From Bacillota bacterium (GTDB lineage: Bacteria; Bacillota; Limnochordia; Darwinibacteriales; DTU012): DNA of 61,683 nucleotides. Numbering within the stretch: the first letter of the stretch is position 1; every line of letters starts with the position of its first letter. Under the pieces are notes generated by a model. The model was not told the DNA's origin and did no database searches. It saw nothing but the letters and a program-made list of their open reading frames with translations. Shown piece after piece: positions 1 to 61,683 of the stretch. The stretch spans positions 1-61,683 of the forward strand of contig JAAYMV010000030.1 in NCBI GenBank assembly GCA_012521185.1, in the 5' to 3' direction. The position numbers and the translations under genes are program-made.

Positions 1-2
1 CA

Positions 3-131
3 GATCCTGACTTGATGGAAGAATTCCTGATTTATTTGAGAAACAAGTCTAGTAGTGCAGAACAGTATCTACATTCCATAGGTGTATCAGCTAATATAAT
101 TTTATTTATCAGAAACAAGTTGATAGGTTAG
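3..131 (+). CDS. C-terminal end of probable IphP-type tyrosine phosphatase (cut by window start)
   Basis: Frame 3 is open from the window edge to a TAG at 129-131 and encodes the last 42 residues of a protein. The tail (EEFLIYLRNKSSSAEQYLHSIG then a short helix) resembles the C-terminal helical segment of IphP/Y_phosphatase3-type tyrosine phosphatases, where a pattern like 'YGSxExYLxxxGV' precedes the end. The catalytic Cys loop would lie outside the window, so the assignment rests on this tail alone. A hairpin terminator follows 12 bases after the stop, which supports this being a real gene end. Confidence 0.4.
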   Translation, partial: DPDLMEEFLIYLRNKSSSAEQYLHSIGVSANIILFIRNKLIG

Positions 132-142
132 TATAAAAAGCA

Positions 143-172
143 AAAAATCCACACTAAGTAGTGTGGATTTTT
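143..172. terminator. Bidirectional hairpin terminator
   Basis: The arms AAATCCACAC (145-154) and GTGTGGATTT (161-170) are perfectly complementary around a 6-base loop. The hairpin is flanked by an A-run on the left and a T-run on the right, so it could end transcription from either strand: the phosphatase tail on plus and the small minus-strand frame ending at 177. Confidence 0.75.
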
Positions 173-176
173 AATG

Positions 177-305
177 CTATTGATTAAATAAATCATCTAA
201 AAATGCTTGGGCTTGTGGTAAAGGTACGAAACCAAAGTTTACATTATAGTTTCTGATGCCATGTAGATGATTAAAAGTAAAGGCAGTGGTATGCCTTACA
301 ATCAT
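177..305 (-). CDS. Small minus-strand ORF or remnant, 42 aa, unknown
   Basis: On the minus strand an ATG at 305-303 opens a 42-codon frame ending at TAG 179-177, directly next to a bidirectional terminator. The peptide (start MIVRHTTAFTF, end AFLDDLFNQ) has a plausible composition with Pro, Gly and aromatic residues, but no family is recognised and no good Shine-Dalgarno precedes it. It may be the 3' remnant of a longer gene whose upstream part has been lost. The rest of the 132-401 interval holds the adhE promoter and operator. Confidence 0.25.
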   Translation of the reverse strand: MIVRHTTAFTFNHLHGIRNYNVNFGFVPLPQAQAFLDDLFNQ

Positions 306-320
306 TTAACATCAGAGCTC

Positions 321-349
321 TTGACAGCTCCCCTAAAGATTGTTATTAT
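321..349 (+). promoter_or_regulatory. Sigma-A promoter of adhE
   Basis: A perfect -35 box TTGACA (321-326) is followed after 17 bases by TATTAT (344-349), one base from consensus. Transcription would start near 356, about 45 bases upstream of the adhE start codon and just upstream of a Rex-like palindrome. Confidence 0.75.
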
Positions 350-362
350 TTTCACACACGAT

Positions 363-380
363 ACGTTAAAAATTTCACGA
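363..380. promoter_or_regulatory. Rex-like redox operator upstream of adhE
   Basis: The 18-mer ACGTTAAAAATTTCACGA has the Rex layout: GTTAA, four spacer bases, then TTCAC, close to the Firmicute consensus TTGTTAANNNNTTMACAA. It lies at roughly +8 to +25 from the predicted start site, where bound Rex would block RNA polymerase. AdhE is a classic Rex target, because Rex senses NADH/NAD+ and this enzyme reoxidises NADH. The outer bases deviate from consensus, so the call is an inference. Confidence 0.5.
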
Positions 381-401
381 ACTTGATAGGGGGAATTGAG
401 A

Positions 402-3002
402 ATGGCGATTGCTAAGGATTTGATTCAACCCAAAAGCATTTGTCAAATTAGTCAGCTAACTAAGCAGGCTACTCAGGCAAAACAGGCCTTTAGAAGATAC
501 ACACAGGAAGCAGTCGATAAAATTGTTTCCGCGGTCGCATTAGCCGCTGTAGAACATCATTTAATTTTAGCTAAAGAAGCTTACTTAGAAACTGAAATGG
601 GACTTTTTGAAGATAAAGTTATTAAAAATCTTGTGGGCTCAGAGTATGTATATAATCATATTCGGGATCAGAAGACAGTTGGAGTAATCACCGAAGATAA
701 CCAATTAGGCATTACTGAGATTGCTGAACCAATCGGTGTTATAGCTGGTATTGTGCCAGTAACAAATCCTACATCAACAACAATCTTTAAAACATTAATC
801 TCTTTGAAAACTCGTAATCCAATCATCTTTAGTTTTCATCCTCGGGCGTTAAAATGCAGCATTGCAACAGCGAAGATTTTGTATAAAGCAGCGCTGGAGG
901 CCGGAGCTCCTGAGGGTTGTATCGGATGGATTGAGGAGCCTTCTATTGAGGCAACTAATCAATTATTGCGACATGAAGCAGTAGATTTAATATTAGCTAC
1001 TGGTGGAGCAGGTATGGTTCAAGCAGCATACAGCTGTGGAAAACCAGCTTTAGGCGTTGGACCAGGTAATGTTCCTGCATACATTGAAATGACTGCTGAC
1101 ATTGCACAGGCTGTACACGATATTGTATTAAGCAAAACATTTGATAATGGAACAATTTGTGCCTCCGAACAAGCTGTAATAGTTGATCAAGCCATTGCCG
1201 CAGCAGTTAAGGCAGAATTTGTAAAACATCAAGGCTATTTCTTAAATGAAAGTGAGTGTAAGAAATTAGCCAAAGTGGCTATTGATGAATTGCGTGGCTC
1301 AATGAATCCGGCAGTTGTTGGTCAACCAGCGTACAAAATTGCTGAAATGGCGGGCATTTCAGTTCCAGAAGGAACGAAAATCCTAATTGCACCACAAACA
1401 GGTGTCGGAGTAAAATATCCGTTATCCCAAGAAAAATTAAGTCCAATTTTAGCATTTTATACTGTTGCCGATAGCAAAGAAGGTATAAAATTAGCTATTG
1501 AGATTACTGAGTTTGGTGGTCTTGGACATTCTGCAGCCATTCATAGTAATAACCAAGAAGTAATTGCCGAGTTTAGTCACCGACTTCAATGTGGGCGAAT
1601 TCTAGTTAATTCACCTAGTGCTTTAGGTGGCGTTGGGGATAGTTATAATTATCTACCGCCGTCATTCACTTTAGGCTGTGGTAGTAATGGGCGTAACTCT
1701 ACCACTGATAATGTAGGAATTCGTAACTTATTAAATATTAAGCGACAGGCAAATCGAAAAATAGATGAGCGTTGGTTTAGGGTGCCCCCGCGGATTTTCT
1801 TTGAACCTGGTTCAATTAGATATTTAGCACAATTACATGGTGAAAGAGCGGTAATTGTTACTGATAAAATGATGGTTAAATTAGGTTATGTAGAAAAGGC
1901 TACTCGCTGGTTAGAACAAGCCAATATTGAGTATCGAATCTTTGATGAAGTAGAGCCAGATCCATCGGTAGAAACAGTGGAAAATGGTTTACGGCTTTTC
2001 AATACATTTCAACCAGATATCATTATTGCCTTAGGTGGTGGTTCACCGATTGATGCTGCTAAAGGCATGTGGATTTTCTATGAAGACCCAACAGCAACCT
2101 TTGAAGGATTAAAATTAAAGTTCCTCGATATTCGCAAACGGGTTTATCGATTCCCTGAATTAGGTAAAAAAGCCGAATTTATAGCTATTCCAACAACTAG
2201 TGGTACTGGTTCTGAGGTAACAGCTTTTAGTGTTATAACAGATAAAAAAACAGGTGTAAAGTATCCATTAGCTGATTATTCTTTAACACCTGAAGTAGCC
2301 ATCATTGATCCTGATTTTGTAATGACAGTGCCCCAGTCGGTAACAGCTGATACCGGTCTTGATGTCTTAGTCCATGCGATTGAGGCTTATGTTTCAACAA
2401 TGGCATCTGACTACACTGACGCCCTTGCCCTAAAAGCCATTGAGTTAATATTTGAATATTTACCTCAAGCGTATGATGATGGCAGTAATAAATTGGCACG
2501 TGAAAAGGTGCATAATGCTTCCTGCATGGCCGGAATGGCGTTTACCAATGCCTTCTTAGGTATTAATCACAGTATGGCTCATGCTTTAGGTGGCAAATAT
2601 CATATTGCTCATGGTAGAGCAAATGCAATCCTATTACCACATGTAATTAAATATAATAGTGGTAATCCAACTAAATTAGCATATTATCCGAAATATAACA
2701 CTTACCAAGCCCCTGAACGTTATCGGAAAATAGCTGCAATTTTAGGTTTACCTGCTGCAACTGTTGATGAAGGAATAGCCAGCTTGATTAAGCAGATTTA
2801 TCAGTTGATGGAAGAATTAAATCTGCCAACAACTATTCAAGAATGTGGTGTGGATAAGAAACAGTTTGCTAAGGATGTTAGCAGTCTAGCGTATCAGGCA
2901 TTTGCTGACCAATGCACTATTAGTAATCCAAGAATGCCTTTAGTAACTGAGCTAGAAGAACTATTTTGGCAAGCTTATGATCAAAAAGAGTTTCCTAACT
3001 AG
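402..3002 (+). CDS. adhE: Bifunctional acetaldehyde-CoA/alcohol dehydrogenase
   Basis: AdhE (866 aa) reduces acetyl-CoA to acetaldehyde and then ethanol with two NADH in the cytoplasm, the main electron sink of many fermenters. The N-terminal aldehyde dehydrogenase half carries the catalytic Cys at residue 253 in GTICASEQ. The C-terminal iron alcohol dehydrogenase half has the [11 protein letters not shown] nucleotide site. Expected Fe ligands are present: Asp654 and His658 (DVLVHA), His723 (NHSMAH) and His737 (HGRAN), almost the numbering of the E. coli enzyme. ATG 402 is preferred over TTG 396 because AGGGGG at 388-393 is properly spaced from it. It is a single-gene unit with its own promoter, Rex-like operator and terminator. 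Confidence 0.95.
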
Positions 3003-3015
3003 GAAGCTCTTTTTG
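2983..3015 (+). terminator. adhE terminator overlapping the stop codon
   Basis: A 14-bp stem pairs AAAAAGAG plus TTTCCT (2983-2996) with AGGAAGCTCTTTTT (3001-3014), with one T-G wobble and a four-base loop AACT. The adhE TAG sits at the loop/stem junction, so coding and termination signals are overlaid. Confidence 0.75.
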
Positions 3016-3061
3016 TAATGTATTAAGCAGGTATTTGAAGTTAAATGTCAAATCTAGATAG

Positions 3062-3316
3062 TCAGAATACTCAGGAAAAATTAAAGCAAATAGATTGACT
3101 GTTTGGTGTTTTGTTGAAGAAATTTATCATTATTATAAAGAAATGGCAGAAAACTGGCAGGTTCTTAGCTGGCTTGAATCCTACTTATCTTATAATGGCT
3201 TAGACCAAGTTTTTGCCAATTTGATTGCTGGGAAGACTACCCCAGAACAAGCCCTTGAAGATATGAATACCCGGATTAAATTTTGCTTGAGGAATGGGAT
3301 GAATATCTGGAATTGA
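3062..3316 (+). pseudogene. C-terminal remnant of an ABC sugar-binding protein
   Basis: From the in-frame stop at 3059 the frame stays open to 3316. It can only start at TTG 3095 (73 aa) and lacks a good ribosome site. The product has no signal peptide and no lipobox. Its end (LDQVFANLIAGKTTPEQALEDMN) matches the typical last helices of family 1 extracellular solute-binding proteins, which finish with '(L/I)xGKxTPEQALxxM'. The usual ~350 residues upstream are absent, replaced by adhE and its terminator 90 bases away. This is best read as a decayed 3' fragment. The remainder of 3003-3391 shows no other gene. Confidence 0.45.
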
Positions 3317-3391
3317 ACTAGACATTTTCGGCAATTTAGTGTAAGTTAGGATTATTAGCAATCGAACAAGTTGAGAAAGGATGTAAGAATT

Positions 3392-4477
3392 ATGACTACT
3401 GAAGCCCAATTGGATTACGGGACATTTGAAGCAACTCTTGCTAGAAGCAAACAACTTGAGCAAGATTTGCAGAAAAATCCACAAAACTATAAAGTACTGA
3501 CTGGAGACCGTCCAACAGGACGCTTACACATTGGCCACTTATTTGGCTCACTCCAGAATAGAGTTCGGCTCCATAAACTAGGAGTGCCAACTTATATTGT
3601 GATTGCTGATTATCAAGTTTTAACAGATCGGGACACTTTTGAGAATATTGCAGAAAACGTTAGGCAACTAACCATCGATTATTTAGCAGCTGGCATTGAT
3701 CCTTTTGATGGAAAAACTTTTATTTTTCCCCACAGTCATGTGCCAGAACTGAATCAATTGATGATTCCATTTTTAACTTTAGTAACTAATGCTGAATTAG
3801 ATCGTAACCCTACTGTCAAAGAAGAAATTCAGGCTTCTGGACAAAAACGTGTAAATGCTGGCATGTATACTTATCCAGTGCATCAAGCAGCAGATATTCT
3901 CTTCTGTAAAGGTAATGTGGTGCCTGTTGGTAAAGATCAGCTGCCACATTTGGAATTAACTAGAACCATTGCTCGACGTTTTAATGATCGTTTTGCTAAA
4001 AAACAGCCAGTTTTTCCAGAGCCGCAGCCGTTACTAAGTGAAGCGCCAATTATTCTAGGATTGGATGGCTCGCAAAAAATGAGTAAGAGTAGGAATAATG
4101 CGATTATGCTGAGTGCTGATGAAGATGAAACAGCATATTTAATTAAGAGAGCTAAAACAGACTCTGAACGTACTATCACCTATGACCCAGAAAATCGTCC
4201 TGAAGTAGCCAACTTATTATTGATGGCTTCGCTAGCTACAGGGAAAAATCCTGAAGTAATTGCAGAACAAATTGGAGATGGCGGTGCAGGTAAGTTAAAA
4301 CAGTATCTCACCGAAGCAATGAATGAATACCTGCGACCATTGAGAACAAAACGAAAAGAGTTAGAGAAGAATATGGATTTGATTGAACAAGTTCTGCGAG
4401 ATGGAGTAGCTGCTGCAAGAGAAGAAGCAATCCAAACTTTAGAAGAAGTTAGAGAAGTAATGAATATGAAACTATAA
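3392..4477 (+). CDS. trpS: Tryptophan--tRNA ligase
   Basis: This class I aminoacyl-tRNA synthetase (361 aa) charges tRNA-Trp with tryptophan in the cytosol. The HIGH signature is at residues 46-49 (GRLHIGHLFGS) and KMSKS at 229-233 (GSQKMSKSRNN). The segment GDRPTGRLH just before HIGH and the DQLPHLELTR motif are typical of TrpRS rather than TyrRS. ATG 3392 is chosen because it follows GAAAGG at a workable distance; an upstream TTG at 3371 overlaps that site. The 75-base leader is too short for a T-box and none was seen. A hairpin terminator follows directly. Confidence 0.93.
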   Translation: MTTEAQLDYGTFEATLARSKQLEQDLQKNPQNYKVLTGDRPTGRLHIGHLFGSLQNRVRLHKLGVPTYIVIADYQVLTDRDTFENIAENVRQLTIDYLAAGIDPFDGKTFIFPHSHVPELNQLMIPFLTLVTNAELDRNPTVKEEIQASGQKRVNAGMYTYPVHQAADILFCKGNVVPVGKDQLPHLELTRTIARRFNDRFAKKQPVFPEPQPLLSEAPIILGLDGSQKMSKSRNNAIMLSADEDETAYLIKRAKTDSERTITYDPENRPEVANLLLMASLATGKNPEVIAEQIGDGGAGKLKQYLTEAMNEYLRPLRTKRKELEKNMDLIEQVLRDGVAAAREEAIQTLEEVREVMNMKL

Positions 4478-4482
4478 TGGGG

Positions 4483-4533
4483 AAGCGTCCGCTAGCTAGT
4501 ACTATAATTTAGTGCTCTAGAGGACGGCTTTTT
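4483..4533 (+). terminator. trpS terminator
   Basis: A long imperfect hairpin pairs AAGC-GTCC (4483-4490) with GGAC-G-GCTT (4522-4530). Internal CTAG/CTAG and AGTACT/AGTGCT pairings extend it, and TTTTT follows. It separates trpS from the secreted protein gene whose Shine-Dalgarno starts a few bases later. Confidence 0.7.
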
Positions 4534-4550
4534 AAAAGGAGCTGATTATC

Positions 4551-7175
4551 TTGCGTAAACCTATTGCTCTTGTCTTTTTGGTCTTACTATTAATTATTGT
4601 TGGCAATGGCGTTAGTGCGGCTAAATGGGAAACAATGAAAACCGAAAGCTTCACTATTTTTTATCCAACTGAAATGGAAGAACATGCTTACCAGGTGCTC
4701 CAAATCTTGGAACACTATCGTCCGGCAGTAGAAGAATTTACTGGCAACAGTCGTAAAAATATGCCGATCGTGATCAATGATACAGGTGTATTAACTAATG
4801 GTTATGCTAATTCTGCTTTAAATTGGATTCAATTATTTTGGTATCCGCCTGAGGCAGGAATGATTGGAACAATAGAAGATTGGAATTCTTTAGTTGCGGT
4901 GCATGAATACACTCATATTTTACAAATGACTAATGCTTCAGGTGTCCATAGTCTTTTGACTTCAATCTTTGGCGATATTATGTCTCCTAATAATTTTGTT
5001 CCTTTGTGGATGATCGAGGGTTTAGCAGTTTATAGTGAATCCCGCCTTTGGAATTATCAAGGTAGGCTAAATGATGGTGCTTATGATGCCTACATTGGTG
5101 CTCGTGTAGCTGATGGTCGTTTTCCTACTATCCTTGAGGCCACTTTTGCACCACATGAGTTCCAACAGGATGGCATTTATACATACGGTTCAACCTTTAT
5201 TAATTATTTAGCAAAGACCTATGGAGAGGCAAAATTAACTGAATTTATTAATGTTCAAGGTTCTTCTTTATTTTCTTTAAATAGTAACGCCCGACTTGTT
5301 TTTGGCAAGAACTTTAAAGAATTGTGGTCAGATTGGCAGGCTTATGAAATAGAACGATTTAACAACTATTCTATAGATGGTATGCAAGTTACTAGGCGAG
5401 GCTGGGACATTACAAGTCCCTTATTAAAAAGCGATACTCAGACTAGGAAATTATATTATCAAGCTATTCGCCCCGTTAAAGTAGGCGCTGGCAAAGTTTA
5501 TTATCAAATCCAGATTGTTGAAAGAGACTTAGTTACCCAATTAGAAAAGGTGTTGCGAGCAACTACTTCAAGTTTTGCATTGCCTTTACGGGAGCATGAC
5601 AACAAACTTTATTATGGAATTTTTGAACAAGTGCCCGGTTATGCTAATGAACGGTACATGGGGTATGGTTATACGGTTCAGCTTCGAGCAATTGATTTAC
5701 AATCGGGAAAAGAACAGTTAGTACTAACTGCTCCTATTCGAGCTTACGACATTTTACCGAACGGTGATTTGCTTTATGCTCAGGCTACAAGGGATCAGTT
5801 TGGTTCTGAAATCTATCTTGTCTCTCTTGAACATGGTCAAAAGCTAATCAAAAAAGTAAACTATTTAATTGATGAAATTGCTATTGATGAACATCAAATC
5901 ATTATGGCTGCTCGGACAGAAAGAAGAAATACTGATTTATATCACTTTAATATAAATACCGGTGGTTTAGAGCCAATTCTTTTGACTCCTTATGCTGAAT
6001 ATGGCATTAGCCTAAGCAATCAGAAATTATTTTTTCACGCTAATTATGAATCAACCTATGCTGCTTATTGTTATGACTTACAATCAGGACAGCTATATAA
6101 AATGACTAAGGGTAATTTTGCTAAAAATCCTGTATTTGATGCCGACAATAATCAATTATATTTTCTTGGCTTAAACTCTTATGGTTATGATGTATATCGA
6201 AAAAATGCTGAGTTTACTAGGTATCAAATAGCGGAATACCCTGAAGAAAACTGGCCGAAATGGAACCTTAAGGGAGTACAAGTAACAAAAGGGGATGCTT
6301 TAGATAATATCAAAACTCTTGCGCCTAAAGTAATGTTGCCTTCGTATGCTATTCCTGAACAAGAAGGAGAAGAATTATTGCTATCCATCTCGTTCCTTGG
6401 GGGAGACGCTTTAGGAAAAGTTCCTATTTATCAGACAGCACTTATCTATAGTGTGGATTATGATCGGTGGTACTTTGAAACTGCCTTTGATCTTAATCTA
6501 TATCCACCTTTAAATATAAAATTGGGTTTTTCCAATTACCTTGAAAGTTTATTGTCCTTAGATCTGAATTATCCTTTTGTTAATCGTTTAGCACCAGGGC
6601 TTTCTGATTTAGTTTTAGGTTCGAAACTCACTTATAGTGCTTTAGATGAGTTGCAGTTAACTCCATATGGTGTTTTAGGCTTTCGTTTTCCAGGATTGTC
6701 AAGCACAGTAAGTTTACAGTTCCCGATTTATAGTGGTGTCGATAATAATGAACGATTTGGAATATACGGCAGCCTTGATATTAATAAGTATTTCAATAAT
6801 AGTGAGCTAGTTCTGTCAGTGACTGGAATCTATGATCCTGATAATCCTAAGGATGTTTTTCCTAAATTAAGAGGGTATAAGAATCCTTTGAATGCTAGAA
6901 TTGGTGGTGTGTATACTGCAGAATATTCGCTGCCAGTAATTCGAATTCGCGATGGGTTTAGTTTTCTATATTTTGAGGATTTATGGACCAGTCTCTTTGT
7001 TGACTCAGCAATTTCCAAGGGCCATGACTATCAACTGGCAGGCGGAATTGAGTTGTATCAGGAAATCAAGCTAGATTTAGGCCTAGCAACAATTGGAATT
7101 AATCCAGGTATTGGTATCGGATTTAACCGTGAAGGTGAACGGGTCTGGCATTTCGTTGTAAAAGGTTCATTTTAA
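4551..7175 (+). CDS. Secreted zinc metalloprotease-like / beta-propeller / outer-membrane barrel protein
   Basis: The 874-residue product starts with a signal peptide (residues 1-24, ending VSA/AK). A gluzincin-like domain follows, with HEYTH at 118-122 and a downstream EGLA glutamate at 156 as likely third zinc ligand. The middle (about 290-590) has repeated short strands (LYYQA, LYYGI, IYLVS, LYFLG) like a PD40/TolB-type beta-propeller. The last ~250 residues look like an amphipathic beta-barrel ending in aromatic Phe (FVVKGSF), the usual C-terminal signature of BamA-inserted proteins. It would therefore be an outer-membrane protein carrying a protease-like module. TTG 4551 is supported by AAAAGGAG nine bases upstream. 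The domain order is seen; activity and location are inferred. Confidence 0.7.
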   Translation: MRKPIALVFLVLLLIIVGNGVSAAKWETMKTESFTIFYPTEMEEHAYQVLQILEHYRPAVEEFTGNSRKNMPIVINDTGVLTNGYANSALNWIQLFWYPPEAGMIGTIEDWNSLVAVHEYTHILQMTNASGVHSLLTSIFGDIMSPNNFVPLWMIEGLAVYSESRLWNYQGRLNDGAYDAYIGARVADGRFPTILEATFAPHEFQQDGIYTYGSTFINYLAKTYGEAKLTEFINVQGSSLFSLNSNARLVFGKNFKELWSDWQAYEIERFNNYSIDGMQVTRRGWDITSPLLKSDTQTRKLYYQAIRPVKVGAGKVYYQIQIVERDLVTQLEKVLRATTSSFALPLREHDNKLYYGIFEQVPGYANERYMGYGYTVQLRAIDLQSGKEQLVLTAPIRAYDILPNGDLLYAQATRDQFGSEIYLVSLEHGQKLIKKVNYLIDEIAIDEHQIIMAARTERRNTDLYHFNINTGGLEPILLTPYAEYGISLSNQKLFFHANYESTYAAYCYDLQSGQLYKMTKGNFAKNPVFDADNNQLYFLGLNSYGYDVYRKNAEFTRYQIAEYPEENWPKWNLKGVQVTKGDALDNIKTLAPKVMLPSYAIPEQEGEELLLSISFLGGDALGKVPIYQTALIYSVDYDRWYFETAFDLNLYPPLNIKLGFSNYLESLLSLDLNYPFVNRLAPGLSDLVLGSKLTYSALDELQLTPYGVLGFRFPGLSSTVSLQFPIYSGVDNNERFGIYGSLDINKYFNNSELVLSVTGIYDPDNPKDVFPKLRGYKNPLNARIGGVYTAEYSLPVIRIRDGFSFLYFEDLWTSLFVDSAISKGHDYQLAGGIELYQEIKLDLGLATIGINPGIGIGFNREGERVWHFVVKGSF

Positions 7176-7208
7176 TATTTAGCATCAAACTGAGTAGGAG
7201 GGTAGGCT

Positions 7209-7754
7209 ATGAAAACACTGCAAACTAAAAGATTGCTGTTAAGAGCGTGGCAATTATCAGATGCTGCTGATCTATATGAGTATGCAAAAAGTTCTCAAGT
7301 TGGACCGGCTGCAGGTTGGAAACCTCATGCTAGCATTGAGGAATCACGAGAGATTATCAAGCTTTTTATAGAAGAACAAGAAAGCTGGGCTATTTGCTAT
7401 ACAGCAACAGGTAAGGTAATTGGTAGCATTGGATTACATCCAGATAGAAAACGAAATGTTGGTCATGCTAATGCACGCGCTTTAGGGTATGTGCTTTCTG
7501 AGGACTACTGGGGACAGGGTTTAATGCCCGAAGCCTGTCAGGCAGTGCTCCGTTATGCCTTTGAAGAACTAAAACTTGCAGTGCTTTCTGTCTATCACTA
7601 TCCATTTAATGTTCGGTCAAAAAGAGTGATTCAAAAACTTGGATTTGTATATGAAGGGACTTTAAGAAAAGCAAATATGCTATATGATGGTGCTATTATG
7701 GATACTCTTTGTTATTCCTTAACAAGGGAGGAGTATCTTGCGAGGCAGAGGTGA
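7209..7754 (+). CDS. GNAT N-acetyltransferase, RimJ/RimL type
   Basis: This 181-residue cytoplasmic protein follows the RimJ/RimL pattern. It starts LQTKRLLLRAWQLSDA, has a middle with LGYVLSEDYWGQGLMPEA and an end with NVRSKRVIQKLGFVYEG, the acetyl-CoA binding and C-terminal strands of the fold. Such enzymes acetylate protein N-termini, antibiotics or small amines, and the acceptor cannot be told here. It has its own Shine-Dalgarno (AGGAGGGTAGG) and ends three bases before the next gene, so the two are probably co-transcribed. Confidence 0.85.
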   Translation: MKTLQTKRLLLRAWQLSDAADLYEYAKSSQVGPAAGWKPHASIEESREIIKLFIEEQESWAICYTATGKVIGSIGLHPDRKRNVGHANARALGYVLSEDYWGQGLMPEACQAVLRYAFEELKLAVLSVYHYPFNVRSKRVIQKLGFVYEGTLRKANMLYDGAIMDTLCYSLTREEYLARQR

Positions 7755-7757
7755 GAT

Positions 7758-8555
7758 ATGGGTAAACAGTTCTTAAAAGATCGGATTATCTTAATTACGG
7801 GCGCATCTAGTGGTTTAGGAGCGGAAATTGCTTATCAAGCGGCCTTACAGGGTGCTACTCTGATAATTACTGCCAGAAATCGAGAGCGGCTGGAGAAAGT
7901 AGCAAAGAGGTGTGTTCCTTATAATAGTGGTAATGTTGCTAGTTATCAGTTAGATGTGGCAAATCAAGAGCAAGTACAACAGGTTATTGCACAGGTCTAC
8001 GATGCTTATGGTAGAATTGATATTTTAGTTAATAATGCTGGTTTTGGTTTATTTAAAAGGTTGATTGAATTTGAGTTAGCTGTAGCTGAGGAAATGTTTC
8101 AGGTCAATGTTTTAGGATTAATTCACTTAACCCAACTAGTAGCTGAAAAAATGATTACTCAAGGCAGCGGTCAGATTATTAATGTTTCATCCCAAGGTGG
8201 GAAAATGGCTACACCTAAGTCCTCGATCTATTCTGCAACTAAATTTGCTGTTTTAGGATTTTCTAATGCTTTGCGTTTGGAATTAAAGCCACACAATATT
8301 CAAGTTACGACCGTCAATCCTGGGCCTATTCGGACTAATTTTTTCGCTCGAGCTGATCAATCTGGTAATTATTTAAAAAGTGTTCAGCACTTTGTTTTAG
8401 AACCAGAGTATGTAGCGAAAAAAGTTGTTCAAGCTATGAGAAACAAGAAGCGAGAAGTCAATTTGCCTTTCGTAATGGAGCTAGGAAGTAAGCTTTATAA
8501 TTTGTTTCCGTATCTAGGCGATTATTTCGCAGGTACAGTTTTTAATCGTAAATAA
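7758..8555 (+). CDS. Short-chain dehydrogenase/reductase
   Basis: A classical SDR of 265 aa. The Rossmann motif TGASSGLGAEIA lies near residues 14-25, NNAG near 93, the catalytic Ser in NVSSQGG, and YSATK supplies the Tyr/Lys pair. PGPIRTNF follows the active site as in this family. It resembles YqjQ/DltE-type enzymes that act on unknown carbonyl or alcohol substrates with NADP(H). It lies immediately downstream of the acetyltransferase and ends at a strong terminator. Confidence 0.88.
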   Translation: MGKQFLKDRIILITGASSGLGAEIAYQAALQGATLIITARNRERLEKVAKRCVPYNSGNVASYQLDVANQEQVQQVIAQVYDAYGRIDILVNNAGFGLFKRLIEFELAVAEEMFQVNVLGLIHLTQLVAEKMITQGSGQIINVSSQGGKMATPKSSIYSATKFAVLGFSNALRLELKPHNIQVTTVNPGPIRTNFFARADQSGNYLKSVQHFVLEPEYVAKKVVQAMRNKKREVNLPFVMELGSKLYNLFPYLGDYFAGTVFNRK

Positions 8556-8566
8556 TTATTTCTTGT

Positions 8567-8598
8567 AAGTTAACCAATGAATTTGGTTAACTTTTTTT
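8567..8598 (+). terminator. Terminator after the SDR gene
   Basis: Perfect 11-bp arms AAGTTAACCAA (8567-8577) and TTGGTTAACTT (8583-8593) with a five-base loop are followed by a T-run. Confidence 0.85.
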
Positions 8599-8724
8599 AT
8601 TGATATTAATGAAATATTAGAAAGTAAATAGGTGCACTGAATTTTTATAAATAATTGAAAGAAATTTATTGACTTACTTTAAATTATACTGTATGTTATT
8701 TGTGTAACCTTGGATTTTGTAAGA

Positions 8725-8739
8725 TATTGTCAGAAATTG
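8725..8739. promoter_or_regulatory. Possible CodY box
   Basis: TATTGTCAGAAATTG matches the CodY consensus AATTTTCWGAAAATT at 11 of 15 positions, including the central TCAGAAA. It lies about 60 bases upstream of the codY promoter -35 box. CodY represses its own gene in some Firmicutes. A weaker 10/15 match occurs in the leader near 8861-8875. In an AT-rich region such scores are not rare, so this is tentative. Confidence 0.3.
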
Positions 8740-8797
8740 GCACGATGTAGGATATTGACAAATTATTTGTGTTTTTGTTAAATGTCATAATACACAG

Positions 8798-8826
8798 TTG
8801 ACAGCAGTTTCTTCCATCTATATAAT
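8798..8826 (+). promoter_or_regulatory. Sigma-A promoter of codY
   Basis: The sequence holds an exact consensus: TTGACA (8798-8803), 17-base spacer, TATAAT (8821-8826). The start site would be near 8833, giving a leader of about 58 bases. Confidence 0.8.
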
Positions 8827-8890
8827 TTTGATTAGGATATAAATATTCAGTTTAAATATTTAAATTCAGAAAAAGAAAGGGAGGAGTAGG

Positions 8891-9661
8891 GTGTTAAAGA
8901 GATTAAGGGAGTTTATCCAATTGTTGCAACATGAGGGTAATGCAGTCGAATTTTCGGATCTATGTGTTGCTTTAAGGAATGCAATGGCTGATAACATTTC
9001 CGTTTACTTAGCTGATAAAAATGGCGAGCTATTGGGACATGCTCTAGCAGGGAGTCTTGAATCAACTGAATTTGATAGCGAATGGATTTCTAGTGGAAAA
9101 TTACCAAGTAACTTAAATAATTCCTTATTAAAACTAGGTGCTACAGGAGAATTAGATGGTCCTAGTGGGGAAAAATTATTGGCAGCTCCTGTAATTGGTG
9201 CTAGTCGTCGTGTAGGTTCTTTGGTTTTTGCTGGTCAAGGTATTGGTTATAACAATGATGATTTAACTATTGCTGAATTTGCAGCTACTACCATTGGAAT
9301 AATCATTGCTAATGCTATTGATGGTGAAGAAGAAGATGAAGCGCAAGAAGTTCGTTTAGCTCGCTCTGCCATAAAAAGTCTATCATACTCTGAAATACTA
9401 GCTATGCAACATATTTTTGATGAGTTAGATGGCGATGAAGGTTTATTAGTAGCTAGCCGTATTGCTGATAATGCTGGAATTACACGTTCAGTAATTGTTA
9501 ATGCTTTAAGGAAATTGGCATCTGCAAACGTAGTTGAGTCTCGTTCACTTGGTATGAAAGGAACCTATCTCCGGATTCTTAATAAAGAAATTCGGAACGA
9601 ATTTGAACAGCAACGCTATCCATATCCAAAAGCTGAACCTTCTGAACGTAAAAAAGCCTAG
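8891..9661 (+). CDS. codY: GTP- and branched-chain amino acid-sensing transcriptional regulator CodY
   Basis: CodY (256 aa) is the global nutrient regulator of Firmicutes, a DNA-binding repressor activated by GTP and branched-chain amino acids. The N-terminal GAF-type sensor occupies about residues 1-150. The C-terminal winged helix-turn-helix is highly conserved: ASRIADNAGITRSV (188-201), then NALRKL and SRSLGMKGTYL. Family length is about 260 aa. The GTG start follows GGGAGGAG. Here it stands alone, flanked by terminators, rather than in the xerC-hslVU-codY operon seen in bacilli. It has its own consensus promoter and possible autoregulatory boxes. Confidence 0.95.
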   Translation: MLKRLREFIQLLQHEGNAVEFSDLCVALRNAMADNISVYLADKNGELLGHALAGSLESTEFDSEWISSGKLPSNLNNSLLKLGATGELDGPSGEKLLAAPVIGASRRVGSLVFAGQGIGYNNDDLTIAEFAATTIGIIIANAIDGEEEDEAQEVRLARSAIKSLSYSEILAMQHIFDELDGDEGLLVASRIADNAGITRSVIVNALRKLASANVVESRSLGMKGTYLRILNKEIRNEFEQQRYPYPKAEPSERKKA

Positions 9662-9670
9662 AGTCAATTG

Positions 9671-9696
9671 TACCCGGCACACTGCCGGGTATTTTA
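9671..9696. terminator. codY terminator, shared with the convergent dinB end
   Basis: Nine-bp perfect arms TACCCGGCA (9671-9679) and TGCCGGGTA (9683-9691) enclose a three-base loop, followed by TTTTATT. It lies between two convergent genes and slightly overlaps the dinB stop codon region. Confidence 0.85.
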
Positions 9697-10854
9697 TTGC
9701 TCATCTTTATTGAATAATGTCCGTCCTTTGGTAATAGCTATATTTTGATAGCGAGTGTTTATTTTATCTAAAACTTCGGCTAGTTTGTTGGTTTCCACAG
9801 TATTGTCAAACAGGGACAGCTGTTGATTAACGGATAGATTGCTAACCCCAATGCCTAAGAGACGAATCGGAGCCAAAGGGATTTGCAAAAATAAGTTCCA
9901 ACCAATATTAAAAATCGAGTCGTTATCACTAATAGTGTACTCTAAGGTATGGGAACGAGTAATAGTTTTAAAATCAGAAAATCTAACTTTAATATTTACT
10001 GTTCGGGCATAAAGCTTTTGTTGTCGCAAACGAAAGCCTACTTTTTCTGCCATTACTGCCAGTTGGCTTTTTAGAAATTCTAAGTCTTTTGAATCTTTTT
10101 CGAATGTTATTTCCTGGCTAATTGATTTTACAGGTGCTTCTGGTTCTACTTGGCGATGATCAATTCCGCGACATAATTGATACAAATGATTGCCTAAACT
10201 ATTGCCTAGGATTTTAATTAAATTATCTAAAGACTGTTGCCTTAATTCTTGCATGGAATTAATCCTGTTTTGGCGTAAAATCTGTTTTGTTTTGTCACCG
10301 ACACCCCAGAGTTTGCCTAAGGGAACTTGCAATAAAAATTCATCAATTTGTTCTGGTCTAATAATGGTTAAGCCATCGGGCTTGTTCCAGTCAGATGCTA
10401 GTTTGGCTAAAAATTTATTTGGGGCAATCCCGATTGATGCAGTTAGCCCAGTTTTAATTTTTATGGCCTTTTTAATAGTCATGCCCATATCATATAAATC
10501 TTTATAAAAATGTTCACAGCCTGTCATGTCTAGAAAAGCTTCATCAATAGATAATGGTTCAACCAAAGGCGAAAACTCAGGTAAGATGGCAAAGATTTGT
10601 TGAGAAACCTCCTGATAACGTGTCATTCGACCTGGAATGAAGATTCCATGAGGACAGAGGGATACGGCTCTTTTTAAAGGCATTGCACTATGGATTCCGT
10701 ATTTTCGTGCTTCGTAAGAACAAGTAGAGACCACTCCTCTAGGGCTATCTTTTCTACCACCAATGATTAATGGTTTGTTACGATATTCAGGATTATCATG
10801 TTGTTCTACGGCAGCAAAAAACGCATCCATATCCAGATGAAGAATTGTTCGCAT
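9694..10854 (-). CDS. dinB: DNA polymerase IV (Y-family translesion polymerase)
   Basis: This 386-residue enzyme performs error-prone translesion synthesis. Catalytic carboxylates appear in HLDMDAFFAAVEQ at the N-terminus and in SIDEAFLDM near residue 105. The nucleotide-contacting SYEARKYG motif, the HhH-containing thumb (LWGVGDKTKQIL) and the little-finger domain (about 230-340) follow in order. ATG 10854 is preferred to the ATG six bases upstream because GGGAGAGG touches the first one. A beta-clamp-like QLSLF motif lies near the C-terminus. It is the only clear gene on the minus strand. Confidence 0.93.
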   Translation of the reverse strand: MRTILHLDMDAFFAAVEQHDNPEYRNKPLIIGGRKDSPRGVVSTCSYEARKYGIHSAMPLKRAVSLCPHGIFIPGRMTRYQEVSQQIFAILPEFSPLVEPLSIDEAFLDMTGCEHFYKDLYDMGMTIKKAIKIKTGLTASIGIAPNKFLAKLASDWNKPDGLTIIRPEQIDEFLLQVPLGKLWGVGDKTKQILRQNRINSMQELRQQSLDNLIKILGNSLGNHLYQLCRGIDHRQVEPEAPVKSISQEITFEKDSKDLEFLKSQLAVMAEKVGFRLRQQKLYARTVNIKVRFSDFKTITRSHTLEYTISDNDSIFNIGWNLFLQIPLAPIRLLGIGVSNLSVNQQLSLFDNTVETNKLAEVLDKINTRYQNIAITKGRTLFNKDEQ

Positions 10855-10944
10855 AAACATCCTCTCCCAATAAGAAAGATTTCCCGCTCAGTATCAAAAA
10901 TCCTTTTCCGGTAAAACTAGTGGATAAAAGGAGGATGATAATCA

Positions 10945-11175
10945 ATGGGTAAGAAATATCTCAAATATGGCGGGGTGCGATTTGAAAACAATGTGTCGCC
11001 TGAGGAAATTAATGAGTTTGTTAGAAATCTGCCATCATCACAAAAAGATTCCCTGTTTGAAGTGGTTTCACTTCTGCATAAGGAAGGCTTGATCACCCTT
11101 TATGATGGTGATAGTATTACTATAGATAGGAATATGGAAGAATATATGGTGCCTAATAATGGAGACGGACACTGA
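10945..11175 (+). CDS. Small hypothetical protein, 76 aa
   Basis: A short acidic soluble protein (MGKKYLKYGGVRFENN to NNGDGH) with a predicted alpha segment (SPEEINEFVRNLP) and a C-terminal beta-like stretch (LITLYDGDSITID). No family is recognised. It is convincing as a gene because of the AAAGGAGGATG Shine-Dalgarno with good spacing, a sharp terminator right after its stop, and its divergent position from dinB. There is no membrane segment and no Cys pair. Confidence 0.6.
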   Translation: MGKKYLKYGGVRFENNVSPEEINEFVRNLPSSQKDSLFEVVSLLHKEGLITLYDGDSITIDRNMEEYMVPNNGDGH

Positions 11176-11204
11176 AACCTTGCCACCTTCCGGCAGGTTT
11201 TTTC
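11176..11204 (+). terminator. Terminator after the 76-aa gene
   Basis: AACCTTGCC (11177-11185) pairs with GGCAGGTT (11192-11199) with one bulged base, followed by a T-run. Confidence 0.7.
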
Positions 11205-11251
11205 TTATTAATCAATAATTATTATAAATAAGGACTTAAAGGAGGCTTTTT

Positions 11252-12469
11252 ATGAAGAAAGCAATTTTAGTTGCTCTGCAAAGGCCTAATGAAACTGATC
11301 GAGAAATACAAGACAATTTGGCTGAATTAGCTGAACTGGCAGAGGACGCCGGTTTGGAAGTTGTAGATCAAGTAATTCAAAAAAGAAGTAAGCCAGAGGT
11401 GGCTACTTTAATTGGAATTGGTAAAGTAGAAGAAGTTAAGGGTTTATTGTCTGGTGATGATGATGTGGTTATTTTTGACGAAGAACTTAGTCCGGCTCAG
11501 TCGGGAAATTTATCAGAACTGCTAGATGTACCGGTACTAGATCGGACTCAACTAATATTAGATATTTTTGCCCGCCGAGCTCAATCAAAGGAAGGGAAAA
11601 TTCAAGTAGAATTAGCTCAACTTCGTTATTTGTTACCTAGACTTACTGGTAAGGGTGAAGCCTTATCCCGACTTGGCGGTGGAATTGGCACGCGTGGTCC
11701 AGGAGAAACCAAGCTGGAGACGGATCGCCGACGAATTCGCAAGCGGATTGCTGATTTACAAGCTGAAATTGATTTAGTACAGAAAGTTCGGGATACGCAA
11801 AGAGTTTCGCGTTTGCGTAATGATGTACCTTTAGTTGCTTTGGTTGGCTATACAAATGCTGGGAAATCCACTTTGCTAACGGCTTTAACAGGTGAACAGA
11901 CCTTTGCAGCGGATCAACTTTTTGCTACGTTGGATCCTTTAATACGGCGATGGCATTTATCAGAAAACCAGTGGGTTTATTTAAGCGATACTGTAGGATT
12001 TATTCGGAAACTGCCTCATACATTAGTAGCTGCTTTTCGAGCAACTTTAGAGGAAGTTCTGCATGCTGATTTAGTTTTACATGTAATTGATGCTAGTCAT
12101 CCTCAATGTGATCAGCAAAAAGTTGCTGTAGAAGAAGTATTGCGAGAAATTGGGTGTGACTCTCCGGTGATAAACGTTTATAATAAAATAGATCAGGTAA
12201 ATGAATTTTTCGTATCATCCACTGATGTAAAGATCGCAGCTTTAACCGGGGAGAACTTGGAGGAACTAACACAAAAGGTGCTTCAGTTTTTCCAAGAACA
12301 GTACGTAGTAAACCGCTATTTCTTTCCTTTTAACAAATTAGCGGAAGCTTCAGTTGTTTATGATCAAGGTAATATCATGACAGAAGAATACAGAGAGGAT
12401 GGAGTAATACTACAGGTTGAGCTAAAAAAGAATATTGCTAATCGATTAACTAAATGGGAAATTCCTTGA
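11252..12469 (+). CDS. hflX: GTPase HflX
   Basis: HflX (405 aa) is a ribosome-associated GTPase that splits stalled or stressed 70S ribosomes. The N-terminal domain carries the typical LIGIGKVEEV and FDEELSPAQ segments. The linker has LGGGIGTRGPGETKLE. The G domain begins near residue 190 with GYTNAGKST (P-loop), DTVGFI (G3) and NKID (G4). Length is normal for the family. A strong AAAGGAGG precedes the ATG. The next frame overlaps its last 16 bases. Confidence 0.94.
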   Translation: MKKAILVALQRPNETDREIQDNLAELAELAEDAGLEVVDQVIQKRSKPEVATLIGIGKVEEVKGLLSGDDDVVIFDEELSPAQSGNLSELLDVPVLDRTQLILDIFARRAQSKEGKIQVELAQLRYLLPRLTGKGEALSRLGGGIGTRGPGETKLETDRRRIRKRIADLQAEIDLVQKVRDTQRVSRLRNDVPLVALVGYTNAGKSTLLTALTGEQTFAADQLFATLDPLIRRWHLSENQWVYLSDTVGFIRKLPHTLVAAFRATLEEVLHADLVLHVIDASHPQCDQQKVAVEEVLREIGCDSPVINVYNKIDQVNEFFVSSTDVKIAALTGENLEELTQKVLQFFQEQYVVNRYFFPFNKLAEASVVYDQGNIMTEEYREDGVILQVELKKNIANRLTKWEIP

Positions 12470-13407
12470 GTCTGGCAGGAAAAATCTTCATTTATGAAGA
12501 AAAGAGTGATTTTGGTATGAAACCTAATAAATGGACTATTCGATTTATTATTATTGCTCGCTCTTTCGCAGTTGGGACAGCCTATTATTTGGTAAGAGGG
12601 ATACCTGGCTTGACCTCATCCTTTGTAGCGATTTTTGTTGCTTTACTACTCTTCGATTTATCTGTTGCAATGCCTAAGTTTTCCTTGAAGTTTAAATATT
12701 GGATTGATTTACTGGAAGTGATTTTGCCACGGATTAGTGGTACAATTGTTACGTTAAGTAAAGGCATTATTATTGGTTTAGTTTTTGGCGGTTTAGTTCA
12801 AGTAGGAGTCTCCCCCTTTATCGGTGCGGTATTATCTATTGGTTTGGGATATCACGCAGCCGTTCAAGTTAAAGGCAACATTTCGAGTTATGTGGGAATT
12901 CTATCGGCACTGTCGGTTTATGAGCAAATTATTAAAATACCAGCTTTTTCTCCGAATTTGATTTCGGATATAGGTGGAACAGTCTTGACGATTACTTATG
13001 CTACTTTTACTGCCTTGTTTATGGGTTGTATTTGTGGTTTTAGTCTTGGTGTCTTTACTAGATTGTTTTTGCCGCGGGGTTATCGTTCTTTAACTAGCTC
13101 AGCCTATGAATTACCACTCTACCTTCAACCTTTTAAAAATGTATTGCATACTGATGATAATATGGCAGCCATTAAAATGTTAGTGGGAGAAAAATCACCT
13201 TTAGCTTATCAACCGTTATCTAAATCAGGTTTAAGAGAGAATTTTAATAGTAGTGTTCTATCTGTGATCCGTGGTGACAAAGGCACCTTTGTTCCCAAGG
13301 GAGATGATCTAATATACCCTGGTGATACCTTGGTTTTGATTATACCTACTGTCTATGCTAGAGAAGTTGTGGAATTAATGAAGGGGAGTGTAGTTAGTGA
13401 GCAATAA
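12454..13407 (+). CDS. Membrane protein with C-terminal TrkA-C-like domain
   Basis: The protein (317 aa) has several hydrophobic segments (roughly 28-50, 55-75, 100-135, 145-165 and 180-205). It ends in a soluble domain of about 75 residues with KGTFVPKGDDLIYPGDTLVLI, the usual RCK/TrkA-C ligand-binding signature. Such domains gate or regulate ion transporters, but the membrane part is not a recognised channel. The start is uncertain: ATG 12454 overlaps hflX, and ATG 12517 gives 296 aa; neither has a strong Shine-Dalgarno. It overlaps the next gene by 11 bases, so the two are translationally linked. Confidence 0.65.
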   Translation: MGNSLSLAGKIFIYEEKSDFGMKPNKWTIRFIIIARSFAVGTAYYLVRGIPGLTSSFVAIFVALLLFDLSVAMPKFSLKFKYWIDLLEVILPRISGTIVTLSKGIIIGLVFGGLVQVGVSPFIGAVLSIGLGYHAAVQVKGNISSYVGILSALSVYEQIIKIPAFSPNLISDIGGTVLTITYATFTALFMGCICGFSLGVFTRLFLPRGYRSLTSSAYELPLYLQPFKNVLHTDDNMAAIKMLVGEKSPLAYQPLSKSGLRENFNSSVLSVIRGDKGTFVPKGDDLIYPGDTLVLIIPTVYAREVVELMKGSVVSEQ

Positions 13408-14317
13408 ATTTTATTATGGCGGGCAAGCAGTTATTGAAGGTGTTATGATGCGGGGCAAGCGTTACTGGGCTATTGCTGTGCGAAAAACAAATAGTGAAGT
13501 AACTCTTAAACATGGTGACGTTCAGTCCATTACCAGTAAATATCCAATTTTAGGCAAACCGCTTATTCGCGGTTCAGTTGCATTAATTGAATCTTTAGTG
13601 ATGGGTATGAGGAGCTTAACCTATTCTGCTAATCAATTTGCGGAAGAGGAAGAGGAAGAGTTGACTACTAAGGATTTGGTGTTAACAATTGCCTTTGCTT
13701 TTCTATTAACTGTTGGTTTATTTATTATGTTGCCAGCATTTATTATTCGTAATATTCAAGAGTTGATTACTAATGACTTTGTTTTAAACTTGTTGGAAGG
13801 CGCTATAAAAATAGGCTTTTTTATACTTTATATTATTGGGATATCTTTTATGAAAGATATAAGAAGAGTATTTCAGTATCATGGTGCTGAACACAAGGCG
13901 ATTAACTGTTATGAAGCCGGGGAAGAACTAACGGTAGAAAATGTGCAGAAGCATTCTCCAATTCATGCTCGTTGTGGTACAAACTTTATGTTGATTGTTT
14001 TATTTATGAGTGCTTTTATTTTTACTTTCTTTGGCAGACCACCCTTCTTATTAAGGGTTGGATTGCACTTAGCTATTTTGCCAATAGTGGCAGGTCTATC
14101 CTATGAGATCATTCGGAAGGCCGGTCAAGACGACTGTCATCCAATTTTTAAATGGATTGCAGCACCTGGTAAAGCACTGCAGTATTTAACAACTAGAGAA
14201 CCGGATGGCGATCAAATCGAAGTAGCTATCGAAGCGTTAAAGGCAGTTGTAGAAATGGATGCGGCTCACCATGAAGAAAAAAAGGTTAAGCAGTTTCCTA
14301 AAACTGCTTCTGTCTGA
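13397..14317 (+). CDS. DUF1385 membrane protein (YqhQ-like)
   Basis: A 306-residue protein of the DUF1385 family. The N-terminal signature is YYGGQAVIEGVMMRG, the central signature YHGAEHKAINCYEAGE, and HARCGTNFM follows. Two or more pairs of hydrophobic segments (about 95-125, 130-155, 195-235) indicate a membrane protein. The function is unknown; the family is widespread in Firmicutes and is commonly found next to prfA, as here. The GTG start at 13397 follows GGGGAG, inside the end of the preceding gene. Confidence 0.85.
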   Translation: MSNKFYYGGQAVIEGVMMRGKRYWAIAVRKTNSEVTLKHGDVQSITSKYPILGKPLIRGSVALIESLVMGMRSLTYSANQFAEEEEEELTTKDLVLTIAFAFLLTVGLFIMLPAFIIRNIQELITNDFVLNLLEGAIKIGFFILYIIGISFMKDIRRVFQYHGAEHKAINCYEAGEELTVENVQKHSPIHARCGTNFMLIVLFMSAFIFTFFGRPPFLLRVGLHLAILPIVAGLSYEIIRKAGQDDCHPIFKWIAAPGKALQYLTTREPDGDQIEVAIEALKAVVEMDAAHHEEKKVKQFPKTASV

Positions 14318-14344
14318 TTTTGAATGATATGAGGAGAGAAAATT

Positions 14345-15415
14345 ATGTTAGACAAACTGGTACAACTTGAAGAAACTTACCAGGACTTAACTAAAAAATT
14401 AAGTGATCCAGAGATTATTAGTGATCAAGCAAGCTTTCAAAAATATGCTAAAGCTCACGCAGAATTAGAAGATATTATGGTAGTTTATCGTGAGTATCGT
14501 AGTGTTTTAGATGAAATTGAAACCTGTTCAGAAATGTTAAAAGAACAGCTTGACGCAGAATCTAAAGAAATGCTTCAAGTAGAATTGCACGAGCTTAATG
14601 AGCGACAAGATGAATTGGAAAACAAGATCAAATTGCTCTTGCTGCCAAAAGATCCTAATGATGAGAAAAACGTAATTGTAGAAATCCGGGCTGGTACCGG
14701 TGGAGAAGAGGCAGCCTTGTTTGCTGGAGATTTATTTAGAATGTACTCCCGTTATGCAGAAAGCAATAATTGGCGAGTAGAACTAATGAGTAGTAATGCT
14801 ACAGAGTTAGGCGGCTTTAAAGAAGTTATCTTTATGGTTGAGGGTCACGGTGCCTATAGTCGCTTGAAGTATGAAAGTGGAGTACATCGGGTACAACGTA
14901 TTCCAACAACTGAATCTGGCGGAAGAATTCACACTTCTACTGCTACTGTGGCTGTTTTGCCAGAAGCAGAGGAAGTAGAGTTGCATATCGATCCTAATGA
15001 TTTAAGAATTGATGTGTACCGTTCATCTGGTCCAGGTGGTCAAAGTGTTAATACAACGGATTCTGCCGTAAGGATTACTCATATACCTACTGGCCTAGTA
15101 GTATCTTGTCAAGATGAAAAATCCCAACATAAGAATCGGGAAAAAGCTATGAAAATTTTACGCGCTAGATTACTTGATAAACTGCAAGAAGAACAAGATC
15201 GGGAATTAGCGGCGACTAGAAGATCACAGGTGGGTAGTGGAGATCGGAGTGAGCGGATCAGAACCTATAATTTCCCTCAAGGCAGAATAACAGATCACCG
15301 AATTGGCTTAACACTTTATCGCTTAGAGGCAATTTTAGAAGGTGATATAGATGAGATTGTAGAGGCCTTGATTACTGCTGACCAAACTGAACGGTTAAAG
15401 GCGATGGAGTCCTAG
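14345..15415 (+). CDS. prfA: Peptide chain release factor 1
   Basis: RF1 (356 aa) terminates translation at UAA and UAG. The GGQ hydrolysis motif lies in [17 protein letters not shown] near residue 230. The central [14 protein letters not shown] and [13 protein letters not shown] segments belong to the same family, and the stop-codon recognition loop follows VQRIP. Length is typical of RF1, and no recoding site is expected. A GAGGAGAG Shine-Dalgarno precedes it and it ends two bases before prmC, the enzyme that methylates its GGQ glutamine. Confidence 0.95.
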
Positions 15416-15417
15416 GA

Positions 15418-16272
15418 ATGAGTAAATTACGCACAGTTTTGGAATTATTAAATCTAGGAAGTGGGTATTTAGAACAACAAGGTTGCCCTACGCCTCGATT
15501 AGATGCTGAAGTATTATTGTGTCATGTTTTAAATATGGATCGGGTACAGCTTTATGTTAATTTCGATCGCCCACTGGAAGTTTCTGAAATTGATCAGTAT
15601 CGCTATTTAATTGGCTGGCGTGGGCGACGAGTACCTGTTTCATATTTGCTCGGTAAGAGAGAGTTTTATTCAAAAGAATTCAAAGTGACCAGGGATGTGT
15701 TAATCCCTCGGCCAGAAACAGAAATTTTAGTTGAACAAGCTATTAAGCTAGTTCAACCTTTTATTATGCCAAGAGTTATTGATCTCGGAACAGGTAGTGG
15801 AGTTATTGCTGTTAGCCTAGCTTTGCAAATTTCTGAAATTCAGGTTTTAGCAGCAGATATTTCTAGTCAGGCTTTGGCAGTGGCGCAAGAAAACGCGACA
15901 CTGCTTGGCGTGGAAGAAAAAATAACTTTTCTCCAAAGCGATTTATTCCAAAAAATACCAAATGATAAATATCATTTAATCTGCTCAAATCCTCCATATA
16001 TCCCGACAAAAGATTTAAGCACATTAGAACCAGAAGTCAGATTAGAACCAAAAATTGCCTTAGATGGTGGCATAGATGGTTTAGATTTTTATCGTCGGAT
16101 TATTGCCCAAGCTCCTGAATATTTAATTTCAGGTGGTCATTTAGTATTGGAAATTGGTTGGGATCAGGGAGCGAAAGTAATTGAATTAGGGCGGACAGCT
16201 GGCTTTGTTAACTGCCAGATTATTCCAGATTATGCAGGTAAGGATCGTGTGGTGACCTTGACATGGAAATGA
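15418..16272 (+). CDS. prmC: Release factor glutamine methyltransferase PrmC
   Basis: PrmC (284 aa) transfers a methyl group from SAM to the glutamine of the GGQ motif of release factors. The catalytic NPPY motif is seen in SNPPYIPT, the SAM-binding glycine-rich loop in DLGTGSGVIA, and the N-terminal five-helix domain includes the PVSYLLGKREFY signature. It is coupled to prfA (2-base gap) and overlaps sua5 by 10 bases, an ancestral Bacillota arrangement. Confidence 0.94.
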   Translation: MSKLRTVLELLNLGSGYLEQQGCPTPRLDAEVLLCHVLNMDRVQLYVNFDRPLEVSEIDQYRYLIGWRGRRVPVSYLLGKREFYSKEFKVTRDVLIPRPETEILVEQAIKLVQPFIMPRVIDLGTGSGVIAVSLALQISEIQVLAADISSQALAVAQENATLLGVEEKITFLQSDLFQKIPNDKYHLICSNPPYIPTKDLSTLEPEVRLEPKIALDGGIDGLDFYRRIIAQAPEYLISGGHLVLEIGWDQGAKVIELGRTAGFVNCQIIPDYAGKDRVVTLTWK

Positions 16273-17291
16273 AGACGCAGATTTTAACCGCGGAACAGTT
16301 GGATGTAGCTGTTGAGTTGCTGAAAAATGGAGAATGTGTGGCTTTTCCTACCGAAACAGTGTATGGGCTGGGGGCGAATGCTTTAGATGAAGAGGCAGTA
16401 AAGAAGATTTTTCTTGCTAAAGGTCGGCCAGCGGATAATCCTTTAATTATCCATTGTGCAAGTAAAGCACAAGTTTTTAATTTAGTTACTGAGATTCATC
16501 CTGAAGCAGAGATATTGATGAAACATTTTTGGCCTGGACCATTAAGTTTAGTGTTGTCTAAAAGCGATATTGTGCCCAAGATTGTTACTGGGGGCCTGGA
16601 TACAGTAGCTATTCGCATCCCTGATCATCCTTTAGCGTTGACCCTGATAGAAAGGTCGGAATTACCTATTGCTGCACCTAGTGCCAATACTTCAGGAAAA
16701 CCAAGTCCAACTAGAGCTTCCCATGTGTATGCTGATTTAGCAAGTAAAATTCCTGCTATCCTTGATGGTGGTTCCACTGGTTGGGGAGTAGAATCAACAG
16801 TTCTTGATTGTACTGTTTACCCTTTCAGATTATTACGTCCAGGTGGTGTTACAGTAGAGGAACTCCGGGAGTTTACGGCGGTTGAGCTAGATGCTGGTGT
16901 CTATGAGGACCAGCAAAATAATGAAAAACCACGCTCGCCAGGAATGAAATATCGTCATTATTCGCCTAATGCTACCGTAATATTGGTAGAAGGGGATAAT
17001 ATTCCCAGTAGGATTAATCAGTTAGTTAAGGAGCAGGATTTAACTACTACTAAGGTAGGGGTACTAGCTACTAGTGAGACCAAGCAGCTTTATTCAGGTT
17101 TGACTGTCTTAGAGATGGGTTCTAGAACAGATTTGCGGCAGATTGCGGCTAATCTTTATCATCTGCTACGGCAAGTAGATGAATTAGAGTTAGATTTAGT
17201 TTATGTTGAGGGATTGACAAATGATCAAATGGGAATGGCTATTATGAACCGATTAAGAAAGGCTGCTGGTTATAAAGTTGTTTATTCCTAG
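16263..17291 (+). CDS. sua5: Threonylcarbamoyl-AMP synthase (Sua5/YrdC)
   Basis: Sua5 (342 aa) makes threonylcarbamoyl-AMP from Thr, bicarbonate and ATP for t6A modification at position 37 of ANN-reading tRNAs. The YrdC domain holds FPTETVYGLGANA, KGRPADNPLI and the SANTSGKPSPT motif. A C-terminal Sua5 domain (about 230-340) follows the SPGMKYRHYSP linker, so this is the long form. In B. subtilis the sporulation gene spoIIR lies between prmC and sua5; here that position is empty. Confidence 0.93.
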   Translation: MEMKTQILTAEQLDVAVELLKNGECVAFPTETVYGLGANALDEEAVKKIFLAKGRPADNPLIIHCASKAQVFNLVTEIHPEAEILMKHFWPGPLSLVLSKSDIVPKIVTGGLDTVAIRIPDHPLALTLIERSELPIAAPSANTSGKPSPTRASHVYADLASKIPAILDGGSTGWGVESTVLDCTVYPFRLLRPGGVTVEELREFTAVELDAGVYEDQQNNEKPRSPGMKYRHYSPNATVILVEGDNIPSRINQLVKEQDLTTTKVGVLATSETKQLYSGLTVLEMGSRTDLRQIAANLYHLLRQVDELELDLVYVEGLTNDQMGMAIMNRLRKAAGYKVVYS

Positions 17292-17303
17292 GGAGTGGAT
17301 GCA

Positions 17304-17909
17304 GTGATTCGGCGCGGGATTAAGCGGGATTTACTATCCGCTAGTAAAATTTTTTTAGCTGCTTTCCCTGAAAGTATCGAACATTATTTTGATCGGCCTC
17401 CTTCTGCAAAAACAGTTGAACTTGTTTTTCGTACCATGTTAAAGGCTGAACCAGAGGCCTTTTTCGTTGCAGAATGCCAAGAACAAGTAGTTGGATATAT
17501 TTTTGCTCCAACTAATTTGAGTCGTTTATGGATAGCCGCTGTTGGCGAGTTCTTTACTTTTAGATGGGTATACTTATTACTTACAGGTCATTTAAAGTTA
17601 AGTTGTAAATCCCTATGGGGATTGTTGAATAATAAATTAAGTTTTATTTTTGCAGCAAAAGATCAATTTCCGGTTAAGGCCAGAATTTTATCAATCGCTA
17701 TCTCACCTGAATTTCAAGGTAAAGGCCTAGGCAAGCAGCTGCTTGCAACCGCATTGGAATATCTTGACCGGAAGCAGGTTGGCGCAGTTCGTTTAGAAGT
17801 TCGCCCGGTGAATGTAGCAGCAATCAGCTTATATCAAAGCTTTGGATTTCAAAGGGTTGGTAGTACCTACGATGCTCAAGGCGAATGGCTAATCATGGTT
17901 CGCCAATAA
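17304..17909 (+). CDS. GNAT family N-acetyltransferase
   Basis: A 201-residue protein whose C-terminal half has the GNAT core: LSIAISPEFQGKGLGKQLL (acetyl-CoA loop near residue 140) and VNVAAISLYQSFGF. The N-terminal half includes an unusually hydrophobic stretch around residues 70-120 that may fold onto the membrane or a partner. The substrate is unknown. GTG 17304 is preferred to GTG 17295 because GGGAG at 17291-17295 is then eight bases away. It lies inside the sua5-mntP-ywlE run and is probably co-transcribed. Confidence 0.78.
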   Translation: MIRRGIKRDLLSASKIFLAAFPESIEHYFDRPPSAKTVELVFRTMLKAEPEAFFVAECQEQVVGYIFAPTNLSRLWIAAVGEFFTFRWVYLLLTGHLKLSCKSLWGLLNNKLSFIFAAKDQFPVKARILSIAISPEFQGKGLGKQLLATALEYLDRKQVGAVRLEVRPVNVAAISLYQSFGFQRVGSTYDAQGEWLIMVRQ

Positions 17910-17925
17910 TCTAGGAGGTGTAGTA

Positions 17926-18522
17926 GTGGGATTATTACAGATCGTTTCCTTAGGGTTAGCTCTTGGAACCGATTCTTTTTCTGTTTCAGTAGGTTTGGGG
18001 ACGAATAAGTTAAAATTTTCGAGAATCATTTGTTTAAGCTTATTATTTTCTCTTCCTCAGGCAATTCTTTTGATTATTGGATTTTATTCAGCTGATATAA
18101 TCGAATTTTTGTTAAGCTATAGTAGTCTTTTTGCTGGTTTAGATGTTGGAATAGTTAGCGGCAAAATTAGTCAAGTATGTTCGTGGATTGGTGCTGCCCT
18201 CTTAGCGGGACTTGGCTGTACCATGATTTATGGCTGTTTCTGCCAAGAGCAAGAATTAAAAATTTGTCATTATTCAGGTAGGCTTGGTTTATTAGCATTA
18301 GCTATTTCTGTTAGTGTGGACGCTTTAACAGCAGGATTCGGTTTGGCAATGTTAACTCATTTGCCTATTTTTTTGATTGCTGTTGGATCTGCGCTAGTAA
18401 TTTGGCTAATGTCTTTTGTTGGGTTAAGTTTAGGCCAACGAATAGGTCAGTGGTTTGGCAATAAAGCAGAGATCTTTGGTGGTTTACTCTTGATATATTT
18501 AGCTGTTTATTTGGTAATTTAA
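17926..18522 (+). CDS. mntP: MntP-like manganese efflux pump (DUF204)
   Basis: A small membrane protein (198 aa) with about six hydrophobic segments. Two homologous motifs with acidic residues in the membrane, ALGTDSFSVSVGLG near the N-terminus and AISVSVDALTAGFGL near residue 125, are the hallmark of the MntP/YtaF two-repeat fold that exports Mn2+. In B. subtilis the equivalent position after sua5 is also held by mntP (ywlD). The sequence is divergent and YtaF is an alternative. No yybP-type riboswitch lies upstream. Confidence 0.75.
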   Translation: MGLLQIVSLGLALGTDSFSVSVGLGTNKLKFSRIICLSLLFSLPQAILLIIGFYSADIIEFLLSYSSLFAGLDVGIVSGKISQVCSWIGAALLAGLGCTMIYGCFCQEQELKICHYSGRLGLLALAISVSVDALTAGFGLAMLTHLPIFLIAVGSALVIWLMSFVGLSLGQRIGQWFGNKAEIFGGLLLIYLAVYLVI

Positions 18523-18540
18523 AGGTAGAGGAAGGGTGTA

Positions 18541-19047
18541 ATGAAAAAAGTTTTGTTAGTATGCACTGGAAATACTTGTCGTAGTGCTATGGCAAAAGGA
18601 TTATTTCAGCATTATGCAGAGGAAATGGGTGTGCGCATAAAAGTGGATTCTGCTGGTTTAAATGTTTTTACTTCTGAACCGGCAGCTAAAAATGCTATTG
18701 AGGTAATGAAAAACCAAGGGATAGATATCTCGAAGCATCGTTCGCAACAAGTTCAAATAAATCAATTAGAAGAATATGATTTAATTTTGACTATGACAGT
18801 AAATCACAAGCAACGATTACTAGCAGAAAGCCCTTATTTAATAAATAAAGTATATACTCTTAAAGAATACGCAACGAATATTGAGCAGGAAACTAACCTT
18901 CAAATGGAGAATGAAAATTTGATAGCTAATCAAAATGAATTGCAGTGGGACGTTTTAGATCCATATGGACAGTCTATAGAAGTCTATGAAGAAACTGCTA
19001 AGGAAATGGCTACAGCTATTAAAAGGATTATAGCCAAGTGGCAGTAA
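18541..19047 (+). CDS. ywlE: Low-molecular-weight protein arginine phosphatase
   Basis: The signature CTGNTCRS (Cys8-x5-Arg14) begins the P-loop of low-molecular-weight phosphatases. Thr12 in the loop matches the threonine of B. subtilis YwlE that selects phospho-arginine over phospho-tyrosine. A DPYGQ motif near residue 140 supplies the general acid Asp. In bacilli YwlE opposes the McsB kinase that tags proteins for ClpCP. Length is 168 aa, slightly longer than YwlE, with an insert around 120-135. Its position before rpiB is conserved in Bacillota. Confidence 0.85.
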   Translation: MKKVLLVCTGNTCRSAMAKGLFQHYAEEMGVRIKVDSAGLNVFTSEPAAKNAIEVMKNQGIDISKHRSQQVQINQLEEYDLILTMTVNHKQRLLAESPYLINKVYTLKEYATNIEQETNLQMENENLIANQNELQWDVLDPYGQSIEVYEETAKEMATAIKRIIAKWQ

Positions 19048-19063
19048 GTTGGAGGTGTAACTT

Positions 19064-19495
19064 TTGAAAATTGCTATTGGCAGTGATCATGCTGCCTTAG
19101 ACTTAAAAAGTACTATTGTTGAACACTTAAAAGAATCAGGCATTGATGTTACTGATTTGGGCACGCACACAGCTGACTCCTGTGATTATCCTGATATAGC
19201 CAAATTAGTCTGCGAAAAGGTCGCCGCTGGAGAATATCAATATGGTATTCTTGTTTGTGGGACAGGCATAGGCATGTCCATTGCCGCTAACAAAGTTAAA
19301 GGAATTCGTGCTGCATTATGTCATGATACCTTTTCAGCAAGCATGGCTAAACAACATAATAATAGTAACATCTTATGTATGGGAGCGAGAGTGGTTGGCT
19401 CTGGCCTGGCCTTGGCTATTGTCGATGAATGGATTAGCCAAGAATTTGTTGGTGGACGTCATGCAATTCGAGTTGAAAAATTAGAAAATATTTAA
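19064..19495 (+). CDS. rpiB: Ribose-5-phosphate isomerase B
   Basis: RpiB (143 aa) interconverts ribose 5-phosphate and ribulose 5-phosphate. The N-terminus IAIGSDHAALDLK, the catalytic Cys region GILVCGTGIGMSIAANK and HDTFSASMAKQHNNSN are diagnostic of RpiB/LacA-B. Gene context (upp, comEB) favours RpiB over a sugar-specific isomerase. The TTG start is set by GGAGG at 19050-19054. Confidence 0.93.
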   Translation: MKIAIGSDHAALDLKSTIVEHLKESGIDVTDLGTHTADSCDYPDIAKLVCEKVAAGEYQYGILVCGTGIGMSIAANKVKGIRAALCHDTFSASMAKQHNNSNILCMGARVVGSGLALAIVDEWISQEFVGGRHAIRVEKLENI

Positions 19496-19498
19496 TAA

Positions 19499-20145
<647 letters not shown>

Positions 20146-20146
<1 letters not shown>

Positions 20147-20172
20147 AAAAGGCACCTTTATAGGTGCCTTTG
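20146..20172. terminator. Hairpin after upp
   Basis: AAAGGCACCT (20148-20157) pairs perfectly with AGGTGCCTTT (20162-20171). The T-run on the plus strand is only three bases, so readthrough into comEB is likely; the stronger flanking A-run is on the left. Confidence 0.6.
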
Positions 20173-20212
20173 CCCTAAAAATTAAAAGATGCAACTATTG
20201 ATGAGGTGAACT

Positions 20213-20677
20213 ATGCAGGCACGACCATCTTGGGATCAGTATTTTATGGACATTGCCCTGTTAGTTAGTAGTCGTTCTACTTGCTTGCGGAGACATGTCG
20301 GTGCAGTTTTGGTATTTGATAAGCAGATCATTGCTACAGGCTATAATGGAGTTGCGCGTGGTTTGAAACATTGCACAGAAGTCGGTTGTTTACGGGAACA
20401 ACTTGGTATTCCTTCAGGTGAACGCCATGAAATGTGTCGGGGGATTCATGCGGAACAAAATGCTATTATTCAAGCAGCTCTCCATGGAGTGTCCACCAAA
20501 GGTGCCACTTTATATTGCACACATCAACCATGTATTTTATGTAGCAAGATGTTGATTAATGCAGGGATAAAAAAAGTAGTTTTCCAAGGAGAATATCCTG
20601 ATCCATTGGCGAGGGAAATGTTGCTTGAGGCGGATATTGAGTTAGTCCAATGGAATAGCGAGGAGCAAGGTACATGA
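20213..20677 (+). CDS. comEB: dCMP deaminase family protein (ComEB-like)
   Basis: A 154-residue deoxycytidylate deaminase. The zinc-binding HAEQNAI motif supplies His and the catalytic Glu; PCILCSKML supplies the two Cys. The N-terminal [21 protein letters not shown] strands match ComEB. It makes dUMP for thymidylate synthesis; despite the comE name it is dispensable for competence in bacilli. It overlaps the next gene by ATGA. Confidence 0.88.
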
Positions 20678-21639
20678 CTGTTGTAATCAGCTTTATCATG
20701 ATGACTATACTAGTCCCTCTATATGTTCGCTTAACGAAACGGTTTGGTTTGTTTGATCATCCCAATGAACGAAGAATTAATTCTGTACCAATACCAACAG
20801 CTGGTGGGCTACCAATTTTTATTGCCTTTTTTATAATGGCCTTAATTTATAAGGTAGAGAATTTACTTCCCTACTTTCTTGGCGCTAGTTTTATAACTAT
20901 TGTGGGATTAATTGATGATTATCGTAGTTTATCAGCTGGGAAAAAGTTTGTGGGACAAACTGTAGCAGTACTTCTGTTTGTTTGGTTCAATCCAGAACAG
21001 GTTTCAGTTTTAGCCATTTTGTGGATGATAAGTGTAATCAATGTAACTAATTTTATTGATGGTTTAGATGGACTAGCTACTGGAATTATTATTATTGCCA
21101 GCACTACATTATTGATTTGGACTTTAGATCTTGGTCTTTATTCTGTGGAATCATTATTATTTATTTTAATCGGTACTTCTTTAGGCTTTTTGGTTTTTAA
21201 TTTTAACCCAGCTAAAGTATTCTTAGGCGATACTGGGGCTATGCTGCTTGGTTTTCTTTATTCGGCTTTGGCGACAAATAGTGTATTAACCAAGGCTTCA
21301 GCTGTTGATTATCCTGCTCTTGTAATTGTATTGATCGTTCCGGTAGCCGATACCTTTTGTGCAATAATTCGTCGTTTACAAAAAGGAGTGCCGTTTTATC
21401 AAGCTGATCAACAGCATTTTCATCATCGATTATTGCAGCTAGGATTGGGGCACAAACAATCTGTACTTTTTGCTTATATGTTAAGTTTAGCTGCTGCAGG
21501 TACTGCACTTTTAGTGGTGAAGTATGAAATTAATCAATATTTCATTTTAATTAGTGTAGCCATCGCCTTTTTGTGGGGAGCTGCTAAAATAGGGATGATT
21601 AGGCCATTGGTTGTAAAATCACAACGGAGAGTGTTATAA
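20674..21639 (+). CDS. tagO: Undecaprenyl-phosphate GlcNAc-1-phosphate transferase (TagO/WecA)
   Basis: A polytopic membrane protein (321 aa) with about ten hydrophobic segments. Signature loops of the MraY/WecA superfamily are present: [36 protein letters not shown] and the HFHHRL loop that marks WecA/TagO rather than MraY. It loads GlcNAc-1-P on undecaprenyl phosphate, the first step of teichoic acids, secondary wall polymers or exopolysaccharides. It is directly followed by wecB, pointing to a GlcNAc/ManNAc-containing wall polymer of the kind that SLH domains bind. Confidence 0.88.
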
Positions 21640-22770
21640 TTGGTTAAGATCGGCGTAGTATTTGGCACACGACCTGAGGCTATTAAAATGGCTCCAGTAG
21701 TTCAAAAATTAAAGGAAAGCCAAATATGGGAGACTAAGATCATTGTTACAGGGCAACATCGGGAAATGCTTGATCAGGTGTTGCGTATCTTTCAAATTGT
21801 TCCAGATTACGATCTGAATATCATGGCTGCTGGCCAGTCCTTAACAGATATTACGGTTGCAGTTCTATCTGGTTTAAGTAATATTTTTCAAGGGTGGTTA
21901 CCTGATTATTTGTTTGTCCATGGGGATACCACCACTACATTTGCAGCAACTCTAGCTGGCTTCTATCATAAAATACCCGTTGCCCACGTAGAAGCAGGTT
22001 TGCGAACAAATTCACTAACTAATCCTTACCCTGAAGAAGCGAATCGGCGATTAACAGATTTATTAGCTGAATTATATTTTGCACCAACAGAACAGGCAGC
22101 TGCAAATTTACGCAAGGAAGGAATTGAAGAAAATCGGATTTTTGTAACTGGAAACACTGTAATTGATGCCCTATTCTCTGTGGTTAAGGCAGATTACCAG
22201 TTTAAGTTACCTGAGTTAAGGCAACTTTCCTTTTCAAAACCGATAATTTTAGCTACCGCCCATCGACGGGAAAATTGGGGAAAACCCTTAGAGGAGATTT
22301 GTCAGGGTTTGCAAAAAATAGCTGAAACATATCCCGTAGAGATTGTTTTTGCAATGCATAAAAATCCACTTGTGCAACAAGTAGTCAGAAAATATTTACA
22401 AAACATTGATAATGTTCATTTGATTGATGCACCAGATTATGTGGAATTTGCTAACCTTTTAAGTCGCTGTCACTTTTTGGTAACTGATTCAGGTGGTTTA
22501 CAGGAAGAGGCTGCTGCTTTAGGTAAACCGGTTTTAGTGTTACGTGAGACAACAGAACGTCCTGAAGGAATAGAAGCTGGAATTATTAAGTTAATTGGTA
22601 CGAGAAAAGAAAGAATTGTTAAAGAAATCAGCAATTTGCTTATTGACCAACAATTATATGATAAAATGGCATCAGCAAAGAATCCATTTGGTGACGGAAC
22701 GGCTGCACTAAAGATCAAGCAAATTTTAGAAGAATATATTAAAGTACGGGGGGTTCGAGATGACGATTAG
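21640..22770 (+). CDS. wecB: UDP-N-acetylglucosamine 2-epimerase (non-hydrolysing)
   Basis: WecB/MnaA (376 aa) interconverts UDP-GlcNAc and UDP-ManNAc. Seen are [12 protein letters not shown] at the start, [37 protein letters not shown] and the SGGLQEEA motif with catalytic residues of the family. The TTG start abuts the tagO stop. It overlaps atpA by 11 bases; in B. subtilis mnaA is directly followed by atpI and atpB, so this is exactly where the F0 genes would be expected. Confidence 0.93.
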
Positions 22771-24262
22771 ACCTGATGAAATCACAGCAATTTTAAAGCA
22801 GCAGATTAAGAATTATCAAGCTGAAATTGGAGTCCAAGATCAAGGATCCGTTTTAATGGTTGGAGACGGTATTGCCAGAGTTTATGGCCTAGATCAAGCC
22901 TTAGCTGGTGAATTATTGGAGTTTCCAAATCAAGTTTATGGAATGGTTTTAAATTTGGAAGAAGACAATATTGGGTGTGTTATTTTAGGACCATATAACC
23001 AGATTAAGGAAGGCGATCCAGTTAAACGTACCGGTCGAATTGTTGAGGTTCCTGTCGGTCCAGAATTAATTGGTCGCGTAGTCAGTCCTTTAGGTGAACC
23101 TTTAGATAATAAAGGTGCAATTAAAGCTACGAAATACCGACCGATTGAAAATGAGGCACCGGGAGTAATTGAACGAAAAGCTGTCCACGAGCCGCTACAA
23201 ACAGGTATTAAGGCAATTGATTCTTTAGTGCCAATTGGTCGAGGACAACGAGAATTGATTATTGGTGACCGTCAAACAGGTAAAACAGCGATCGCTGTGG
23301 ATACGATTATCAATCAAAAAGATAAAGATGTTATTTGTATTTATGTGGCCATTGGTCAAAAAGCGTCAACCATTGCTGGAGTGGTCGAGAGTTTGCGCAA
23401 TCATGGGGCTATGGATTATACTATTGTGGTTTCGGCAACTGCTAGTGATCCAGCACCATTGTTATATATTGCACCATATGCCGGTACTGCTATGGCAGAA
23501 GAATTTATGTATCAAGGTAAGCATGTCTTAATTGTTTATGATGACTTATCCAAACATGCTATTGCTTATCGAGAGTTATCCTTGCTGTTAAGAAGACCGC
23601 CCGGCCGAGAAGCATTTCCAGGTGATGTGTTTTATTTACATTCCCGTTTATTGGAAAGAGCAGCTAAACTAAGTGATGAACTCGGTGGAGGTTCGATTAC
23701 TGCATTGCCGATAATTGAAACTCAAGCAGGAGATATTTCTGCTTACATTCCAACCAATGTTATATCGATTACTGATGGTCAAATCTTTTTAGATTCTGAC
23801 TTATTCTATGCCGGTGTTCGACCAGCTATTGCTGTGGGTACTTCTGTTTCGCGTGTAGGAGGCGCTGCTCAGATTAAAGCTATGAAACAAGTGGCGGGCA
23901 GATTGAGACTTGATTTATCTCAGTATCGAGAATTAGCAGCCTTTGCTCAGTTTGGTTCTGATTTGGACCGAACTACTTTAGCACAGCTTAATCGGGGAGA
24001 AAGAATAGTGGAGGTACTTAAACAAGGTCAATACAGCCCAATGAGCGTCAGTGAACAGGTAGTATCGCTTTTTGCTGTTACCAACGGCTGTTTGGATGAT
24101 ATTGCTGTTTCCGATATTAATCGTTTTGAAAAAGAGTTTCTCAACTATCTGGGTAAAGAACATCCAGAAATCTTACAAACAATTGAAGATGAGGGTGCTT
24201 TATCGGATGAAATGATTGATCAGTTAAGACGAATTATTGTTCAATTTAAGGAAACATTCTAA
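22760..24262 (+). CDS. atpA: ATP synthase F1 subunit alpha
   Basis: The alpha subunit (500 aa) forms the regulatory part of the F1 hexamer. Visible features are [11 protein letters not shown] in the crown domain, the P-loop GDRQTGKTA near residue 170, RELIIGDR before it, and the [13 protein letters not shown] segment. Length is normal. Its start lies inside wecB with no intervening atpB, atpE, atpF or atpH, so the stator and c-ring genes are not encoded next to it. Confidence 0.96.
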
Positions 24263-24278
24263 TCAAGGAGGGATAGCT

Positions 24279-25145
24279 ATGGGAAACTCTGGGCGAGATA
24301 TTAAACGCCGGATACAGAGTGTAAAAAACACACAACAGATTACTAAGGCCATGGAAATGATAGCTGCCACTAAATTACGTAAAGCCCAAATTAATGTGGA
24401 GAAAGCTAGACCTTATCAGACTCATTTAGAGGCTTCATTAGCATCTGCCTTAGCGGCAGCCATGAATGAAGAACATGAGCTCCCGACTATCGCCAAAGAA
24501 ACTAAGCAAGAACGCCCTTGTTTGGTTGTTTTTACATCTGATCGAGGCTTAGTTGGCGCCTTTAACGCCAATATCTTAAAAGCCGCAGAAGAATATTTTG
24601 CGGAACATGAAAATGCGCAGGTAATTGTCATTGGTCGTCAAGGCCGTGACTATTTTAACAAACATAATTTAGCTTATTTAGCTGATTTTGTTTATATTGG
24701 TGATTCACCAGTTTTTGCCCAAGCTAACGATATTTCCCAGGTGATTCAAGACTTCTATTTAAATGACATTATTGATCGGGTAGATTTACTTTATACAGCA
24801 TTTGTTAGTCCAATTACTCAGCGATTAACTAGACAGCAAATCTTACCTGTAGGAGAGCTTGCTGTCCCTGAAGGTCATCAGGCAGCTCCTTTTTATATTT
24901 ATGAACCTTCAGTTGAAGAAGTTTTAGCTAGTATGATACCGCTTTATCTAAGTACTACAATTTATCATGCAATTTTAGAATCGAGTGCTAGTGAGTATGC
25001 CTCTAGCATGAATGCAATGCGTAATGCAAGTGATAATGCGGCTGAATTAATTGAGGAGTTAAATTTATCTTTTAATAGATATCGTCAGCGGGTAATTACA
25101 ACAGAAATTTCGGAAATTGTCGGTGGAGCTGAAGCACTAGGATAA
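24279..25145 (+). CDS. atpG: ATP synthase F1 subunit gamma
   Basis: The gamma subunit (288 aa) is the central rotor shaft. The N-terminus RDIKRRIQSVKNTQQITKAM and the C-terminus ASSMNAMRNASDNAAELIEE with NRYRQ are the two antiparallel coiled-coil helices. ATG 24279 is chosen because AAGGAGGG lies seven bases upstream; upstream codons in the same frame belong to the end of atpA. Gene order alpha-gamma-beta-epsilon is the standard one. Confidence 0.95.
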   Translation: MGNSGRDIKRRIQSVKNTQQITKAMEMIAATKLRKAQINVEKARPYQTHLEASLASALAAAMNEEHELPTIAKETKQERPCLVVFTSDRGLVGAFNANILKAAEEYFAEHENAQVIVIGRQGRDYFNKHNLAYLADFVYIGDSPVFAQANDISQVIQDFYLNDIIDRVDLLYTAFVSPITQRLTRQQILPVGELAVPEGHQAAPFYIYEPSVEEVLASMIPLYLSTTIYHAILESSASEYASSMNAMRNASDNAAELIEELNLSFNRYRQRVITTEISEIVGGAEALG

Positions 25146-25149
25146 ATAG

Positions 25150-26580
<1,431 letters not shown>

Positions 26581-26581
26581 G

Positions 26582-26983
26582 ATGGCAGAATTACAGTTGG
26601 AGATCTTAACAGCTGAGCGCCATGTGCTTTCTACAAAAGTAGAATATGTTAATTTATCTACGGTTAATGGAACAATCGGTATTTTAGCTAATCACATCCC
26701 ACTATTAACAGCTTTAAATATTGGAGTTTTAGAGTATGGAGAATTAAATGGTAAGAAGCGACGAGCTGCCATTGGTGGCGGTTTTGCTGAGATGAATAAT
26801 AACAAATTGACTGTTTTTGCTTCTAGTGCCGAGCTGGCTGAAGAAATTGATGTTTTGCGGGCGAGAGAGGCTAAACGCCGAGCGGAACAGCAGTTGCGTG
26901 AGCATAAGGCTGAATGGGAATATACTCGAGCTCGTGTTGCTTTAGAGAAGGCCTTAGCTCGTTTAAAAGCCGCTGAAAAATAG
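26582..26983 (+). CDS. atpC: ATP synthase F1 subunit epsilon
   Basis: Epsilon (133 aa) links the rotor and regulates hydrolysis. The beta-sandwich contains TVNGTIGILANHIPLLTAL, the family signature, and the C-terminal two-helix part (LRAREAKRRAEQQL and after) is complete. ATG 26582 follows AAGGAAG at eight bases; a GTG at 26573 inside atpD is an alternative. A separate sporulation unit begins 25 bases after the stop. Confidence 0.92.
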   Translation: MAELQLEILTAERHVLSTKVEYVNLSTVNGTIGILANHIPLLTALNIGVLEYGELNGKKRRAAIGGGFAEMNNNKLTVFASSAELAEEIDVLRAREAKRRAEQQLREHKAEWEYTRARVALEKALARLKAAEK

Positions 26984-27005
26984 AAGACGGGTTCGTTTCT
27001 ATTTT

Positions 27006-27034
27006 GCATATCTTGGTAAAAAATGTGCATACTA
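27006..27034 (+). promoter_or_regulatory. Putative forespore (sigma-F/sigma-G type) promoter
   Basis: GCATA (27006-27010) followed after 17 bases by CATACTA (27028-27034) fits the sigma-G pattern GHATR-17/18-CATNHTA. The overlapping GTGCATACTA also fits the sigma-F -10 element with one mismatch. In B. subtilis spoIIQ is under sigma-F. This matches the identity of the gene downstream, but the choice of sigma factor is inferred. Confidence 0.5.
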
Positions 27035-27057
27035 CCACTAGGTGGTGATAGTATGCA
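27026..27057 (+). promoter_or_regulatory. Inverted repeat spanning -10 box, Shine-Dalgarno and start codon
   Basis: TGCATACTA (27026-27034) is the exact reverse complement of TAGTATGCA (27049-27057), with an inner CCAC/GTGG pairing. The right arm contains the ATG at 27053 and the loop side holds the AGGTGGTG ribosome site. As RNA from an upstream start, for example readthrough from atpC, the hairpin would mask translation initiation. RNA from the local promoter starts inside the repeat and would escape. Confidence 0.45.
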
Positions 27058-27835
27058 TAATTTTTTTATCAAATTAAAAAGCAAAATCACAGATTTTGGC
27101 AAAGCTTTAAGAAATGCATTTCGCTTTCAAAAAGGTAATTTTTGGGATCAAGTTTTACGTGTAGGTGTAGTCTTAATTTGTTTGGTATTTGTCCTTGCTT
27201 GGGTTGGAAGCGGATTTCTGTTTTCCAGAGGAAAAGATACTGCAGGAAATCAGGTATTAACTGCAGAACAACTCTCTGATTTGGTTCGGCAAGAATTAGA
27301 TAGGTTGTTAAGTGATGAATATTATTGGGTAATGGAGAGTTCTATAACACCTGTATATCCAGAGGAGCCTCCCGTGCCAGCTCCAGCTGAACCTCGTCCC
27401 GAGCCTTTGGAAATAGTTGAAGAAGTAGAAGAAGAAGTAGAGGAAGTTCTAGCAATTTCTTTTGATCGAATTCTCTGGCCAGTTAACGGAGAGATCAGCA
27501 CAGAATTTGGTTGGTATCGCCATCCTGTTTATCTAGATTGGCGTTATAACGGTGGTGTAAATTTAGCACTTAATGGTGAAACGGAAGTTCGGGCGGTACT
27601 GAATGGTCGAGTTGAATCCATAAAACCTTGTGAACATGGTTTTGAAGTTATTATTCAACATGACAGTGATTGGAAAACAGTTTATCGAGATATTAATCTT
27701 TTAACAGTTTCCGTTGGTGAAACTGTTAAAGAAAATCAAGTACTTGCAGCTTCAAGTCCGACTAAAGAGATTTTCTTTGGTTTACTTTATCAAGGGGAAC
27801 CAGTCGATCCAATGCAATATATGTCATTGTATTAA
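27053..27835 (+). CDS. spoIIQ: Degenerate LytM (M23) domain protein, SpoIIQ-like
   Basis: A 260-residue membrane-anchored protein: one transmembrane helix near residues 37-60, a linker rich in Pro and Glu (about 100-137), and a C-terminal LytM fold (about 145-255) with WPVNGEISTEFGWYRHP. The zinc-ligand motif normally written HxGxD reads NGGVN here, and the usual YGHL position reads YRDINL, so the enzyme is expected to be inactive. B. subtilis SpoIIQ is likewise catalytically dead and pairs with SpoIIIAH across the forespore septum. ATG 27053 is set by AGGTGGTG. The forespore-like promoter and adjacent spoIIID support the assignment. Confidence 0.72.
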   Translation: MHNFFIKLKSKITDFGKALRNAFRFQKGNFWDQVLRVGVVLICLVFVLAWVGSGFLFSRGKDTAGNQVLTAEQLSDLVRQELDRLLSDEYYWVMESSITPVYPEEPPVPAPAEPRPEPLEIVEEVEEEVEEVLAISFDRILWPVNGEISTEFGWYRHPVYLDWRYNGGVNLALNGETEVRAVLNGRVESIKPCEHGFEVIIQHDSDWKTVYRDINLLTVSVGETVKENQVLAASSPTKEIFFGLLYQGEPVDPMQYMSLY

Positions 27836-27857
27836 CTAGCTTGCATACAGAAACTCT

Positions 27858-27885
27858 GCATATTCGCTGTATCCTAGCATATAAA
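27858..27885 (+). promoter_or_regulatory. Putative sigma-E promoter of spoIIID
   Basis: GCATATT (27858-27864), a 13-base spacer and CATATAAA (27878-27885) match the sigma-E pattern KMATATT-N13/14-CATACAHT with two mismatches in the -10. spoIIID is a classic sigma-E gene of the mother cell, so the position is biologically consistent. Confidence 0.55.
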
Positions 27886-27912
27886 TGTAACAAAAACGCT
27901 AGGGGGAGCGAA

Positions 27913-28173
27913 ATGAGAGACTATATCCGCAAGCGGGTAGTGGATGTAAGTTTATATATAGTTAAGACTAATGCAACAGTAAGGCAAGCTGCATCTGTTT
28001 TTGGCGTCAGTAAAAGTACAATTCATAAAGATGTGACGGAAAGATTGCCCAGAATAAATGAAGAATTAGCAAGAAAAGTAAAACTGGTTTTAGAAATGAA
28101 CAAGGCTGAACGCCATATCCGTGGTGGTGAAGCAACGAAGAAAAAATATATAAAATCCCGAAACGTATCGTAA
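27913..28173 (+). CDS. spoIIID: Stage III sporulation transcriptional regulator SpoIIID
   Basis: SpoIIID (86 aa) is a small DNA-binding protein that reshapes the sigma-E regulon in the mother cell. The N-terminus RDYIRKRVVDVSLYIVKTNATVRQAA, the helix-turn-helix FGVSKSTIHKDVTERL and the basic C-terminus (RHIRGGEATKKKY) are very close to known SpoIIID. ATG 27913 has AGGGGGAG upstream; upstream in-frame codons lie in the promoter. Its presence is the best evidence that the organism belongs to a sporulating lineage. Confidence 0.95.
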   Translation: MRDYIRKRVVDVSLYIVKTNATVRQAASVFGVSKSTIHKDVTERLPRINEELARKVKLVLEMNKAERHIRGGEATKKKYIKSRNVS

Positions 28174-28192
28174 GTGTTTACAATTAAAGGAA

Positions 28193-28253
28193 TTGCCCCT
28201 AAAACGTCGAATATCTTTAAATATATGTAAAGACATAGCAGCGAAAGGGGCAA
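28193..28253 (+). promoter_or_regulatory. Stem-loop leader masking the mreB ribosome site
   Basis: TTGCCCCT (28193-28200) is the exact complement of AGGGGCAA (28246-28253), which contains the mreB Shine-Dalgarno. Inside lies a second stem, TCTTTA (28214-28219) with TAAAGA (28228-28233), and a conserved-looking purine-rich 3' side. The element would regulate translation of mreB if the outer stem can open. No known riboswitch class is recognised. Confidence 0.5.
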
Positions 28254-28260
28254 CAGCCAA

Positions 28261-29274
28261 ATGTTTGGAATGGATATCGGGATTGACCTAGGTACAGCCA
28301 ATATTTTAGTTTTTGCAAAGGGTAAGGGTGTAGTAATTCAAGAGCCTTCGGTTGTGGCAATGGATGTTAAAACTAATAAAATATATGCAATTGGTGAAGA
28401 AGCACGTCGAATGATCGGACGCACCCCCGGTAATATTCGGGCAATTAAACCACTCAGTGAGGGTGTTATTGCTGATTATCAAGTTACTGAAAGTATTATT
28501 AAATATTTTGTGGCAAGGGCTGTAGGTCGACGCCGATTATTTAAACCAAGAGTAGTAATCTGCGTACCTTCGGGAGTTACCGGAGTAGAGCGAAGAGCAG
28601 TGATGGAAGCAGCTAGTCAAATTGCTGCTAAAGATGTGATTCTTATATCTGAACCAATGGCGGCGGCTATTGGTTGCGGAATTGATATCGCTGCGCCAAG
28701 TGGAAACATGATTATTGATATTGGTGGCGGAACCACAGATATTGCTGTTATTTCCCTTGGAGGGGAAGTAGTTTCCCAGTCATTAAGAGTAGGCGGTTCC
28801 CATTTTGAAGAAGCAATTATTCGTTATGTTAAGAAAAACTTTAATGTAGCTATTGGTGAACGAACTGCAGAACAAATTAAGGTTGAGATTGGTACAGCGT
28901 ACCCAACAGATGTGAAGACTCTTAATGTTCGCGGCCGTGATTTAGTAACTGGTTTACCCTGTAATATTGAATTAACATCTCACGATATTTTTAAATCTTT
29001 AGAAGAACCAATTCGTAGCATTATCGAGGGTATTAGGTCTGTTTTAGAAATAACTCCTCCGGAATTAGCTGCTGATATTATGGATAAAGGATTAGTTTTG
29101 ACCGGCGGAGGAGCCTTGTTAGATGGAATGCCTAGATTAATTCGTGAACAAACAGGAGTACCTGTGTTTATTGCAGAGGATCCATTAACATGTGTAGCAA
29201 GAGGCACAGGTAAGGTTCTTGGCATGTTAGATATTTTCCAGGAAGGTATCGCCATTAAACCAATGAAACTTTAA
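28261..29274 (+). CDS. mbl: Rod-shape actin homologue MreB/Mbl
   Basis: A 337-residue bacterial actin. The phosphate-1 loop GIDLGTANILVF, the phosphate-2 motif MIIDIGGGTTDIAVISLGG and the adenosine motif VLTGGGALLDGMP are present at standard spacing. It directs the elongation machinery along the cell wall. Its place between spoIIID and flgF mirrors the B. subtilis spoIIID-mbl-flhO-flhP arrangement, so the Mbl paralogue is the likely identity. Translation may be controlled by the leader hairpin. Confidence 0.92.
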   Translation: MFGMDIGIDLGTANILVFAKGKGVVIQEPSVVAMDVKTNKIYAIGEEARRMIGRTPGNIRAIKPLSEGVIADYQVTESIIKYFVARAVGRRRLFKPRVVICVPSGVTGVERRAVMEAASQIAAKDVILISEPMAAAIGCGIDIAAPSGNMIIDIGGGTTDIAVISLGGEVVSQSLRVGGSHFEEAIIRYVKKNFNVAIGERTAEQIKVEIGTAYPTDVKTLNVRGRDLVTGLPCNIELTSHDIFKSLEEPIRSIIEGIRSVLEITPPELAADIMDKGLVLTGGGALLDGMPRLIREQTGVPVFIAEDPLTCVARGTGKVLGMLDIFQEGIAIKPMKL

Positions 29275-29294
29275 GGCCTAAGGGCCTTTTTTTA
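29273..29294 (+). terminator. Terminator after mbl
   Basis: AAGGCC (29273-29278) and GGCCTT (29283-29288) with a four-base loop are followed by TTTTTT. The stem overlaps the end of the stop codon. Confidence 0.75.
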
Positions 29295-29366
29295 TTAGAA
29301 ATTCATTAAAGTTTTTCTGATCTTAACCGATAACATAGGTAAAGACTAATTTTAGGGGGTGTATTT

Positions 29367-30110
29367 TTGGTACGCGGACTATATACAGCAGCTTCAGGTA
29401 TGTTGGTGCAAAGCATGAATAATGATGTGCTATCGAATAATTTAGCTAATGTGGACACTGCAGGTTTCCATCGTCAAACCAATCAAGTGAAAGCTTTTCC
29501 TGATATGTTAATTGCCCGTCAATTTAAAAATGAGCATCAAGTTATTGGACGGATGGGAACAGGTGCAGTTGTAATTGATAGTAAGATTTCTTTTACACCG
29601 GGAAGAATTCAAAATACCGGAAATGCTCTTGATTTGGCAATTGTTGGTACTGGTTTTTTTGCGATTAACACTTCTTCTGGTACTTGCTTTACCAGGGATG
29701 GAAGATTTACATTAGATGCTAATGGCTATTTGGTGAATTTAGAAGGTAACCAGGTTCTTGGAGAAAATGGTCCTATTTATATTGGTGACGGGACTGTTGA
29801 AATTAGTTCAGAAGGAATCGTCACCGTTAATGGCGAAATTGTAGATCGTTTACTTTTAGTTGAATTTCCAAACCAAGAAAATCTTCAAAAACAAGGTTCA
29901 AATTTATACATAGCAACTGAAGAAGCTGGATTGCCGGCAGCTTTTCAAGGAACAGTTATACAAGGTAGTTTGGAAATGGCAAATGTTAATGTAGTGAAGG
30001 AAATGGTTAACTTAATTGAAGTACAGCGAACTTATGAAGCAAATGCAAAAGTTGTTCAAGCCTATGATGAAATCTTAGGTAAAGCTGTTAATGAAATTGC
30101 TGGAAAATAA
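29367..30110 (+). CDS. flgF: Flagellar basal-body rod protein, FlgF-like (FlhO)
   Basis: A 247-residue rod protein. The N-terminus (RGLYTAASGMLVQSMNNDVLSNNLANVDTAGF as a pattern of hydrophobic heptads ending SNNLANV) and the C-terminus (SNNxNxVxEM pattern, read here as ANVNVVKEMVNLI, then RTYEANAK) are the paired helices of axial proteins. The central domain is shorter than in FlgG. The protein is exported by the flagellar type III apparatus, not by Sec. TTG start with AGGGGGTG upstream. Together with flgG it would build the proximal and distal rod. Confidence 0.88.
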   Translation: MVRGLYTAASGMLVQSMNNDVLSNNLANVDTAGFHRQTNQVKAFPDMLIARQFKNEHQVIGRMGTGAVVIDSKISFTPGRIQNTGNALDLAIVGTGFFAINTSSGTCFTRDGRFTLDANGYLVNLEGNQVLGENGPIYIGDGTVEISSEGIVTVNGEIVDRLLLVEFPNQENLQKQGSNLYIATEEAGLPAAFQGTVIQGSLEMANVNVVKEMVNLIEVQRTYEANAKVVQAYDEILGKAVNEIAGK

Positions 30111-30129
30111 AATTATAACGGGATGAATG

Positions 30130-30182
30130 GGCTGGACTGCGTCGCAGGAGCCTTGTAACTGTTGAGCGATTGAGACAGTTAC
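30130..30182 (+). ncRNA. Structured flgG leader, unassigned RNA element
   Basis: The flgF-flgG gap folds into two hairpins. The first nests GGCT/AGCC (30130-30133 with 30149-30152) around CTGC/GCAG (30137-30140 with 30144-30147). The second is a perfect 8-bp stem GTAACTGT/ACAGTTAC (30155-30162 with 30175-30182). GC content is clearly higher than the neighbouring intergenic DNA. It ends 17 bases before the flgG Shine-Dalgarno. It does not match the c-di-GMP-I riboswitch core. Confidence 0.4.
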
Positions 30183-30211
30183 CTTCCCAGGATAAAATGG
30201 AGGAATGTACT

Positions 30212-31000
30212 ATGATGCGTGCATTATGGACTGCTGCGTCCGGTATGATTGGTCAACAATTTAAAATTGATACTACAGCAAACAACCTTGCCAACGTAAA
30301 CACAACAGGATTTAAGAAAAGCAGAGTGGATTTCCAAGACCTTTTATATCAAACAGACAAACATGCAGGCACTCCAGTGACTGCAGGTTCACAGGTTCCT
30401 ACGGGCATTCAAGTAGGTCATGGTGTTCGTACAGTGGCAACACAAAAACTATTTACTCAAGGCACTTATCAGCAAACTGACAATGATTATGACTTGGTAA
30501 TTGAGGGTGATGGATTTTTCCAAGTTCTCTTACCTGATGGTGGTATTCGTTATACTCGTGATGGTGCATTTAAACTAGACAGCGATGGGCGAATTGTAAC
30601 ATCGGATGGTTTTCCTTTAGAGCCAGAAATTAGAATTGATCGTGATGCGCGTGAAGTAAGCATTGGTTCTGATGGAACTGTTTCTGTAATGCGTCCTGGC
30701 GATGATCGACCACAGGAAATTGGTCGAATTGAATTAGCTAGGTTTATTAATCCTGCAGGATTAAAGAGTGCAGGCAGTAACCTTTTTGAAGCAACAGCTG
30801 CCAGTGGCGAGCCAATTATTGGTATCCCTGGATTAGATGGTTTTGGGGATTTAGCACAAGGCTTTTTAGAAATGTCTAATGTACAAGTTGTGGAAGAAAT
30901 GGTTAGCATGATTGTTGCTCAAAGAGCCTATGAAACTAACTCAAAAGCTATCCAAGCAGCCGATGAAATGTTACAAACTGCTAATAACCTGCGAAGGTAG
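30212..31000 (+). CDS. flgG: Flagellar basal-body rod protein FlgG
   Basis: The distal rod protein (262 aa). [18 protein letters not shown] followed by [19 protein letters not shown] at the N-terminus and [16 protein letters not shown] with [16 protein letters not shown] at the C-terminus are the FlgG signatures. The internal DFQDLLY segment, the specific hallmark of FlgG, is present near residue 43. ATG 30212 has GGAGG eight bases upstream. In diderms the FlgG rod passes through the P and L rings encoded just downstream. Confidence 0.93.
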
Positions 31001-31010
31001 GAATTATTAA

Positions 31011-31850
31011 ATGCTAAGAACTGTTTTAGCGTCTAGTCTTATATGCGGATTAATTATCCTACTTGTTAGTGGATTTGCCATGGCTGCAGATAAACCAGTT
31101 ATCGAAATCCTTGAAGAGGTTGAAGTAACAGCAAAAGCTGTCACTTTAGGGGACATTGCTTTATTGTCTGGTTTTGGCGAATTAGAGGACACTTTAAAGA
31201 ATGTTCACATAGGTCCGACAGCCTTACCTGGTTCATCGGTTCGCTATTCTGTGGGTCAAATTCAGGTGCGTCTACGGCAAGCGGGATTTGATCCTTTAGC
31301 CTTTGAGCTGGTGGGGGCACCTCAAGTAGTGGTAATTACACCCAAACCGCTACCTTCTGCAACAGATAATAGTAGTAATTTATTTAGCACTGTTAAAGAC
31401 AATCAAGCCAAAACTGATCCTGGCACAACGGGAAGTAGCATCTATAACACACCATCATATCAAGTTGTTGTTCCAGTTATCGATATTAGTCGACATGAGA
31501 TTATTACAGAAGAGATGCTTAGAGTTGAGACCCGTGTAGGCAATGTTAATCCCCGGGATTTAGCAACCGTAGATGATTTAGTAGGGAAACGTGCTACTCG
31601 ATTACTAGTTGCTGGAACAGTGTTATATCTTAATGCCGCTGAAATACCTCCGCTGATCGAACGTAATGATCGGGTTACAATCATTGCTGAAGGTAATGGA
31701 ATACTAATTAGTACATTAGGTGTTGCTCAACAAGGCGGGGGTCTTGGTGATATAATCCCCGTTAGGAATAGTAGTTCGGGCGAAATTATTTATGCAGAGA
31801 TTGTTAGCTCTACAGTTGTTAAAGTGAATTTGGGAGGCGTAACTAAATGA
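31011..31850 (+). CDS. flgA: Flagellar P-ring assembly chaperone FlgA
   Basis: FlgA (279 aa) is a periplasmic chaperone for FlgI polymerisation. It has a signal peptide (residues 1-24, ending AMAA/D), an N-terminal domain (VTLGDIALLSG) and a C-terminal SAF domain with VVPVIDISRHEIITEEML, PRDLATVDDLVGKRATRLLVAG and the final NSSSGEIIYAEIVSS. FlgA occurs only in bacteria with an outer membrane. It overlaps flgH by four bases. Confidence 0.88.
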   Translation: MLRTVLASSLICGLIILLVSGFAMAADKPVIEILEEVEVTAKAVTLGDIALLSGFGELEDTLKNVHIGPTALPGSSVRYSVGQIQVRLRQAGFDPLAFELVGAPQVVVITPKPLPSATDNSSNLFSTVKDNQAKTDPGTTGSSIYNTPSYQVVVPVIDISRHEIITEEMLRVETRVGNVNPRDLATVDDLVGKRATRLLVAGTVLYLNAAEIPPLIERNDRVTIIAEGNGILISTLGVAQQGGGLGDIIPVRNSSSGEIIYAEIVSSTVVKVNLGGVTK

Positions 31851-32470
31851 TTAATAGTAAGAATATCAAGTTTTTAGGGTATACATTAGTTTGCCTCATT
31901 GTACTATCTATAAGCTGGCCCGGTATGGCAACCTCTTTGTTCAATGCCGGCTCAGCTTCGTTATATTCAGATGTGAAAGCACGTCAGATTGGTGATTTAG
32001 TTACTGTAATCATTCAAGAACAGGCTACTGCGAGTCAAACTGCTAATACTAGTTCAGGGAAAGGAACTTCTGTTGGCATTGGACCATACGGTGGTTCATT
32101 AGCTGACTTGATTCCTTTTTTAAAAACTACTACTAATAAACCTTTAGTTACAGCAAGCACTTCAGATGATTTTAATGCCAGTGGTTCGACAAGTAGGGGC
32201 GGCAGTATTTCTGCCAAACTAACTACACAAGTGGTCGAAATATATAATAATGGCACTTTGAAAATCGAAGGAACACAAAAAATAACTATTAATGGTGAAG
32301 AGCAAGAAATTGTAGTTAGTGGAATTGTTCGTACCCGCGATATAAGCCCTGACAATACAGTGCTTTCCTCATTAGTAGCTAATGCAGAGATTCAATATGT
32401 TGGAATTGGAGTAGTTGGAGATAAGCAAAAGCCAGGCTTGTTAACACGTTTATTGAATTGGCTGTTCTAA
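31847..32470 (+). CDS. flgH: Flagellar L-ring protein FlgH
   Basis: FlgH (207 aa) forms the bushing in the outer membrane. Seen are SLYSDVKARQIGDLVTVIIQEQATAS, the family signature near residues 37-62, and GIVRTRDISPDNTVLSSLVANAEI with GxGVVGDKQKPG at the end. A signal sequence is present, but no clear lipobox Cys is seen at the cleavage site (GMATSLFNAG), while classical FlgH is a lipoprotein. The lack of a lipid anchor is therefore notable. The gene itself is strong evidence for an outer membrane. Confidence 0.9.
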   Translation: MINSKNIKFLGYTLVCLIVLSISWPGMATSLFNAGSASLYSDVKARQIGDLVTVIIQEQATASQTANTSSGKGTSVGIGPYGGSLADLIPFLKTTTNKPLVTASTSDDFNASGSTSRGGSISAKLTTQVVEIYNNGTLKIEGTQKITINGEEQEIVVSGIVRTRDISPDNTVLSSLVANAEIQYVGIGVVGDKQKPGLLTRLLNWLF

Positions 32471-32481
32471 GGAGGATGGAA

Positions 32482-33603
32482 ATGCGAGGGATTCTTCGAA
32501 GCGGATGGCTGGCGTTAGTCATAGTTTGTTGTTTAACTTTTGCAGTTAACGCTAGTGAAAATAGTCCTTTTGTCCGGGTCAAGGATATTGCAAGGGTACA
32601 AGGGGTTAGAGATAATCAGTTGTACGGTTTAGGATTAGTTGTCGGATTGAATGGTACAGGGGATAGTAATTCTGTTATTGCAAACTCGCAAATGACTGCT
32701 AATATGATGGAATTATTTGGGATAACTGTATCAGCAGAAGATTTGCGCTTGCGTAATGTGGCAGTAGTTATGGTTACTGCTGATATAAATACTTCAGTGA
32801 GAGTGGGAGACCGAATTAATGTTTCAGTATCATCTATCGGTGATGCTCGTAGCTTGCAAGGTGGATTCCTATTGCAGACTCCATTGCAGGCAGCTGATGG
32901 GCAAATTTATGCTGCTGCGCAAGGTGCTGTTTCCATCGGTGGTTTTGTAGTTAGGGGCGGTTTTAGTTCCGTACAACAAAATCATCCTACTGTTGGAATG
33001 GTACCTAATGGCGCAATTGTTGAACAGGAGATTCCTCAGCTGATTAGCGATGGCAATGAGCTTGCCTTAGTTTTGGCCGAACCAGATTTTAGTACTGCTA
33101 ATCGTTTGGCTGAAACAATTAATCAGGTTTATGATGCTCGAATTGCAATTGCTCAGGATCAGGCTACTGTGAAAATAGCAATTCCTGAAGAATATCAAGA
33201 TAATCAAATAGCTTTTATTGCTTCGATTGAAGAATTACCAATTCGCCCAGATAGTAAGGCTAGAGTAATTATCAATGAGCGAACAGGTACGATAGTAATG
33301 GGAAGTGGAGTTAGAATTTCACCAGTTGCTGTAGCTCATGGTAACTTACATGTGCAAGTAGGCGCTTCATTAGAAGTGTCTCAGCCGCCAGCATTATCTG
33401 CTGGACAAACTGTTCTAGGCTATAATTATTCAGTTGCTGCTGTAGAAGACAAAGAGCAACTAGTTTTAGTTGACGGTACTACTAGTATTGAAGAGTTAAT
33501 AGCAGCATTAAATGCCATTGGTGCTTCACCAAGGGATATTATCGCGATCTTACAAGCGATTAAAGCTGCAGGCGCGCTTTATGGTGAATTGGTAATTATG
33601 TAG
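32482..33603 (+). CDS. flgI: Flagellar P-ring protein FlgI
   Basis: FlgI (373 aa) is secreted to the periplasm and forms a 26-fold ring around the rod in the peptidoglycan plane. After a signal peptide (about 1-27) the sequence has VRVKDIARVQGVRDNQLYG, GLGLVVGLNGTGD, MTANMMELFGI and the end PRDIIAILQAIKAAGALYGELVIM, all diagnostic. ATG 32482 is chosen since AAGGAGG lies six bases upstream; the ATG at 32476 touches it. Confidence 0.94.
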   Translation: MRGILRSGWLALVIVCCLTFAVNASENSPFVRVKDIARVQGVRDNQLYGLGLVVGLNGTGDSNSVIANSQMTANMMELFGITVSAEDLRLRNVAVVMVTADINTSVRVGDRINVSVSSIGDARSLQGGFLLQTPLQAADGQIYAAAQGAVSIGGFVVRGGFSSVQQNHPTVGMVPNGAIVEQEIPQLISDGNELALVLAEPDFSTANRLAETINQVYDARIAIAQDQATVKIAIPEEYQDNQIAFIASIEELPIRPDSKARVIINERTGTIVMGSGVRISPVAVAHGNLHVQVGASLEVSQPPALSAGQTVLGYNYSVAAVEDKEQLVLVDGTTSIEELIAALNAIGASPRDIIAILQAIKAAGALYGELVIM

Positions 33604-33639
33604 GCTTGCAAAGGCTAAGCTATGAAAGGAGTTAGAACG

Positions 33640-33939
33640 GTGAAGGTAGCTTGGGATCCAGGAATGAGAACTGCTGAAAAAGCCAATAATTTATCAGCTT
33701 CCCAAAAATCCTTGAAAGCAGTATCGGAAGAATTCGAGGCACTTTTTCTTCAGCAGTTATTACAGCAAATGCGTAAAACAGTACCAGAATCAGATTTATT
33801 TGGTGATCGGAAGGCAGAAAAGTTGTTTGAATCATTATTAGATGAAGAAATGTCCTTAGAAATGTCCAGAGCTGGTGGTATAGGATTAAGCAAGATTATA
33901 TACGAACAATTGGTTAACTTTGTAGCTGATGATGATTAG
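33640..33939 (+). CDS. flgJ: Rod-binding protein FlgJ, N-terminal domain only
   Basis: A short protein (99 aa) with the FlgJ rod-binding pattern: VSEEFEALFLQQLLQQMRKT, then LFGDRKAEKLFESLLDEEMS and GGIGLSKIIYEQL. E. coli FlgJ carries a C-terminal muramidase that is absent here, so another hydrolase must open the wall for the rod. GTG 33640 follows AAAGGAG by eight bases; ATG 33622 would add six residues. A terminator closes the flagellar unit. Confidence 0.87.
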   Translation: MKVAWDPGMRTAEKANNLSASQKSLKAVSEEFEALFLQQLLQQMRKTVPESDLFGDRKAEKLFESLLDEEMSLEMSRAGGIGLSKIIYEQLVNFVADDD

Positions 33940-33943
33940 AATG

Positions 33944-33965
33944 CCGCTCCTCGTGAGCGGTTTTT
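33944..33965 (+). terminator. Terminator of the flgFGAHIJ unit
   Basis: CCGCTC (33944-33949) and GAGCGG (33955-33960) with a five-base loop, followed by TTTTT. Confidence 0.8.
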
Positions 33966-34029
33966 CCTTGTTGGGCAGGATATTATTACTTTATACAGAA
34001 CTAGATCAAGTCGAGGAGGAAAAAACGGC

Positions 34030-35433
34030 ATGAGAATGACAACATTACTTTTAATTTTCATATTATTTCTCGTGTTTTCCAATTTTGTATCCGCTGAACC
34101 GCTTACTCTTCAAGTAAATGCTGATAGAATTGGATTAACTGTCGTTGTGCCTCCTAAGACTGATTATCGGGTTTGGTATAGTTTAAACCCGATGAAAGTA
34201 ATCATTGATTTAGAACATTTTTATCCAGAATTAGTTGGTCGCCATGACTTTGATGATGTTGCTTTAAGAACAATGCGGATTGATCAGGGGCCGGGGGATA
34301 TTGGAACTAGAATGGTGTTAGAGTTTAATTATGTTTTACCAACCCCCAAATGGAGATATGAAAACGATTTATTGACTATTCAAATTGATACAGTTTTTGT
34401 ACAAAGTACGGTGCGGACAATTACTCCTGGAGTGCGTTATGGTCATGAAAGGCGGGGTATTGCTGCTGGACCGTTAATTGTGAATTTCTTAGAAGTAGAT
34501 TTAACACATCCAAATCTTGAAATTAGATCAGTATTAGCCCAAGACCAGGTTTATGGCCGTGAACATGTTAGTGATATGGCAAAACGCAGCAATGCAATTG
34601 CTGCAGTGAATGGTTTATTCTTTGCCCCTGATGGGCGTCCCCTAGGATTAATGGTTATTGACGGGCGATTAATTACAGAACCGTTTGCTAATAGAACAGC
34701 TATTGGTTTTAAGCCAGGAAATGCAGTCATTGGGGCGGTCGGATTTTCTGGCAGCATTACGAATATAACTAAGGATAAGAGGATTAAAATATCAGGGATT
34801 AATCGTCCACGTTTAACTGATGAAGTGATCATTTATACTTCTGACCATGGTTCTACAACAAAGACTAATAGTTTTGGTGTTGATTTAATAGTAATTGATC
34901 AGAAAGTAGTCGAGATTTGTGAAGGAAATGCGGTAATTCCTGAAAATGGCATTGTTATTTCTGGTCATGGCGTAGCACGTGATTTTTTCCTGGAACATTT
35001 TGCAGTGGGAGATCTGGTGGAGTGGTCAATGACTTTAGAACCAGATTGGTTAGCTGAAGGATATGTGAATTTAATCGGTGGTGGACCTCGGTTGGTGGAA
35101 AATGGGCAGATAAAAATCACAGGGGAAATTGAACGCTTTCAACCAGATGTATTATATAGCCGTGCACCTAGGACAGCACTAGGAATTACAAAAGATAAAA
35201 AACTTTTGCTGGTTACAGTGAATGGACGTCAACCAGGGATTAGTGTGGGCGTAACCTTAACTGAGTTAGCTGAAATTATGATTGACTTAGGTGCAGTTGA
35301 TGCTATGAATTTAGATGGCGGCGGTTCCACTACGATGGTAATTCGCAATCAAGTGCTAAATTTGCCGTCTGATGGAATTGAGCGTCCAGTTAGTAATGGG
35401 ATAATGATAATTAATCCCGAAAGTAGGAAGTGA
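34030..35433 (+). CDS. Secreted phosphodiester glycosidase family protein (NAGPA/DUF2233)
   Basis: The 467-residue product has a signal peptide (1-22). An AMIN-like beta domain follows (about 25-125) with KVIIDLEHFYP, a type that often binds peptidoglycan or envelope polymers. The NAGPA/DUF2233 domain covers about 150-465: AVNGLFFAPDGRPLGL, SRAPRTALGI and the hallmark MNLDGGGSTTMV. Members remove sugars linked through a phosphodiester, for example wall teichoic-acid-like or GlcNAc-1-P-linked polymers. GAGGAGG lies nine bases before the ATG. It is tightly coupled to the S55 protease gene downstream, and tagO/wecB elsewhere in the window could supply such a polymer. Confidence 0.82.
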   Translation: MRMTTLLLIFILFLVFSNFVSAEPLTLQVNADRIGLTVVVPPKTDYRVWYSLNPMKVIIDLEHFYPELVGRHDFDDVALRTMRIDQGPGDIGTRMVLEFNYVLPTPKWRYENDLLTIQIDTVFVQSTVRTITPGVRYGHERRGIAAGPLIVNFLEVDLTHPNLEIRSVLAQDQVYGREHVSDMAKRSNAIAAVNGLFFAPDGRPLGLMVIDGRLITEPFANRTAIGFKPGNAVIGAVGFSGSITNITKDKRIKISGINRPRLTDEVIIYTSDHGSTTKTNSFGVDLIVIDQKVVEICEGNAVIPENGIVISGHGVARDFFLEHFAVGDLVEWSMTLEPDWLAEGYVNLIGGGPRLVENGQIKITGEIERFQPDVLYSRAPRTALGITKDKKLLLVTVNGRQPGISVGVTLTELAEIMIDLGAVDAMNLDGGGSTTMVIRNQVLNLPSDGIERPVSNGIMIINPESRK

Positions 35434-35446
35434 GGGGTTGTATTCG

Positions 35447-37225
35447 ATGTCAATGAAAAAACTGTTGATTTCGGGATTATTAATTTGGTTAATTCTTAGT
35501 AGTGGAGTTGGTGCTACGGAAGTATTTCCTCTTGATCAAGTTGTACCTGGCATGAAAGGCTATGGTAAAACAGTAGTTCAAGGCGCCAAAGTAGAAGAAT
35601 TTGATTTTGAAGTTTTGGATATTATTCCACAAACTCCTCCTATTCCAAGTTTAATAATGATAGAAGTTAGCGGAGACCTAATTGAGCGAAGTGACGGTAT
35701 TGCCTCTGGTATGAGTGGCAGTCCAGTCTATTTAGATGGAAAGTTGCTTGGCGCTATCGGTTATGGTTATTCTTATACCAATCATCGGATCGGTTTGGTT
35801 ACTCCAGCAGAAAGTATGATGGAGTTAATAAATGAAGTGTCGGATATGGATGAGCTGCCTTTACCAAAAGACTTTGAGCCACTAGCAACCCCAATGTTAT
35901 TAGGTGGATTTCAAAATCGAGCAGCAAAAATCTTAGAAAAGCAATTTGCGCCGCATAATCTACAAGTTATTCCAGGATTGACAGGTAATAGTGGTTCCTT
36001 TGAAAATATCATGTTAGAGCCAGGTTCTGCGTTTGGCGTACAACTGCTGCGTGGAGACTTTCAAGTTGTAGCATTTGGTACTATAACGGCTATCACAGAA
36101 ACTGGGTCTTTTGTAGGCTTTGGCCATCCTTTCCTGCATAAAGGAAAAGTAAACTACTTTGTAGCTCCAGCATTTGTTCATTACACCATGCCGCATTTGG
36201 AAATTCCATACAAAATAGCTTCAGTCGGACCAAGTGTTGGTACTTTGTTACTAGATCGTTCTTCTGGGGTGGCAGGCCTTTTAGGAAAACAAACTCCTTA
36301 TATTCCCATCAATATTCAGGTTCATGATTTAACTGAGAATAGATTGCGGGAGTTTAAGGTGGAAGCTGTTACTGATGACAGTTTATTATCAGCTTTAGCT
36401 ATTAGTAGCGTTTATCAAGGGATTGATTCTACTTTAGATAGGATTGGAAAAGGCACTGCCTATGTACGCTTAGAGTTTCATTCAAATGATCTTTTAAAAC
36501 CAATAATTCGGGAAAATATGTTTTATAGCGATTCTGATATTGCTGTCTGGGCCTTATCTGATTTAAATGAAGGGCTGGAATTGTTAATCGCTAATGATTT
36601 GCAAGATGTAACTTTGAGTGGAATTAATACAAAGATTACCATCGAAGAAGGTAGAAAAACTGCTTCCATTGAAAAAGCCATTCCAACAAGTTTCCAAGTT
36701 CGTGCTGGTGAAAGTGTGGATATTGAGGTATTAATTCGTCCTTATCGACAACCAGTTGAATATCGGGTGTTAAGAATTACCATTCCGGAGGAAACTTTAC
36801 CTGGTTATATGACTGTGACAGTTCGCGGCGGAGGAATGGGCTATTATGCTAGTAAGCCGACAGTTCATACAACTTGGCAATCGTTTGAAGCAGAGGATGA
36901 TGAAATGCCTTGGCAATCCCTGAGTGGAGCAGAAAGCTTAGATAAGCTGTTAGAAGATTACATGTTACGAGAACAAAACAATGAAATTGTAGCTGAATTT
37001 TATCCTTATATCGACAGCTATTCGAGTAATGACATTGTTGAAGAAGTTGTGGAAACTTTAGCACAAAATGGAAACTCTATTCCAATTAGTGAACTTGTTT
37101 TGTTAGAGCCTGAGTACGGAGGTTATCACTGGGAGGACTTAGGATCGGAGGGTGTTAGAGTTCGCTTAACAACTCAATTTGTAATTGAAGGGTCAGCTAG
37201 CTTTGATATTGAGGTAATTAAATAA
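35447..37225 (+). CDS. Peptidase S55 (SpoIVB-type) domain protein
   Basis: A 592-residue secreted protein. After a signal peptide (about 1-24) comes the S55 core with FPLDQVVPGMKGYGKT and the catalytic GMSGSP motif at residues 88-93, then FVGFGHPFLHKGK, the conserved GHP block, near residue 225. The SpoIVB PDZ domain is not obvious, and a ~250-residue C-terminal part rich in beta strands and Glu has no recognised fold. In B. subtilis SpoIVB signals sigma-K activation; this longer paralogue next to bamA and a glycosidase is more likely an envelope protease. ATG 35447 is nine bases after GAGGGG. Confidence 0.8.
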   Translation: MSMKKLLISGLLIWLILSSGVGATEVFPLDQVVPGMKGYGKTVVQGAKVEEFDFEVLDIIPQTPPIPSLIMIEVSGDLIERSDGIASGMSGSPVYLDGKLLGAIGYGYSYTNHRIGLVTPAESMMELINEVSDMDELPLPKDFEPLATPMLLGGFQNRAAKILEKQFAPHNLQVIPGLTGNSGSFENIMLEPGSAFGVQLLRGDFQVVAFGTITAITETGSFVGFGHPFLHKGKVNYFVAPAFVHYTMPHLEIPYKIASVGPSVGTLLLDRSSGVAGLLGKQTPYIPINIQVHDLTENRLREFKVEAVTDDSLLSALAISSVYQGIDSTLDRIGKGTAYVRLEFHSNDLLKPIIRENMFYSDSDIAVWALSDLNEGLELLIANDLQDVTLSGINTKITIEEGRKTASIEKAIPTSFQVRAGESVDIEVLIRPYRQPVEYRVLRITIPEETLPGYMTVTVRGGGMGYYASKPTVHTTWQSFEAEDDEMPWQSLSGAESLDKLLEDYMLREQNNEIVAEFYPYIDSYSSNDIVEEVVETLAQNGNSIPISELVLLEPEYGGYHWEDLGSEGVRVRLTTQFVIEGSASFDIEVIK

Positions 37226-37270
37226 TTTGTTCATTTCCCTAGTAACTAGCTTGCTGGGGAGAGAACAAAT
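37225..37270 (+). repeat. Inverted repeat between the S55 gene and bamA
   Basis: ATTTGTTC (37225-37232) is the exact complement of GAACAAAT (37263-37270), with a further TCCC/GGGA pairing inside. There is no T-run after it, so it may be a weak terminator, an RNA-processing structure or an operator. The remaining 120 bases up to bamA are AT-rich and show no ORF. Confidence 0.5.
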
Positions 37271-37391
37271 GGATAATTATACCAGTAATTGCAAATAATA
37301 CACATCAACCAAGGCAGGAAAACTATCTGGGAAGTAGAAAATAAAGAGAGTGCTAATCAAATTTTGCTTTAACTAGTCAGGGGGCAATTAA

Positions 37392-39131
37392 ATGGACTCA
37401 TATAGGAATATTTTTACAAAAGTTTTTATAATAATGTTTTGTGCACTTATAGTTTTTAGTGGTACTTCAATACCAACAAATGCCCAAGGTGTACCGTTTA
37501 TTAAAGCAGTAGTAGTTCGAGGCAATGAGAATATTGATACAGCTTTAATTGAAAAAGCGATTACTAAAACTGTCGTTGACAGTCGTTACTCAGAAGAAAA
37601 CATTAAAGATGACTTAGATGCAATTTATGCTCTTGGTTACTTTGCAATGGCTACCGCTCACCCAAGTTGGATTGATGGTGGAGTGATGGTAGCTTTCGAG
37701 GTGACAGAAAACCCAGTAGTCACTGAAGTAGTTTTTCAGGGTTCCAAAAAAATAACTTTAGATGATTATTTAGCAGTAATGGAAACCAAATCAGGAGAAG
37801 TTTTAAATATTCATGATCTATTTGAAGATATTGATAATCTGCCAAATTGGGTTTTAGATAATCATGGTGTGTCGCTTCGTCCTGTCAACTTGAATGTAAG
37901 CGAAGAAGGAATCGTTGAAATTCAAGTAGCCGAAGCAATTATTCAAGATATTCTGATTGATGGTAATGAAAAAACTAAAGACCATGTGATTTTAAGAGAA
38001 CTAACTTTCCAGCCAGGAGATGTAGTTGACTTAAATGAGATTAATCGCAGTTTAAGAAATGTGTTAATGCTTGGTTATTTTGATGAAGTAAGCTTTAGTG
38101 CAAGTGAAGGCGATACTATTGATGACACCATTCTAACTTTACATGTAACTGAGCGTAAAACAGGAAACGCTGATTTTGGAATTGGTTACAGCTCCCGAGA
38201 CGGGGTTTTTGGCTATACTGATATTTCCGAGGAGAACTTCCTTGGCAATGGTCAGCGTGTAAACTTCTATTTTGAAATAGGTAAAGGACACCGAGCATTT
38301 AAAGTAGGATTTTACGAGCCATACATTGATAAAAGCGGCCTTTCATTTGGTGCCAATGCCCATTATACGAAAACAGAGCAAAAGCATAAGCTAGAAGAAG
38401 ATGGTGACACAGAATCGGAAGAAATTACTGGTAATCTAATTACAACTGGTGGAGATATTACCATCGGTCGCCGTTTTGGTAATTACTCGCGCGCTAGTTT
38501 AACGATGCGCTTAAACAATAATAAATATGTGGATGGTTTGGAGCAGTATAAAGATGATTATCGCAGTCTAACCTTTACCTTAGGCGCCTTAACTAATACA
38601 ACTGATCATCCATTCTATCCAACTGAAGGATTTATTAATACAGCCCGCTTCGAGTTAGGGACTAGATTATTTGGTGGAGAAGCGGTTTATTCAAAATTTG
38701 ATTTAGAACACAGCCGTTATTATGGAATAAAAGACAGTAAGTTTGTATTTGCGTTTCGTGGACGAGTAGGTCGCTTATTAAGCGGAATATTACGTAATGA
38801 AGAGTTGTATCGTTTAGGTGGTTCTGAAACCCTTAGAGGTTATGACTACGGTGGGGAAGGTTTAGTCGGAGATAAATTGGCACTATTTAATGCCGAGTTT
38901 AGATTCCCCATCTTTGAAAGAGTTTATGGTGTATTCTTTGCAGATTTAGGTAAAGTTTGGGATTATGAAGATCCTATGAGCTTGTCGGAAATGGTTGAAA
39001 ATGTGGGCTATGGAGCAGGTTTACGCGTAGACACACCACTTGGGTTATTTAGATTTGATTATGGTATTGGTCAAGACGATGACGATCAACGTCAAGGTAA
39101 ATTTTATTTTGGAATTGGCCAAACATTTTAA
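37392..39131 (+). CDS. bamA: Outer membrane assembly factor BamA
   Basis: BamA (579 aa) inserts beta-barrel proteins into the outer membrane. After a signal peptide (about 1-32) there appear to be three POTRA domains (about 35-265; e.g. VVVRGNENIDTALIEKAI, VVFQGSKKITLDDYL, ILIDGNEKTKDHVILRELTF), fewer than the five of E. coli. The 16-strand barrel follows, with LGGSETLRGYDYGGEG as the VRGF-type loop-6 motif and the closing strand FYFGIGQTF ending in Phe. AGGGGG lies eight bases before the ATG. It ends in its own terminator, before the chaperone genes. Confidence 0.93.
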   Translation: MDSYRNIFTKVFIIMFCALIVFSGTSIPTNAQGVPFIKAVVVRGNENIDTALIEKAITKTVVDSRYSEENIKDDLDAIYALGYFAMATAHPSWIDGGVMVAFEVTENPVVTEVVFQGSKKITLDDYLAVMETKSGEVLNIHDLFEDIDNLPNWVLDNHGVSLRPVNLNVSEEGIVEIQVAEAIIQDILIDGNEKTKDHVILRELTFQPGDVVDLNEINRSLRNVLMLGYFDEVSFSASEGDTIDDTILTLHVTERKTGNADFGIGYSSRDGVFGYTDISEENFLGNGQRVNFYFEIGKGHRAFKVGFYEPYIDKSGLSFGANAHYTKTEQKHKLEEDGDTESEEITGNLITTGGDITIGRRFGNYSRASLTMRLNNNKYVDGLEQYKDDYRSLTFTLGALTNTTDHPFYPTEGFINTARFELGTRLFGGEAVYSKFDLEHSRYYGIKDSKFVFAFRGRVGRLLSGILRNEELYRLGGSETLRGYDYGGEGLVGDKLALFNAEFRFPIFERVYGVFFADLGKVWDYEDPMSLSEMVENVGYGAGLRVDTPLGLFRFDYGIGQDDDDQRQGKFYFGIGQTF

Positions 39132-39137
39132 TTAGTT

Positions 39138-39169
39138 AAAAGCCAGGGTTAGTAAACCCTGGCTTTTAT
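39138..39169 (+). terminator. bamA terminator
   Basis: Thirteen-bp perfect arms AAAAGCCAGGGTT (39138-39150) and AACCCTGGCTTTT (39155-39167) around a four-base loop. Confidence 0.85.
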
Positions 39170-39246
39170 TGGATTTGCATAGAAGTCTGTCCCTTGTTAT
39201 AATTACATTGTTGGTAATAATAATCATTATAACAGGGGGAATTATC

Positions 39247-39669
39247 TTGTTGAAAGAACGTAGATATTTAGCTATCTTTGTTGGTCTTGTAGTTTTAACT
39301 CTAGTTTTAGCTGGAGTTTTTGTATCTTCTGCTCAAGGTCAAGCGGAGCAAGAGATTGGAATAATCAATATGGAGGTTATCTTTACTGAATATTTAGCAC
39401 CTCCTCTATTTGCGGCACGTGATCAAATGCAACAAGAATTTGAAGAAAAAGCAGAAGAATTATCTGATGAAGAAAAAAATCAGTTATTTATTGACTATCA
39501 AGCTAAATTGGAAACTATTGAGATCGAATACAGCAACAATATTATGAATGCTGTAGCTAAAGTAGCAAAAACAAAAGGTTTAAGCATGGTAATTGATTCA
39601 GCAGCAGTGTTACATGGCGGTTTAGATGTAACAACCGATATTTTAAATGAATTAGCGGAACAAAAATAG
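39247..39669 (+). CDS. OmpH/Skp-like periplasmic chaperone (first copy)
   Basis: A 140-residue OmpH family protein with an N-terminal signal or anchor helix (about 6-33). IGIINMEVIF then starts the OmpH core, a charged helical tentacle (about 55-100, rich in Glu/Lys/Gln) follows, and the end strand LSMVIDSAAVLHGGLDVT resembles the OmpH/Skp pattern ADxVxxxGGxDxT. Such chaperones hold unfolded barrel proteins for BamA. TTG 39247 or 39250 follows AGGGGGA; a promoter-like TTGTTA with TAATAA 18 bases on lies upstream at 39194-39223. Confidence 0.8.
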   Translation: MLKERRYLAIFVGLVVLTLVLAGVFVSSAQGQAEQEIGIINMEVIFTEYLAPPLFAARDQMQQEFEEKAEELSDEEKNQLFIDYQAKLETIEIEYSNNIMNAVAKVAKTKGLSMVIDSAAVLHGGLDVTTDILNELAEQK

Positions 39670-39681
39670 TAGAGTTTGACT

Positions 39682-40350
39682 ATGAAGCAGACTTTAGTGC
39701 TAATCAGCTTAATTATGACTGTATTAGTCATCAGTGGGTGGCTAGGATATTCAGCAATTGAATCCTGGCCATCTATTGTCCATGCTGAACAAGCTACCAT
39801 GGATTATACAGAATATCAAAAAGAACTTAGTAAGTTAATTAAAGAATACGATTCTAAAGTACAAGCAAAAATTACAGAGTTACAGCAGAAGGGTGAAGAC
39901 GCTTTTGCTCAGAAGTTAGCTGAATCACAAGCTGCTTATGAAGAAGCCGTGCTTAGTTATCAAGAACAGTTAGCACAAGAAGCAGTAGTTACTGAAGAAA
40001 AACTGACTGAATGGTATGTAAATCCGATTATCAATTTAGAGTTACAATTGGCGATGGTTAGTTTATCTGAAGAAAAACGGCAAGAAATAATTGTTAAACT
40101 TGACCGCTTAAAGAATGAGTTTAATGAATTAAAAAGCGAATATGAACAAATGTTAGATGAAAAATTGCAAGTGTTTATGGCTAATGAAGAAGAGGTACAA
40201 AAAGCGGCCTTAAGCAGTTGGGCAGAGGATTATCAGGCAAAGTTAGCTAATGAGCTGGAAATACATGTGGCTAAACTAGAGCATCAGTTAAATAGTGAGG
40301 TTTTAAAACTTGAGTCAGCTTTGGGTAGAGCAACTACAGCTAGGGAATAA
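39682..40350 (+). CDS. Coiled-coil periplasmic protein, divergent OmpH-like (second copy)
   Basis: The 222-residue protein has an N-terminal membrane segment or signal (1-30), then almost entirely heptad-like helix rich in Glu, Lys, Gln and Ala. Within it one segment is almost without charge (WYVNPIINLELQLAMVSL near residue 115). It lacks the OmpH C-terminal strand signature, so the family link rests on composition and on its position between two OmpH genes 12 and 30 bases away. It could be an extended chaperone tentacle or a periplasm-spanning spacer. ATG 39682 is preferred to the TTG two codons earlier. Confidence 0.6.
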   Translation: MKQTLVLISLIMTVLVISGWLGYSAIESWPSIVHAEQATMDYTEYQKELSKLIKEYDSKVQAKITELQQKGEDAFAQKLAESQAAYEEAVLSYQEQLAQEAVVTEEKLTEWYVNPIINLELQLAMVSLSEEKRQEIIVKLDRLKNEFNELKSEYEQMLDEKLQVFMANEEEVQKAALSSWAEDYQAKLANELEIHVAKLEHQLNSEVLKLESALGRATTARE

Positions 40351-40380
40351 TAATGGGAGGATGAAAGGCGGTGTCCCATT

Positions 40381-40800
40381 ATGAAACAGATTCTCCAGTT
40401 GTTAGTTGCTCTTTTTTTAGGATTAATCATAGGAATTCTTTTAAGTGATAGTCAATCTGCTGTGGAGATCGGGCTAGTAAATATGGGGAAAATTGTTGAT
40501 GAAAGTCCAAAGGCTCATGAATTAAATCAGCAATTGAGCGAAATGTACCAACTTCTTTTAGCTGAAATTCAAGAGCAACGGGAAAGATTAAGTGACGAGG
40601 AATTAGCTGAGGTGGAAAAAGCAGCTTATGCCCAGTATTTGGAGTATCGTGAGCAATTAGAAAGCCAATTTCAGCAGGCCTTAGATCAGGCCATTGCTGA
40701 TGCAGCAGAGGCTGATAACATACATATTGTGTTAGATAAAGAACTAGTGCGCTATGGCGGTAAAGACCTGACTAATAAGGTAATTAAGCGCTTAGAGTAA
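40381..40800 (+). CDS. OmpH/Skp-like periplasmic chaperone (third copy)
   Basis: 139 residues: N-terminal hydrophobic segment (5-24), GLVNMGKIVDESPKAHEL as the OmpH start, a helical middle with ERLSDEELAEVEKAA, and the ending IHIVLDKELVRYGGKDLTNKVI, a clear OmpH signature. It is closer to canonical Skp than the second copy. With the two genes upstream it forms a run of three putative barrel chaperones after bamA. Confidence 0.82.
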   Translation: MKQILQLLVALFLGLIIGILLSDSQSAVEIGLVNMGKIVDESPKAHELNQQLSEMYQLLLAEIQEQRERLSDEELAEVEKAAYAQYLEYREQLESQFQQALDQAIADAAEADNIHIVLDKELVRYGGKDLTNKVIKRLE

Positions 40801-40900
40801 TATTTTTGTGGTAACAAATACCGGAGAGGTGAAGAAGGTAATAATCGCCTAAAAATAGAATATATATGCTCAATGAAGATAGTGAGAGGAGATTAGATGT

Positions 40901-41545
40901 ATGAAAAAATACGGCACAAGTTTATACTTGGGAATTATTCTCATTGGTTTTCTATTAGTCTTTAATAGTCAAGTACAAGCGAATACTGTAGAGGGAATTA
41001 CCGGTTTAATTAATACGCCAACTGCTTCAGTTATGCCTGATGGTCAGCTCAGTGCTAATTTTCATTCTTTTAGAGGTGAGCGGTTTGCGGCAATAGGTCT
41101 CGGAGTATTTCCAGGGGTAGAGGTAGGTTTATCTTCTCATTTGGCTTCACATACAGAATTAGTTGGTTCATTAAAAGTCAATTTAATTACGGAAGATGAT
41201 TGGCCAGCAATTGCAGTAGGTTTACAATCTAGTCACGATGGCACTGACTACTACATAGTAGGTAGCAAACAACTGGGAACAGTCGGACTACGTGGTCACT
41301 TCGGTATTGGAACAGGCAAGTTTAGAGGTGGATTTGGAGGAATTAGCAGTGTATTAAATCCGGTGGCCATTTCAAATACTTCTAGCAATTTTGTGGTACC
41401 TTTGACTACTTTTATGATCGAATATGATGGCCATGGACTTAATTCAGGCCTTTCTTTCAAGTTTGGTCAGGACCTGGCTGCAAAAGTATATGTTACTGAT
41501 TTACAAAATTTTGGTTTTAGTTTTAAGTATAGTGTTATGTTTTAA
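40901..41545 (+). CDS. YjbH-like outer membrane barrel protein
   Basis: The 214-residue product has a signal peptide (1-28) and begins with VEGITGLINTPTASVMPDGQL. This is the opening of YjbH/'exopolysaccharide biosynthesis' outer-membrane barrels, where GxxGxxxTPTA is conserved. Amphipathic strands follow, ending in SFKYSVMF with the C-terminal Phe required for Bam recognition. It is much shorter than YjbH, enough for a barrel of 8-10 strands. AGAGGAG lies nine bases before the ATG. The function is unknown. Confidence 0.7.
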   Translation: MKKYGTSLYLGIILIGFLLVFNSQVQANTVEGITGLINTPTASVMPDGQLSANFHSFRGERFAAIGLGVFPGVEVGLSSHLASHTELVGSLKVNLITEDDWPAIAVGLQSSHDGTDYYIVGSKQLGTVGLRGHFGIGTGKFRGGFGGISSVLNPVAISNTSSNFVVPLTTFMIEYDGHGLNSGLSFKFGQDLAAKVYVTDLQNFGFSFKYSVMF

Positions 41546-41579
41546 TTATCAGTAGCTGTAGAAAGGGGTTGGAGTAAAT

Positions 41580-42692
41580 TTGAAATCGCAGGCAATGAAT
41601 AGCTCTTGGAAAGGCTCGATAATTCTCGATACCTATACCTTGCGCGAATTTCTCGGCCCCTTTATATTTTGTGTCCTTGGTTTTACAGTAATTCTGTTAA
41701 GCGGTTTGCTGTTTGAATTAGTAGATTATATTTTAGTCAAGAATGTGCCAGCTTCGACAGTTGGCAAGATGTTATTTTACAAGATTCCTGAGCTGATGGT
41801 CATGACGCTACCCATTGCTGCTTTATTTTCAACTTTATTAGCCTTGGGAAGACTGCATCAGGATAGTGAGTTAAAGGTTATGCGCAGTAGTGGAATTCCT
41901 TATCGGCGGATAATGATCCCAATTATTTTAGCGGGTTTTTTAATTAGCTGTTTAACTTATGTAACTAACGAACGGGTAGTTCCCTGGGCTAACCACGAGT
42001 TTGAAAAGATTTTCCGTGAGATTTTATTTAAAGATGGTTTGCCGCTGGTAGAAGAAAATGTTTTCTTTAACGGGGGAGACGATCGATTTTTTTATATTCA
42101 TAAAGTGGACAAGGGAACAAACAAGTTAGAAAAGATAATGATTTATGAGTTACAGCGTCAAGGATTTCCTCGCTTAATAACAGCAAAAACAGGAACTTAC
42201 GTAAAAAACAATTGGTTTTTGACCGATGGAATTGTACAGGAGTTAGACGAAGAGGGTTTTGTCAGTTATCAAACAAGATTTGAGTCAATGCAGATTATTA
42301 CTCCTGATGACGCAGAACTCTATTTTGGTAATCAGCGTTCAACAGATGAGATGAACCGTAGGGAGCTGAAGGAACACATTGAAAGGTTCCGCCAAAGTGG
42401 TTTGCGGGTAGTTTCGTTTTTAGTTGATTATCACTTAAAGTTGGCTATGCCAATGGCTTCTTTTATTTTTGTATTGTTTGGTGCCCCATTAAGTATTTAT
42501 AGTAAAGGCGGTCGGTCATTTGGTATAGCAGTTAGTTTGGTGGTGACAGTTATTTTTTATGTAGGTAATTCTGTCGGCCGTTCTTTAGGCGTCAATGAGG
42601 TATTACCTCCGTTAGCTGCAGCCTGGTTAACTAACGCGATGTTTGCGATTATTGGCTGTTTATTGCTAATGCGAATTGACCGCTTAAAATAA
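41580..42692 (+). CDS. LptF/LptG family glycolipid export permease
   Basis: A 370-residue YjgP/YjgQ-type permease. Three N-terminal helices (about 22-50, 65-90, 110-130) with LREFLGPFIFCVLGF, the SELKVMRSSGIPYRRIMIP coupling segment, a periplasmic beta-jellyroll (about 140-270) and three C-terminal helices are the family layout. Only one such gene is present where Proteobacteria have two, so it may work as a homodimer with LptB. The TTG start has GGAG upstream. It heads the lpt run. Confidence 0.9.
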   Translation: MKSQAMNSSWKGSIILDTYTLREFLGPFIFCVLGFTVILLSGLLFELVDYILVKNVPASTVGKMLFYKIPELMVMTLPIAALFSTLLALGRLHQDSELKVMRSSGIPYRRIMIPIILAGFLISCLTYVTNERVVPWANHEFEKIFREILFKDGLPLVEENVFFNGGDDRFFYIHKVDKGTNKLEKIMIYELQRQGFPRLITAKTGTYVKNNWFLTDGIVQELDEEGFVSYQTRFESMQIITPDDAELYFGNQRSTDEMNRRELKEHIERFRQSGLRVVSFLVDYHLKLAMPMASFIFVLFGAPLSIYSKGGRSFGIAVSLVVTVIFYVGNSVGRSLGVNEVLPPLAAAWLTNAMFAIIGCLLLMRIDRLK

Positions 42693-42705
42693 TAGAAGGG
42701 TGGTT

Positions 42706-44895
42706 ATGTTGAAAAAGGCGCTATTATTACTACTATGTAGTTTTTTGCTATTCATGGTTGGTTTAGTTGATTTAGCATCAGCCGCTTCCCCTGTGGAAAT
42801 CAGTGCTAAAGATTCAGTTCGCTTTGATTTGACCACCCATCAGTTTTTTGCTGAAGGAGATGTAGTCATCGAATTTGATGATCTTACTCTTTATGGTGAT
42901 CGTCTATTATGGGATTCAGATAAACAGATACTTTACCTTGATGGTAATGTAATAATGGAACAATCTGAGGAACGTTTCTACGGTGACAGTCTAGTTTATA
43001 ATGTGGAAACGTCTCAAGGTACATTTGAACAAGTCTATTCCGAATTTAGTGGTGAAAATATCAATGGTCTAATTTTTGTGTTTGGCGATCAAATGCACAT
43101 TGATGGTGATGATTTTCATATTGTACAGGGTAAGGTAAGTACTTGTGATTTATCCACACCTCACTATCATTTAGCTATTAAATCAATCCAGGTTTATCCA
43201 GGTGAGAAAATGATAATCCGTGGTGTTACCTACTATGAAGGTAAAATACCACTGTTTTATTGGCCATATTTAGCTATTCCCTTAGATAATCGGTTTGATG
43301 TAGACTACTTTAATTTGCCAGAAGTTGGCTATAGTGCTAAAGACGGCTATTACATCAAAAATCGTTATAATTATTTTATTACGCAAAATGCTAATGGGAC
43401 TATTTTTTATGATTATTATACAAAGCATGGTTTTGGTTTAGGTCTCAACCATAATTACGGACATCGCTCACTTGGTAAGGGTAATTTTGCTTTCTATTCT
43501 ATTCCAGCTACTCATCGACAATACTTTAGTACGCAGTTGAATCATGAATATGAGCAAGACAATTTAAAACTAACAACTAAAAATGCCTATTATCAAGAGT
43601 TAGTTGATGATATTTTGGAAGTAAAGCGGAAAACTCAAACGAGTCTCTATTATAGGCGGGAAGGTTTAACAGTAACTGGGAGTGTGAACTATGAGGATGA
43701 AATCGGCTCTAGTGAATCCCGAGACATGACTTTAGCGGGAAGTTGGAACCAAAAAATCACTCCTAATTTAGATTTAAATTTACGGGGCAGCGTTACTGCT
43801 AAAGATGATGAGAGAGTTATTAACCAATTAGCAGAAACTGCTTATCGTCTTAATAATCATACTTTTTCCTTATCCTTCCAACAACAATACAACCCGGATA
43901 TCTTAGATCCAGAGGCCACTGCTTCTTGGCGAAGTGTAAATAAGTTGCCTGAATTTACCTGGCGCTGGCAAAATCCAACTTTCAATGGTCAACGATTTCC
44001 GGGACGATTTGAGTTAGGCGTTGGACGTTATCTAGAATATCCTTCTCTGGTTGTCAGTTGGCGAGTTGCACCAAAGTTGGAACTTTCTTCACGGACATGG
44101 CGGTCAGATTTTGGAACAACTTTAACTTATAGCGGTGGTTTAGCTGGTTATTTCTATGATTACGATCTGAGTCAACAAGTTGCTCATGGGCGGATCAGTT
44201 TAGTGCAAAGTTTAACTCCTAACTTAAGATTTTCTTCCACGTATAATCGGCAAGTTGTTTTTGGAGAGACGCTCTTTAGGTTTGATCAGCAGAATCCGCG
44301 TCACACTTTAACCGGTCAGTTGTCCTATACGAATCGACCGTTTACAGCTTCCATTCGGACAGGATATAATTTTGAGTTAGAGCGTTTTGATAGTTTGGTT
44401 AAGCAAGTCAGTTGGAATAATTATAACGCAGGGTTAAATCTTAGTGCCACAATGTATTACAATTTAAACACTAAGCAGTTTGGCAATTTGGTAACCATGT
44501 TCAATTATCGACCCCATGAGCGTTTCAATATTCGGCTTGGCAGTCGTTATCAGTTAAACAATCAGCGTTTTGAACGGGTTGATAGTCAATTATCTTTTGA
44601 TTTAACTGAAAAAATTGCTGTAAAATACGATATGATTTACGATATGATTAAGCAAAAGTTTACTCGTGGAGAGTTAACCGTGACTATTGATTTGCACTGT
44701 CGTGAATTATCTTTAGCATATAATCAAGTCCGGGAAGAATTTCGGGTGAAATATTCTTTAAATGCATTTCCTAAATTACCGTTAGGTTTTAGTTCTACTG
44801 ATGGCATCAGTTTATTTGAACTTACTGACTTGCAGGAATTACTCGGGATTGACAGTGATGATGACGATGAAGAAGATGACGATGATTATGATTAG
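42706..44895 (+). CDS. lptD: LPS-assembly protein LptD-like
   Basis: A 729-residue outer-membrane translocon protein. After a signal peptide (about 1-26) an OstA-like beta-jellyroll (30-170) has EGDVVIEFDDLTLYGDRL and DGNVIMEQSEERFYGD repeats. Then comes the barrel with YYEGKIPLFYWPYLAIPL, the conserved LptD strand. It delivers glycolipid to the surface; the LptE partner is not seen. The C-terminus is unusual: after the last strand comes a run of Asp/Glu (14 residues from 44851) instead of a terminal aromatic residue. GAAGGGTGG precedes ATG 42706. Confidence 0.87.
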   Translation: MLKKALLLLLCSFLLFMVGLVDLASAASPVEISAKDSVRFDLTTHQFFAEGDVVIEFDDLTLYGDRLLWDSDKQILYLDGNVIMEQSEERFYGDSLVYNVETSQGTFEQVYSEFSGENINGLIFVFGDQMHIDGDDFHIVQGKVSTCDLSTPHYHLAIKSIQVYPGEKMIIRGVTYYEGKIPLFYWPYLAIPLDNRFDVDYFNLPEVGYSAKDGYYIKNRYNYFITQNANGTIFYDYYTKHGFGLGLNHNYGHRSLGKGNFAFYSIPATHRQYFSTQLNHEYEQDNLKLTTKNAYYQELVDDILEVKRKTQTSLYYRREGLTVTGSVNYEDEIGSSESRDMTLAGSWNQKITPNLDLNLRGSVTAKDDERVINQLAETAYRLNNHTFSLSFQQQYNPDILDPEATASWRSVNKLPEFTWRWQNPTFNGQRFPGRFELGVGRYLEYPSLVVSWRVAPKLELSSRTWRSDFGTTLTYSGGLAGYFYDYDLSQQVAHGRISLVQSLTPNLRFSSTYNRQVVFGETLFRFDQQNPRHTLTGQLSYTNRPFTASIRTGYNFELERFDSLVKQVSWNNYNAGLNLSATMYYNLNTKQFGNLVTMFNYRPHERFNIRLGSRYQLNNQRFERVDSQLSFDLTEKIAVKYDMIYDMIKQKFTRGELTVTIDLHCRELSLAYNQVREEFRVKYSLNAFPKLPLGFSSTDGISLFELTDLQELLGIDSDDDDEEDDDDYD

Positions 44896-44906
44896 AGGTG
44901 AGATAA

Positions 44907-45371
44907 GTGCGCCTTACTAAAAAAAGAGTTATTATCTTGTTGATGGCGATACTTGTCTTACTGTTAATTTGGTTTTGTAACTTTCGACCTAAAACAGAGA
45001 GTCAGTCGCCGAAACAAGAAGCTGGGGTTTCTTTTTCCAATGTATACCTGGTAGGAAATGAGTCAGGAGTCAAACAATGGGAACTAGTTAGTAAGTCATT
45101 GAAGCAAGATGGAGATAAATTTCATTTAGACGACTTAGAGTATCTGTTATTGCTGGAAAACTCTAAACCGAAATATTTTGTGGAGGCTCAGAAAGGGCTT
45201 TGGGACCGGAAAGCACAAGTTTTGACTTTAGACAATGATGTTGTGGTGGATGATCATAAAGGTTTTCGTCTACTGACTAATTCATTATTATGGTACACTG
45301 AGGAAGATGTTTTTTACTTTCACGGAGACACAATAGTAACTTTTGAAGAAGGTGGAGTGGCTAATGAGTAA
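44907..45371 (+). CDS. lptC: LptC-like bitopic transport protein
   Basis: A 154-residue protein with one N-terminal transmembrane helix (about 8-27) and a periplasmic beta-jellyroll carrying VEAQKGLWDRKAQVLTLDNDVVV. This is typical of LptC/YrbK, which passes glycolipid from LptF/G to LptA. GTG start with GAGGTGA upstream. It lies between lptD and lptA and overlaps the latter by eight bases. Confidence 0.82.
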   Translation: MRLTKKRVIILLMAILVLLLIWFCNFRPKTESQSPKQEAGVSFSNVYLVGNESGVKQWELVSKSLKQDGDKFHLDDLEYLLLLENSKPKYFVEAQKGLWDRKAQVLTLDNDVVVDDHKGFRLLTNSLLWYTEEDVFYFHGDTIVTFEEGGVANE

Positions 45372-45942
45372 CTTAAACAGGCTCTTATTAGGATTAGTAG
45401 TCTGTCTGCTTTGTGTTACGGGAATCACTGAATCTGGACTTGCTAATGAGCAAAAAGAGAAGCAAGGACAATTGGAAATTGTTGGGGTGCCGGCTCAAGC
45501 CGTAGCTGGAACTTATTATACTAAAACTGATGTTTTTTATGCTGATGTTCAGGACATTGAAGGTGCTTTTGTTCGAATAACTTACGATGATCTAGTGATT
45601 ATTGGCCGTGTGGTAGAATGGCGACGGAAAGATAATTATTTAAAGGTTACGGTTGATGCCAGTCTAGAACAGAAAGATATGAATATAATCGCTGATCAAA
45701 TTGAATATTTTACCGAGGAAGAGCGTTTATTGGCAGAAGGTAACTTACAGGTTACTACTGAAGATGCAACGGTATACGCTGACCGAATGGTTCATCTAGA
45801 AAAAGAAGAAAAAACGGACTTCTTTGCTAATGTAGCTGTTCATATTACTGATGGAAAACTTTTTGGGGATCACTTTGTAATCTATTCAGCTGAAGATCGA
45901 ATGGAATTTATTGGTAGTTTCCGCGGTGAATTTGACCGTTAG
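45364..45942 (+). CDS. lptA: LptA/OstA-like periplasmic bridge protein
   Basis: 192 residues with a signal peptide (about 1-28) and an OstA-type jellyroll: IIADQIEYFTEEERLLAEGNLQVTTEDATVYADRM is interrupted by conserved positions seen in LptA, and DGKLFGDHFVIYSAEDRMEF closes it. It would multimerise head to tail to bridge LptC and LptD. The N-terminal ~70 residues appear to be an extra degenerate repeat (YYTKTDVFYADVQDIEGAFV). ATG 45364 is seven bases after AAGGTGGAG. Confidence 0.82.
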   Translation: MSNLNRLLLGLVVCLLCVTGITESGLANEQKEKQGQLEIVGVPAQAVAGTYYTKTDVFYADVQDIEGAFVRITYDDLVIIGRVVEWRRKDNYLKVTVDASLEQKDMNIIADQIEYFTEEERLLAEGNLQVTTEDATVYADRMVHLEKEEKTDFFANVAVHITDGKLFGDHFVIYSAEDRMEFIGSFRGEFDR

Positions 45943-45975
45943 CCAGTTCCTGCCTGATATAGTTACTATTACTAG

Positions 45976-46004
45976 TTAAGCCCTCTCTCACTGTGTGATA
46001 TAAT
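45976..46004 (+). promoter_or_regulatory. Putative promoter with palindrome upstream of the ABC permease
   Basis: TATAAT (45999-46004) is consensus; the -35 region TTAAGC (45976-45981, 17-base spacer) is weak. A perfect short palindrome TCAC-TGT-GTGA (45988-45998) directly abuts the -10, so an activator or repressor could control this unit separately from the lpt genes. Confidence 0.45.
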
Positions 46005-46034
46005 GGAATCACCAGGTGAGGAGGGTTATTTGTT

Positions 46035-48182
46035 ATGCTACAATTTTTTCGTGATGGTTTTTTAAAAGATTATATAGTACTGATGTTAGTTACCATTGTT
46101 GTTGGAGCAATTTTCTCCTCAGGGTTAGCCTGGGCGGTGGATTCCCATTTTGGTGATTCAATTAACCAGATGATTGGGGATCAGGGAGAATATGATCTTA
46201 TATTGCACATCCGGGAAGAAGCGAAGGAAGTAGCTTTGCGGGAACTTGAAAGAATAGCTGAAGAACAATTTCCGGGGGCTAAAATAAATGAAACTTTAAC
46301 TGTGGCTGGTCAATCCAATATCTTTTTTGGATTTCCGCCAGCTGCAAAGACAGAAGAGGTTTTTGTTAACTTGCCAGGCATTTTTAATGGGGTGCCAGGG
46401 CTAAATGGTTATACTGTAATTGTTGAGCCTAGCATTTTAATTCGCGGTGTTCATCCAAGTGTCCGTCAACAATTACAAGAACGATTCCAGGAAATAACTG
46501 GAGTGAAATTCTCTTTTAAAGATGGACTAAATATGTTAGTAGTTTTAGATTCGATGGATAATAGTAAAGCAGTATCTGAAGAAATTCAAGCTATTTTAGA
46601 TGAATATCAAATTCTTGAACTTCGCTTTCCTATGGGTTTTCAGGTAGATACAGGTCAGGTAGCAAATGAAGTTATGGATTTGATTAAAGACCAAGTCAAT
46701 CCCGATCAAATGTTGAATGTTTCTTCGGCTGAATATGGTGAAGAATTAGATGCTTTCTTGAAGACTTTAGTGGAGATGCGCAACTTTTTATTAAGTTATG
46801 CTTCTAAAGTAAGGATAAAGGCTAAACCGGGCTTCCATTTAGTTGAAGGAGAACAAATTGTAGTACAAGGTACTGGCGAAGTAGTACCTAGCCAAGATAG
46901 TGAATTTGAAGAAGGTTTAGTAGTTGTGGAAGTAATAAATGTTCAAGGGGATCAAGCAGAAGGAATGATCATCAAAGGCTCAATTTCTGATGCAACAGAA
47001 GTGTTAGAGCAAAAAGGCTATCGCCTTTTAAGTAATGGCACAATTAGTGAATATCTGGCTGATGTGGAATTAGAAAATGAACGTTATTATTTACAATATG
47101 CGGTAGAAGAAAGTCTTCGGTTATTACGAGAATTAGATGAGTTAGCAGTGGAAGCGTCCTTAGCGGTCGAGAATGCTGATGCAATATTAAATAGCTTTCA
47201 AGAGGCATTAATGCAGTTAGAAGTGTTACAAATCCAATTGCACAAATTAAGTGAAGGTTTAACTCAAAATGGAACACAGTCGGCTAGTGAGCAATTAATT
47301 GTTTCTTTATTAGTTAATGGCTTAGTTAAAAACTTAGTTCAAGCTGGAGCAGAAAACTTACCAGATAATTCATTACAATCCTTAGAGGATTTAGATGTGG
47401 AGGCGATGCGCTCTAGTTTAAGTAATATTGCTAGTCAAATTACTAATGTGCAAGATATTGATGTACAAGCAATTATCGATCAGATTAGTTATGTAAGAGA
47501 TAGTTTGCCTTTGCTTGAAGATGAAGATATTGGCAAGTCGATTCGGTTAATTAACACTTATTTGGCAGGACAGGTGATTCCTGGTGAACGCGTTCAAATT
47601 TTAATTCAAAATGGAATAATTGACGACAAACAATTTGAAGCAGAAATTCGTGACAGTCTAGATAATGATTATGTGAACACTTATTTAACTACCGTAGGAA
47701 TGATTAATCCTGATGCTCGCGCTGAATTATTTAAGCTTTTAAAGGAGATTCGGGCGACTATTGCTGGTATGTTAGCAGTGGTATTTGTAATTGCAATACT
47801 AATTCTTGATCAAGCTACAATTTTCAGTACACTTAAATTCTTACGCAGTACTAGGAATGCAGCGAAAAATAAAATCCTTCGTTTAGTCAATCCAGCAATT
47901 ATATTTAGCAGTTTAATCGGTATGATTTTATTAAGTAATATTTATCTATTGGCAAAAGCTGAAATACCATTCGTAACAATTGAAATCGTTGCCATAGCCG
48001 GATTAATAATTGGTGCTTTAATTGGCGGATTATCAGAAAGATTTAGTCCAGTTAATTCCCAGGAAATAATGGCAGGTCAGGCATTGGGCTTAAGTAATGT
48101 TCAAATTATGCGTGAAATAGTGATTCCAGCTAGTAGGCCTGGACTATTAAATCTGCTTAATCGAGCTAAACAACGTTTTTAG
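46035..48182 (+). CDS. Unusual ABC transporter permease with large periplasmic domain
   Basis: The 715-residue product has one N-terminal transmembrane helix (about 13-36), a very large extracytoplasmic region (about 37-575) with alpha/beta parts and predicted coiled coils (350-420, 440-520), and three C-terminal helices (about 578-600, 620-642, 648-668). This is the topology of type VII ABC permeases such as MacB, LolC/E and FtsX. The last 40 residues read EIMAGQALGLSNVQIMREIVIPASRPGL in pattern, the EAA coupling loop of type I importers. No transmembrane helix follows it, and the protein stops 15 residues later. It is followed after 13 bases by an ATPase gene. The substrate is unknown; the lpt context suggests an envelope component. 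Confidence 0.6.
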   Translation: MLQFFRDGFLKDYIVLMLVTIVVGAIFSSGLAWAVDSHFGDSINQMIGDQGEYDLILHIREEAKEVALRELERIAEEQFPGAKINETLTVAGQSNIFFGFPPAAKTEEVFVNLPGIFNGVPGLNGYTVIVEPSILIRGVHPSVRQQLQERFQEITGVKFSFKDGLNMLVVLDSMDNSKAVSEEIQAILDEYQILELRFPMGFQVDTGQVANEVMDLIKDQVNPDQMLNVSSAEYGEELDAFLKTLVEMRNFLLSYASKVRIKAKPGFHLVEGEQIVVQGTGEVVPSQDSEFEEGLVVVEVINVQGDQAEGMIIKGSISDATEVLEQKGYRLLSNGTISEYLADVELENERYYLQYAVEESLRLLRELDELAVEASLAVENADAILNSFQEALMQLEVLQIQLHKLSEGLTQNGTQSASEQLIVSLLVNGLVKNLVQAGAENLPDNSLQSLEDLDVEAMRSSLSNIASQITNVQDIDVQAIIDQISYVRDSLPLLEDEDIGKSIRLINTYLAGQVIPGERVQILIQNGIIDDKQFEAEIRDSLDNDYVNTYLTTVGMINPDARAELFKLLKEIRATIAGMLAVVFVIAILILDQATIFSTLKFLRSTRNAAKNKILRLVNPAIIFSSLIGMILLSNIYLLAKAEIPFVTIEIVAIAGLIIGALIGGLSERFSPVNSQEIMAGQALGLSNVQIMREIVIPASRPGLLNLLNRAKQRF

Positions 48183-48195
48183 GGGGAAGGAACTG

Positions 48196-48924
48196 ATGTT
48201 ACAAATAAGAGATTTATATAAAAGTTATGGGAAACAGGTTGCTCTTAATGGAGTTAACCTTGATGTTAAACGAGGAGAAACGTTGGTGATCATGGGGCCG
48301 AGTGGCTGTGGCAAGTCGACTACAATTAGGTGTATTAATCGCTTGACTGAACCAGATCAAGGTTCAATTGTTGTAGATGGTAAGGCTGTTTTGGAGTTAC
48401 AAGGAGAAGCATTGCGAGCCTATCGGCGTAATGTAGGCTTTGTTTTTCAGCAATTTAATCTGATTAATCGGCTAACTGTCTTTGATAATGTGATTTTTCA
48501 TTTGGTTTTAGCTGGAGTTGAGCGAGACTTGGCCGAAGAAAGGGCGGAACAAGCCCTCCGCAAGGTGGGGATGCTAAAGCATCGTCATAAAAAGCCAACA
48601 AACTTAAGTGGTGGTGAGCAACAGCGAGTTGGCATTGCCAGGGCCTTAGCATCTAATCCTGATTTAATGCTTTGGGATGAGCCAACAGCCTCTCTAGATC
48701 CGATTTTGGTTGGGGAAGTATTAGAGGTAATGGAAGAATTGGTTAGGACCACGCAAACAACGATGGTTATAGTAACCCATGAGGTTTCTTTTGCTTTAAA
48801 AGTTGCTGATCGGATCGTGTTAATGGATCAGGGACAAATAGTAGAGGCAGGTTCGCCGCAAGCAGTATTTAATGCGCCTAAATCTGAAATTGGGAGAAAG
48901 TATCAAAAGCTAATAGCAGGCTAA
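48196..48924 (+). CDS. ABC transporter ATP-binding protein, GlnQ-like
   Basis: A 242-residue ABC ATPase: Walker A GPSGCGKST near residue 35, Q-loop FVFQQFNLINRLTVFDNV, signature LSGGEQQRVGIARAL, Walker B LMLWDEPTASLDP and H-loop VTHE. The FNL-type Q-loop and the DEPTASLDP form are those of polar amino acid (GlnQ/HisP) importers rather than LolD/MacB (DEPTGNLD). No periplasmic binding protein gene is nearby, so the partner must be the odd permease upstream. AGGGGGAAGG precedes the ATG. Confidence 0.85.
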   Translation: MLQIRDLYKSYGKQVALNGVNLDVKRGETLVIMGPSGCGKSTTIRCINRLTEPDQGSIVVDGKAVLELQGEALRAYRRNVGFVFQQFNLINRLTVFDNVIFHLVLAGVERDLAEERAEQALRKVGMLKHRHKKPTNLSGGEQQRVGIARALASNPDLMLWDEPTASLDPILVGEVLEVMEELVRTTQTTMVIVTHEVSFALKVADRIVLMDQGQIVEAGSPQAVFNAPKSEIGRKYQKLIAG

Positions 48925-48994
48925 AGTCAAGATTTTCCACAATTTGCTTTAAGCAGGAAAACTAGAATTTATGCCGAAACTGTAAACTAACCTG

Positions 48995-49021
48995 AATAAG
49001 CCGAGATCATCTCGGCTTATT
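48995..49021. terminator. Hairpin terminator between ABC and fabZ genes
   Basis: AATAAGCCGAGAT (48995-49007) and ATCTCGGCTTATT (49009-49021) are perfect complements. The plus-strand T-run is short, so the structure may be leaky or bidirectional. Confidence 0.65.
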
Positions 49022-49049
49022 TGATAAAGAGGATTAAGAAGGTGATGAA

Positions 49050-49523
49050 ATGTTAGATATAAATCAAATAATGGAACGTTTACCTCATCGGTATCCTTTT
49101 TTATTGGTGGATCGGGTTTTGGAGTTGGAAAGAGGAAAAAGAGCTGTTGTAGTTAAAAATGTAACTATTAACGAACCTTTTTTTCAAGGTCATTATCCGA
49201 ATTTGCCGGTGATGCCTGGAGTTTTAATTATTGAAGCTATGGCACAAGCAGGAGGCTTAGCTGCCGCTGTGGATAGTGATGCTGATATGGTTCCTTTATT
49301 TGCAGCTATTGATAAAGCTCGCTTTCGTCGGGTTGTTCGACCAGGCGATCAATTAATAATTACTATTGAAGTACTCAGAGCACGCGGTTCATATATTAAA
49401 GTAAAAGCTACAGCAGAAGTAGATAAAGAGTTAGCTGCTGAAGGTGAGTTAACATTTGTGCTTACGGAGAAGGGAGTTTCTAATAGCAATGGCACATCCA
49501 AAAGTGATGATAATCGGAAGTGA
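49050..49523 (+). CDS. fabZ: 3-hydroxyacyl-[ACP] dehydratase FabZ
   Basis: FabZ (157 aa) dehydrates 3-hydroxyacyl-ACP in fatty acid elongation. The N-terminus IMERLPHRYPFLLVDRV and catalytic His48 (QGHYPNLPVMPG) and Glu62 (IIEAMAQ) are canonical. In Gram-negatives fabZ lies in lpxD-fabZ-lpxA-lpxB because both pathways share 3-hydroxyacyl-ACP. Here the lpxB-like gene overlaps its 3' end by 35 bases and lpxA is not between them. AAGGTGATG precedes the start. Confidence 0.94.
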   Translation: MLDINQIMERLPHRYPFLLVDRVLELERGKRAVVVKNVTINEPFFQGHYPNLPVMPGVLIIEAMAQAGGLAAAVDSDADMVPLFAAIDKARFRRVVRPGDQLIITIEVLRARGSYIKVKATAEVDKELAAEGELTFVLTEKGVSNSNGTSKSDDNRK

Positions 49524-50625
49524 CAGTGCTAGTGATCTTTACGGTAGTGAATTAGCTAAGCGACTAATTCAAAAAGCGGAAGATATTAGCTTATTTGGTG
49601 TTGGCGGGGGATTGATGCAAGGGTCTGGTGTCGAACTGCTTTATGACATATCAGGCTTAAACAGTATTGGAGCTTGTGATTCAACAAAAGGCAACCATAT
49701 TATTAAACGGTTAGTTAAAAGATTGATTGAAACAATGGATATGGAGCAACCTGATTTAGTTATCCAGATTGGCCTACCAGTTTTTAATTTGCGAATTACT
49801 GAATTTGCTAAGTCCAAAGGTATTCCAGTTTTTTATTATAACACTCCAATAAATTGGTGTTGTAACGAAGTTAAGATTAATAGGCTGGCTAAAACCGTAG
49901 ATCAGGTAATCGGTGTATCTCGCTATGAGGTAAATGTTTGTAATGAGAACCAGATTACTGCCGATTTTATCGGCCATCCCTTAGTGGATATAGCACAGAC
50001 TAATAAATCTCGTGAAGAATTACTTGATGAATATCAGCTAGATGGTTCTCGCCCGACAGTGGTGTTTTTACCTGGTACTAGGCAGATTGATGTGAAAGTT
50101 TTATTTCCAACCATGTTAAAAACTATAAAAAAAATCCAGAATGAATTGCCGGCAGTTCAGATAATTGTAGGCATAGCTCCGAATACTATTAGCCAGCAAT
50201 GGATTGATACTTTGATTGAGCAATTTGAAGTAGAAAGATTTACTATTACAGCAGATACCCATGGTATCTTACATGTTTGCGATTTAGCAGTGGTTAACAG
50301 CGGTTTTGAAAGTATTGAAGCCTCATTGGCGAATGTTCCGACTATTGCTGTTCAAAAATTCACTAATTCCAATTTATTTGGTCAGAGGATTAATCGAACG
50401 GAATATTTTTCAATGATTAATTTTTTAATGCAAGATGAAGTGGTATTGGAATTGGTAGATAATGACTTTTCTGAAGCGAAGATTTTTGAAGCGGTAGGAT
50501 TTTTGTTAGAAAATAAGCAGGAAAGAGCAAATATTTTAGCTGGGTATTCTGGTTTAACAGAAGAATTAGGTTCGCCAGGTACGATTGATAAAGCTGCTGA
50601 GTTGATTTTTGCTAAGTTGGATTAG
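49489..50625 (+). CDS. Divergent lipid-A-disaccharide synthase-like glycosyltransferase (LpxB-like)
   Basis: A 378-residue GT19/GT-B type protein: [15 protein letters not shown] at the N-terminus where LpxB has AGEx[28 protein letters not shown] where LpxB has (I)DAPDFN, the HPLVD and PGTRQ motifs of the C-terminal nucleotide-sugar domain, and [10 protein letters not shown] where LpxB has SGTATLE. The overall frame is LpxB, but several near-invariant acidic residues (Glu of AGExSGD, both Asp of DAPDFN) are replaced, so substrate or chemistry may differ. ATG 49489 lies 12 bases after AAGGGAG, inside fabZ. Confidence 0.7.
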
Positions 50626-50635
50626 GAGAGTACTT

Positions 50636-51355
50636 ATGAGCATAATCGCTGAAAATCTAGTCAAGTATTATTCCAAACGTTGTGTAGTTAATGGAGTTAG
50701 TTTAGAAGTAAAACGGGGAGAAATTGTTGGATTATTAGGACCGAATGGTGCTGGAAAAACGACAACTTTTTCAATGATTGTCGGCTTGGAGAAAGCTAAT
50801 TCTGGTGAAATTTACTTAGATGAACATAGGATTACCGATTTACCAATGTACACTCGCGGTTTGCTGGGCATTGCTTATTTACCACAAGAACCATCAGTTT
50901 TTCGTAAATTAACTGTGGAGCAAAATATTTTAGCAATTTTAGAGTTACGTGATTTATCGGTAGCTGAGCGAAAGGCTAGATTAAATCAACTCCTAGCAGA
51001 ATTTCATTTAGAACATGTTAGCAAACAAAAAGGCAGTCAATTATCTGGTGGCGAACGACGTCGAACAGAGATTGCTAGGGCTTTAGGCAGTAATCCGTCT
51101 TTTTTATTGTTGGACGAGCCTTTTGCTGGAGTAGATCCGATTGCAGTAGCAGAAATTCAACAGATAATTTCTTTGTTAAGGCAGAAGAATTTAGGGATTT
51201 TAATTACCGACCACAATGTTAGAGAGACATTGCGAATTACTGATCGAGCCTATATTTTACGACAAGGAGAAATATTGGTTTCTGGAACTGCTGAAGAGGT
51301 TGCTGATAATAGTTTGGCTCGTAAGTACTATTTGGGTGAAGAGTTTCAGTTATAG
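50636..51355 (+). CDS. lptB: LPS export ABC transporter ATPase LptB
   Basis: LptB (239 aa) powers extraction of glycolipid by Lpt[19 protein letters not shown] (Walker A), [20 protein letters not shown] (the LptB-type Q-loop), [15 protein letters not shown] (signature; R-R-R-x-E is typical of LptB), [19 protein letters not shown] and [10 protein letters not shown] are diagnostic. ATG 50636 follows AGGAGAG. It sits 8 kb from lptF/G-D-C-A in the same orientation, after the lpxB-like gene. Confidence 0.94.
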
Positions 51356-51390
51356 GATTAAATTGTTTTCCGAAGGGGGTGGCCAGCTAT

Positions 51391-52590
51391 ATGTATGGAT
51401 TCACACTAATTTTAACACTAGCAATTGTCGGAGGAGTTATTGCATTCCTTGGGGATAAAATAGGAATGAAAGTAGGGCGGAAGCGGCTTACTCTTTTTGG
51501 ATTGCGTCCTAAATATACTGGTATCATTATAACAATTTTTACAGGGATCTTTATTGCTGTATCTTCAATTGCTGTGTTAACGATTGTATCTAATGATGTG
51601 CGCACAGCTTTATTCAGGATGAAAACAATTCAAGAAGAATTACTTACTAGTCAACGGGAATTAGAAGAAACTCTAGTATTAATGAGTAACATGGAAAAAA
51701 GTTTGCAAGAGATGGTTCAAGGCCGTGATCAAGCTGAACGAGAGCTTTTCGAAGCTCAATTAGCATTAAAACAAGTCACTAGTCAATATAATATTCTATT
51801 GGAGGATTTAGAAGCAGCAAAAAAAGCAGTTGCTAAGGAACGAGAACAAGTTGATATATTTCGCGAAGCTAGTGAATTGTTGCAAGAACGAGTTCGAGAG
51901 TTAGAAATTCGACGAACAAATTTACAAGAACAGCTAAATCAATTGTTTGATGAGTTTATTAGTTTTGAGCGAAGAGTACGCTTTAGCGAGCTGGCCTTTA
52001 AAGCTGATGAAATCATCTTTGCTCAAACTGTAGAGGGTGGAGCCTCGTTAGAAGAAACTAGTCGTAAAGTTGTAGAGTTCTTAAATCGAGCAGATAAAGT
52101 AGCATTACAGCGGGGAGCGCGTACAGAACCAGATTCAGGCTCGGCAATTAAGTTGCATCAACACACATTTGACCTAGTAGCCCATTCCTTACAACGCAAA
52201 GAAGGTCTATTTGTGTTGCGTGCAGTTTCTGAGACTAATACCGTTGTCGGTGAGCCGGTTATTGCTTATTTAGAATTAATACCCAATCAGTTAATTTACT
52301 TGCAAGGCAGTGTGATCGCCGAGCGAGATATTGATTTAAGTATTACCCAAGATATTTCTCATGATTTATATTATTTATTAAATACGGTTAGTGAGATAGT
52401 TGTCCAAAAGGGTATGATTACTATTGATGGAGCAGCAGTGGAGGTTTCTAGCACAGAATTTTTCTCTACGATGGATGCTGTGAAAGATTATTCTGGAATC
52501 ATAACTGTTCAGGCCAAAGCCGCTCATGACGTTTGGACCGCAGAAGGTCCTTTGGAAATAGTTTTAGATATTATTCAGAAGGATAAGTAA
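51391..52590 (+). CDS. DUF3084 envelope protein with coiled coil
   Basis: A 399-residue DUF3084 protein: two N-terminal transmembrane segments (about 3-22 and 48-72) framing GDKIGMKVGRKRLTLFGLRPKYT, the family signature. A long coiled coil follows (about 85-200), then a soluble C-terminal domain with AYLELIPNQLIY. The family occurs in cyanobacteria and diderm Firmicutes and is of unknown function; restriction to outer-membrane lineages suggests a role across the periplasm. ATG 51391 lies nine bases after GAAGGGGGTGG. Confidence 0.82.
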   Translation: MYGFTLILTLAIVGGVIAFLGDKIGMKVGRKRLTLFGLRPKYTGIIITIFTGIFIAVSSIAVLTIVSNDVRTALFRMKTIQEELLTSQRELEETLVLMSNMEKSLQEMVQGRDQAERELFEAQLALKQVTSQYNILLEDLEAAKKAVAKEREQVDIFREASELLQERVRELEIRRTNLQEQLNQLFDEFISFERRVRFSELAFKADEIIFAQTVEGGASLEETSRKVVEFLNRADKVALQRGARTEPDSGSAIKLHQHTFDLVAHSLQRKEGLFVLRAVSETNTVVGEPVIAYLELIPNQLIYLQGSVIAERDIDLSITQDISHDLYYLLNTVSEIVVQKGMITIDGAAVEVSSTEFFSTMDAVKDYSGIITVQAKAAHDVWTAEGPLEIVLDIIQKDK

Positions 52591-52913
52591 TTATCAAAAG
52601 CGAATTATAAAAAATGGTTATATTGGAAAAAATATATATGCGCACCCCCTGAAATTTTTGTCCATTAGAGAAGGATTTTAATAGCAAACATAGAAGATAA
52701 TGATAAGTCATCAATACTGCTTTGAATGTTTAGTGTCTCTAAATTTTAAAGATGGGAGGTAACAAAATTTAAATACTAGAGATACACCATAAAACATATT
52801 GAGGATTTATGCGGTGAGGAAACATGGATACTCACTGACAGTTTAACCTCTACTTAAAACAGATTGATTTTATTAGGTAAGATAACATTATAAAAATGGG
52901 AGGTACTTATTGA
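52591..52913 (+). other. Long leader region of the ompM-type gene
   Basis: A 323-base gap before a probably abundant surface protein gene. It contains TTGAAT followed by TTTAAA after 17 bases (52723-52751), a possible promoter. Shine-Dalgarno-like GATGGGAGGTA is seen twice, at 52752-52762 (orphan) and as AATGGGAGGTA next to the real start. A predicted fold pairs GTGAG/CTCAC (52814-52818 with 52831-52835) inside GAGG/CCTC. A 10-codon GTG frame (52814-52846) precedes the gene. A weak TTGATT/TTATAA pair near 52864-52893 is too close to the start to be the promoter. Confidence 0.45.
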
Positions 52914-55130
52914 ATGAAAACTAAGAGAATTGCTTTAGTATTAACACTGGTACTCGTTTTAAGCATGGCTACTACAGCATTTGCAGCCAACAATCCTTTC
53001 TCGGATTTACCTGCAGACCATTGGGCTTATGACTCAATCGTTCAACTTGCTGCAGTAGGTCTAATTGAAGGTTATCCTGATGGTACTTTTGGTGGCTCTC
53101 GTATGCTAACAAGATACGAAGCTGCTATGGTTTTTGCTCGTGCTTTAGAGCGTTTAGAAAATATCATTGAAGCTGGACTTGCCGAAGCCGGCGATGATTC
53201 TTTTGAAGAACTTGCTCTCAATGAACGTTTAAGAAAAGCTGAAAGACGCTTAGCTACATTAAGTAACGCAGAAGGTGATTTCGCAACTTTATATGGTCAA
53301 GTAAGCGCTCTAAATGATAAAGTTGGCGAAATGAATTCTACTGTAACTAAACTTGATGGCACTGTTGGTTTATTAAACCCAGTTGTTATCAATTTAAATA
53401 GTGAAGTTAAAGGTTTATCTAGCGATGTTCAAACTCTATATGGTTTAGCTGGCGATATCGAAGCTGACGTCGCTGAACTTGAAAAAGAATTAGATGCAAA
53501 GATTATTGATTTAGCAAATATTACCGAAGCTGAAATGACTAATCTAAAAGCATTAGTTGTTAATTATCAAGGCGAAGCAGCAGAACTTGAGAACAAGTTC
53601 AAGGCTGAACTTGTTAATGTTGCTGACATCGTATTCAAGTTAAACAATGAGTTCGCTCGTGAACTTGCTTTATTAGAAAAACGTGTTGGTGCTCTTGAAG
53701 AACAAACAGCTGCTTTAGACAAGCGGGTGGACAGCGTTGATAAAGTTCAATTCAATGGAGTTGTAAAATCCAATTACTCTAACCTTCAAGTATTTAAAGG
53801 CGAAGGTGACAATGAGACAAAAATTGATGGTCCTGTAAAAGGAATCCTTGGATATAAAGATGACACTTATGAAACTAAATTAGGTAACTTCAGCTCCGAA
53901 ATGCAATTAACTATTGCAACTAAAGTTAGCGACAATCTAAAAGTTAACTTATTCGGTAGCGTTAAAGGTGCTAGACCTAACGAATGGACTGAATTAGATA
54001 AGTATACTGTTGAAGTTCTAAGCGATTCTCCTATTAGCCGCTTAGTTCTAGGTACAGTATCTGACAAAGATGTTAAAAACCGTTTTGGTACAACTATCTT
54101 AAATATCCAACCAGCTAATGGTGTTTTAGCTGATGCTAAGGTTGGACCAGTTGATGTTAACTTCGTTTCTGGCGTTAAAAGTAGCGATGGTTTAGTAGCT
54201 GCAATTGCTAACTATGAATTTATGCCAGAATTAGGCTTAAAACTAGCAGCTAGCCAATTATTAGATAAAAACTTAGAAACAACCGATCCAGCTCAAGTAG
54301 GAATCTTAGTTGGTGCTTACGGTAATGTTGCTGGTGTAAACTACGCTGCTAATTTTGCCTTAGATCGTTATCACAAAGATGCTGACAAGAATACTTTCGT
54401 TGATGTAAAAGTTGACACTGAAATTGGTGTATTAGGCTTAAATGTTGAGTACGCTTTAGCTGGCGAAAACTTTGCAACTGGTAAATTAGCTAGTAAAGGT
54501 TTTGTTAAAGCTAACGACGCTACAAGCCGTTTAAAACTTGGCGCGAAAGCTGATATCTTTGGCTTGAACGTGGGCGTTGAAAACTATCAAGAACAAGGCA
54601 ACGATAAATTAATTGATGGTATTAAGTTAGAGGCAGATACAAAAGTTGATCTAGGTATTCCAGTAGCTGTTTCCGGTAGATTTGTAATGATGAATGAAAC
54701 TGCAAAGCTAAAAGGTGCTGGTAACTCCATTACAGCTAAAGTTGGCCTTGATAAAATTGATGTAGCAGATGTAAAACTTGGCGTAAATTATACTTTCGCT
54801 AAGAACTATATCGATGGTGACTGGTATAACCCAAGCAAATGGTTGAAGAAAGATGTTCACATCATTGCTGCTAACGCTGGTTATGATCTAAACTGGGGTG
54901 GCGCTGATGTAGCATTAGGTTATGACTTCGGTTATACAATTCCATTTGGTGACACAGCAACTGAGTATGGCAACCAAATGAGCCATGCTGTAAAAGCTGA
55001 ATACAAGTTTGCTAAAGACTTGAAGTTCAACGTCAACGGTAAACAAGTAACTTGGGAACAAAATGATAATGATAATGATACACCATATAAAGTTAACGAA
55101 ATCAAAGCTGGTTTCGAATACAAATTCTAA
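52914..55130 (+). CDS. ompM: S-layer homology domain porin, OmpM-like
   Basis: A 738-residue outer-membrane protein. The signal peptide covers 1-24 (TTAFA/ANN). One SLH domain (about 26-85: FSDLPADHWAYDSIVQLAAVGLI, GYPDGTFGG, LTRYEAAMVFARAL) binds the cell-wall polymer. A coiled-coil spacer (about 95-275, repeated KLDGTVG, VKGLSSDVQTL) crosses the periplasm, and a beta-barrel (about 285-738) ends in FEYKF. This is the OmpM architecture of Negativicutes, where it links outer membrane and peptidoglycan and acts as a porin. Codon use and the strong GGGAGG site suggest high expression. Confidence 0.92.
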   Translation: MKTKRIALVLTLVLVLSMATTAFAANNPFSDLPADHWAYDSIVQLAAVGLIEGYPDGTFGGSRMLTRYEAAMVFARALERLENIIEAGLAEAGDDSFEELALNERLRKAERRLATLSNAEGDFATLYGQVSALNDKVGEMNSTVTKLDGTVGLLNPVVINLNSEVKGLSSDVQTLYGLAGDIEADVAELEKELDAKIIDLANITEAEMTNLKALVVNYQGEAAELENKFKAELVNVADIVFKLNNEFARELALLEKRVGALEEQTAALDKRVDSVDKVQFNGVVKSNYSNLQVFKGEGDNETKIDGPVKGILGYKDDTYETKLGNFSSEMQLTIATKVSDNLKVNLFGSVKGARPNEWTELDKYTVEVLSDSPISRLVLGTVSDKDVKNRFGTTILNIQPANGVLADAKVGPVDVNFVSGVKSSDGLVAAIANYEFMPELGLKLAASQLLDKNLETTDPAQVGILVGAYGNVAGVNYAANFALDRYHKDADKNTFVDVKVDTEIGVLGLNVEYALAGENFATGKLASKGFVKANDATSRLKLGAKADIFGLNVGVENYQEQGNDKLIDGIKLEADTKVDLGIPVAVSGRFVMMNETAKLKGAGNSITAKVGLDKIDVADVKLGVNYTFAKNYIDGDWYNPSKWLKKDVHIIAANAGYDLNWGGADVALGYDFGYTIPFGDTATEYGNQMSHAVKAEYKFAKDLKFNVNGKQVTWEQNDNDNDTPYKVNEIKAGFEYKF

Positions 55131-55149
55131 TAAGAATAATAAGTTAGCA

Positions 55150-55186
55150 AAGAAGCTCGCATAATTTTAGCGAGCTTCTTTTTTTT
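55150..55186 (+). terminator. ompM terminator
   Basis: AAGAAGCTCGC (55150-55160) pairs perfectly with GCGAGCTTCTT (55170-55180) and is followed by a run of eight or more T residues; one of the strongest terminators in the window. Confidence 0.92.
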
Positions 55187-55236
55187 GACCATCATAAACA
55201 GTTGGCTGATACGAAAACTGTAAAGGGGTATATTTT

Positions 55237-55668
55237 GTGAAAAGCATAGAAAAAATTTTAGCAATTGATCCTGGGAAATTAAAATGTGGTATAGCAGTTG
55301 TTGAACAAGAGCGTGTTAAGTTACAGGAAGTTGTCATGCGCAGCCAGTTAATTTCCCGCCTAAAAACAATTATTCCAAAGGTTGATGTAGTAGTGTTAGG
55401 AGATGGAACTGGCTCGGAGATTTTTAAAGCAGAGTTGTTTTCAAGTTTTGCCGGGTTAAATTCAAAGTTGGTAATTGTTGATGAACAATTTTCCACGGTT
55501 GAAGCTCGTGCTTTATATTGGCAGAAAAATCCGCCAAAAGGATGGCGTAAGTTACTTCCTGTAGCAATGCAAACTCCTCCAGTAGCCTATGATGACTATG
55601 TAGCAGTAATTTTAGCTCAACGATACCAGAAAATGCTACTGGAAAAGGGGTCTGAATTCTCTAGTTAG
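55237..55668 (+). CDS. YqgF/RuvX-like RNase H-fold nuclease
   Basis: A 143-residue protein with the RuvC-like core: LAIDPGKLKCGIAVVE (first catalytic Asp), VVVLGDGTGS, DEQFSTVEARALYW (catalytic Glu and the ST.EA motif of YqgF), and PVAYDDYVAVILAQRY (final Asp pair). YqgF matures pre-16S rRNA in many bacteria, but this is a divergent type found in diderm Firmicutes and cyanobacteria beside DUF3084 genes. GTG start with AAAGGGG upstream. The genome may have another, canonical ruvX. Confidence 0.75.
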   Translation: MKSIEKILAIDPGKLKCGIAVVEQERVKLQEVVMRSQLISRLKTIIPKVDVVVLGDGTGSEIFKAELFSSFAGLNSKLVIVDEQFSTVEARALYWQKNPPKGWRKLLPVAMQTPPVAYDDYVAVILAQRYQKMLLEKGSEFSS

Positions 55669-55744
55669 GGGAGGTTTTTAGGGGAGATTGGAGAAATATA
55701 TTCTAGTATAGTTAAAATCTAGTGGATTGTGGGAGGTGGTTGTT

Positions 55745-57088
55745 GTGCAAAAGTATCTAGCGATTGTGATACTTTTGGTATTGTTTATCCACTCGCCAAC
55801 AGCCAATTCCAGTGATTTAATCCCAGAACAATGGATTTATGATGCCGTTGAATATCTTAATGGATTTCAGATACAAAGTCAGAAAGAAGGAATTCGTTCT
55901 TTAAATCGTTACCAAGTTGCTTTATCCCTAGCTAACATTATCCAAAACTTGGAATTGTCTCATCCTTCGTTGGTGCAGCGGTTTGGTGTGAGTAAGGAAA
56001 TATATTTAAGAGAAATTGTCCAGACCTACAATGCATCTGTTGACAGCGAGCTACGCTTACCTGAGGAATATCTTCAAGTATTAAGTAAGTTAGCTCTTGA
56101 ATTCCATGAAGAGTTAGAGGTTCTCGGATATGCGGTACAAGATGCAGGTGAGATACAACGAGCTGTTAGTGCTCAGCGAGGTTTTCCGATTGCCAATACT
56201 TATGCAGCTGCCATAGGCGATCGAAAGCTGCCAAGTAATGGGCAAGCAGCCGTATCTTTTAAGGAACGATATAGTTATCTTGATTCATTATTTGATCCAG
56301 ACGCATCTGCGAAAGATCTGACTTTAGATGGAGAAATAATCTCTAGTGAAGATTTTATGCTTGGTGCTGTCTTGACCTTACATGAAATAGAGGAAGATGT
56401 TCAAGTACCTGGGGTTGCTGGATTGGCCGGCAAATACTTATTTAATAAGGATTTTGTTTTAGAAGGCAAATATTTGCACAATCTTGATGCGCCTCTTGGT
56501 TCAGGGGTCTTTCAATTAGGGGCAACCGTTAAACTTGGCGACCTAGAGTTAGGTGGAGTACTACGTGCTTTGCAATCAAAGGTGGAAAATACTGAACCTC
56601 AAAATAGAGCAGGTTACGAGTTGTCTTTGAAATTAGGAGACTTGATGGTTTCTACCGGAAGAGATCCTTTAGTCAACCAGGGAGAGGGACAAGGAAATTC
56701 TTCTTATACAACCAGTGTTGATCTTCGTTACGGTATGCCAGATTCTATATTGTTTAGTGCTGGTTACCAAATCGAATCTGAATTAAAGTCCATTGATGAG
56801 TTAGGCAAACCTTCTACAACTAGTTTAGGTCTTGATATACCGATTCCTCAAGGAAGACTTAAGTTTGGTTTGACTCAAGAGAAGTTAGTTGCTAGTGAAC
56901 AATCGGAACCAACAAGTGAGCCTGATGGACAAGGGGATTTATCAGGTAAACAAACAGCTCTAGTAGGTTTAAGCTATGCTTTAGGCAATGAAGCTGATTT
57001 AAAATTAAATTATTATCGTTTTATTAATTTTGACGATCTGGGAAGTAGTGCTCACGATTACACAGCAGAGTTTTCATTTCGGTTTTAG
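55745..57088 (+). CDS. Outer membrane barrel protein with degenerate SLH-like N-terminus
   Basis: A 447-residue protein: signal peptide (about 1-22), then IPEQWIYDAVEYLNGFQIQ with LNRYQVALSLANI, which has the spacing of an SLH domain but lacks its core GYPDG and TR motifs. A helical region (about 75-150) and a barrel region (about 195-447) with amphipathic strands follow, ending AEFSFRF. It looks like a second OmpM-type protein whose wall-binding module has decayed or been re-specialised. GTG 55745 follows GGGAGG by eight bases. It is followed closely by the repeat protein gene. Confidence 0.62.
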   Translation: MQKYLAIVILLVLFIHSPTANSSDLIPEQWIYDAVEYLNGFQIQSQKEGIRSLNRYQVALSLANIIQNLELSHPSLVQRFGVSKEIYLREIVQTYNASVDSELRLPEEYLQVLSKLALEFHEELEVLGYAVQDAGEIQRAVSAQRGFPIANTYAAAIGDRKLPSNGQAAVSFKERYSYLDSLFDPDASAKDLTLDGEIISSEDFMLGAVLTLHEIEEDVQVPGVAGLAGKYLFNKDFVLEGKYLHNLDAPLGSGVFQLGATVKLGDLELGGVLRALQSKVENTEPQNRAGYELSLKLGDLMVSTGRDPLVNQGEGQGNSSYTTSVDLRYGMPDSILFSAGYQIESELKSIDELGKPSTTSLGLDIPIPQGRLKFGLTQEKLVASEQSEPTSEPDGQGDLSGKQTALVGLSYALGNEADLKLNYYRFINFDDLGSSAHDYTAEFSFRF

Positions 57089-57102
57089 GACAAAGGAGGA
57101 AG

Positions 57103-58035
57103 ATGGTTTTGAGGTTCAAATTTATTAGCATGATTCTAATTGTTGGCTTGCTCTGTAGTTCGATTCCTGTTGCTGCTCAAACTACAGTAACACCTGTTAC
57201 TGTTTTAGCTGATTTAGAAGAAGTGTTATATGGCGCTCCGCAGGAAGGTTCTTTATTGTTCCGATTGGAGCAGGTTGAATTTGAAATTTTTGGTAGTCCA
57301 CAAAGCGGGCCAGTACTTAACCGGATTCAACGGGCTCGTAATTATTTAGATAGTAATGCATCTGGTTCAAACTTAAAAGCCCAATTAAACTTAGCCGAAT
57401 GGGGTTTCTTAGCTAAAATTACCGATGGAGAGCCTTTACGACAACGACTAGCCAATATTGAAACAGAACTTTTTGGTGTTCCTCAGGAAGGACCAGTGAC
57501 TGAGAGAATAGAGCAATTAATGATGTTCATTTGGGGAACTACAGAACTTGATTCTGTAGCTGTAGAAGTTAAGGAACAAAGTTTAATTAAAATTCGGCTG
57601 CTAACGACACTGGATTCTTCCGCTAATCAGGTTGGAGACATTGTTCGCTATCGGGTTGTTGAAGATTTAATGGTTGATGGTCGCGTTGTTGTTCCAAAGG
57701 GCGCTGAAGGCTTTGGGCGTGTAAAAGAGGTCGTTACCGCTGGTTCTGTTGGCCGGGATGGTCGGGTGGTAATTGATTTTGGTGCAGTGCCAGCTTTAGA
57801 CGGCAGCGGCATCCCAATAAGAATTTCAGAAAGAGCAACCGAAAAGAATCGTTCGTTAGAATTAGCTGCTGGTGCTAGTATGGCTGGAATTATGCTTTTA
57901 GGGTCACCAGTAGGATTAGTTGGAGGTTACTTTGTAAAAGGTAAAGATGTACAGATTCCTGTAGGAACAGAGTTCTATGTAGAGACAGCCCGTACCACTC
58001 AAGTGTTAGGTTTTAGTTTAGTACCTGTTTACTAA
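57103..58035 (+). CDS. Secreted repeat protein of unknown family
   Basis: A 310-residue exported protein. After a signal peptide (1-26) the first half contains three copies of a short motif, (L/I)(Y/F)GxPQxGxxxxR(L/I), at about residues 42-56, 62-75 and 122-136, separated by helical text. The second half (about 160-305) has IRLLTTLDSSANQVGDIVRYRV and VPKGAEGFGRV, a pattern seen in beta-rich envelope proteins, and a hydrophobic hairpin AGASMAGIMLLGSPVGLVGGYF near 260. No named family is recognised. ATG 57103 is only three bases after GGAGG; TTG 57109 at nine bases is possible. It ends at a terminator. Confidence 0.6.
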   Translation: MVLRFKFISMILIVGLLCSSIPVAAQTTVTPVTVLADLEEVLYGAPQEGSLLFRLEQVEFEIFGSPQSGPVLNRIQRARNYLDSNASGSNLKAQLNLAEWGFLAKITDGEPLRQRLANIETELFGVPQEGPVTERIEQLMMFIWGTTELDSVAVEVKEQSLIKIRLLTTLDSSANQVGDIVRYRVVEDLMVDGRVVVPKGAEGFGRVKEVVTAGSVGRDGRVVIDFGAVPALDGSGIPIRISERATEKNRSLELAAGASMAGIMLLGSPVGLVGGYFVKGKDVQIPVGTEFYVETARTTQVLGFSLVPVY

Positions 58036-58036
58036 T

Positions 58037-58060
58037 AAGACCGCCTCAGGGCGGTCTTTA
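58037..58060 (+). terminator. Terminator after the repeat protein gene
   Basis: AAGACCGCC (58037-58045) and GGCGGTCTT (58050-58058) around a TCAG loop, followed by TT only; a stable stem with a weak T-run. Confidence 0.7.
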
Positions 58061-58182
58061 TGTTGACGAAATACAAATTAAGTGCAGGACTTTTCAATGC
58101 AAGCTTGAATGTATATAGAATGATTATTAAATCTAAATCAGGTGGTACTTTGTTGCAGAAAGATTTTATTGGAGGGCATAAT

Positions 58183-60372
58183 ATGTACTCATTTCGGAAT
58201 CGTTTTTATTGTTACTTAATATTAATATTTTGTTTAATAATAACCACAGGTATAACAGAAGCAAGTGATTATCGCTTAGGCGTTGGTGATTTGATTCGAG
58301 TCTCAGTCTGGGGTCATGCGGATCTGTCGATTGAGTCTCAGGTTCGTCCTGATGGATTCATTACAGTTCCTTTAGCAGGGGATATTTATGTAGTGGGAAA
58401 TAATGTATCTGAAGTAGCGCGGAAAGTTGAATCCGAACTAGCTAACTATATTGTTGATCCCCAAGTTACTGTAATGGTAGTACAATTTCGTAAGATTAAA
58501 GTACAGGTTTTAGGCGAAGTTAGGAGTCCAGGGATTTATGCCGTAGAAACAAATTTTCGCGTTATGGATGCCTTAGGCTTAGCCGGTGGTCCAACTGCCT
58601 TAGCTGATTTAACTAATGTAACTTTAACTCGCCGTGGTGTAAGCCAAGAACAAGCAGACCTGATTCAGTTGAATTTAAATGAATACATCCAGTCTGGTGT
58701 ATTGCAGCAAAATCCTGTTTTAGAAGATGGTGATGTAATTCACTTAAGTGCAGCTGGCAAGGCTTTGGTTCTTGGTGAAGTTAAGATTCCAGGAGGTTAT
58801 ATTGTCACTCCAGCAATGGATATTCTAGACTTATTAGCCTTAGCTGGCGGTCCTGTAGATCGTGCAGATTTACAGAACGCTACTTTAACAAGAAAAAATA
58901 ATCTGGGTACCGAAACAGAAAAGATAATTAATTTAGAAGAAATAATGAAGCAGGGCAAAGGTGTCTGGCTAGTCCAACCTGATGATGTATTATATATTCC
59001 TGCTAAACAACAAGTAGTTCTGTTTGGTGAGGTTAAAGCCCCAGGTACATATTATTTGCCTGCAGGAGCTAGCTTATTAGATATTCTAGGATTGGCAGGA
59101 GGTTTAACACCTAAGGCCAATTCAAGTCAGATCAGGATTGTACGTGAAAGTAATGGTGAACAAGAGGTCTTAACAGTTGACGCTAGTCAGGCCACTAAAG
59201 GACAAATCGGTGGTGACAACCCTCGCTTACTTGGTGGGGATGTTATTTATGTTCCTGAGGGACAGTCGCAAGTTTTGGTGCTAGGAGAAGTCCGTAGTCC
59301 TGGATATTACTACATCGATCATGGTAATAAAGTATTAGATGCCATTGCTAAAGCCGGTGGAACTACTGATAGCGCTGATACTGTGATTAATCTAAACCGC
59401 AAAGTTGGTTCGGAGACACAGGTGATTGCCATTGATTTAAATCGGGTTTTAGCTGGTGAAGAGCAGAACAATTATCAGTTAATAGGCGGCGACGTGATTG
59501 TAGTGCCAGAAACTAATCGGCGTGTGCTTGTTTTAGGACAAGTAGCTCGTCCAGGAGCATATAATATTGATCAGTTTACTCGCTTGCTAGATATTATTGC
59601 TTTAGCTGGCGGAACAACAGCTAGAGCCTTAACAGACCAAATTGCAATTACGAGTTCTACAAATCAAGAAGAAGTCGATTATATTAATCTAAATACAGCT
59701 GTCATGGATAATAGTCAAAATAGAATCTTACGTGGCGGAGAAATAGTCTTTATACCAGAGGCTAAGGAAGTATTAGTTATGGGTGAAGTAGTACGACCTG
59801 GAGCATTTATTGCGCCACAAGGTGCTCGAATTCTTGATTTGCTAGCCTTAGCTGGTGGGACTAAGAGTAATAGCGGTGCTCAAAATATTGTGTTAACACG
59901 TCAAGGGAATTCTAGTGAACAAGTTTGGGTAACTGATTATCATACTTTAGTCAATGCGCAACAAGATGCTAATTTATTAGTACAAGGCGGCGATGTGATT
60001 TTTGTGCCTGAAGCTAAGAATCAAGTGTTAGTTTTAGGTGAAGTTACTCGTCCTGGTGTTTACAGTATATCTGATGGTGCTAAAGTGTTAGATGCTATTG
60101 CACTAGCTGGCGGCCCCAAAGAACGGGCTGCTTTAGAAAGTATTGGTATTTATCGAGATGGAAACCTAGATGAATCTAGTACTTTAGCTGTTGGTAAGGA
60201 CAAGCTCTTATTCCAAGGCAATGCTAATGAAAATCCACCAATTATGGGCGGAGATATTATCTATGTGCCGGAAACTAATAAGCCAAACTGGACTGAAATT
60301 TTCGGCTTTATGGGTGGCATTCGTACTTTCCAACAGATAATTGACTGGTTTTATAACTTTTTCGATAACTAG
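58183..60372 (+). CDS. Polysaccharide export protein with seven SLBB repeats (Wza-like)
   Basis: A 729-residue secreted protein. After a signal peptide (about 1-27) a Poly_export domain (about 28-110) starts YRLGVGDLIRVSVWGH and VRPDGFITVPLAGDIYV. Seven SLBB domains of about 85 residues follow, each opening (V/L)xGEVxxPGxYxx and containing LDxxxLAGG; the first begins near residue 108 and the last near 615. Wza of E. coli has two. No lipobox Cys is seen after the signal peptide. ATG 58183 is six bases after GGAGGG; upstream codons in the frame are intergenic. It probably forms the periplasmic/outer-membrane conduit for the polymer controlled by the next gene. Confidence 0.85.
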   Translation: MYSFRNRFYCYLILIFCLIITTGITEASDYRLGVGDLIRVSVWGHADLSIESQVRPDGFITVPLAGDIYVVGNNVSEVARKVESELANYIVDPQVTVMVVQFRKIKVQVLGEVRSPGIYAVETNFRVMDALGLAGGPTALADLTNVTLTRRGVSQEQADLIQLNLNEYIQSGVLQQNPVLEDGDVIHLSAAGKALVLGEVKIPGGYIVTPAMDILDLLALAGGPVDRADLQNATLTRKNNLGTETEKIINLEEIMKQGKGVWLVQPDDVLYIPAKQQVVLFGEVKAPGTYYLPAGASLLDILGLAGGLTPKANSSQIRIVRESNGEQEVLTVDASQATKGQIGGDNPRLLGGDVIYVPEGQSQVLVLGEVRSPGYYYIDHGNKVLDAIAKAGGTTDSADTVINLNRKVGSETQVIAIDLNRVLAGEEQNNYQLIGGDVIVVPETNRRVLVLGQVARPGAYNIDQFTRLLDIIALAGGTTARALTDQIAITSSTNQEEVDYINLNTAVMDNSQNRILRGGEIVFIPEAKEVLVMGEVVRPGAFIAPQGARILDLLALAGGTKSNSGAQNIVLTRQGNSSEQVWVTDYHTLVNAQQDANLLVQGGDVIFVPEAKNQVLVLGEVTRPGVYSISDGAKVLDAIALAGGPKERAALESIGIYRDGNLDESSTLAVGKDKLLFQGNANENPPIMGGDIIYVPETNKPNWTEIFGFMGGIRTFQQIIDWFYNFFDN

Positions 60373-60386
60373 TGGTGGGGGTGATC

Positions 60387-61683
60387 ATGGCAATGGAAAT
60401 GGAAGAAATGGACTTATTAGAATTGTGGGAGATCTTAGCTAAAAGAAAAGGGCTAATTATTACGCTTTTTGTTCTTTCAATCATAGCTGCGGGTGTGGCA
60501 AATGTTGTTATGGAGCCAGTTTATGAAGTTAGTGCAACGCTAATGGTTAATAGTAAAACCGGTTCTTTGGCCGCACTAGATCCTTTAAGTGCCTTGACTG
60601 GAGGGTCAAATACAAATGTAGTCCTACAAAACTATGTACACCTGTTGAAGAGTAGAACGATACTTGAAGGGGCTATGTTAAAAAGCGGTTGGGAAACTGT
60701 AACCGATAATGATATTGATAAAATTACGAAAAAACTATCGATCCAGCCTATTCAAGGTACTGATATTATAAAAATTAGTATGCAATCCAATGATCCAAAA
60801 GCAGCTGAAGAGTTTGTTAATAATCTAGTAGATGTCTTTATTACAGCTACTAGAGATGCTAATCGTTTAGATCTACGCACAGCAAGGGAATTTTTAACTG
60901 AGCAATTGCAGTTGGTAGCCGCTAATTTAGAGGCTGCAGAAGAACGCTTGCGTGAATATAAAGAGCGCGAACGAATTTTAGAGCCGTCTGAAGAAATAAA
61001 AGTAGTGTTGCAGCACTACGCTTACTTGGAAAGTGTTTTAGCTGATATTTCTTTAGCGAAAATCGACGCACAACAGAAGATTTACGAAATTGAACAGAAA
61101 CTACAAGGTGTAGATCAAATTATTACTTCATCAACTGTAGTTCAAGAAAACCCAATGGTTCGTAATTATCAAAGCCGCTTAGCGGAATTGGAGATTACTT
61201 TATCCGGGTTGAGAGAACGTTATACTGAGCGTCATCCAAGTATCATAAGTATTCAAGCGGAAATTGAAGAAACTAAAGGGCGGCTAGCCCAAGAGGTAGA
61301 GCGGGTAGTCGGTTCTGAAACCTTAACAAGAAATCCAATTTATAGTGAACTTTATGGGCAGCTAATTGCTATGCAAGTGGAGCTAGCTGCTTTAGAGGCT
61401 AAGGAAGCAGCAATGATCCAACTGCAACAAATGAATGAAGACAATTATTTAAAGCTGCCAGCTAAAGAATTAGAGCTGATTCGCTTAATTCGGGATGTAA
61501 CTGTTGCTGAAGAAATTTATGTGATGTTAATGACCCGTAATGAAGAAATCAGGATTAATGAAGCAATGCATGCAGGTAATTTACAAGCTATCGATCGGGC
61601 TATTGTGCCGGAGGAGCCTATTAAGCCGCGTAAAATGTTGAATTTTGCCATTGCAGGTGTATTAGGTCTCTTTGTTGGAGCTG
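60387..61683 (+). CDS. Wzz/GumC-type polysaccharide co-polymerase (cut by window end)
   Basis: The frame opens at ATG 60387 after GGTGGGGGTGA and runs 432 codons to the window edge. Features: acidic N-terminus with DLLELWEILAKRKG (Wzz start), transmembrane helix near 25-45, the Wzz beta/alpha core (YEVSATLMVNS, LLKSRTILEGAML), a long coiled coil (about 150-330) with NPMVRNYQSRLAEL, then KELELIRLIRDVTVAEEIYVML and VPEEPIKPRKMLN before the second membrane helix that is entering at the edge. It may continue into a tyrosine-kinase domain, which cannot be judged here. Confidence 0.88.
   Translation, partial: MAMEMEEMDLLELWEILAKRKGLIITLFVLSIIAAGVANVVMEPVYEVSATLMVNSKTGSLAALDPLSALTGGSNTNVVLQNYVHLLKSRTILEGAMLKSGWETVTDNDIDKITKKLSIQPIQGTDIIKISMQSNDPKAAEEFVNNLVDVFITATRDANRLDLRTAREFLTEQLQLVAANLEAAEERLREYKERERILEPSEEIKVVLQHYAYLESVLADISLAKIDAQQKIYEIEQKLQGVDQIITSSTVVQENPMVRNYQSRLAELEITLSGLRERYTERHPSIISIQAEIEETKGRLAQEVERVVGSETLTRNPIYSELYGQLIAMQVELAALEAKEAAMIQLQQMNEDNYLKLPAKELELIRLIRDVTVAEEIYVMLMTRNEEIRINEAMHAGNLQAIDRAIVPEEPIKPRKMLNFAIAGVLGLFVGA

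Follow-up and report, generated by a model that had tools for sequence, protein, structure and literature searches.

A predicted zinc protease, beta-propeller and Omp85-type outer-membrane barrel in one chain from a diderm Bacillota bacterium: architecture, distribution and proposed function

Introduction

The window (the whole stretch of 61,683 nucleotides that was analysed, positions 1 to 61,683 of contig JAAYMV010000030.1 of a Bacillota bacterium) contains an open reading frame (ORF) at 4551-7175 on the forward strand, which raises the question of whether a protease, a propeller and an outer-membrane barrel are indeed joined in a single polypeptide, what kind of barrel this is, and on which side of the membrane the enzyme would work.

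Results and discussion

One chain with three domains

The ORF exactly matches the coordinates and residue numbers given in an earlier note on this DNA. It encodes 874 amino acids from a TTG start, which lies 74 bases past the end of trpS and about 10 bases downstream of a Shine-Dalgarno sequence, AGGAG. Because searching the PDB and genome contigs with the single sequence yielded no matches for the protein, profiles were required. The full-length AlphaFold2 (AF2) model, for which an alignment of 51 relatives served as input (pLDDT 91.2, pTM 0.92), together with the conserved zinc ligands, bears out the three-domain reading proposed in the earlier note. As modelled, the gene product is one chain in which an Omp85-type outer-membrane barrel follows a zinc-protease domain and a beta-propeller, a layout that the computational evidence establishes as follows:

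4551..4619, forward strand: Sec-type signal peptide MRKPIALVFLVLLLIIVGNGVSA, from the sequence, with cleavage predicted before AKW
4626..5366, forward strand: gluzincin-type zinc peptidase domain, residues 26-272 (Pfam, AF2, Foldseek, invariance)
5403..6206, forward strand: beta-propeller of about six blades, residues 285-552 (AF2, Foldseek, profiles, PD40)
6306..7172, forward strand: Omp85-type outer-membrane beta-barrel of 15-16 strands, residues 586-874 (AF2, hhalign, Pfam of relatives)
6867..6878, forward strand: LRGY motif, residues 773-776, in the L6 loop (AF2 strand positions and conservation)

The full-length structure prediction that had been suggested as a check places the barrel at residues 594-872, and the C-terminal residue is Phe, as had been claimed.

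A gluzincin domain with an invariant active site

In the model, residues 26-270 adopt an alpha/beta zincin fold that shows the features of the gluzincin clan MA(E), namely, a helix (residues 111-126) with the HExxH motif, here HEYTH at residues 118-122, and a second helix (residues 152-165) with the downstream Glu ligand, E156, within WMIEGLAVY. The predicted zinc ligands are H118, H122 and E156, with E119 as the putative general base and Y210 as the candidate M1-like Tyr. Pfam Peptidase_MA_2 matched the protein with an E-value of 4e-6, under the cut-off, and the sole clear relative of solved structure found with the domain profile was the M1 aminopeptidase 3cia (E 4.9e-5), in an alignment that pairs the EG helix and the catalytic-Tyr motif YxxG; in M1 enzymes, the Tyr of this motif stabilises the transition state. 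Because the Foldseek results for the full model were swamped by propellers, the peptidase domain was folded separately (pLDDT 90.5). The lone domain matched M9 collagenases, M30 lugdulysin, M1 and M61 peptidases with TM scores of about 0.5-0.6, and nearly all of its top 50 Foldseek matches were zincin peptidases of the M9/M30/M1/M61/M60-like type.

Nine residues (H118, E119, H122, E156, E163, G171, R172, Y210 and G213) are invariant in all 51 sequences, which span many phyla, with the caveat that the loci were fetched with an HExxH pattern, such that conservation of this motif there is partly built into the search. A query devoid of the peptidase domain was therefore used to re-test conservation in the window's class, and the full-length propeller-barrel matches with the N-terminus on the contig keep both HExxH and YxYG. 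The four residues singled out for a conservation check in the earlier note, His118, Glu119, His122 and Glu156, are also invariant in 13 class-level relatives, which, combined with the 51 multi-phylum sequences, makes for a pattern far beyond chance and computationally establishes the conserved active-site set. That the protein is a pseudo-enzyme or a structural receptor, with the zincin fold kept for binding only, is highly improbable given that none of the zinc-binding or catalytic residues, M1-like Tyr included, varies among such divergent sequences.

The assignment of the domain to a known family is less straightforward. The second His and the Glu are separated by 33 residues in the window protein and by 33-39 in the relatives, and the GxMEN motif is absent from all 63 rows checked. 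In M1 peptidases, which possess GxMEN, 18 residues separate the two ligands (HExxH-x18-E), and membership in M1 was rejected on both counts. Membership in M9 was also rejected because, in these collagenases, the Glu sits 28-30 residues downstream (PMC3711286); M9 Pfam matches were found in only 2 of the 51 relatives and were weak. The domain shares with M9 collagenase, M30 lugdulysin and the M1 aminopeptidases the HExxH motif with a downstream Glu (EGxA helix) and the M1-type Tyr motif YxxG, but differs from M9 and M1 in the His-Glu spacing and lacks the GxMEN exopeptidase motif. Judging from these sequence features, it is a gluzincin that fits none of the families compared, and the absence of GxMEN makes an endopeptidase likelier than an aminopeptidase.

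A TolB-like propeller and an Omp85-type barrel

The PD40-type propeller recognised in the earlier note is supported by the AF2 model. TolB is the closest propeller by both profile (E 1.4e-35 for the family profile) and fold (Foldseek E 4e-8 for the full model, in which prolyl oligopeptidases and tricorn also came up), and PD40 was found in 34 of the 51 relatives; unlike the window protein, TolB is soluble and has neither a barrel nor a peptidase domain. The propellers of prolyl oligopeptidases and tricorn select substrates and, by analogy, the propeller of the window protein, placed between the enzyme and the membrane, probably does so too.

The modelled barrel comprises 15 clear strands over residues 610-872, or 16 when residues 594-600 are counted. 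Its longest loop (residues 762-783), located between the strands counted 11 and 12 and preceding the last five strands, carries the LRGY sequence, in which R, G and Y are conserved in 49, 50 and 47 of the 51 relatives, respectively. By sequence and position, it is the Omp85 L6 motif ([LV]RG[YF]), as in BamA and FhaC. Pfam PF01103 did not match the window protein itself and matched 16 of the 51 relatives (E up to 0.1, the best being 1.9e-8). The barrel profile of distant relatives matched solved structures, including a POTRA protein (E 7.8e-9), BamA 8xnb (E 8.3e-7) and TamA, as well as the BamA barrel profile of the window's class (E 1.3e-26), and the barrel subfamily of the window protein, in turn, matched the barrels of these distant relatives (hhalign E 2.9e-18). 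Given that the direct comparison of the window's barrel subfamily with BamA was not significant (hhalign probability 1.2%), the Omp85 assignment, although computationally established, rests on this chain of comparisons along with the motif and the fold. Thus, the barrel claimed in the earlier note is present, but its Omp85 nature, apparent from the L6 motif, had gone unnoticed. No POTRA domain was detected by Pfam in the window protein or in the 51 relatives; in the AF2 model, the propeller takes that place.

Heinz and Lithgow (2014) delineated ten Omp85 subfamilies, including WD40-Omp85, which consists of a propeller and a barrel (PMC4104836). The window family is close to this subfamily, sharing with it a TolB-like propeller directly N-terminal to the Omp85 barrel and the absence of POTRA; in the published text, WD40-Omp85 is likened to a BamA-BamB fusion and a peptidase domain is not mentioned (PMC4104836). 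The 'Metallo' subfamily of the same study was rejected as a match for the window family because its defining domain, PF00149, is a different one.

Distribution and phylogeny of the family

Relatives were found in at least 333 loci of a one-genome-per-species collection, the named ones coming from Bacillota, Goldbacteria, Myxococcota, Pseudomonadota, Nitrospirota, Acidobacteriota, Thermodesulfobacteriota and Edwardsbacteria. Within the window's class, the propeller-barrel profile matched in 31 of the 73 genomes, with the weak matches covering the propeller only; in 17 of the 73, about a quarter, the match took in the barrel or the greater part of the chain. With these numbers, the description of the fusion as unusual in the earlier note does not hold. 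Rather, the protease-propeller-Omp85 family is common; no paper on the triple architecture was found in the open-licence library searched. Its scattered occurrence across genomes speaks against a housekeeping role for the family. Omp85 matches were present in 59 of the 61 genomes searched (the window's own and 60 relatives), indicating that the group is diderm.

The phylogenetic tree places the window's copy, with strong support, in one branch with ten MAGs of Bacillota and four bins that carry a Goldbacteria or Methylomirabilis label. The copies in its own family-level relatives are remote from this branch, which was therefore either acquired by transfer or is an old paralogue. These relatives carry a very different copy, with about 20% identity, on the opposite side of the tree. 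The L043-L046 loci, from Goldbacteria and a Methylomirabilis-labelled bin, belong to the window's subfamily, with about 30% identity; phylum-to-phylum transfer or a mislabelled bin are both possible explanations.

Genomic surroundings

The trpS, GNAT, SDR and codY genes that adjoin the gene are not common to the 15 close loci, and a functional link to any of them was therefore rejected. No family-wide neighbour recurs among 460 flanking ORFs, the neighbour comparisons revealed no genomic linkage to envelope genes, and a plasmid origin, also considered, gave no match.

Elsewhere in the window, positions 37392-52590 encompass a diderm-Firmicute envelope cluster that encodes BamA with POTRA, OmpH/Skp-like, YjbH-like, LptF/G, OstA/LptD-like and LpxB proteins. 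Just upstream of BamA, a 595-aa protein with a SpoIVB S55 peptidase domain (35438-37225) adjoins a NAGPA-domain protein and recalls Vpar_0521 of Veillonella, which also has a SpoIVB domain (PMC5491611). Two proteins, one within the cluster (46035-48182, 715 aa) and one just after it (55727-57088, 453 aa), have no significant Pfam match, and a 738-aa protein (52914-55130) with an SLH domain followed by a predicted coiled coil resembles the OmpM-like outer-membrane tethers.

Orthology of the gene under study with TolB or BamA was rejected on the strength of its domain layout and the presence of a separate BamA. The latter also bears on the alternative that the propeller and the barrel form a fused BamB-BamA-like insertase or a TAM-like module, whose clients the peptidase would trim. 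Such an outer-membrane assembly factor would come near to what Heinz and Lithgow proposed for WD40-Omp85 proteins (PMC4104836), and the barrel does retain the BamA-typical L6 motif. Nevertheless, we consider it unlikely: the protein lacks POTRA, a BamA that does carry it is already encoded in the genome (37392-39131), roughly three in four genomes of the class do not have the family, and the invariant residues are mostly in the peptidase rather than in the barrel.

Membrane side and proposed function

In Omp85 barrels, the L6 loop is extracellular and the N-terminus is periplasmic. The position of L6 in the window barrel, together with this parity, would place both N-terminal domains, propeller and peptidase, on the periplasmic side. 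Among enzyme-Omp85 fusions, the best studied is PlpD, which resembles the window protein in having an N-terminal enzyme fused to a C-terminal Omp85 barrel, although this patatin-Omp85 protein is a lipase rather than a zinc peptidase and has POTRA instead of a propeller; upon re-testing, its enzyme domain was found only in the periplasm (PMC11116518). The earlier note had left the choice between surface and periplasm open; Omp85 parity and the PlpD precedent favour the periplasm and make the surface the less likely side.

These considerations weigh on the alternative of a self-secreting, type Vd-like protein, in which the barrel would thread the protease and the propeller to the surface, where external protein would be digested, for food or in competition. 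FhaC-type Omp85 barrels do secrete partners, and PlpD, the type example, was originally described as self-secreting (background in PMC11116518), but the re-test contradicts that description, threading of a propeller plus a zincin via the lumen is unlikely, and the full-length AF2 model is compact and confident, all of which renders this alternative improbable.

We therefore favour, as reasonably likely, an outer-membrane-anchored periplasmic zinc endopeptidase with the propeller guiding substrates, a reading in which we infer the membrane side, the activity, the substrate and the role of the propeller. The protein would be exported by Sec, and its C-terminal Omp85-type barrel would be inserted by BAM and serve mainly as an anchor; both the gluzincin domain and the propeller would face the periplasm. 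Substrates recognised or filtered by the propeller would be cleaved at the zinc site formed by H118, H122 and E156, where E119 would act as the general base and Y210 would stabilise the transition state. By analogy, the likeliest role of such an anchored endopeptidase would be turnover or quality control of envelope proteins, that is, outer-membrane or periplasmic ones, in a manner that would be BepA-like yet covalently anchored. BepA (M48) is a periplasmic zinc protease that acts on LptD at BAM (PMC8423444). The likeness, that of a periplasmic zinc protease working at the outer membrane, is an analogy only because BepA is soluble, has TPR in place of the propeller and lacks a barrel. A more far-reaching and rather doubtful idea is that the family is a widespread, hitherto unrecognised Omp85 class of one-piece outer-membrane quality-control machines, in which a single chain would recognise substrates, cut them and, perhaps, insert or remove barrels.

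Omp85 proteins were long thought to be insertases or translocases only, until PlpD demonstrated that the scaffold can bear a periplasmic enzyme. A conserved family that joins protease, propeller and Omp85 barrel would extend this idea of enzyme-bearing Omp85 proteins to proteolysis, and the invariant active site makes it directly testable. Genomes of this diderm Firmicute group have been reported to contain one Omp85 homolog each (PMC5491611); the family described here would give these bacteria a second Omp85-type protein.

Follow-up and report, generated by a model that had tools for sequence, protein, structure and literature searches.

An exported protein family of diderm Firmicutes with a six-helix repeat and a predicted VirB10-like domain, a candidate part of the outer membrane

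We describe an unnamed exported protein, encoded in a stretch of 61,683 nucleotides from a Bacillota bacterium (contig JAAYMV010000030.1 of assembly GCA_012521185.1; hereafter, the window), whose 310 residues comprise, in this order, a signal peptide, a six-helix repeat domain and a VirB10-like C-terminal domain. Since its family is exported, single-copy and present in most outer-membrane-bearing relatives, and given these two domains, we regard it as a candidate part of outer-membrane building or organising. Our preferred reading, held tentatively and with slightly less than even confidence, is that of an outer-membrane-associated, probably ring-forming scaffold, present as one copy in most diderm Firmicutes and working with barrels. 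The family, which is single-copy, accompanies Omp85 throughout the phylum and has LptD- or OmpM-type neighbours, offers a concrete candidate for testing; it bears on how diderm Firmicutes build their outer membrane and on why this membrane was lost several times, and it hints at VirB10-type domains beyond type IV secretion.

The export signal and the helix repeat

The gene and the features of its first half are listed below. Residue numbers follow a 308-residue count from the codon at 57109, and numbers from the ATG start are higher by two.

57103..58035, + strand: unnamed exported-protein gene, 310 aa, ATG start, with a GGAGG-type ribosome site ahead
57103..57177, + strand: signal peptide, likely cleaved after VAA (predicted site)
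57193..57534, + strand: repeat domain, six 13-residue helices spaced by 20-21 residues in the model (self-comparison offsets 20 and 61)
57226..57267, + strand: motif copy 1, LYGAPQEGSLLFRL, strict pattern match
57286..57327, + strand: motif copy 2, IFGSPQSGPVLNRI, strict pattern match
57397..57447, + strand: degenerate unit (E97, W98 ... R113), missed by the first-pass annotation and conserved in members
57469..57510, + strand: motif copy at residues 121-134, LFGVPQEGPVTERI, strict pattern match

The first-pass annotation had called this a signal-peptide protein, and both the reading frame and the export signal are as it described, with an AxA-type box in 50 of 50 aligned members (permissive pattern). 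A lipobox-like signal appears in one of the 50, and the family thus does not carry the lipoprotein signal of LptE. No match above cut-off was obtained for the protein in Pfam, NCBIfam or the PDB sequences, and profile searches of the PDB returned weak rows only, with no evident relation to the family. Moreover, the viral contigs scanned contained no relative, the plasmids searched gave two weak partial matches and no more, and an Rfam scan of the window found no match. The protein's own genome holds a second, weak match (E 0.0165) to residues 110-176.

Three short copies of the motif (L/I)(Y/F)GxPQxGxxxxR(L/I) had been reported from the first half of the protein, and they are indeed there: the strict pattern matches at residues 40, 60 and 121, none of 20,000 shuffles of this protein contains it, and a fourth unit is degenerate. 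When residues 29-149 are compared with themselves, similarity is highest at offsets of 20 (z 5.5) and 61 (z 6.2), which points to a 20-residue unit and to a likely duplication of a three-unit block. Identical in all 50 aligned members are E37, R52, E57, R72, R113, E118, R133 and W98, and E97 is kept in 48 of them; the E-to-R distances within units are 15, 15, 16 and 15 residues, a conserved spacing that argues for four E...R units and not three. With regard to the motif letters at units 1, 2 and 4, the G preceding PQ is kept in 50, 49 and 50 of the 50 members, Q in 37, 20 and 26, and P in only 8, 5 and 14. Thus, of the repeat as first described, the G and the E...R pairs stand, whereas the 'GxPQ' lettering is peculiar to the window copy, with 'PQ' outside the conserved part of the repeat. 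The first-pass annotation had made its proposal depend on close homologues having the repeat, and we found it kept in the close as well as the distant aligned ones.

An AF2 model of the full protein (pLDDT 87.8, pTM 0.79) places helices at residues 29-41, 49-61, 69-81, 89-101, 110-122 and 130-142, followed by a beta domain at 149-303, and modelling the repeat domain by itself reproduces all six helices (pLDDT 87.9). Across the hairpin, the E of one helix probably pairs with the R of the next. The repeat domain (residues 26-150) has no Pfam match above cut-off; compared alone with PDB folds, it gave no Foldseek match at E ≤ 0.001, with a few weak rows on a further look, and a best VIA-align Z of 2.9, which is not proof of a new fold. 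Helical repeats of similar look may also occur in cyanobacterial proteins. A search of 60 genomes gave no further protein with this domain at E ≤ 0.01, and at this threshold it is single-copy per genome; weaker rows had E values of 0.024, 0.058 and 0.077 (G266, G010 and G048, respectively).

The VirB10-like domain and type IV secretion

The second half of the protein contains two features:

57553..58017, + strand: VirB10/TrbI-like C-terminal beta domain (best Foldseek E 5.9e-6, best VIA-align Z 9.8, Pfam TrbI below cut-off)
57847..57939, + strand: conserved glycine-rich hydrophobic hairpin, placed by eye where VirB10 has its antenna and modelled with low confidence

For the beta domain, the top 16 Foldseek rows consist without exception of chains from type IV secretion outer-membrane complexes or ComB10, with E values from 5.9e-6 to 3.5e-3 and TM-scores that are low on query length (0.22-0.27). 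VIA-align agrees: its 14 top entries, with Z from 9.8 down to 5.4, are all of this kind, and a different fold first turns up at Z 4.6; the best entry, 6gyb_C, aligns 122 residues at an rmsd of 3.6. We read the unnamed chains among these matches as the VirB10-type subunit. The predicted model therefore has the C-terminal domain fold of VirB10/TrbI (PF03743; TraF, TrwE, CagY, ComB10), a beta fold that the 14 best entries share with it along some 100-130 aligned residues. The first-pass annotation had considered the family unrecognised, and a confident match to a characterised domain as telling against it. This needs dividing: the family is unnamed and its repeat half is unmatched, but the C-terminal half, left uninterpreted at that stage, resembles VirB10.

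Sequence evidence for this relationship is weaker than the fold evidence and agrees with it in register. Pfam TrbI (PF03743) scores 13.6 bits in the window protein (E 0.063), well under the curated cut-off of 35, and reaches E ≤ 0.1 in 18 of the 50 members, with a best E of 6.5e-6. An hhalign comparison of small alignments, namely, 21 C-terminal domains of the family and seven of plasmid VirB10s, was collinear with P 0.0033 and an hhalign probability of only 9.7%, against P 0.21 and 0.97 in two control comparisons.

The likeness extends to the placing, by eye, of a hydrophobic element between the strand after a conserved 'DG' and the last strands, and it ends at the N-terminus. There, VirB10 has an inner-membrane anchor and a linker, whereas the window protein has a helix-repeat domain behind a signal peptide. 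The C-terminal domain also occurs alone, as C-terminal-only second matches of the profile in several genomes. One genome, G051, holds besides a full-length family member a lipoprotein-like protein of 200 aa (L060:6638-7237) that consists of the VirB10-like C-terminal domain and lacks the conserved hydrophobic hairpin. VirB10 itself spans both membranes, according to passages of PMC9371333.

Residues 243-280, around the hairpin, are the best conserved region, with a mean conservation of 0.73 compared with 0.51-0.59 elsewhere in the mature protein. The VirB10 antenna is a two-helix element that crosses the outer membrane, and the hairpin at the same place, of some 30 residues, is shorter, about half as long by eye. 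Given this length and the low confidence with which it is modelled (pLDDT of 59, 42 and 69 by blocks of ten over residues 251-280), it may not cross the membrane.

The resemblance raises the idea that the protein is a relic or stray piece of a type IV secretion system, which the VirB10-like domain invites and which the genomes make hardly credible. First, VirB9 (CagX, PF03524) had no match in the window's genome, where the window protein is the sole TrbI match, so that the protein has no VirB9 with which to form a core complex as VirB10 does. Second, CagX/VirB9 was found in 4 of 80 family-positive genomes (G393 and G450 left out). Third, the protein is kept as a single copy, with an added domain and in an Lpt/OmpM neighbourhood. 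We therefore dropped membership in a type IV secretion system on account of the VirB9 results. Among the open-licence PMC papers, none was found that joins VirB10 with diderm Firmicutes, and VirB10 together with Selenomonas gives only matter that looks unrelated.

Distribution with Omp85 and lipid A genes

With the window protein as query (E ≤ 0.01), a match was found in 72 of 100 genomes, its own counted: 33 of 35 others of the same family or order, 33 of 36 from the rest of the class and 5 of 28 from the rest of the phylum. A 50-row profile (E ≤ 1e-6) detected the family in 83 of 398 Bacillota genomes, an even draw across the phylum in which most genomes are at least 90% complete. Named relatives include Limnochordia MAGs, Selenomonas ruminantium, Mitsuokella and Pectinatus. 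In three genomes of one family (G078, G158 and G186) the profile matches contain a single in-frame stop codon.

Omp85 (PF01103) occurs in 100 of the 398 genomes, and these include 82 of the 83 that are family-positive (Fisher p 5.9e-66, on genome counts that ignore relatedness). The one exception, G393, has the family and no Omp85 match in a genome that is 91% complete. Conversely, the protein is missing from 18 of the 100 Omp85 genomes, of which 11 belong to one taxonomic family (f35), and it is therefore not universally needed. Rerunning the profile at E ≤ 1 in nine of these 18 genomes gave chance-level rows only, while the same rerun recovered the family again in G393.

Over the 79 genomes covered by a search for LpxC, this enzyme was found in 51 of 61 family-positive genomes and in 17 of the 18 that have Omp85 and lack the family. 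Of the genomes checked for LpxD, all 13 in the LpxC-less or closely related group were without it, and all five others had it. Thus, the family tracks the outer membrane more than lipid A, and strict dependence on LPS was dropped in view of the 10 family-positive genomes without LpxC and the 17 family-negative ones with it. Neither LpxC nor LpxD had a match in the window's genome (G000), nor in G004 and G010, and the Lpt bridge of the window's genome may transport some lipid that is not canonical lipid A. The window itself has LptD and an LpxB-like gene, together with look-alikes, by eye, of LptA, LptB, LptC and LptF (42700-45942 and 49456-51355).

These patterns bear on the strongest rival to a scaffold, namely, that the protein partners LptD and substitutes functionally for LptE, aiding LptD folding or the passage of lipid to the surface, which we consider unlikely. 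An LptD profile match was obtained in all 30 family-positive genomes tested, 10 of them without LpxC, with a profile (A7) that may also pick up LptA/LptC-type proteins. The same match, along with LpxC, is present in 17 of the 18 Omp85 genomes without the family, where LptD accordingly works without it, and the lack of LpxC in 10 of 61 family-positive genomes makes canonical lipid A an unlikely cargo in those. LptE is a small lipoprotein plug; the two are alike in being proposed as LptD partners at the outer membrane, but the present protein has 310 aa, a signal of the signal-peptidase-I type and another fold. The difference in fold counts against the substitution.

Gene neighbourhoods and the proposed role

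The following features surround the gene or were used to label neighbours:

42700..44895, + strand: LptD of the window's genome, a profile match with OstA_2 above and LptD_N below cut-off, not adjacent to the family gene here
55237..55668, + strand: divergent RuvX-like gene, below cut-off in Pfam (RuvX 2.8e-5) and probably the outer-membrane cluster's COG0816 gene
55727..57088, + strand: barrel-like protein, the upstream neighbour, frequent in the class, with no Pfam family above cut-off
58037..58058, + strand: terminator-like hairpin directly after the stop codon and before the SLBB gene, 9 bp, GC-rich, -16.3 kcal/mol, z -4.3

Neighbourhoods were counted over 70 of 78 fetched loci, one per genome in 70 genomes, using labels assigned by BLAST to the window's proteins (LptD, barrel, RuvX and SLBB; E ≤ 1e-3), which may miss divergent copies. 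Eight loci (L056-L061, L070 and L195), whose family match is weaker than 1e-30 or missing, were left out. Among the 56 loci with at least 4.5 kb of upstream sequence, a RuvX-like gene lies within 5 kb upstream in 37 and an OmpM- or barrel-type match within 2.5 kb upstream in 35. Downstream, over the 63 loci with at least 2 kb of sequence, an LptD-like gene follows within 0.4 kb in 23 and an SLBB match within 3 kb in eight. Five Negativicute contig loci (L114, L117, L121, L122 and L126) had no neighbour that matched a window protein, and some Negativicute-like loci, L207, L208 and L210 among them, have no LptD match nearby. The upstream RuvX-like and DUF3084 genes of the window look like COG0816 and COG4372 and lie in the same gene cluster; these two are, with COG750, the three unknown outer-membrane-cluster proteins of diderm Firmicutes named in the section of Antunes et al. 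(PMC5007114) considered here, a list in which the present family does not figure.

The gene does lie between a barrel-like gene and an SLBB gene, as the first-pass annotation had pointed out in suggesting a role in surface polymer or barrel assembly. The barrel side of that suggestion agrees with the linkage just given; the polymer side, namely, that the protein serves the adjacently encoded SLBB polysaccharide exporter as an accessory, is very improbable. Its adjacency is seen in the window, in the eight loci and in two that were left out (L056 and L059, which with L057 and L058 are four divergent class members with a barrel-type gene upstream), a frequency short of the linkage expected of an SLBB/Wza partner. 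In the remaining 55 of 63 loci BLAST found no SLBB match within 3 kb downstream, although a divergent SLBB could escape it, and in the window the terminator-like hairpin separates the two genes and makes their co-transcription doubtful; this hairpin has a short T-tail and is not on the consensus terminator list. We dropped the polymer reading for these two reasons, the low count and the hairpin.

In 23 of 63 loci the gene is directly followed by an LptD-like gene, which speaks for an LptD partner; the absence of this arrangement from the window and from many of its relatives speaks against one. In 25 loci with such a neighbour, gaps range from -88 to 310 bp and the neighbours have about 420-660 aa. 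When five of them were compared with Pfam, three had LptD_N or LptC above cut-off, one had DUF3769 above and LptD_N below cut-off, and that of L211 had no match.

A published observation touches on both the location and the partner. Poppleton et al. (2017, PMC5491611) detected Vpar_0645 and Vpar_0646 of Veillonella parvula, encoded upstream of lptD (Vpar_0647), in whole cells as well as in the outer-membrane and surface-exposed fractions. In that paper the location prediction for Vpar_0646 is 'Unclear', no domain was seen in it, LptE was not found in Veillonella, and an Lpt or LptE-like role is suggested for Vpar_0645/0646. Locus L203 (genome G420) has the same three-gene layout, namely, an ORF of 157 aa, a family member and LptD, over 3,265 bp by hand count as opposed to 3,259 bp from the legend coordinates given in PMC5491611. 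From this matching layout and cluster length, that is, by gene order and not by sequence, we take Vpar_0646 as a probable family member. The 157-aa ORF of L203 (8245-8715) is exported, lies upstream of the family member, corresponds by layout to Vpar_0645 and has no Pfam match. According to PMC5491611, vpar_0646 and lptD are conserved in sequence and synteny throughout the Negativicutes, a wording with which L207, L208 and L210 are at odds. Among open-licence PMC papers, Vpar_0646 was found in this one only.

If Vpar_0646 is the orthologue that it appears to be, the window protein would likewise reside at the outer membrane. The detection of Vpar_0646 and LptD together in the outer-membrane fraction, as reported in PMC5491611, favours the LptD partner, and that of Vpar_0646 in the outer-membrane and surface-exposed fractions argues against a further possibility, rather improbable in our view, in which the protein stays soluble in the periplasm, acts as a chaperone or assembly factor on barrels of the outer membrane, and uses its hairpin only to bind hydrophobic clients. 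The barrel-type match upstream in 35 of 56 loci fits such a factor, as do the shortness and low model confidence of the hairpin and repeat helices that could hold clients, but the hairpin occupies the place of the membrane-inserting element of VirB10.

For the scaffold that we prefer, the sequence of events would be as follows. First, the protein would be exported by Sec. Second, its VirB10-like C-terminal domains would probably pack with their own copies into a ring against the outer membrane, into which the conserved hydrophobic hairpin would be inserted, as the VirB10 antenna is in type IV secretion systems. Third, the six-helix repeat domain would hang in the periplasm and dock barrels (OmpM-type porins, LptD), aiding their placement or use. 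A broader and decidedly speculative extension, which we think improbable, is that a secretion-independent VirB10-like ring is a general element of the diderm-Firmicute outer membrane, opening a helical passage or platform in it where the new six-helix repeat docks LptD and OmpM-type barrels. If true, the VirB10 fold would also belong to housekeeping outer-membrane biology, whether this role preceded or followed that in conjugation.

Two minor observations concern further genes. After BamA, the window has three tandem small exported ORFs that are Skp/OmpH-like by eye (39169-40800). Four genomes (G117, G393, G229 and G437) have two LptD-like genes each; in G117 and G393 the shorter of the two adjoins the family member and the longer one lies elsewhere.
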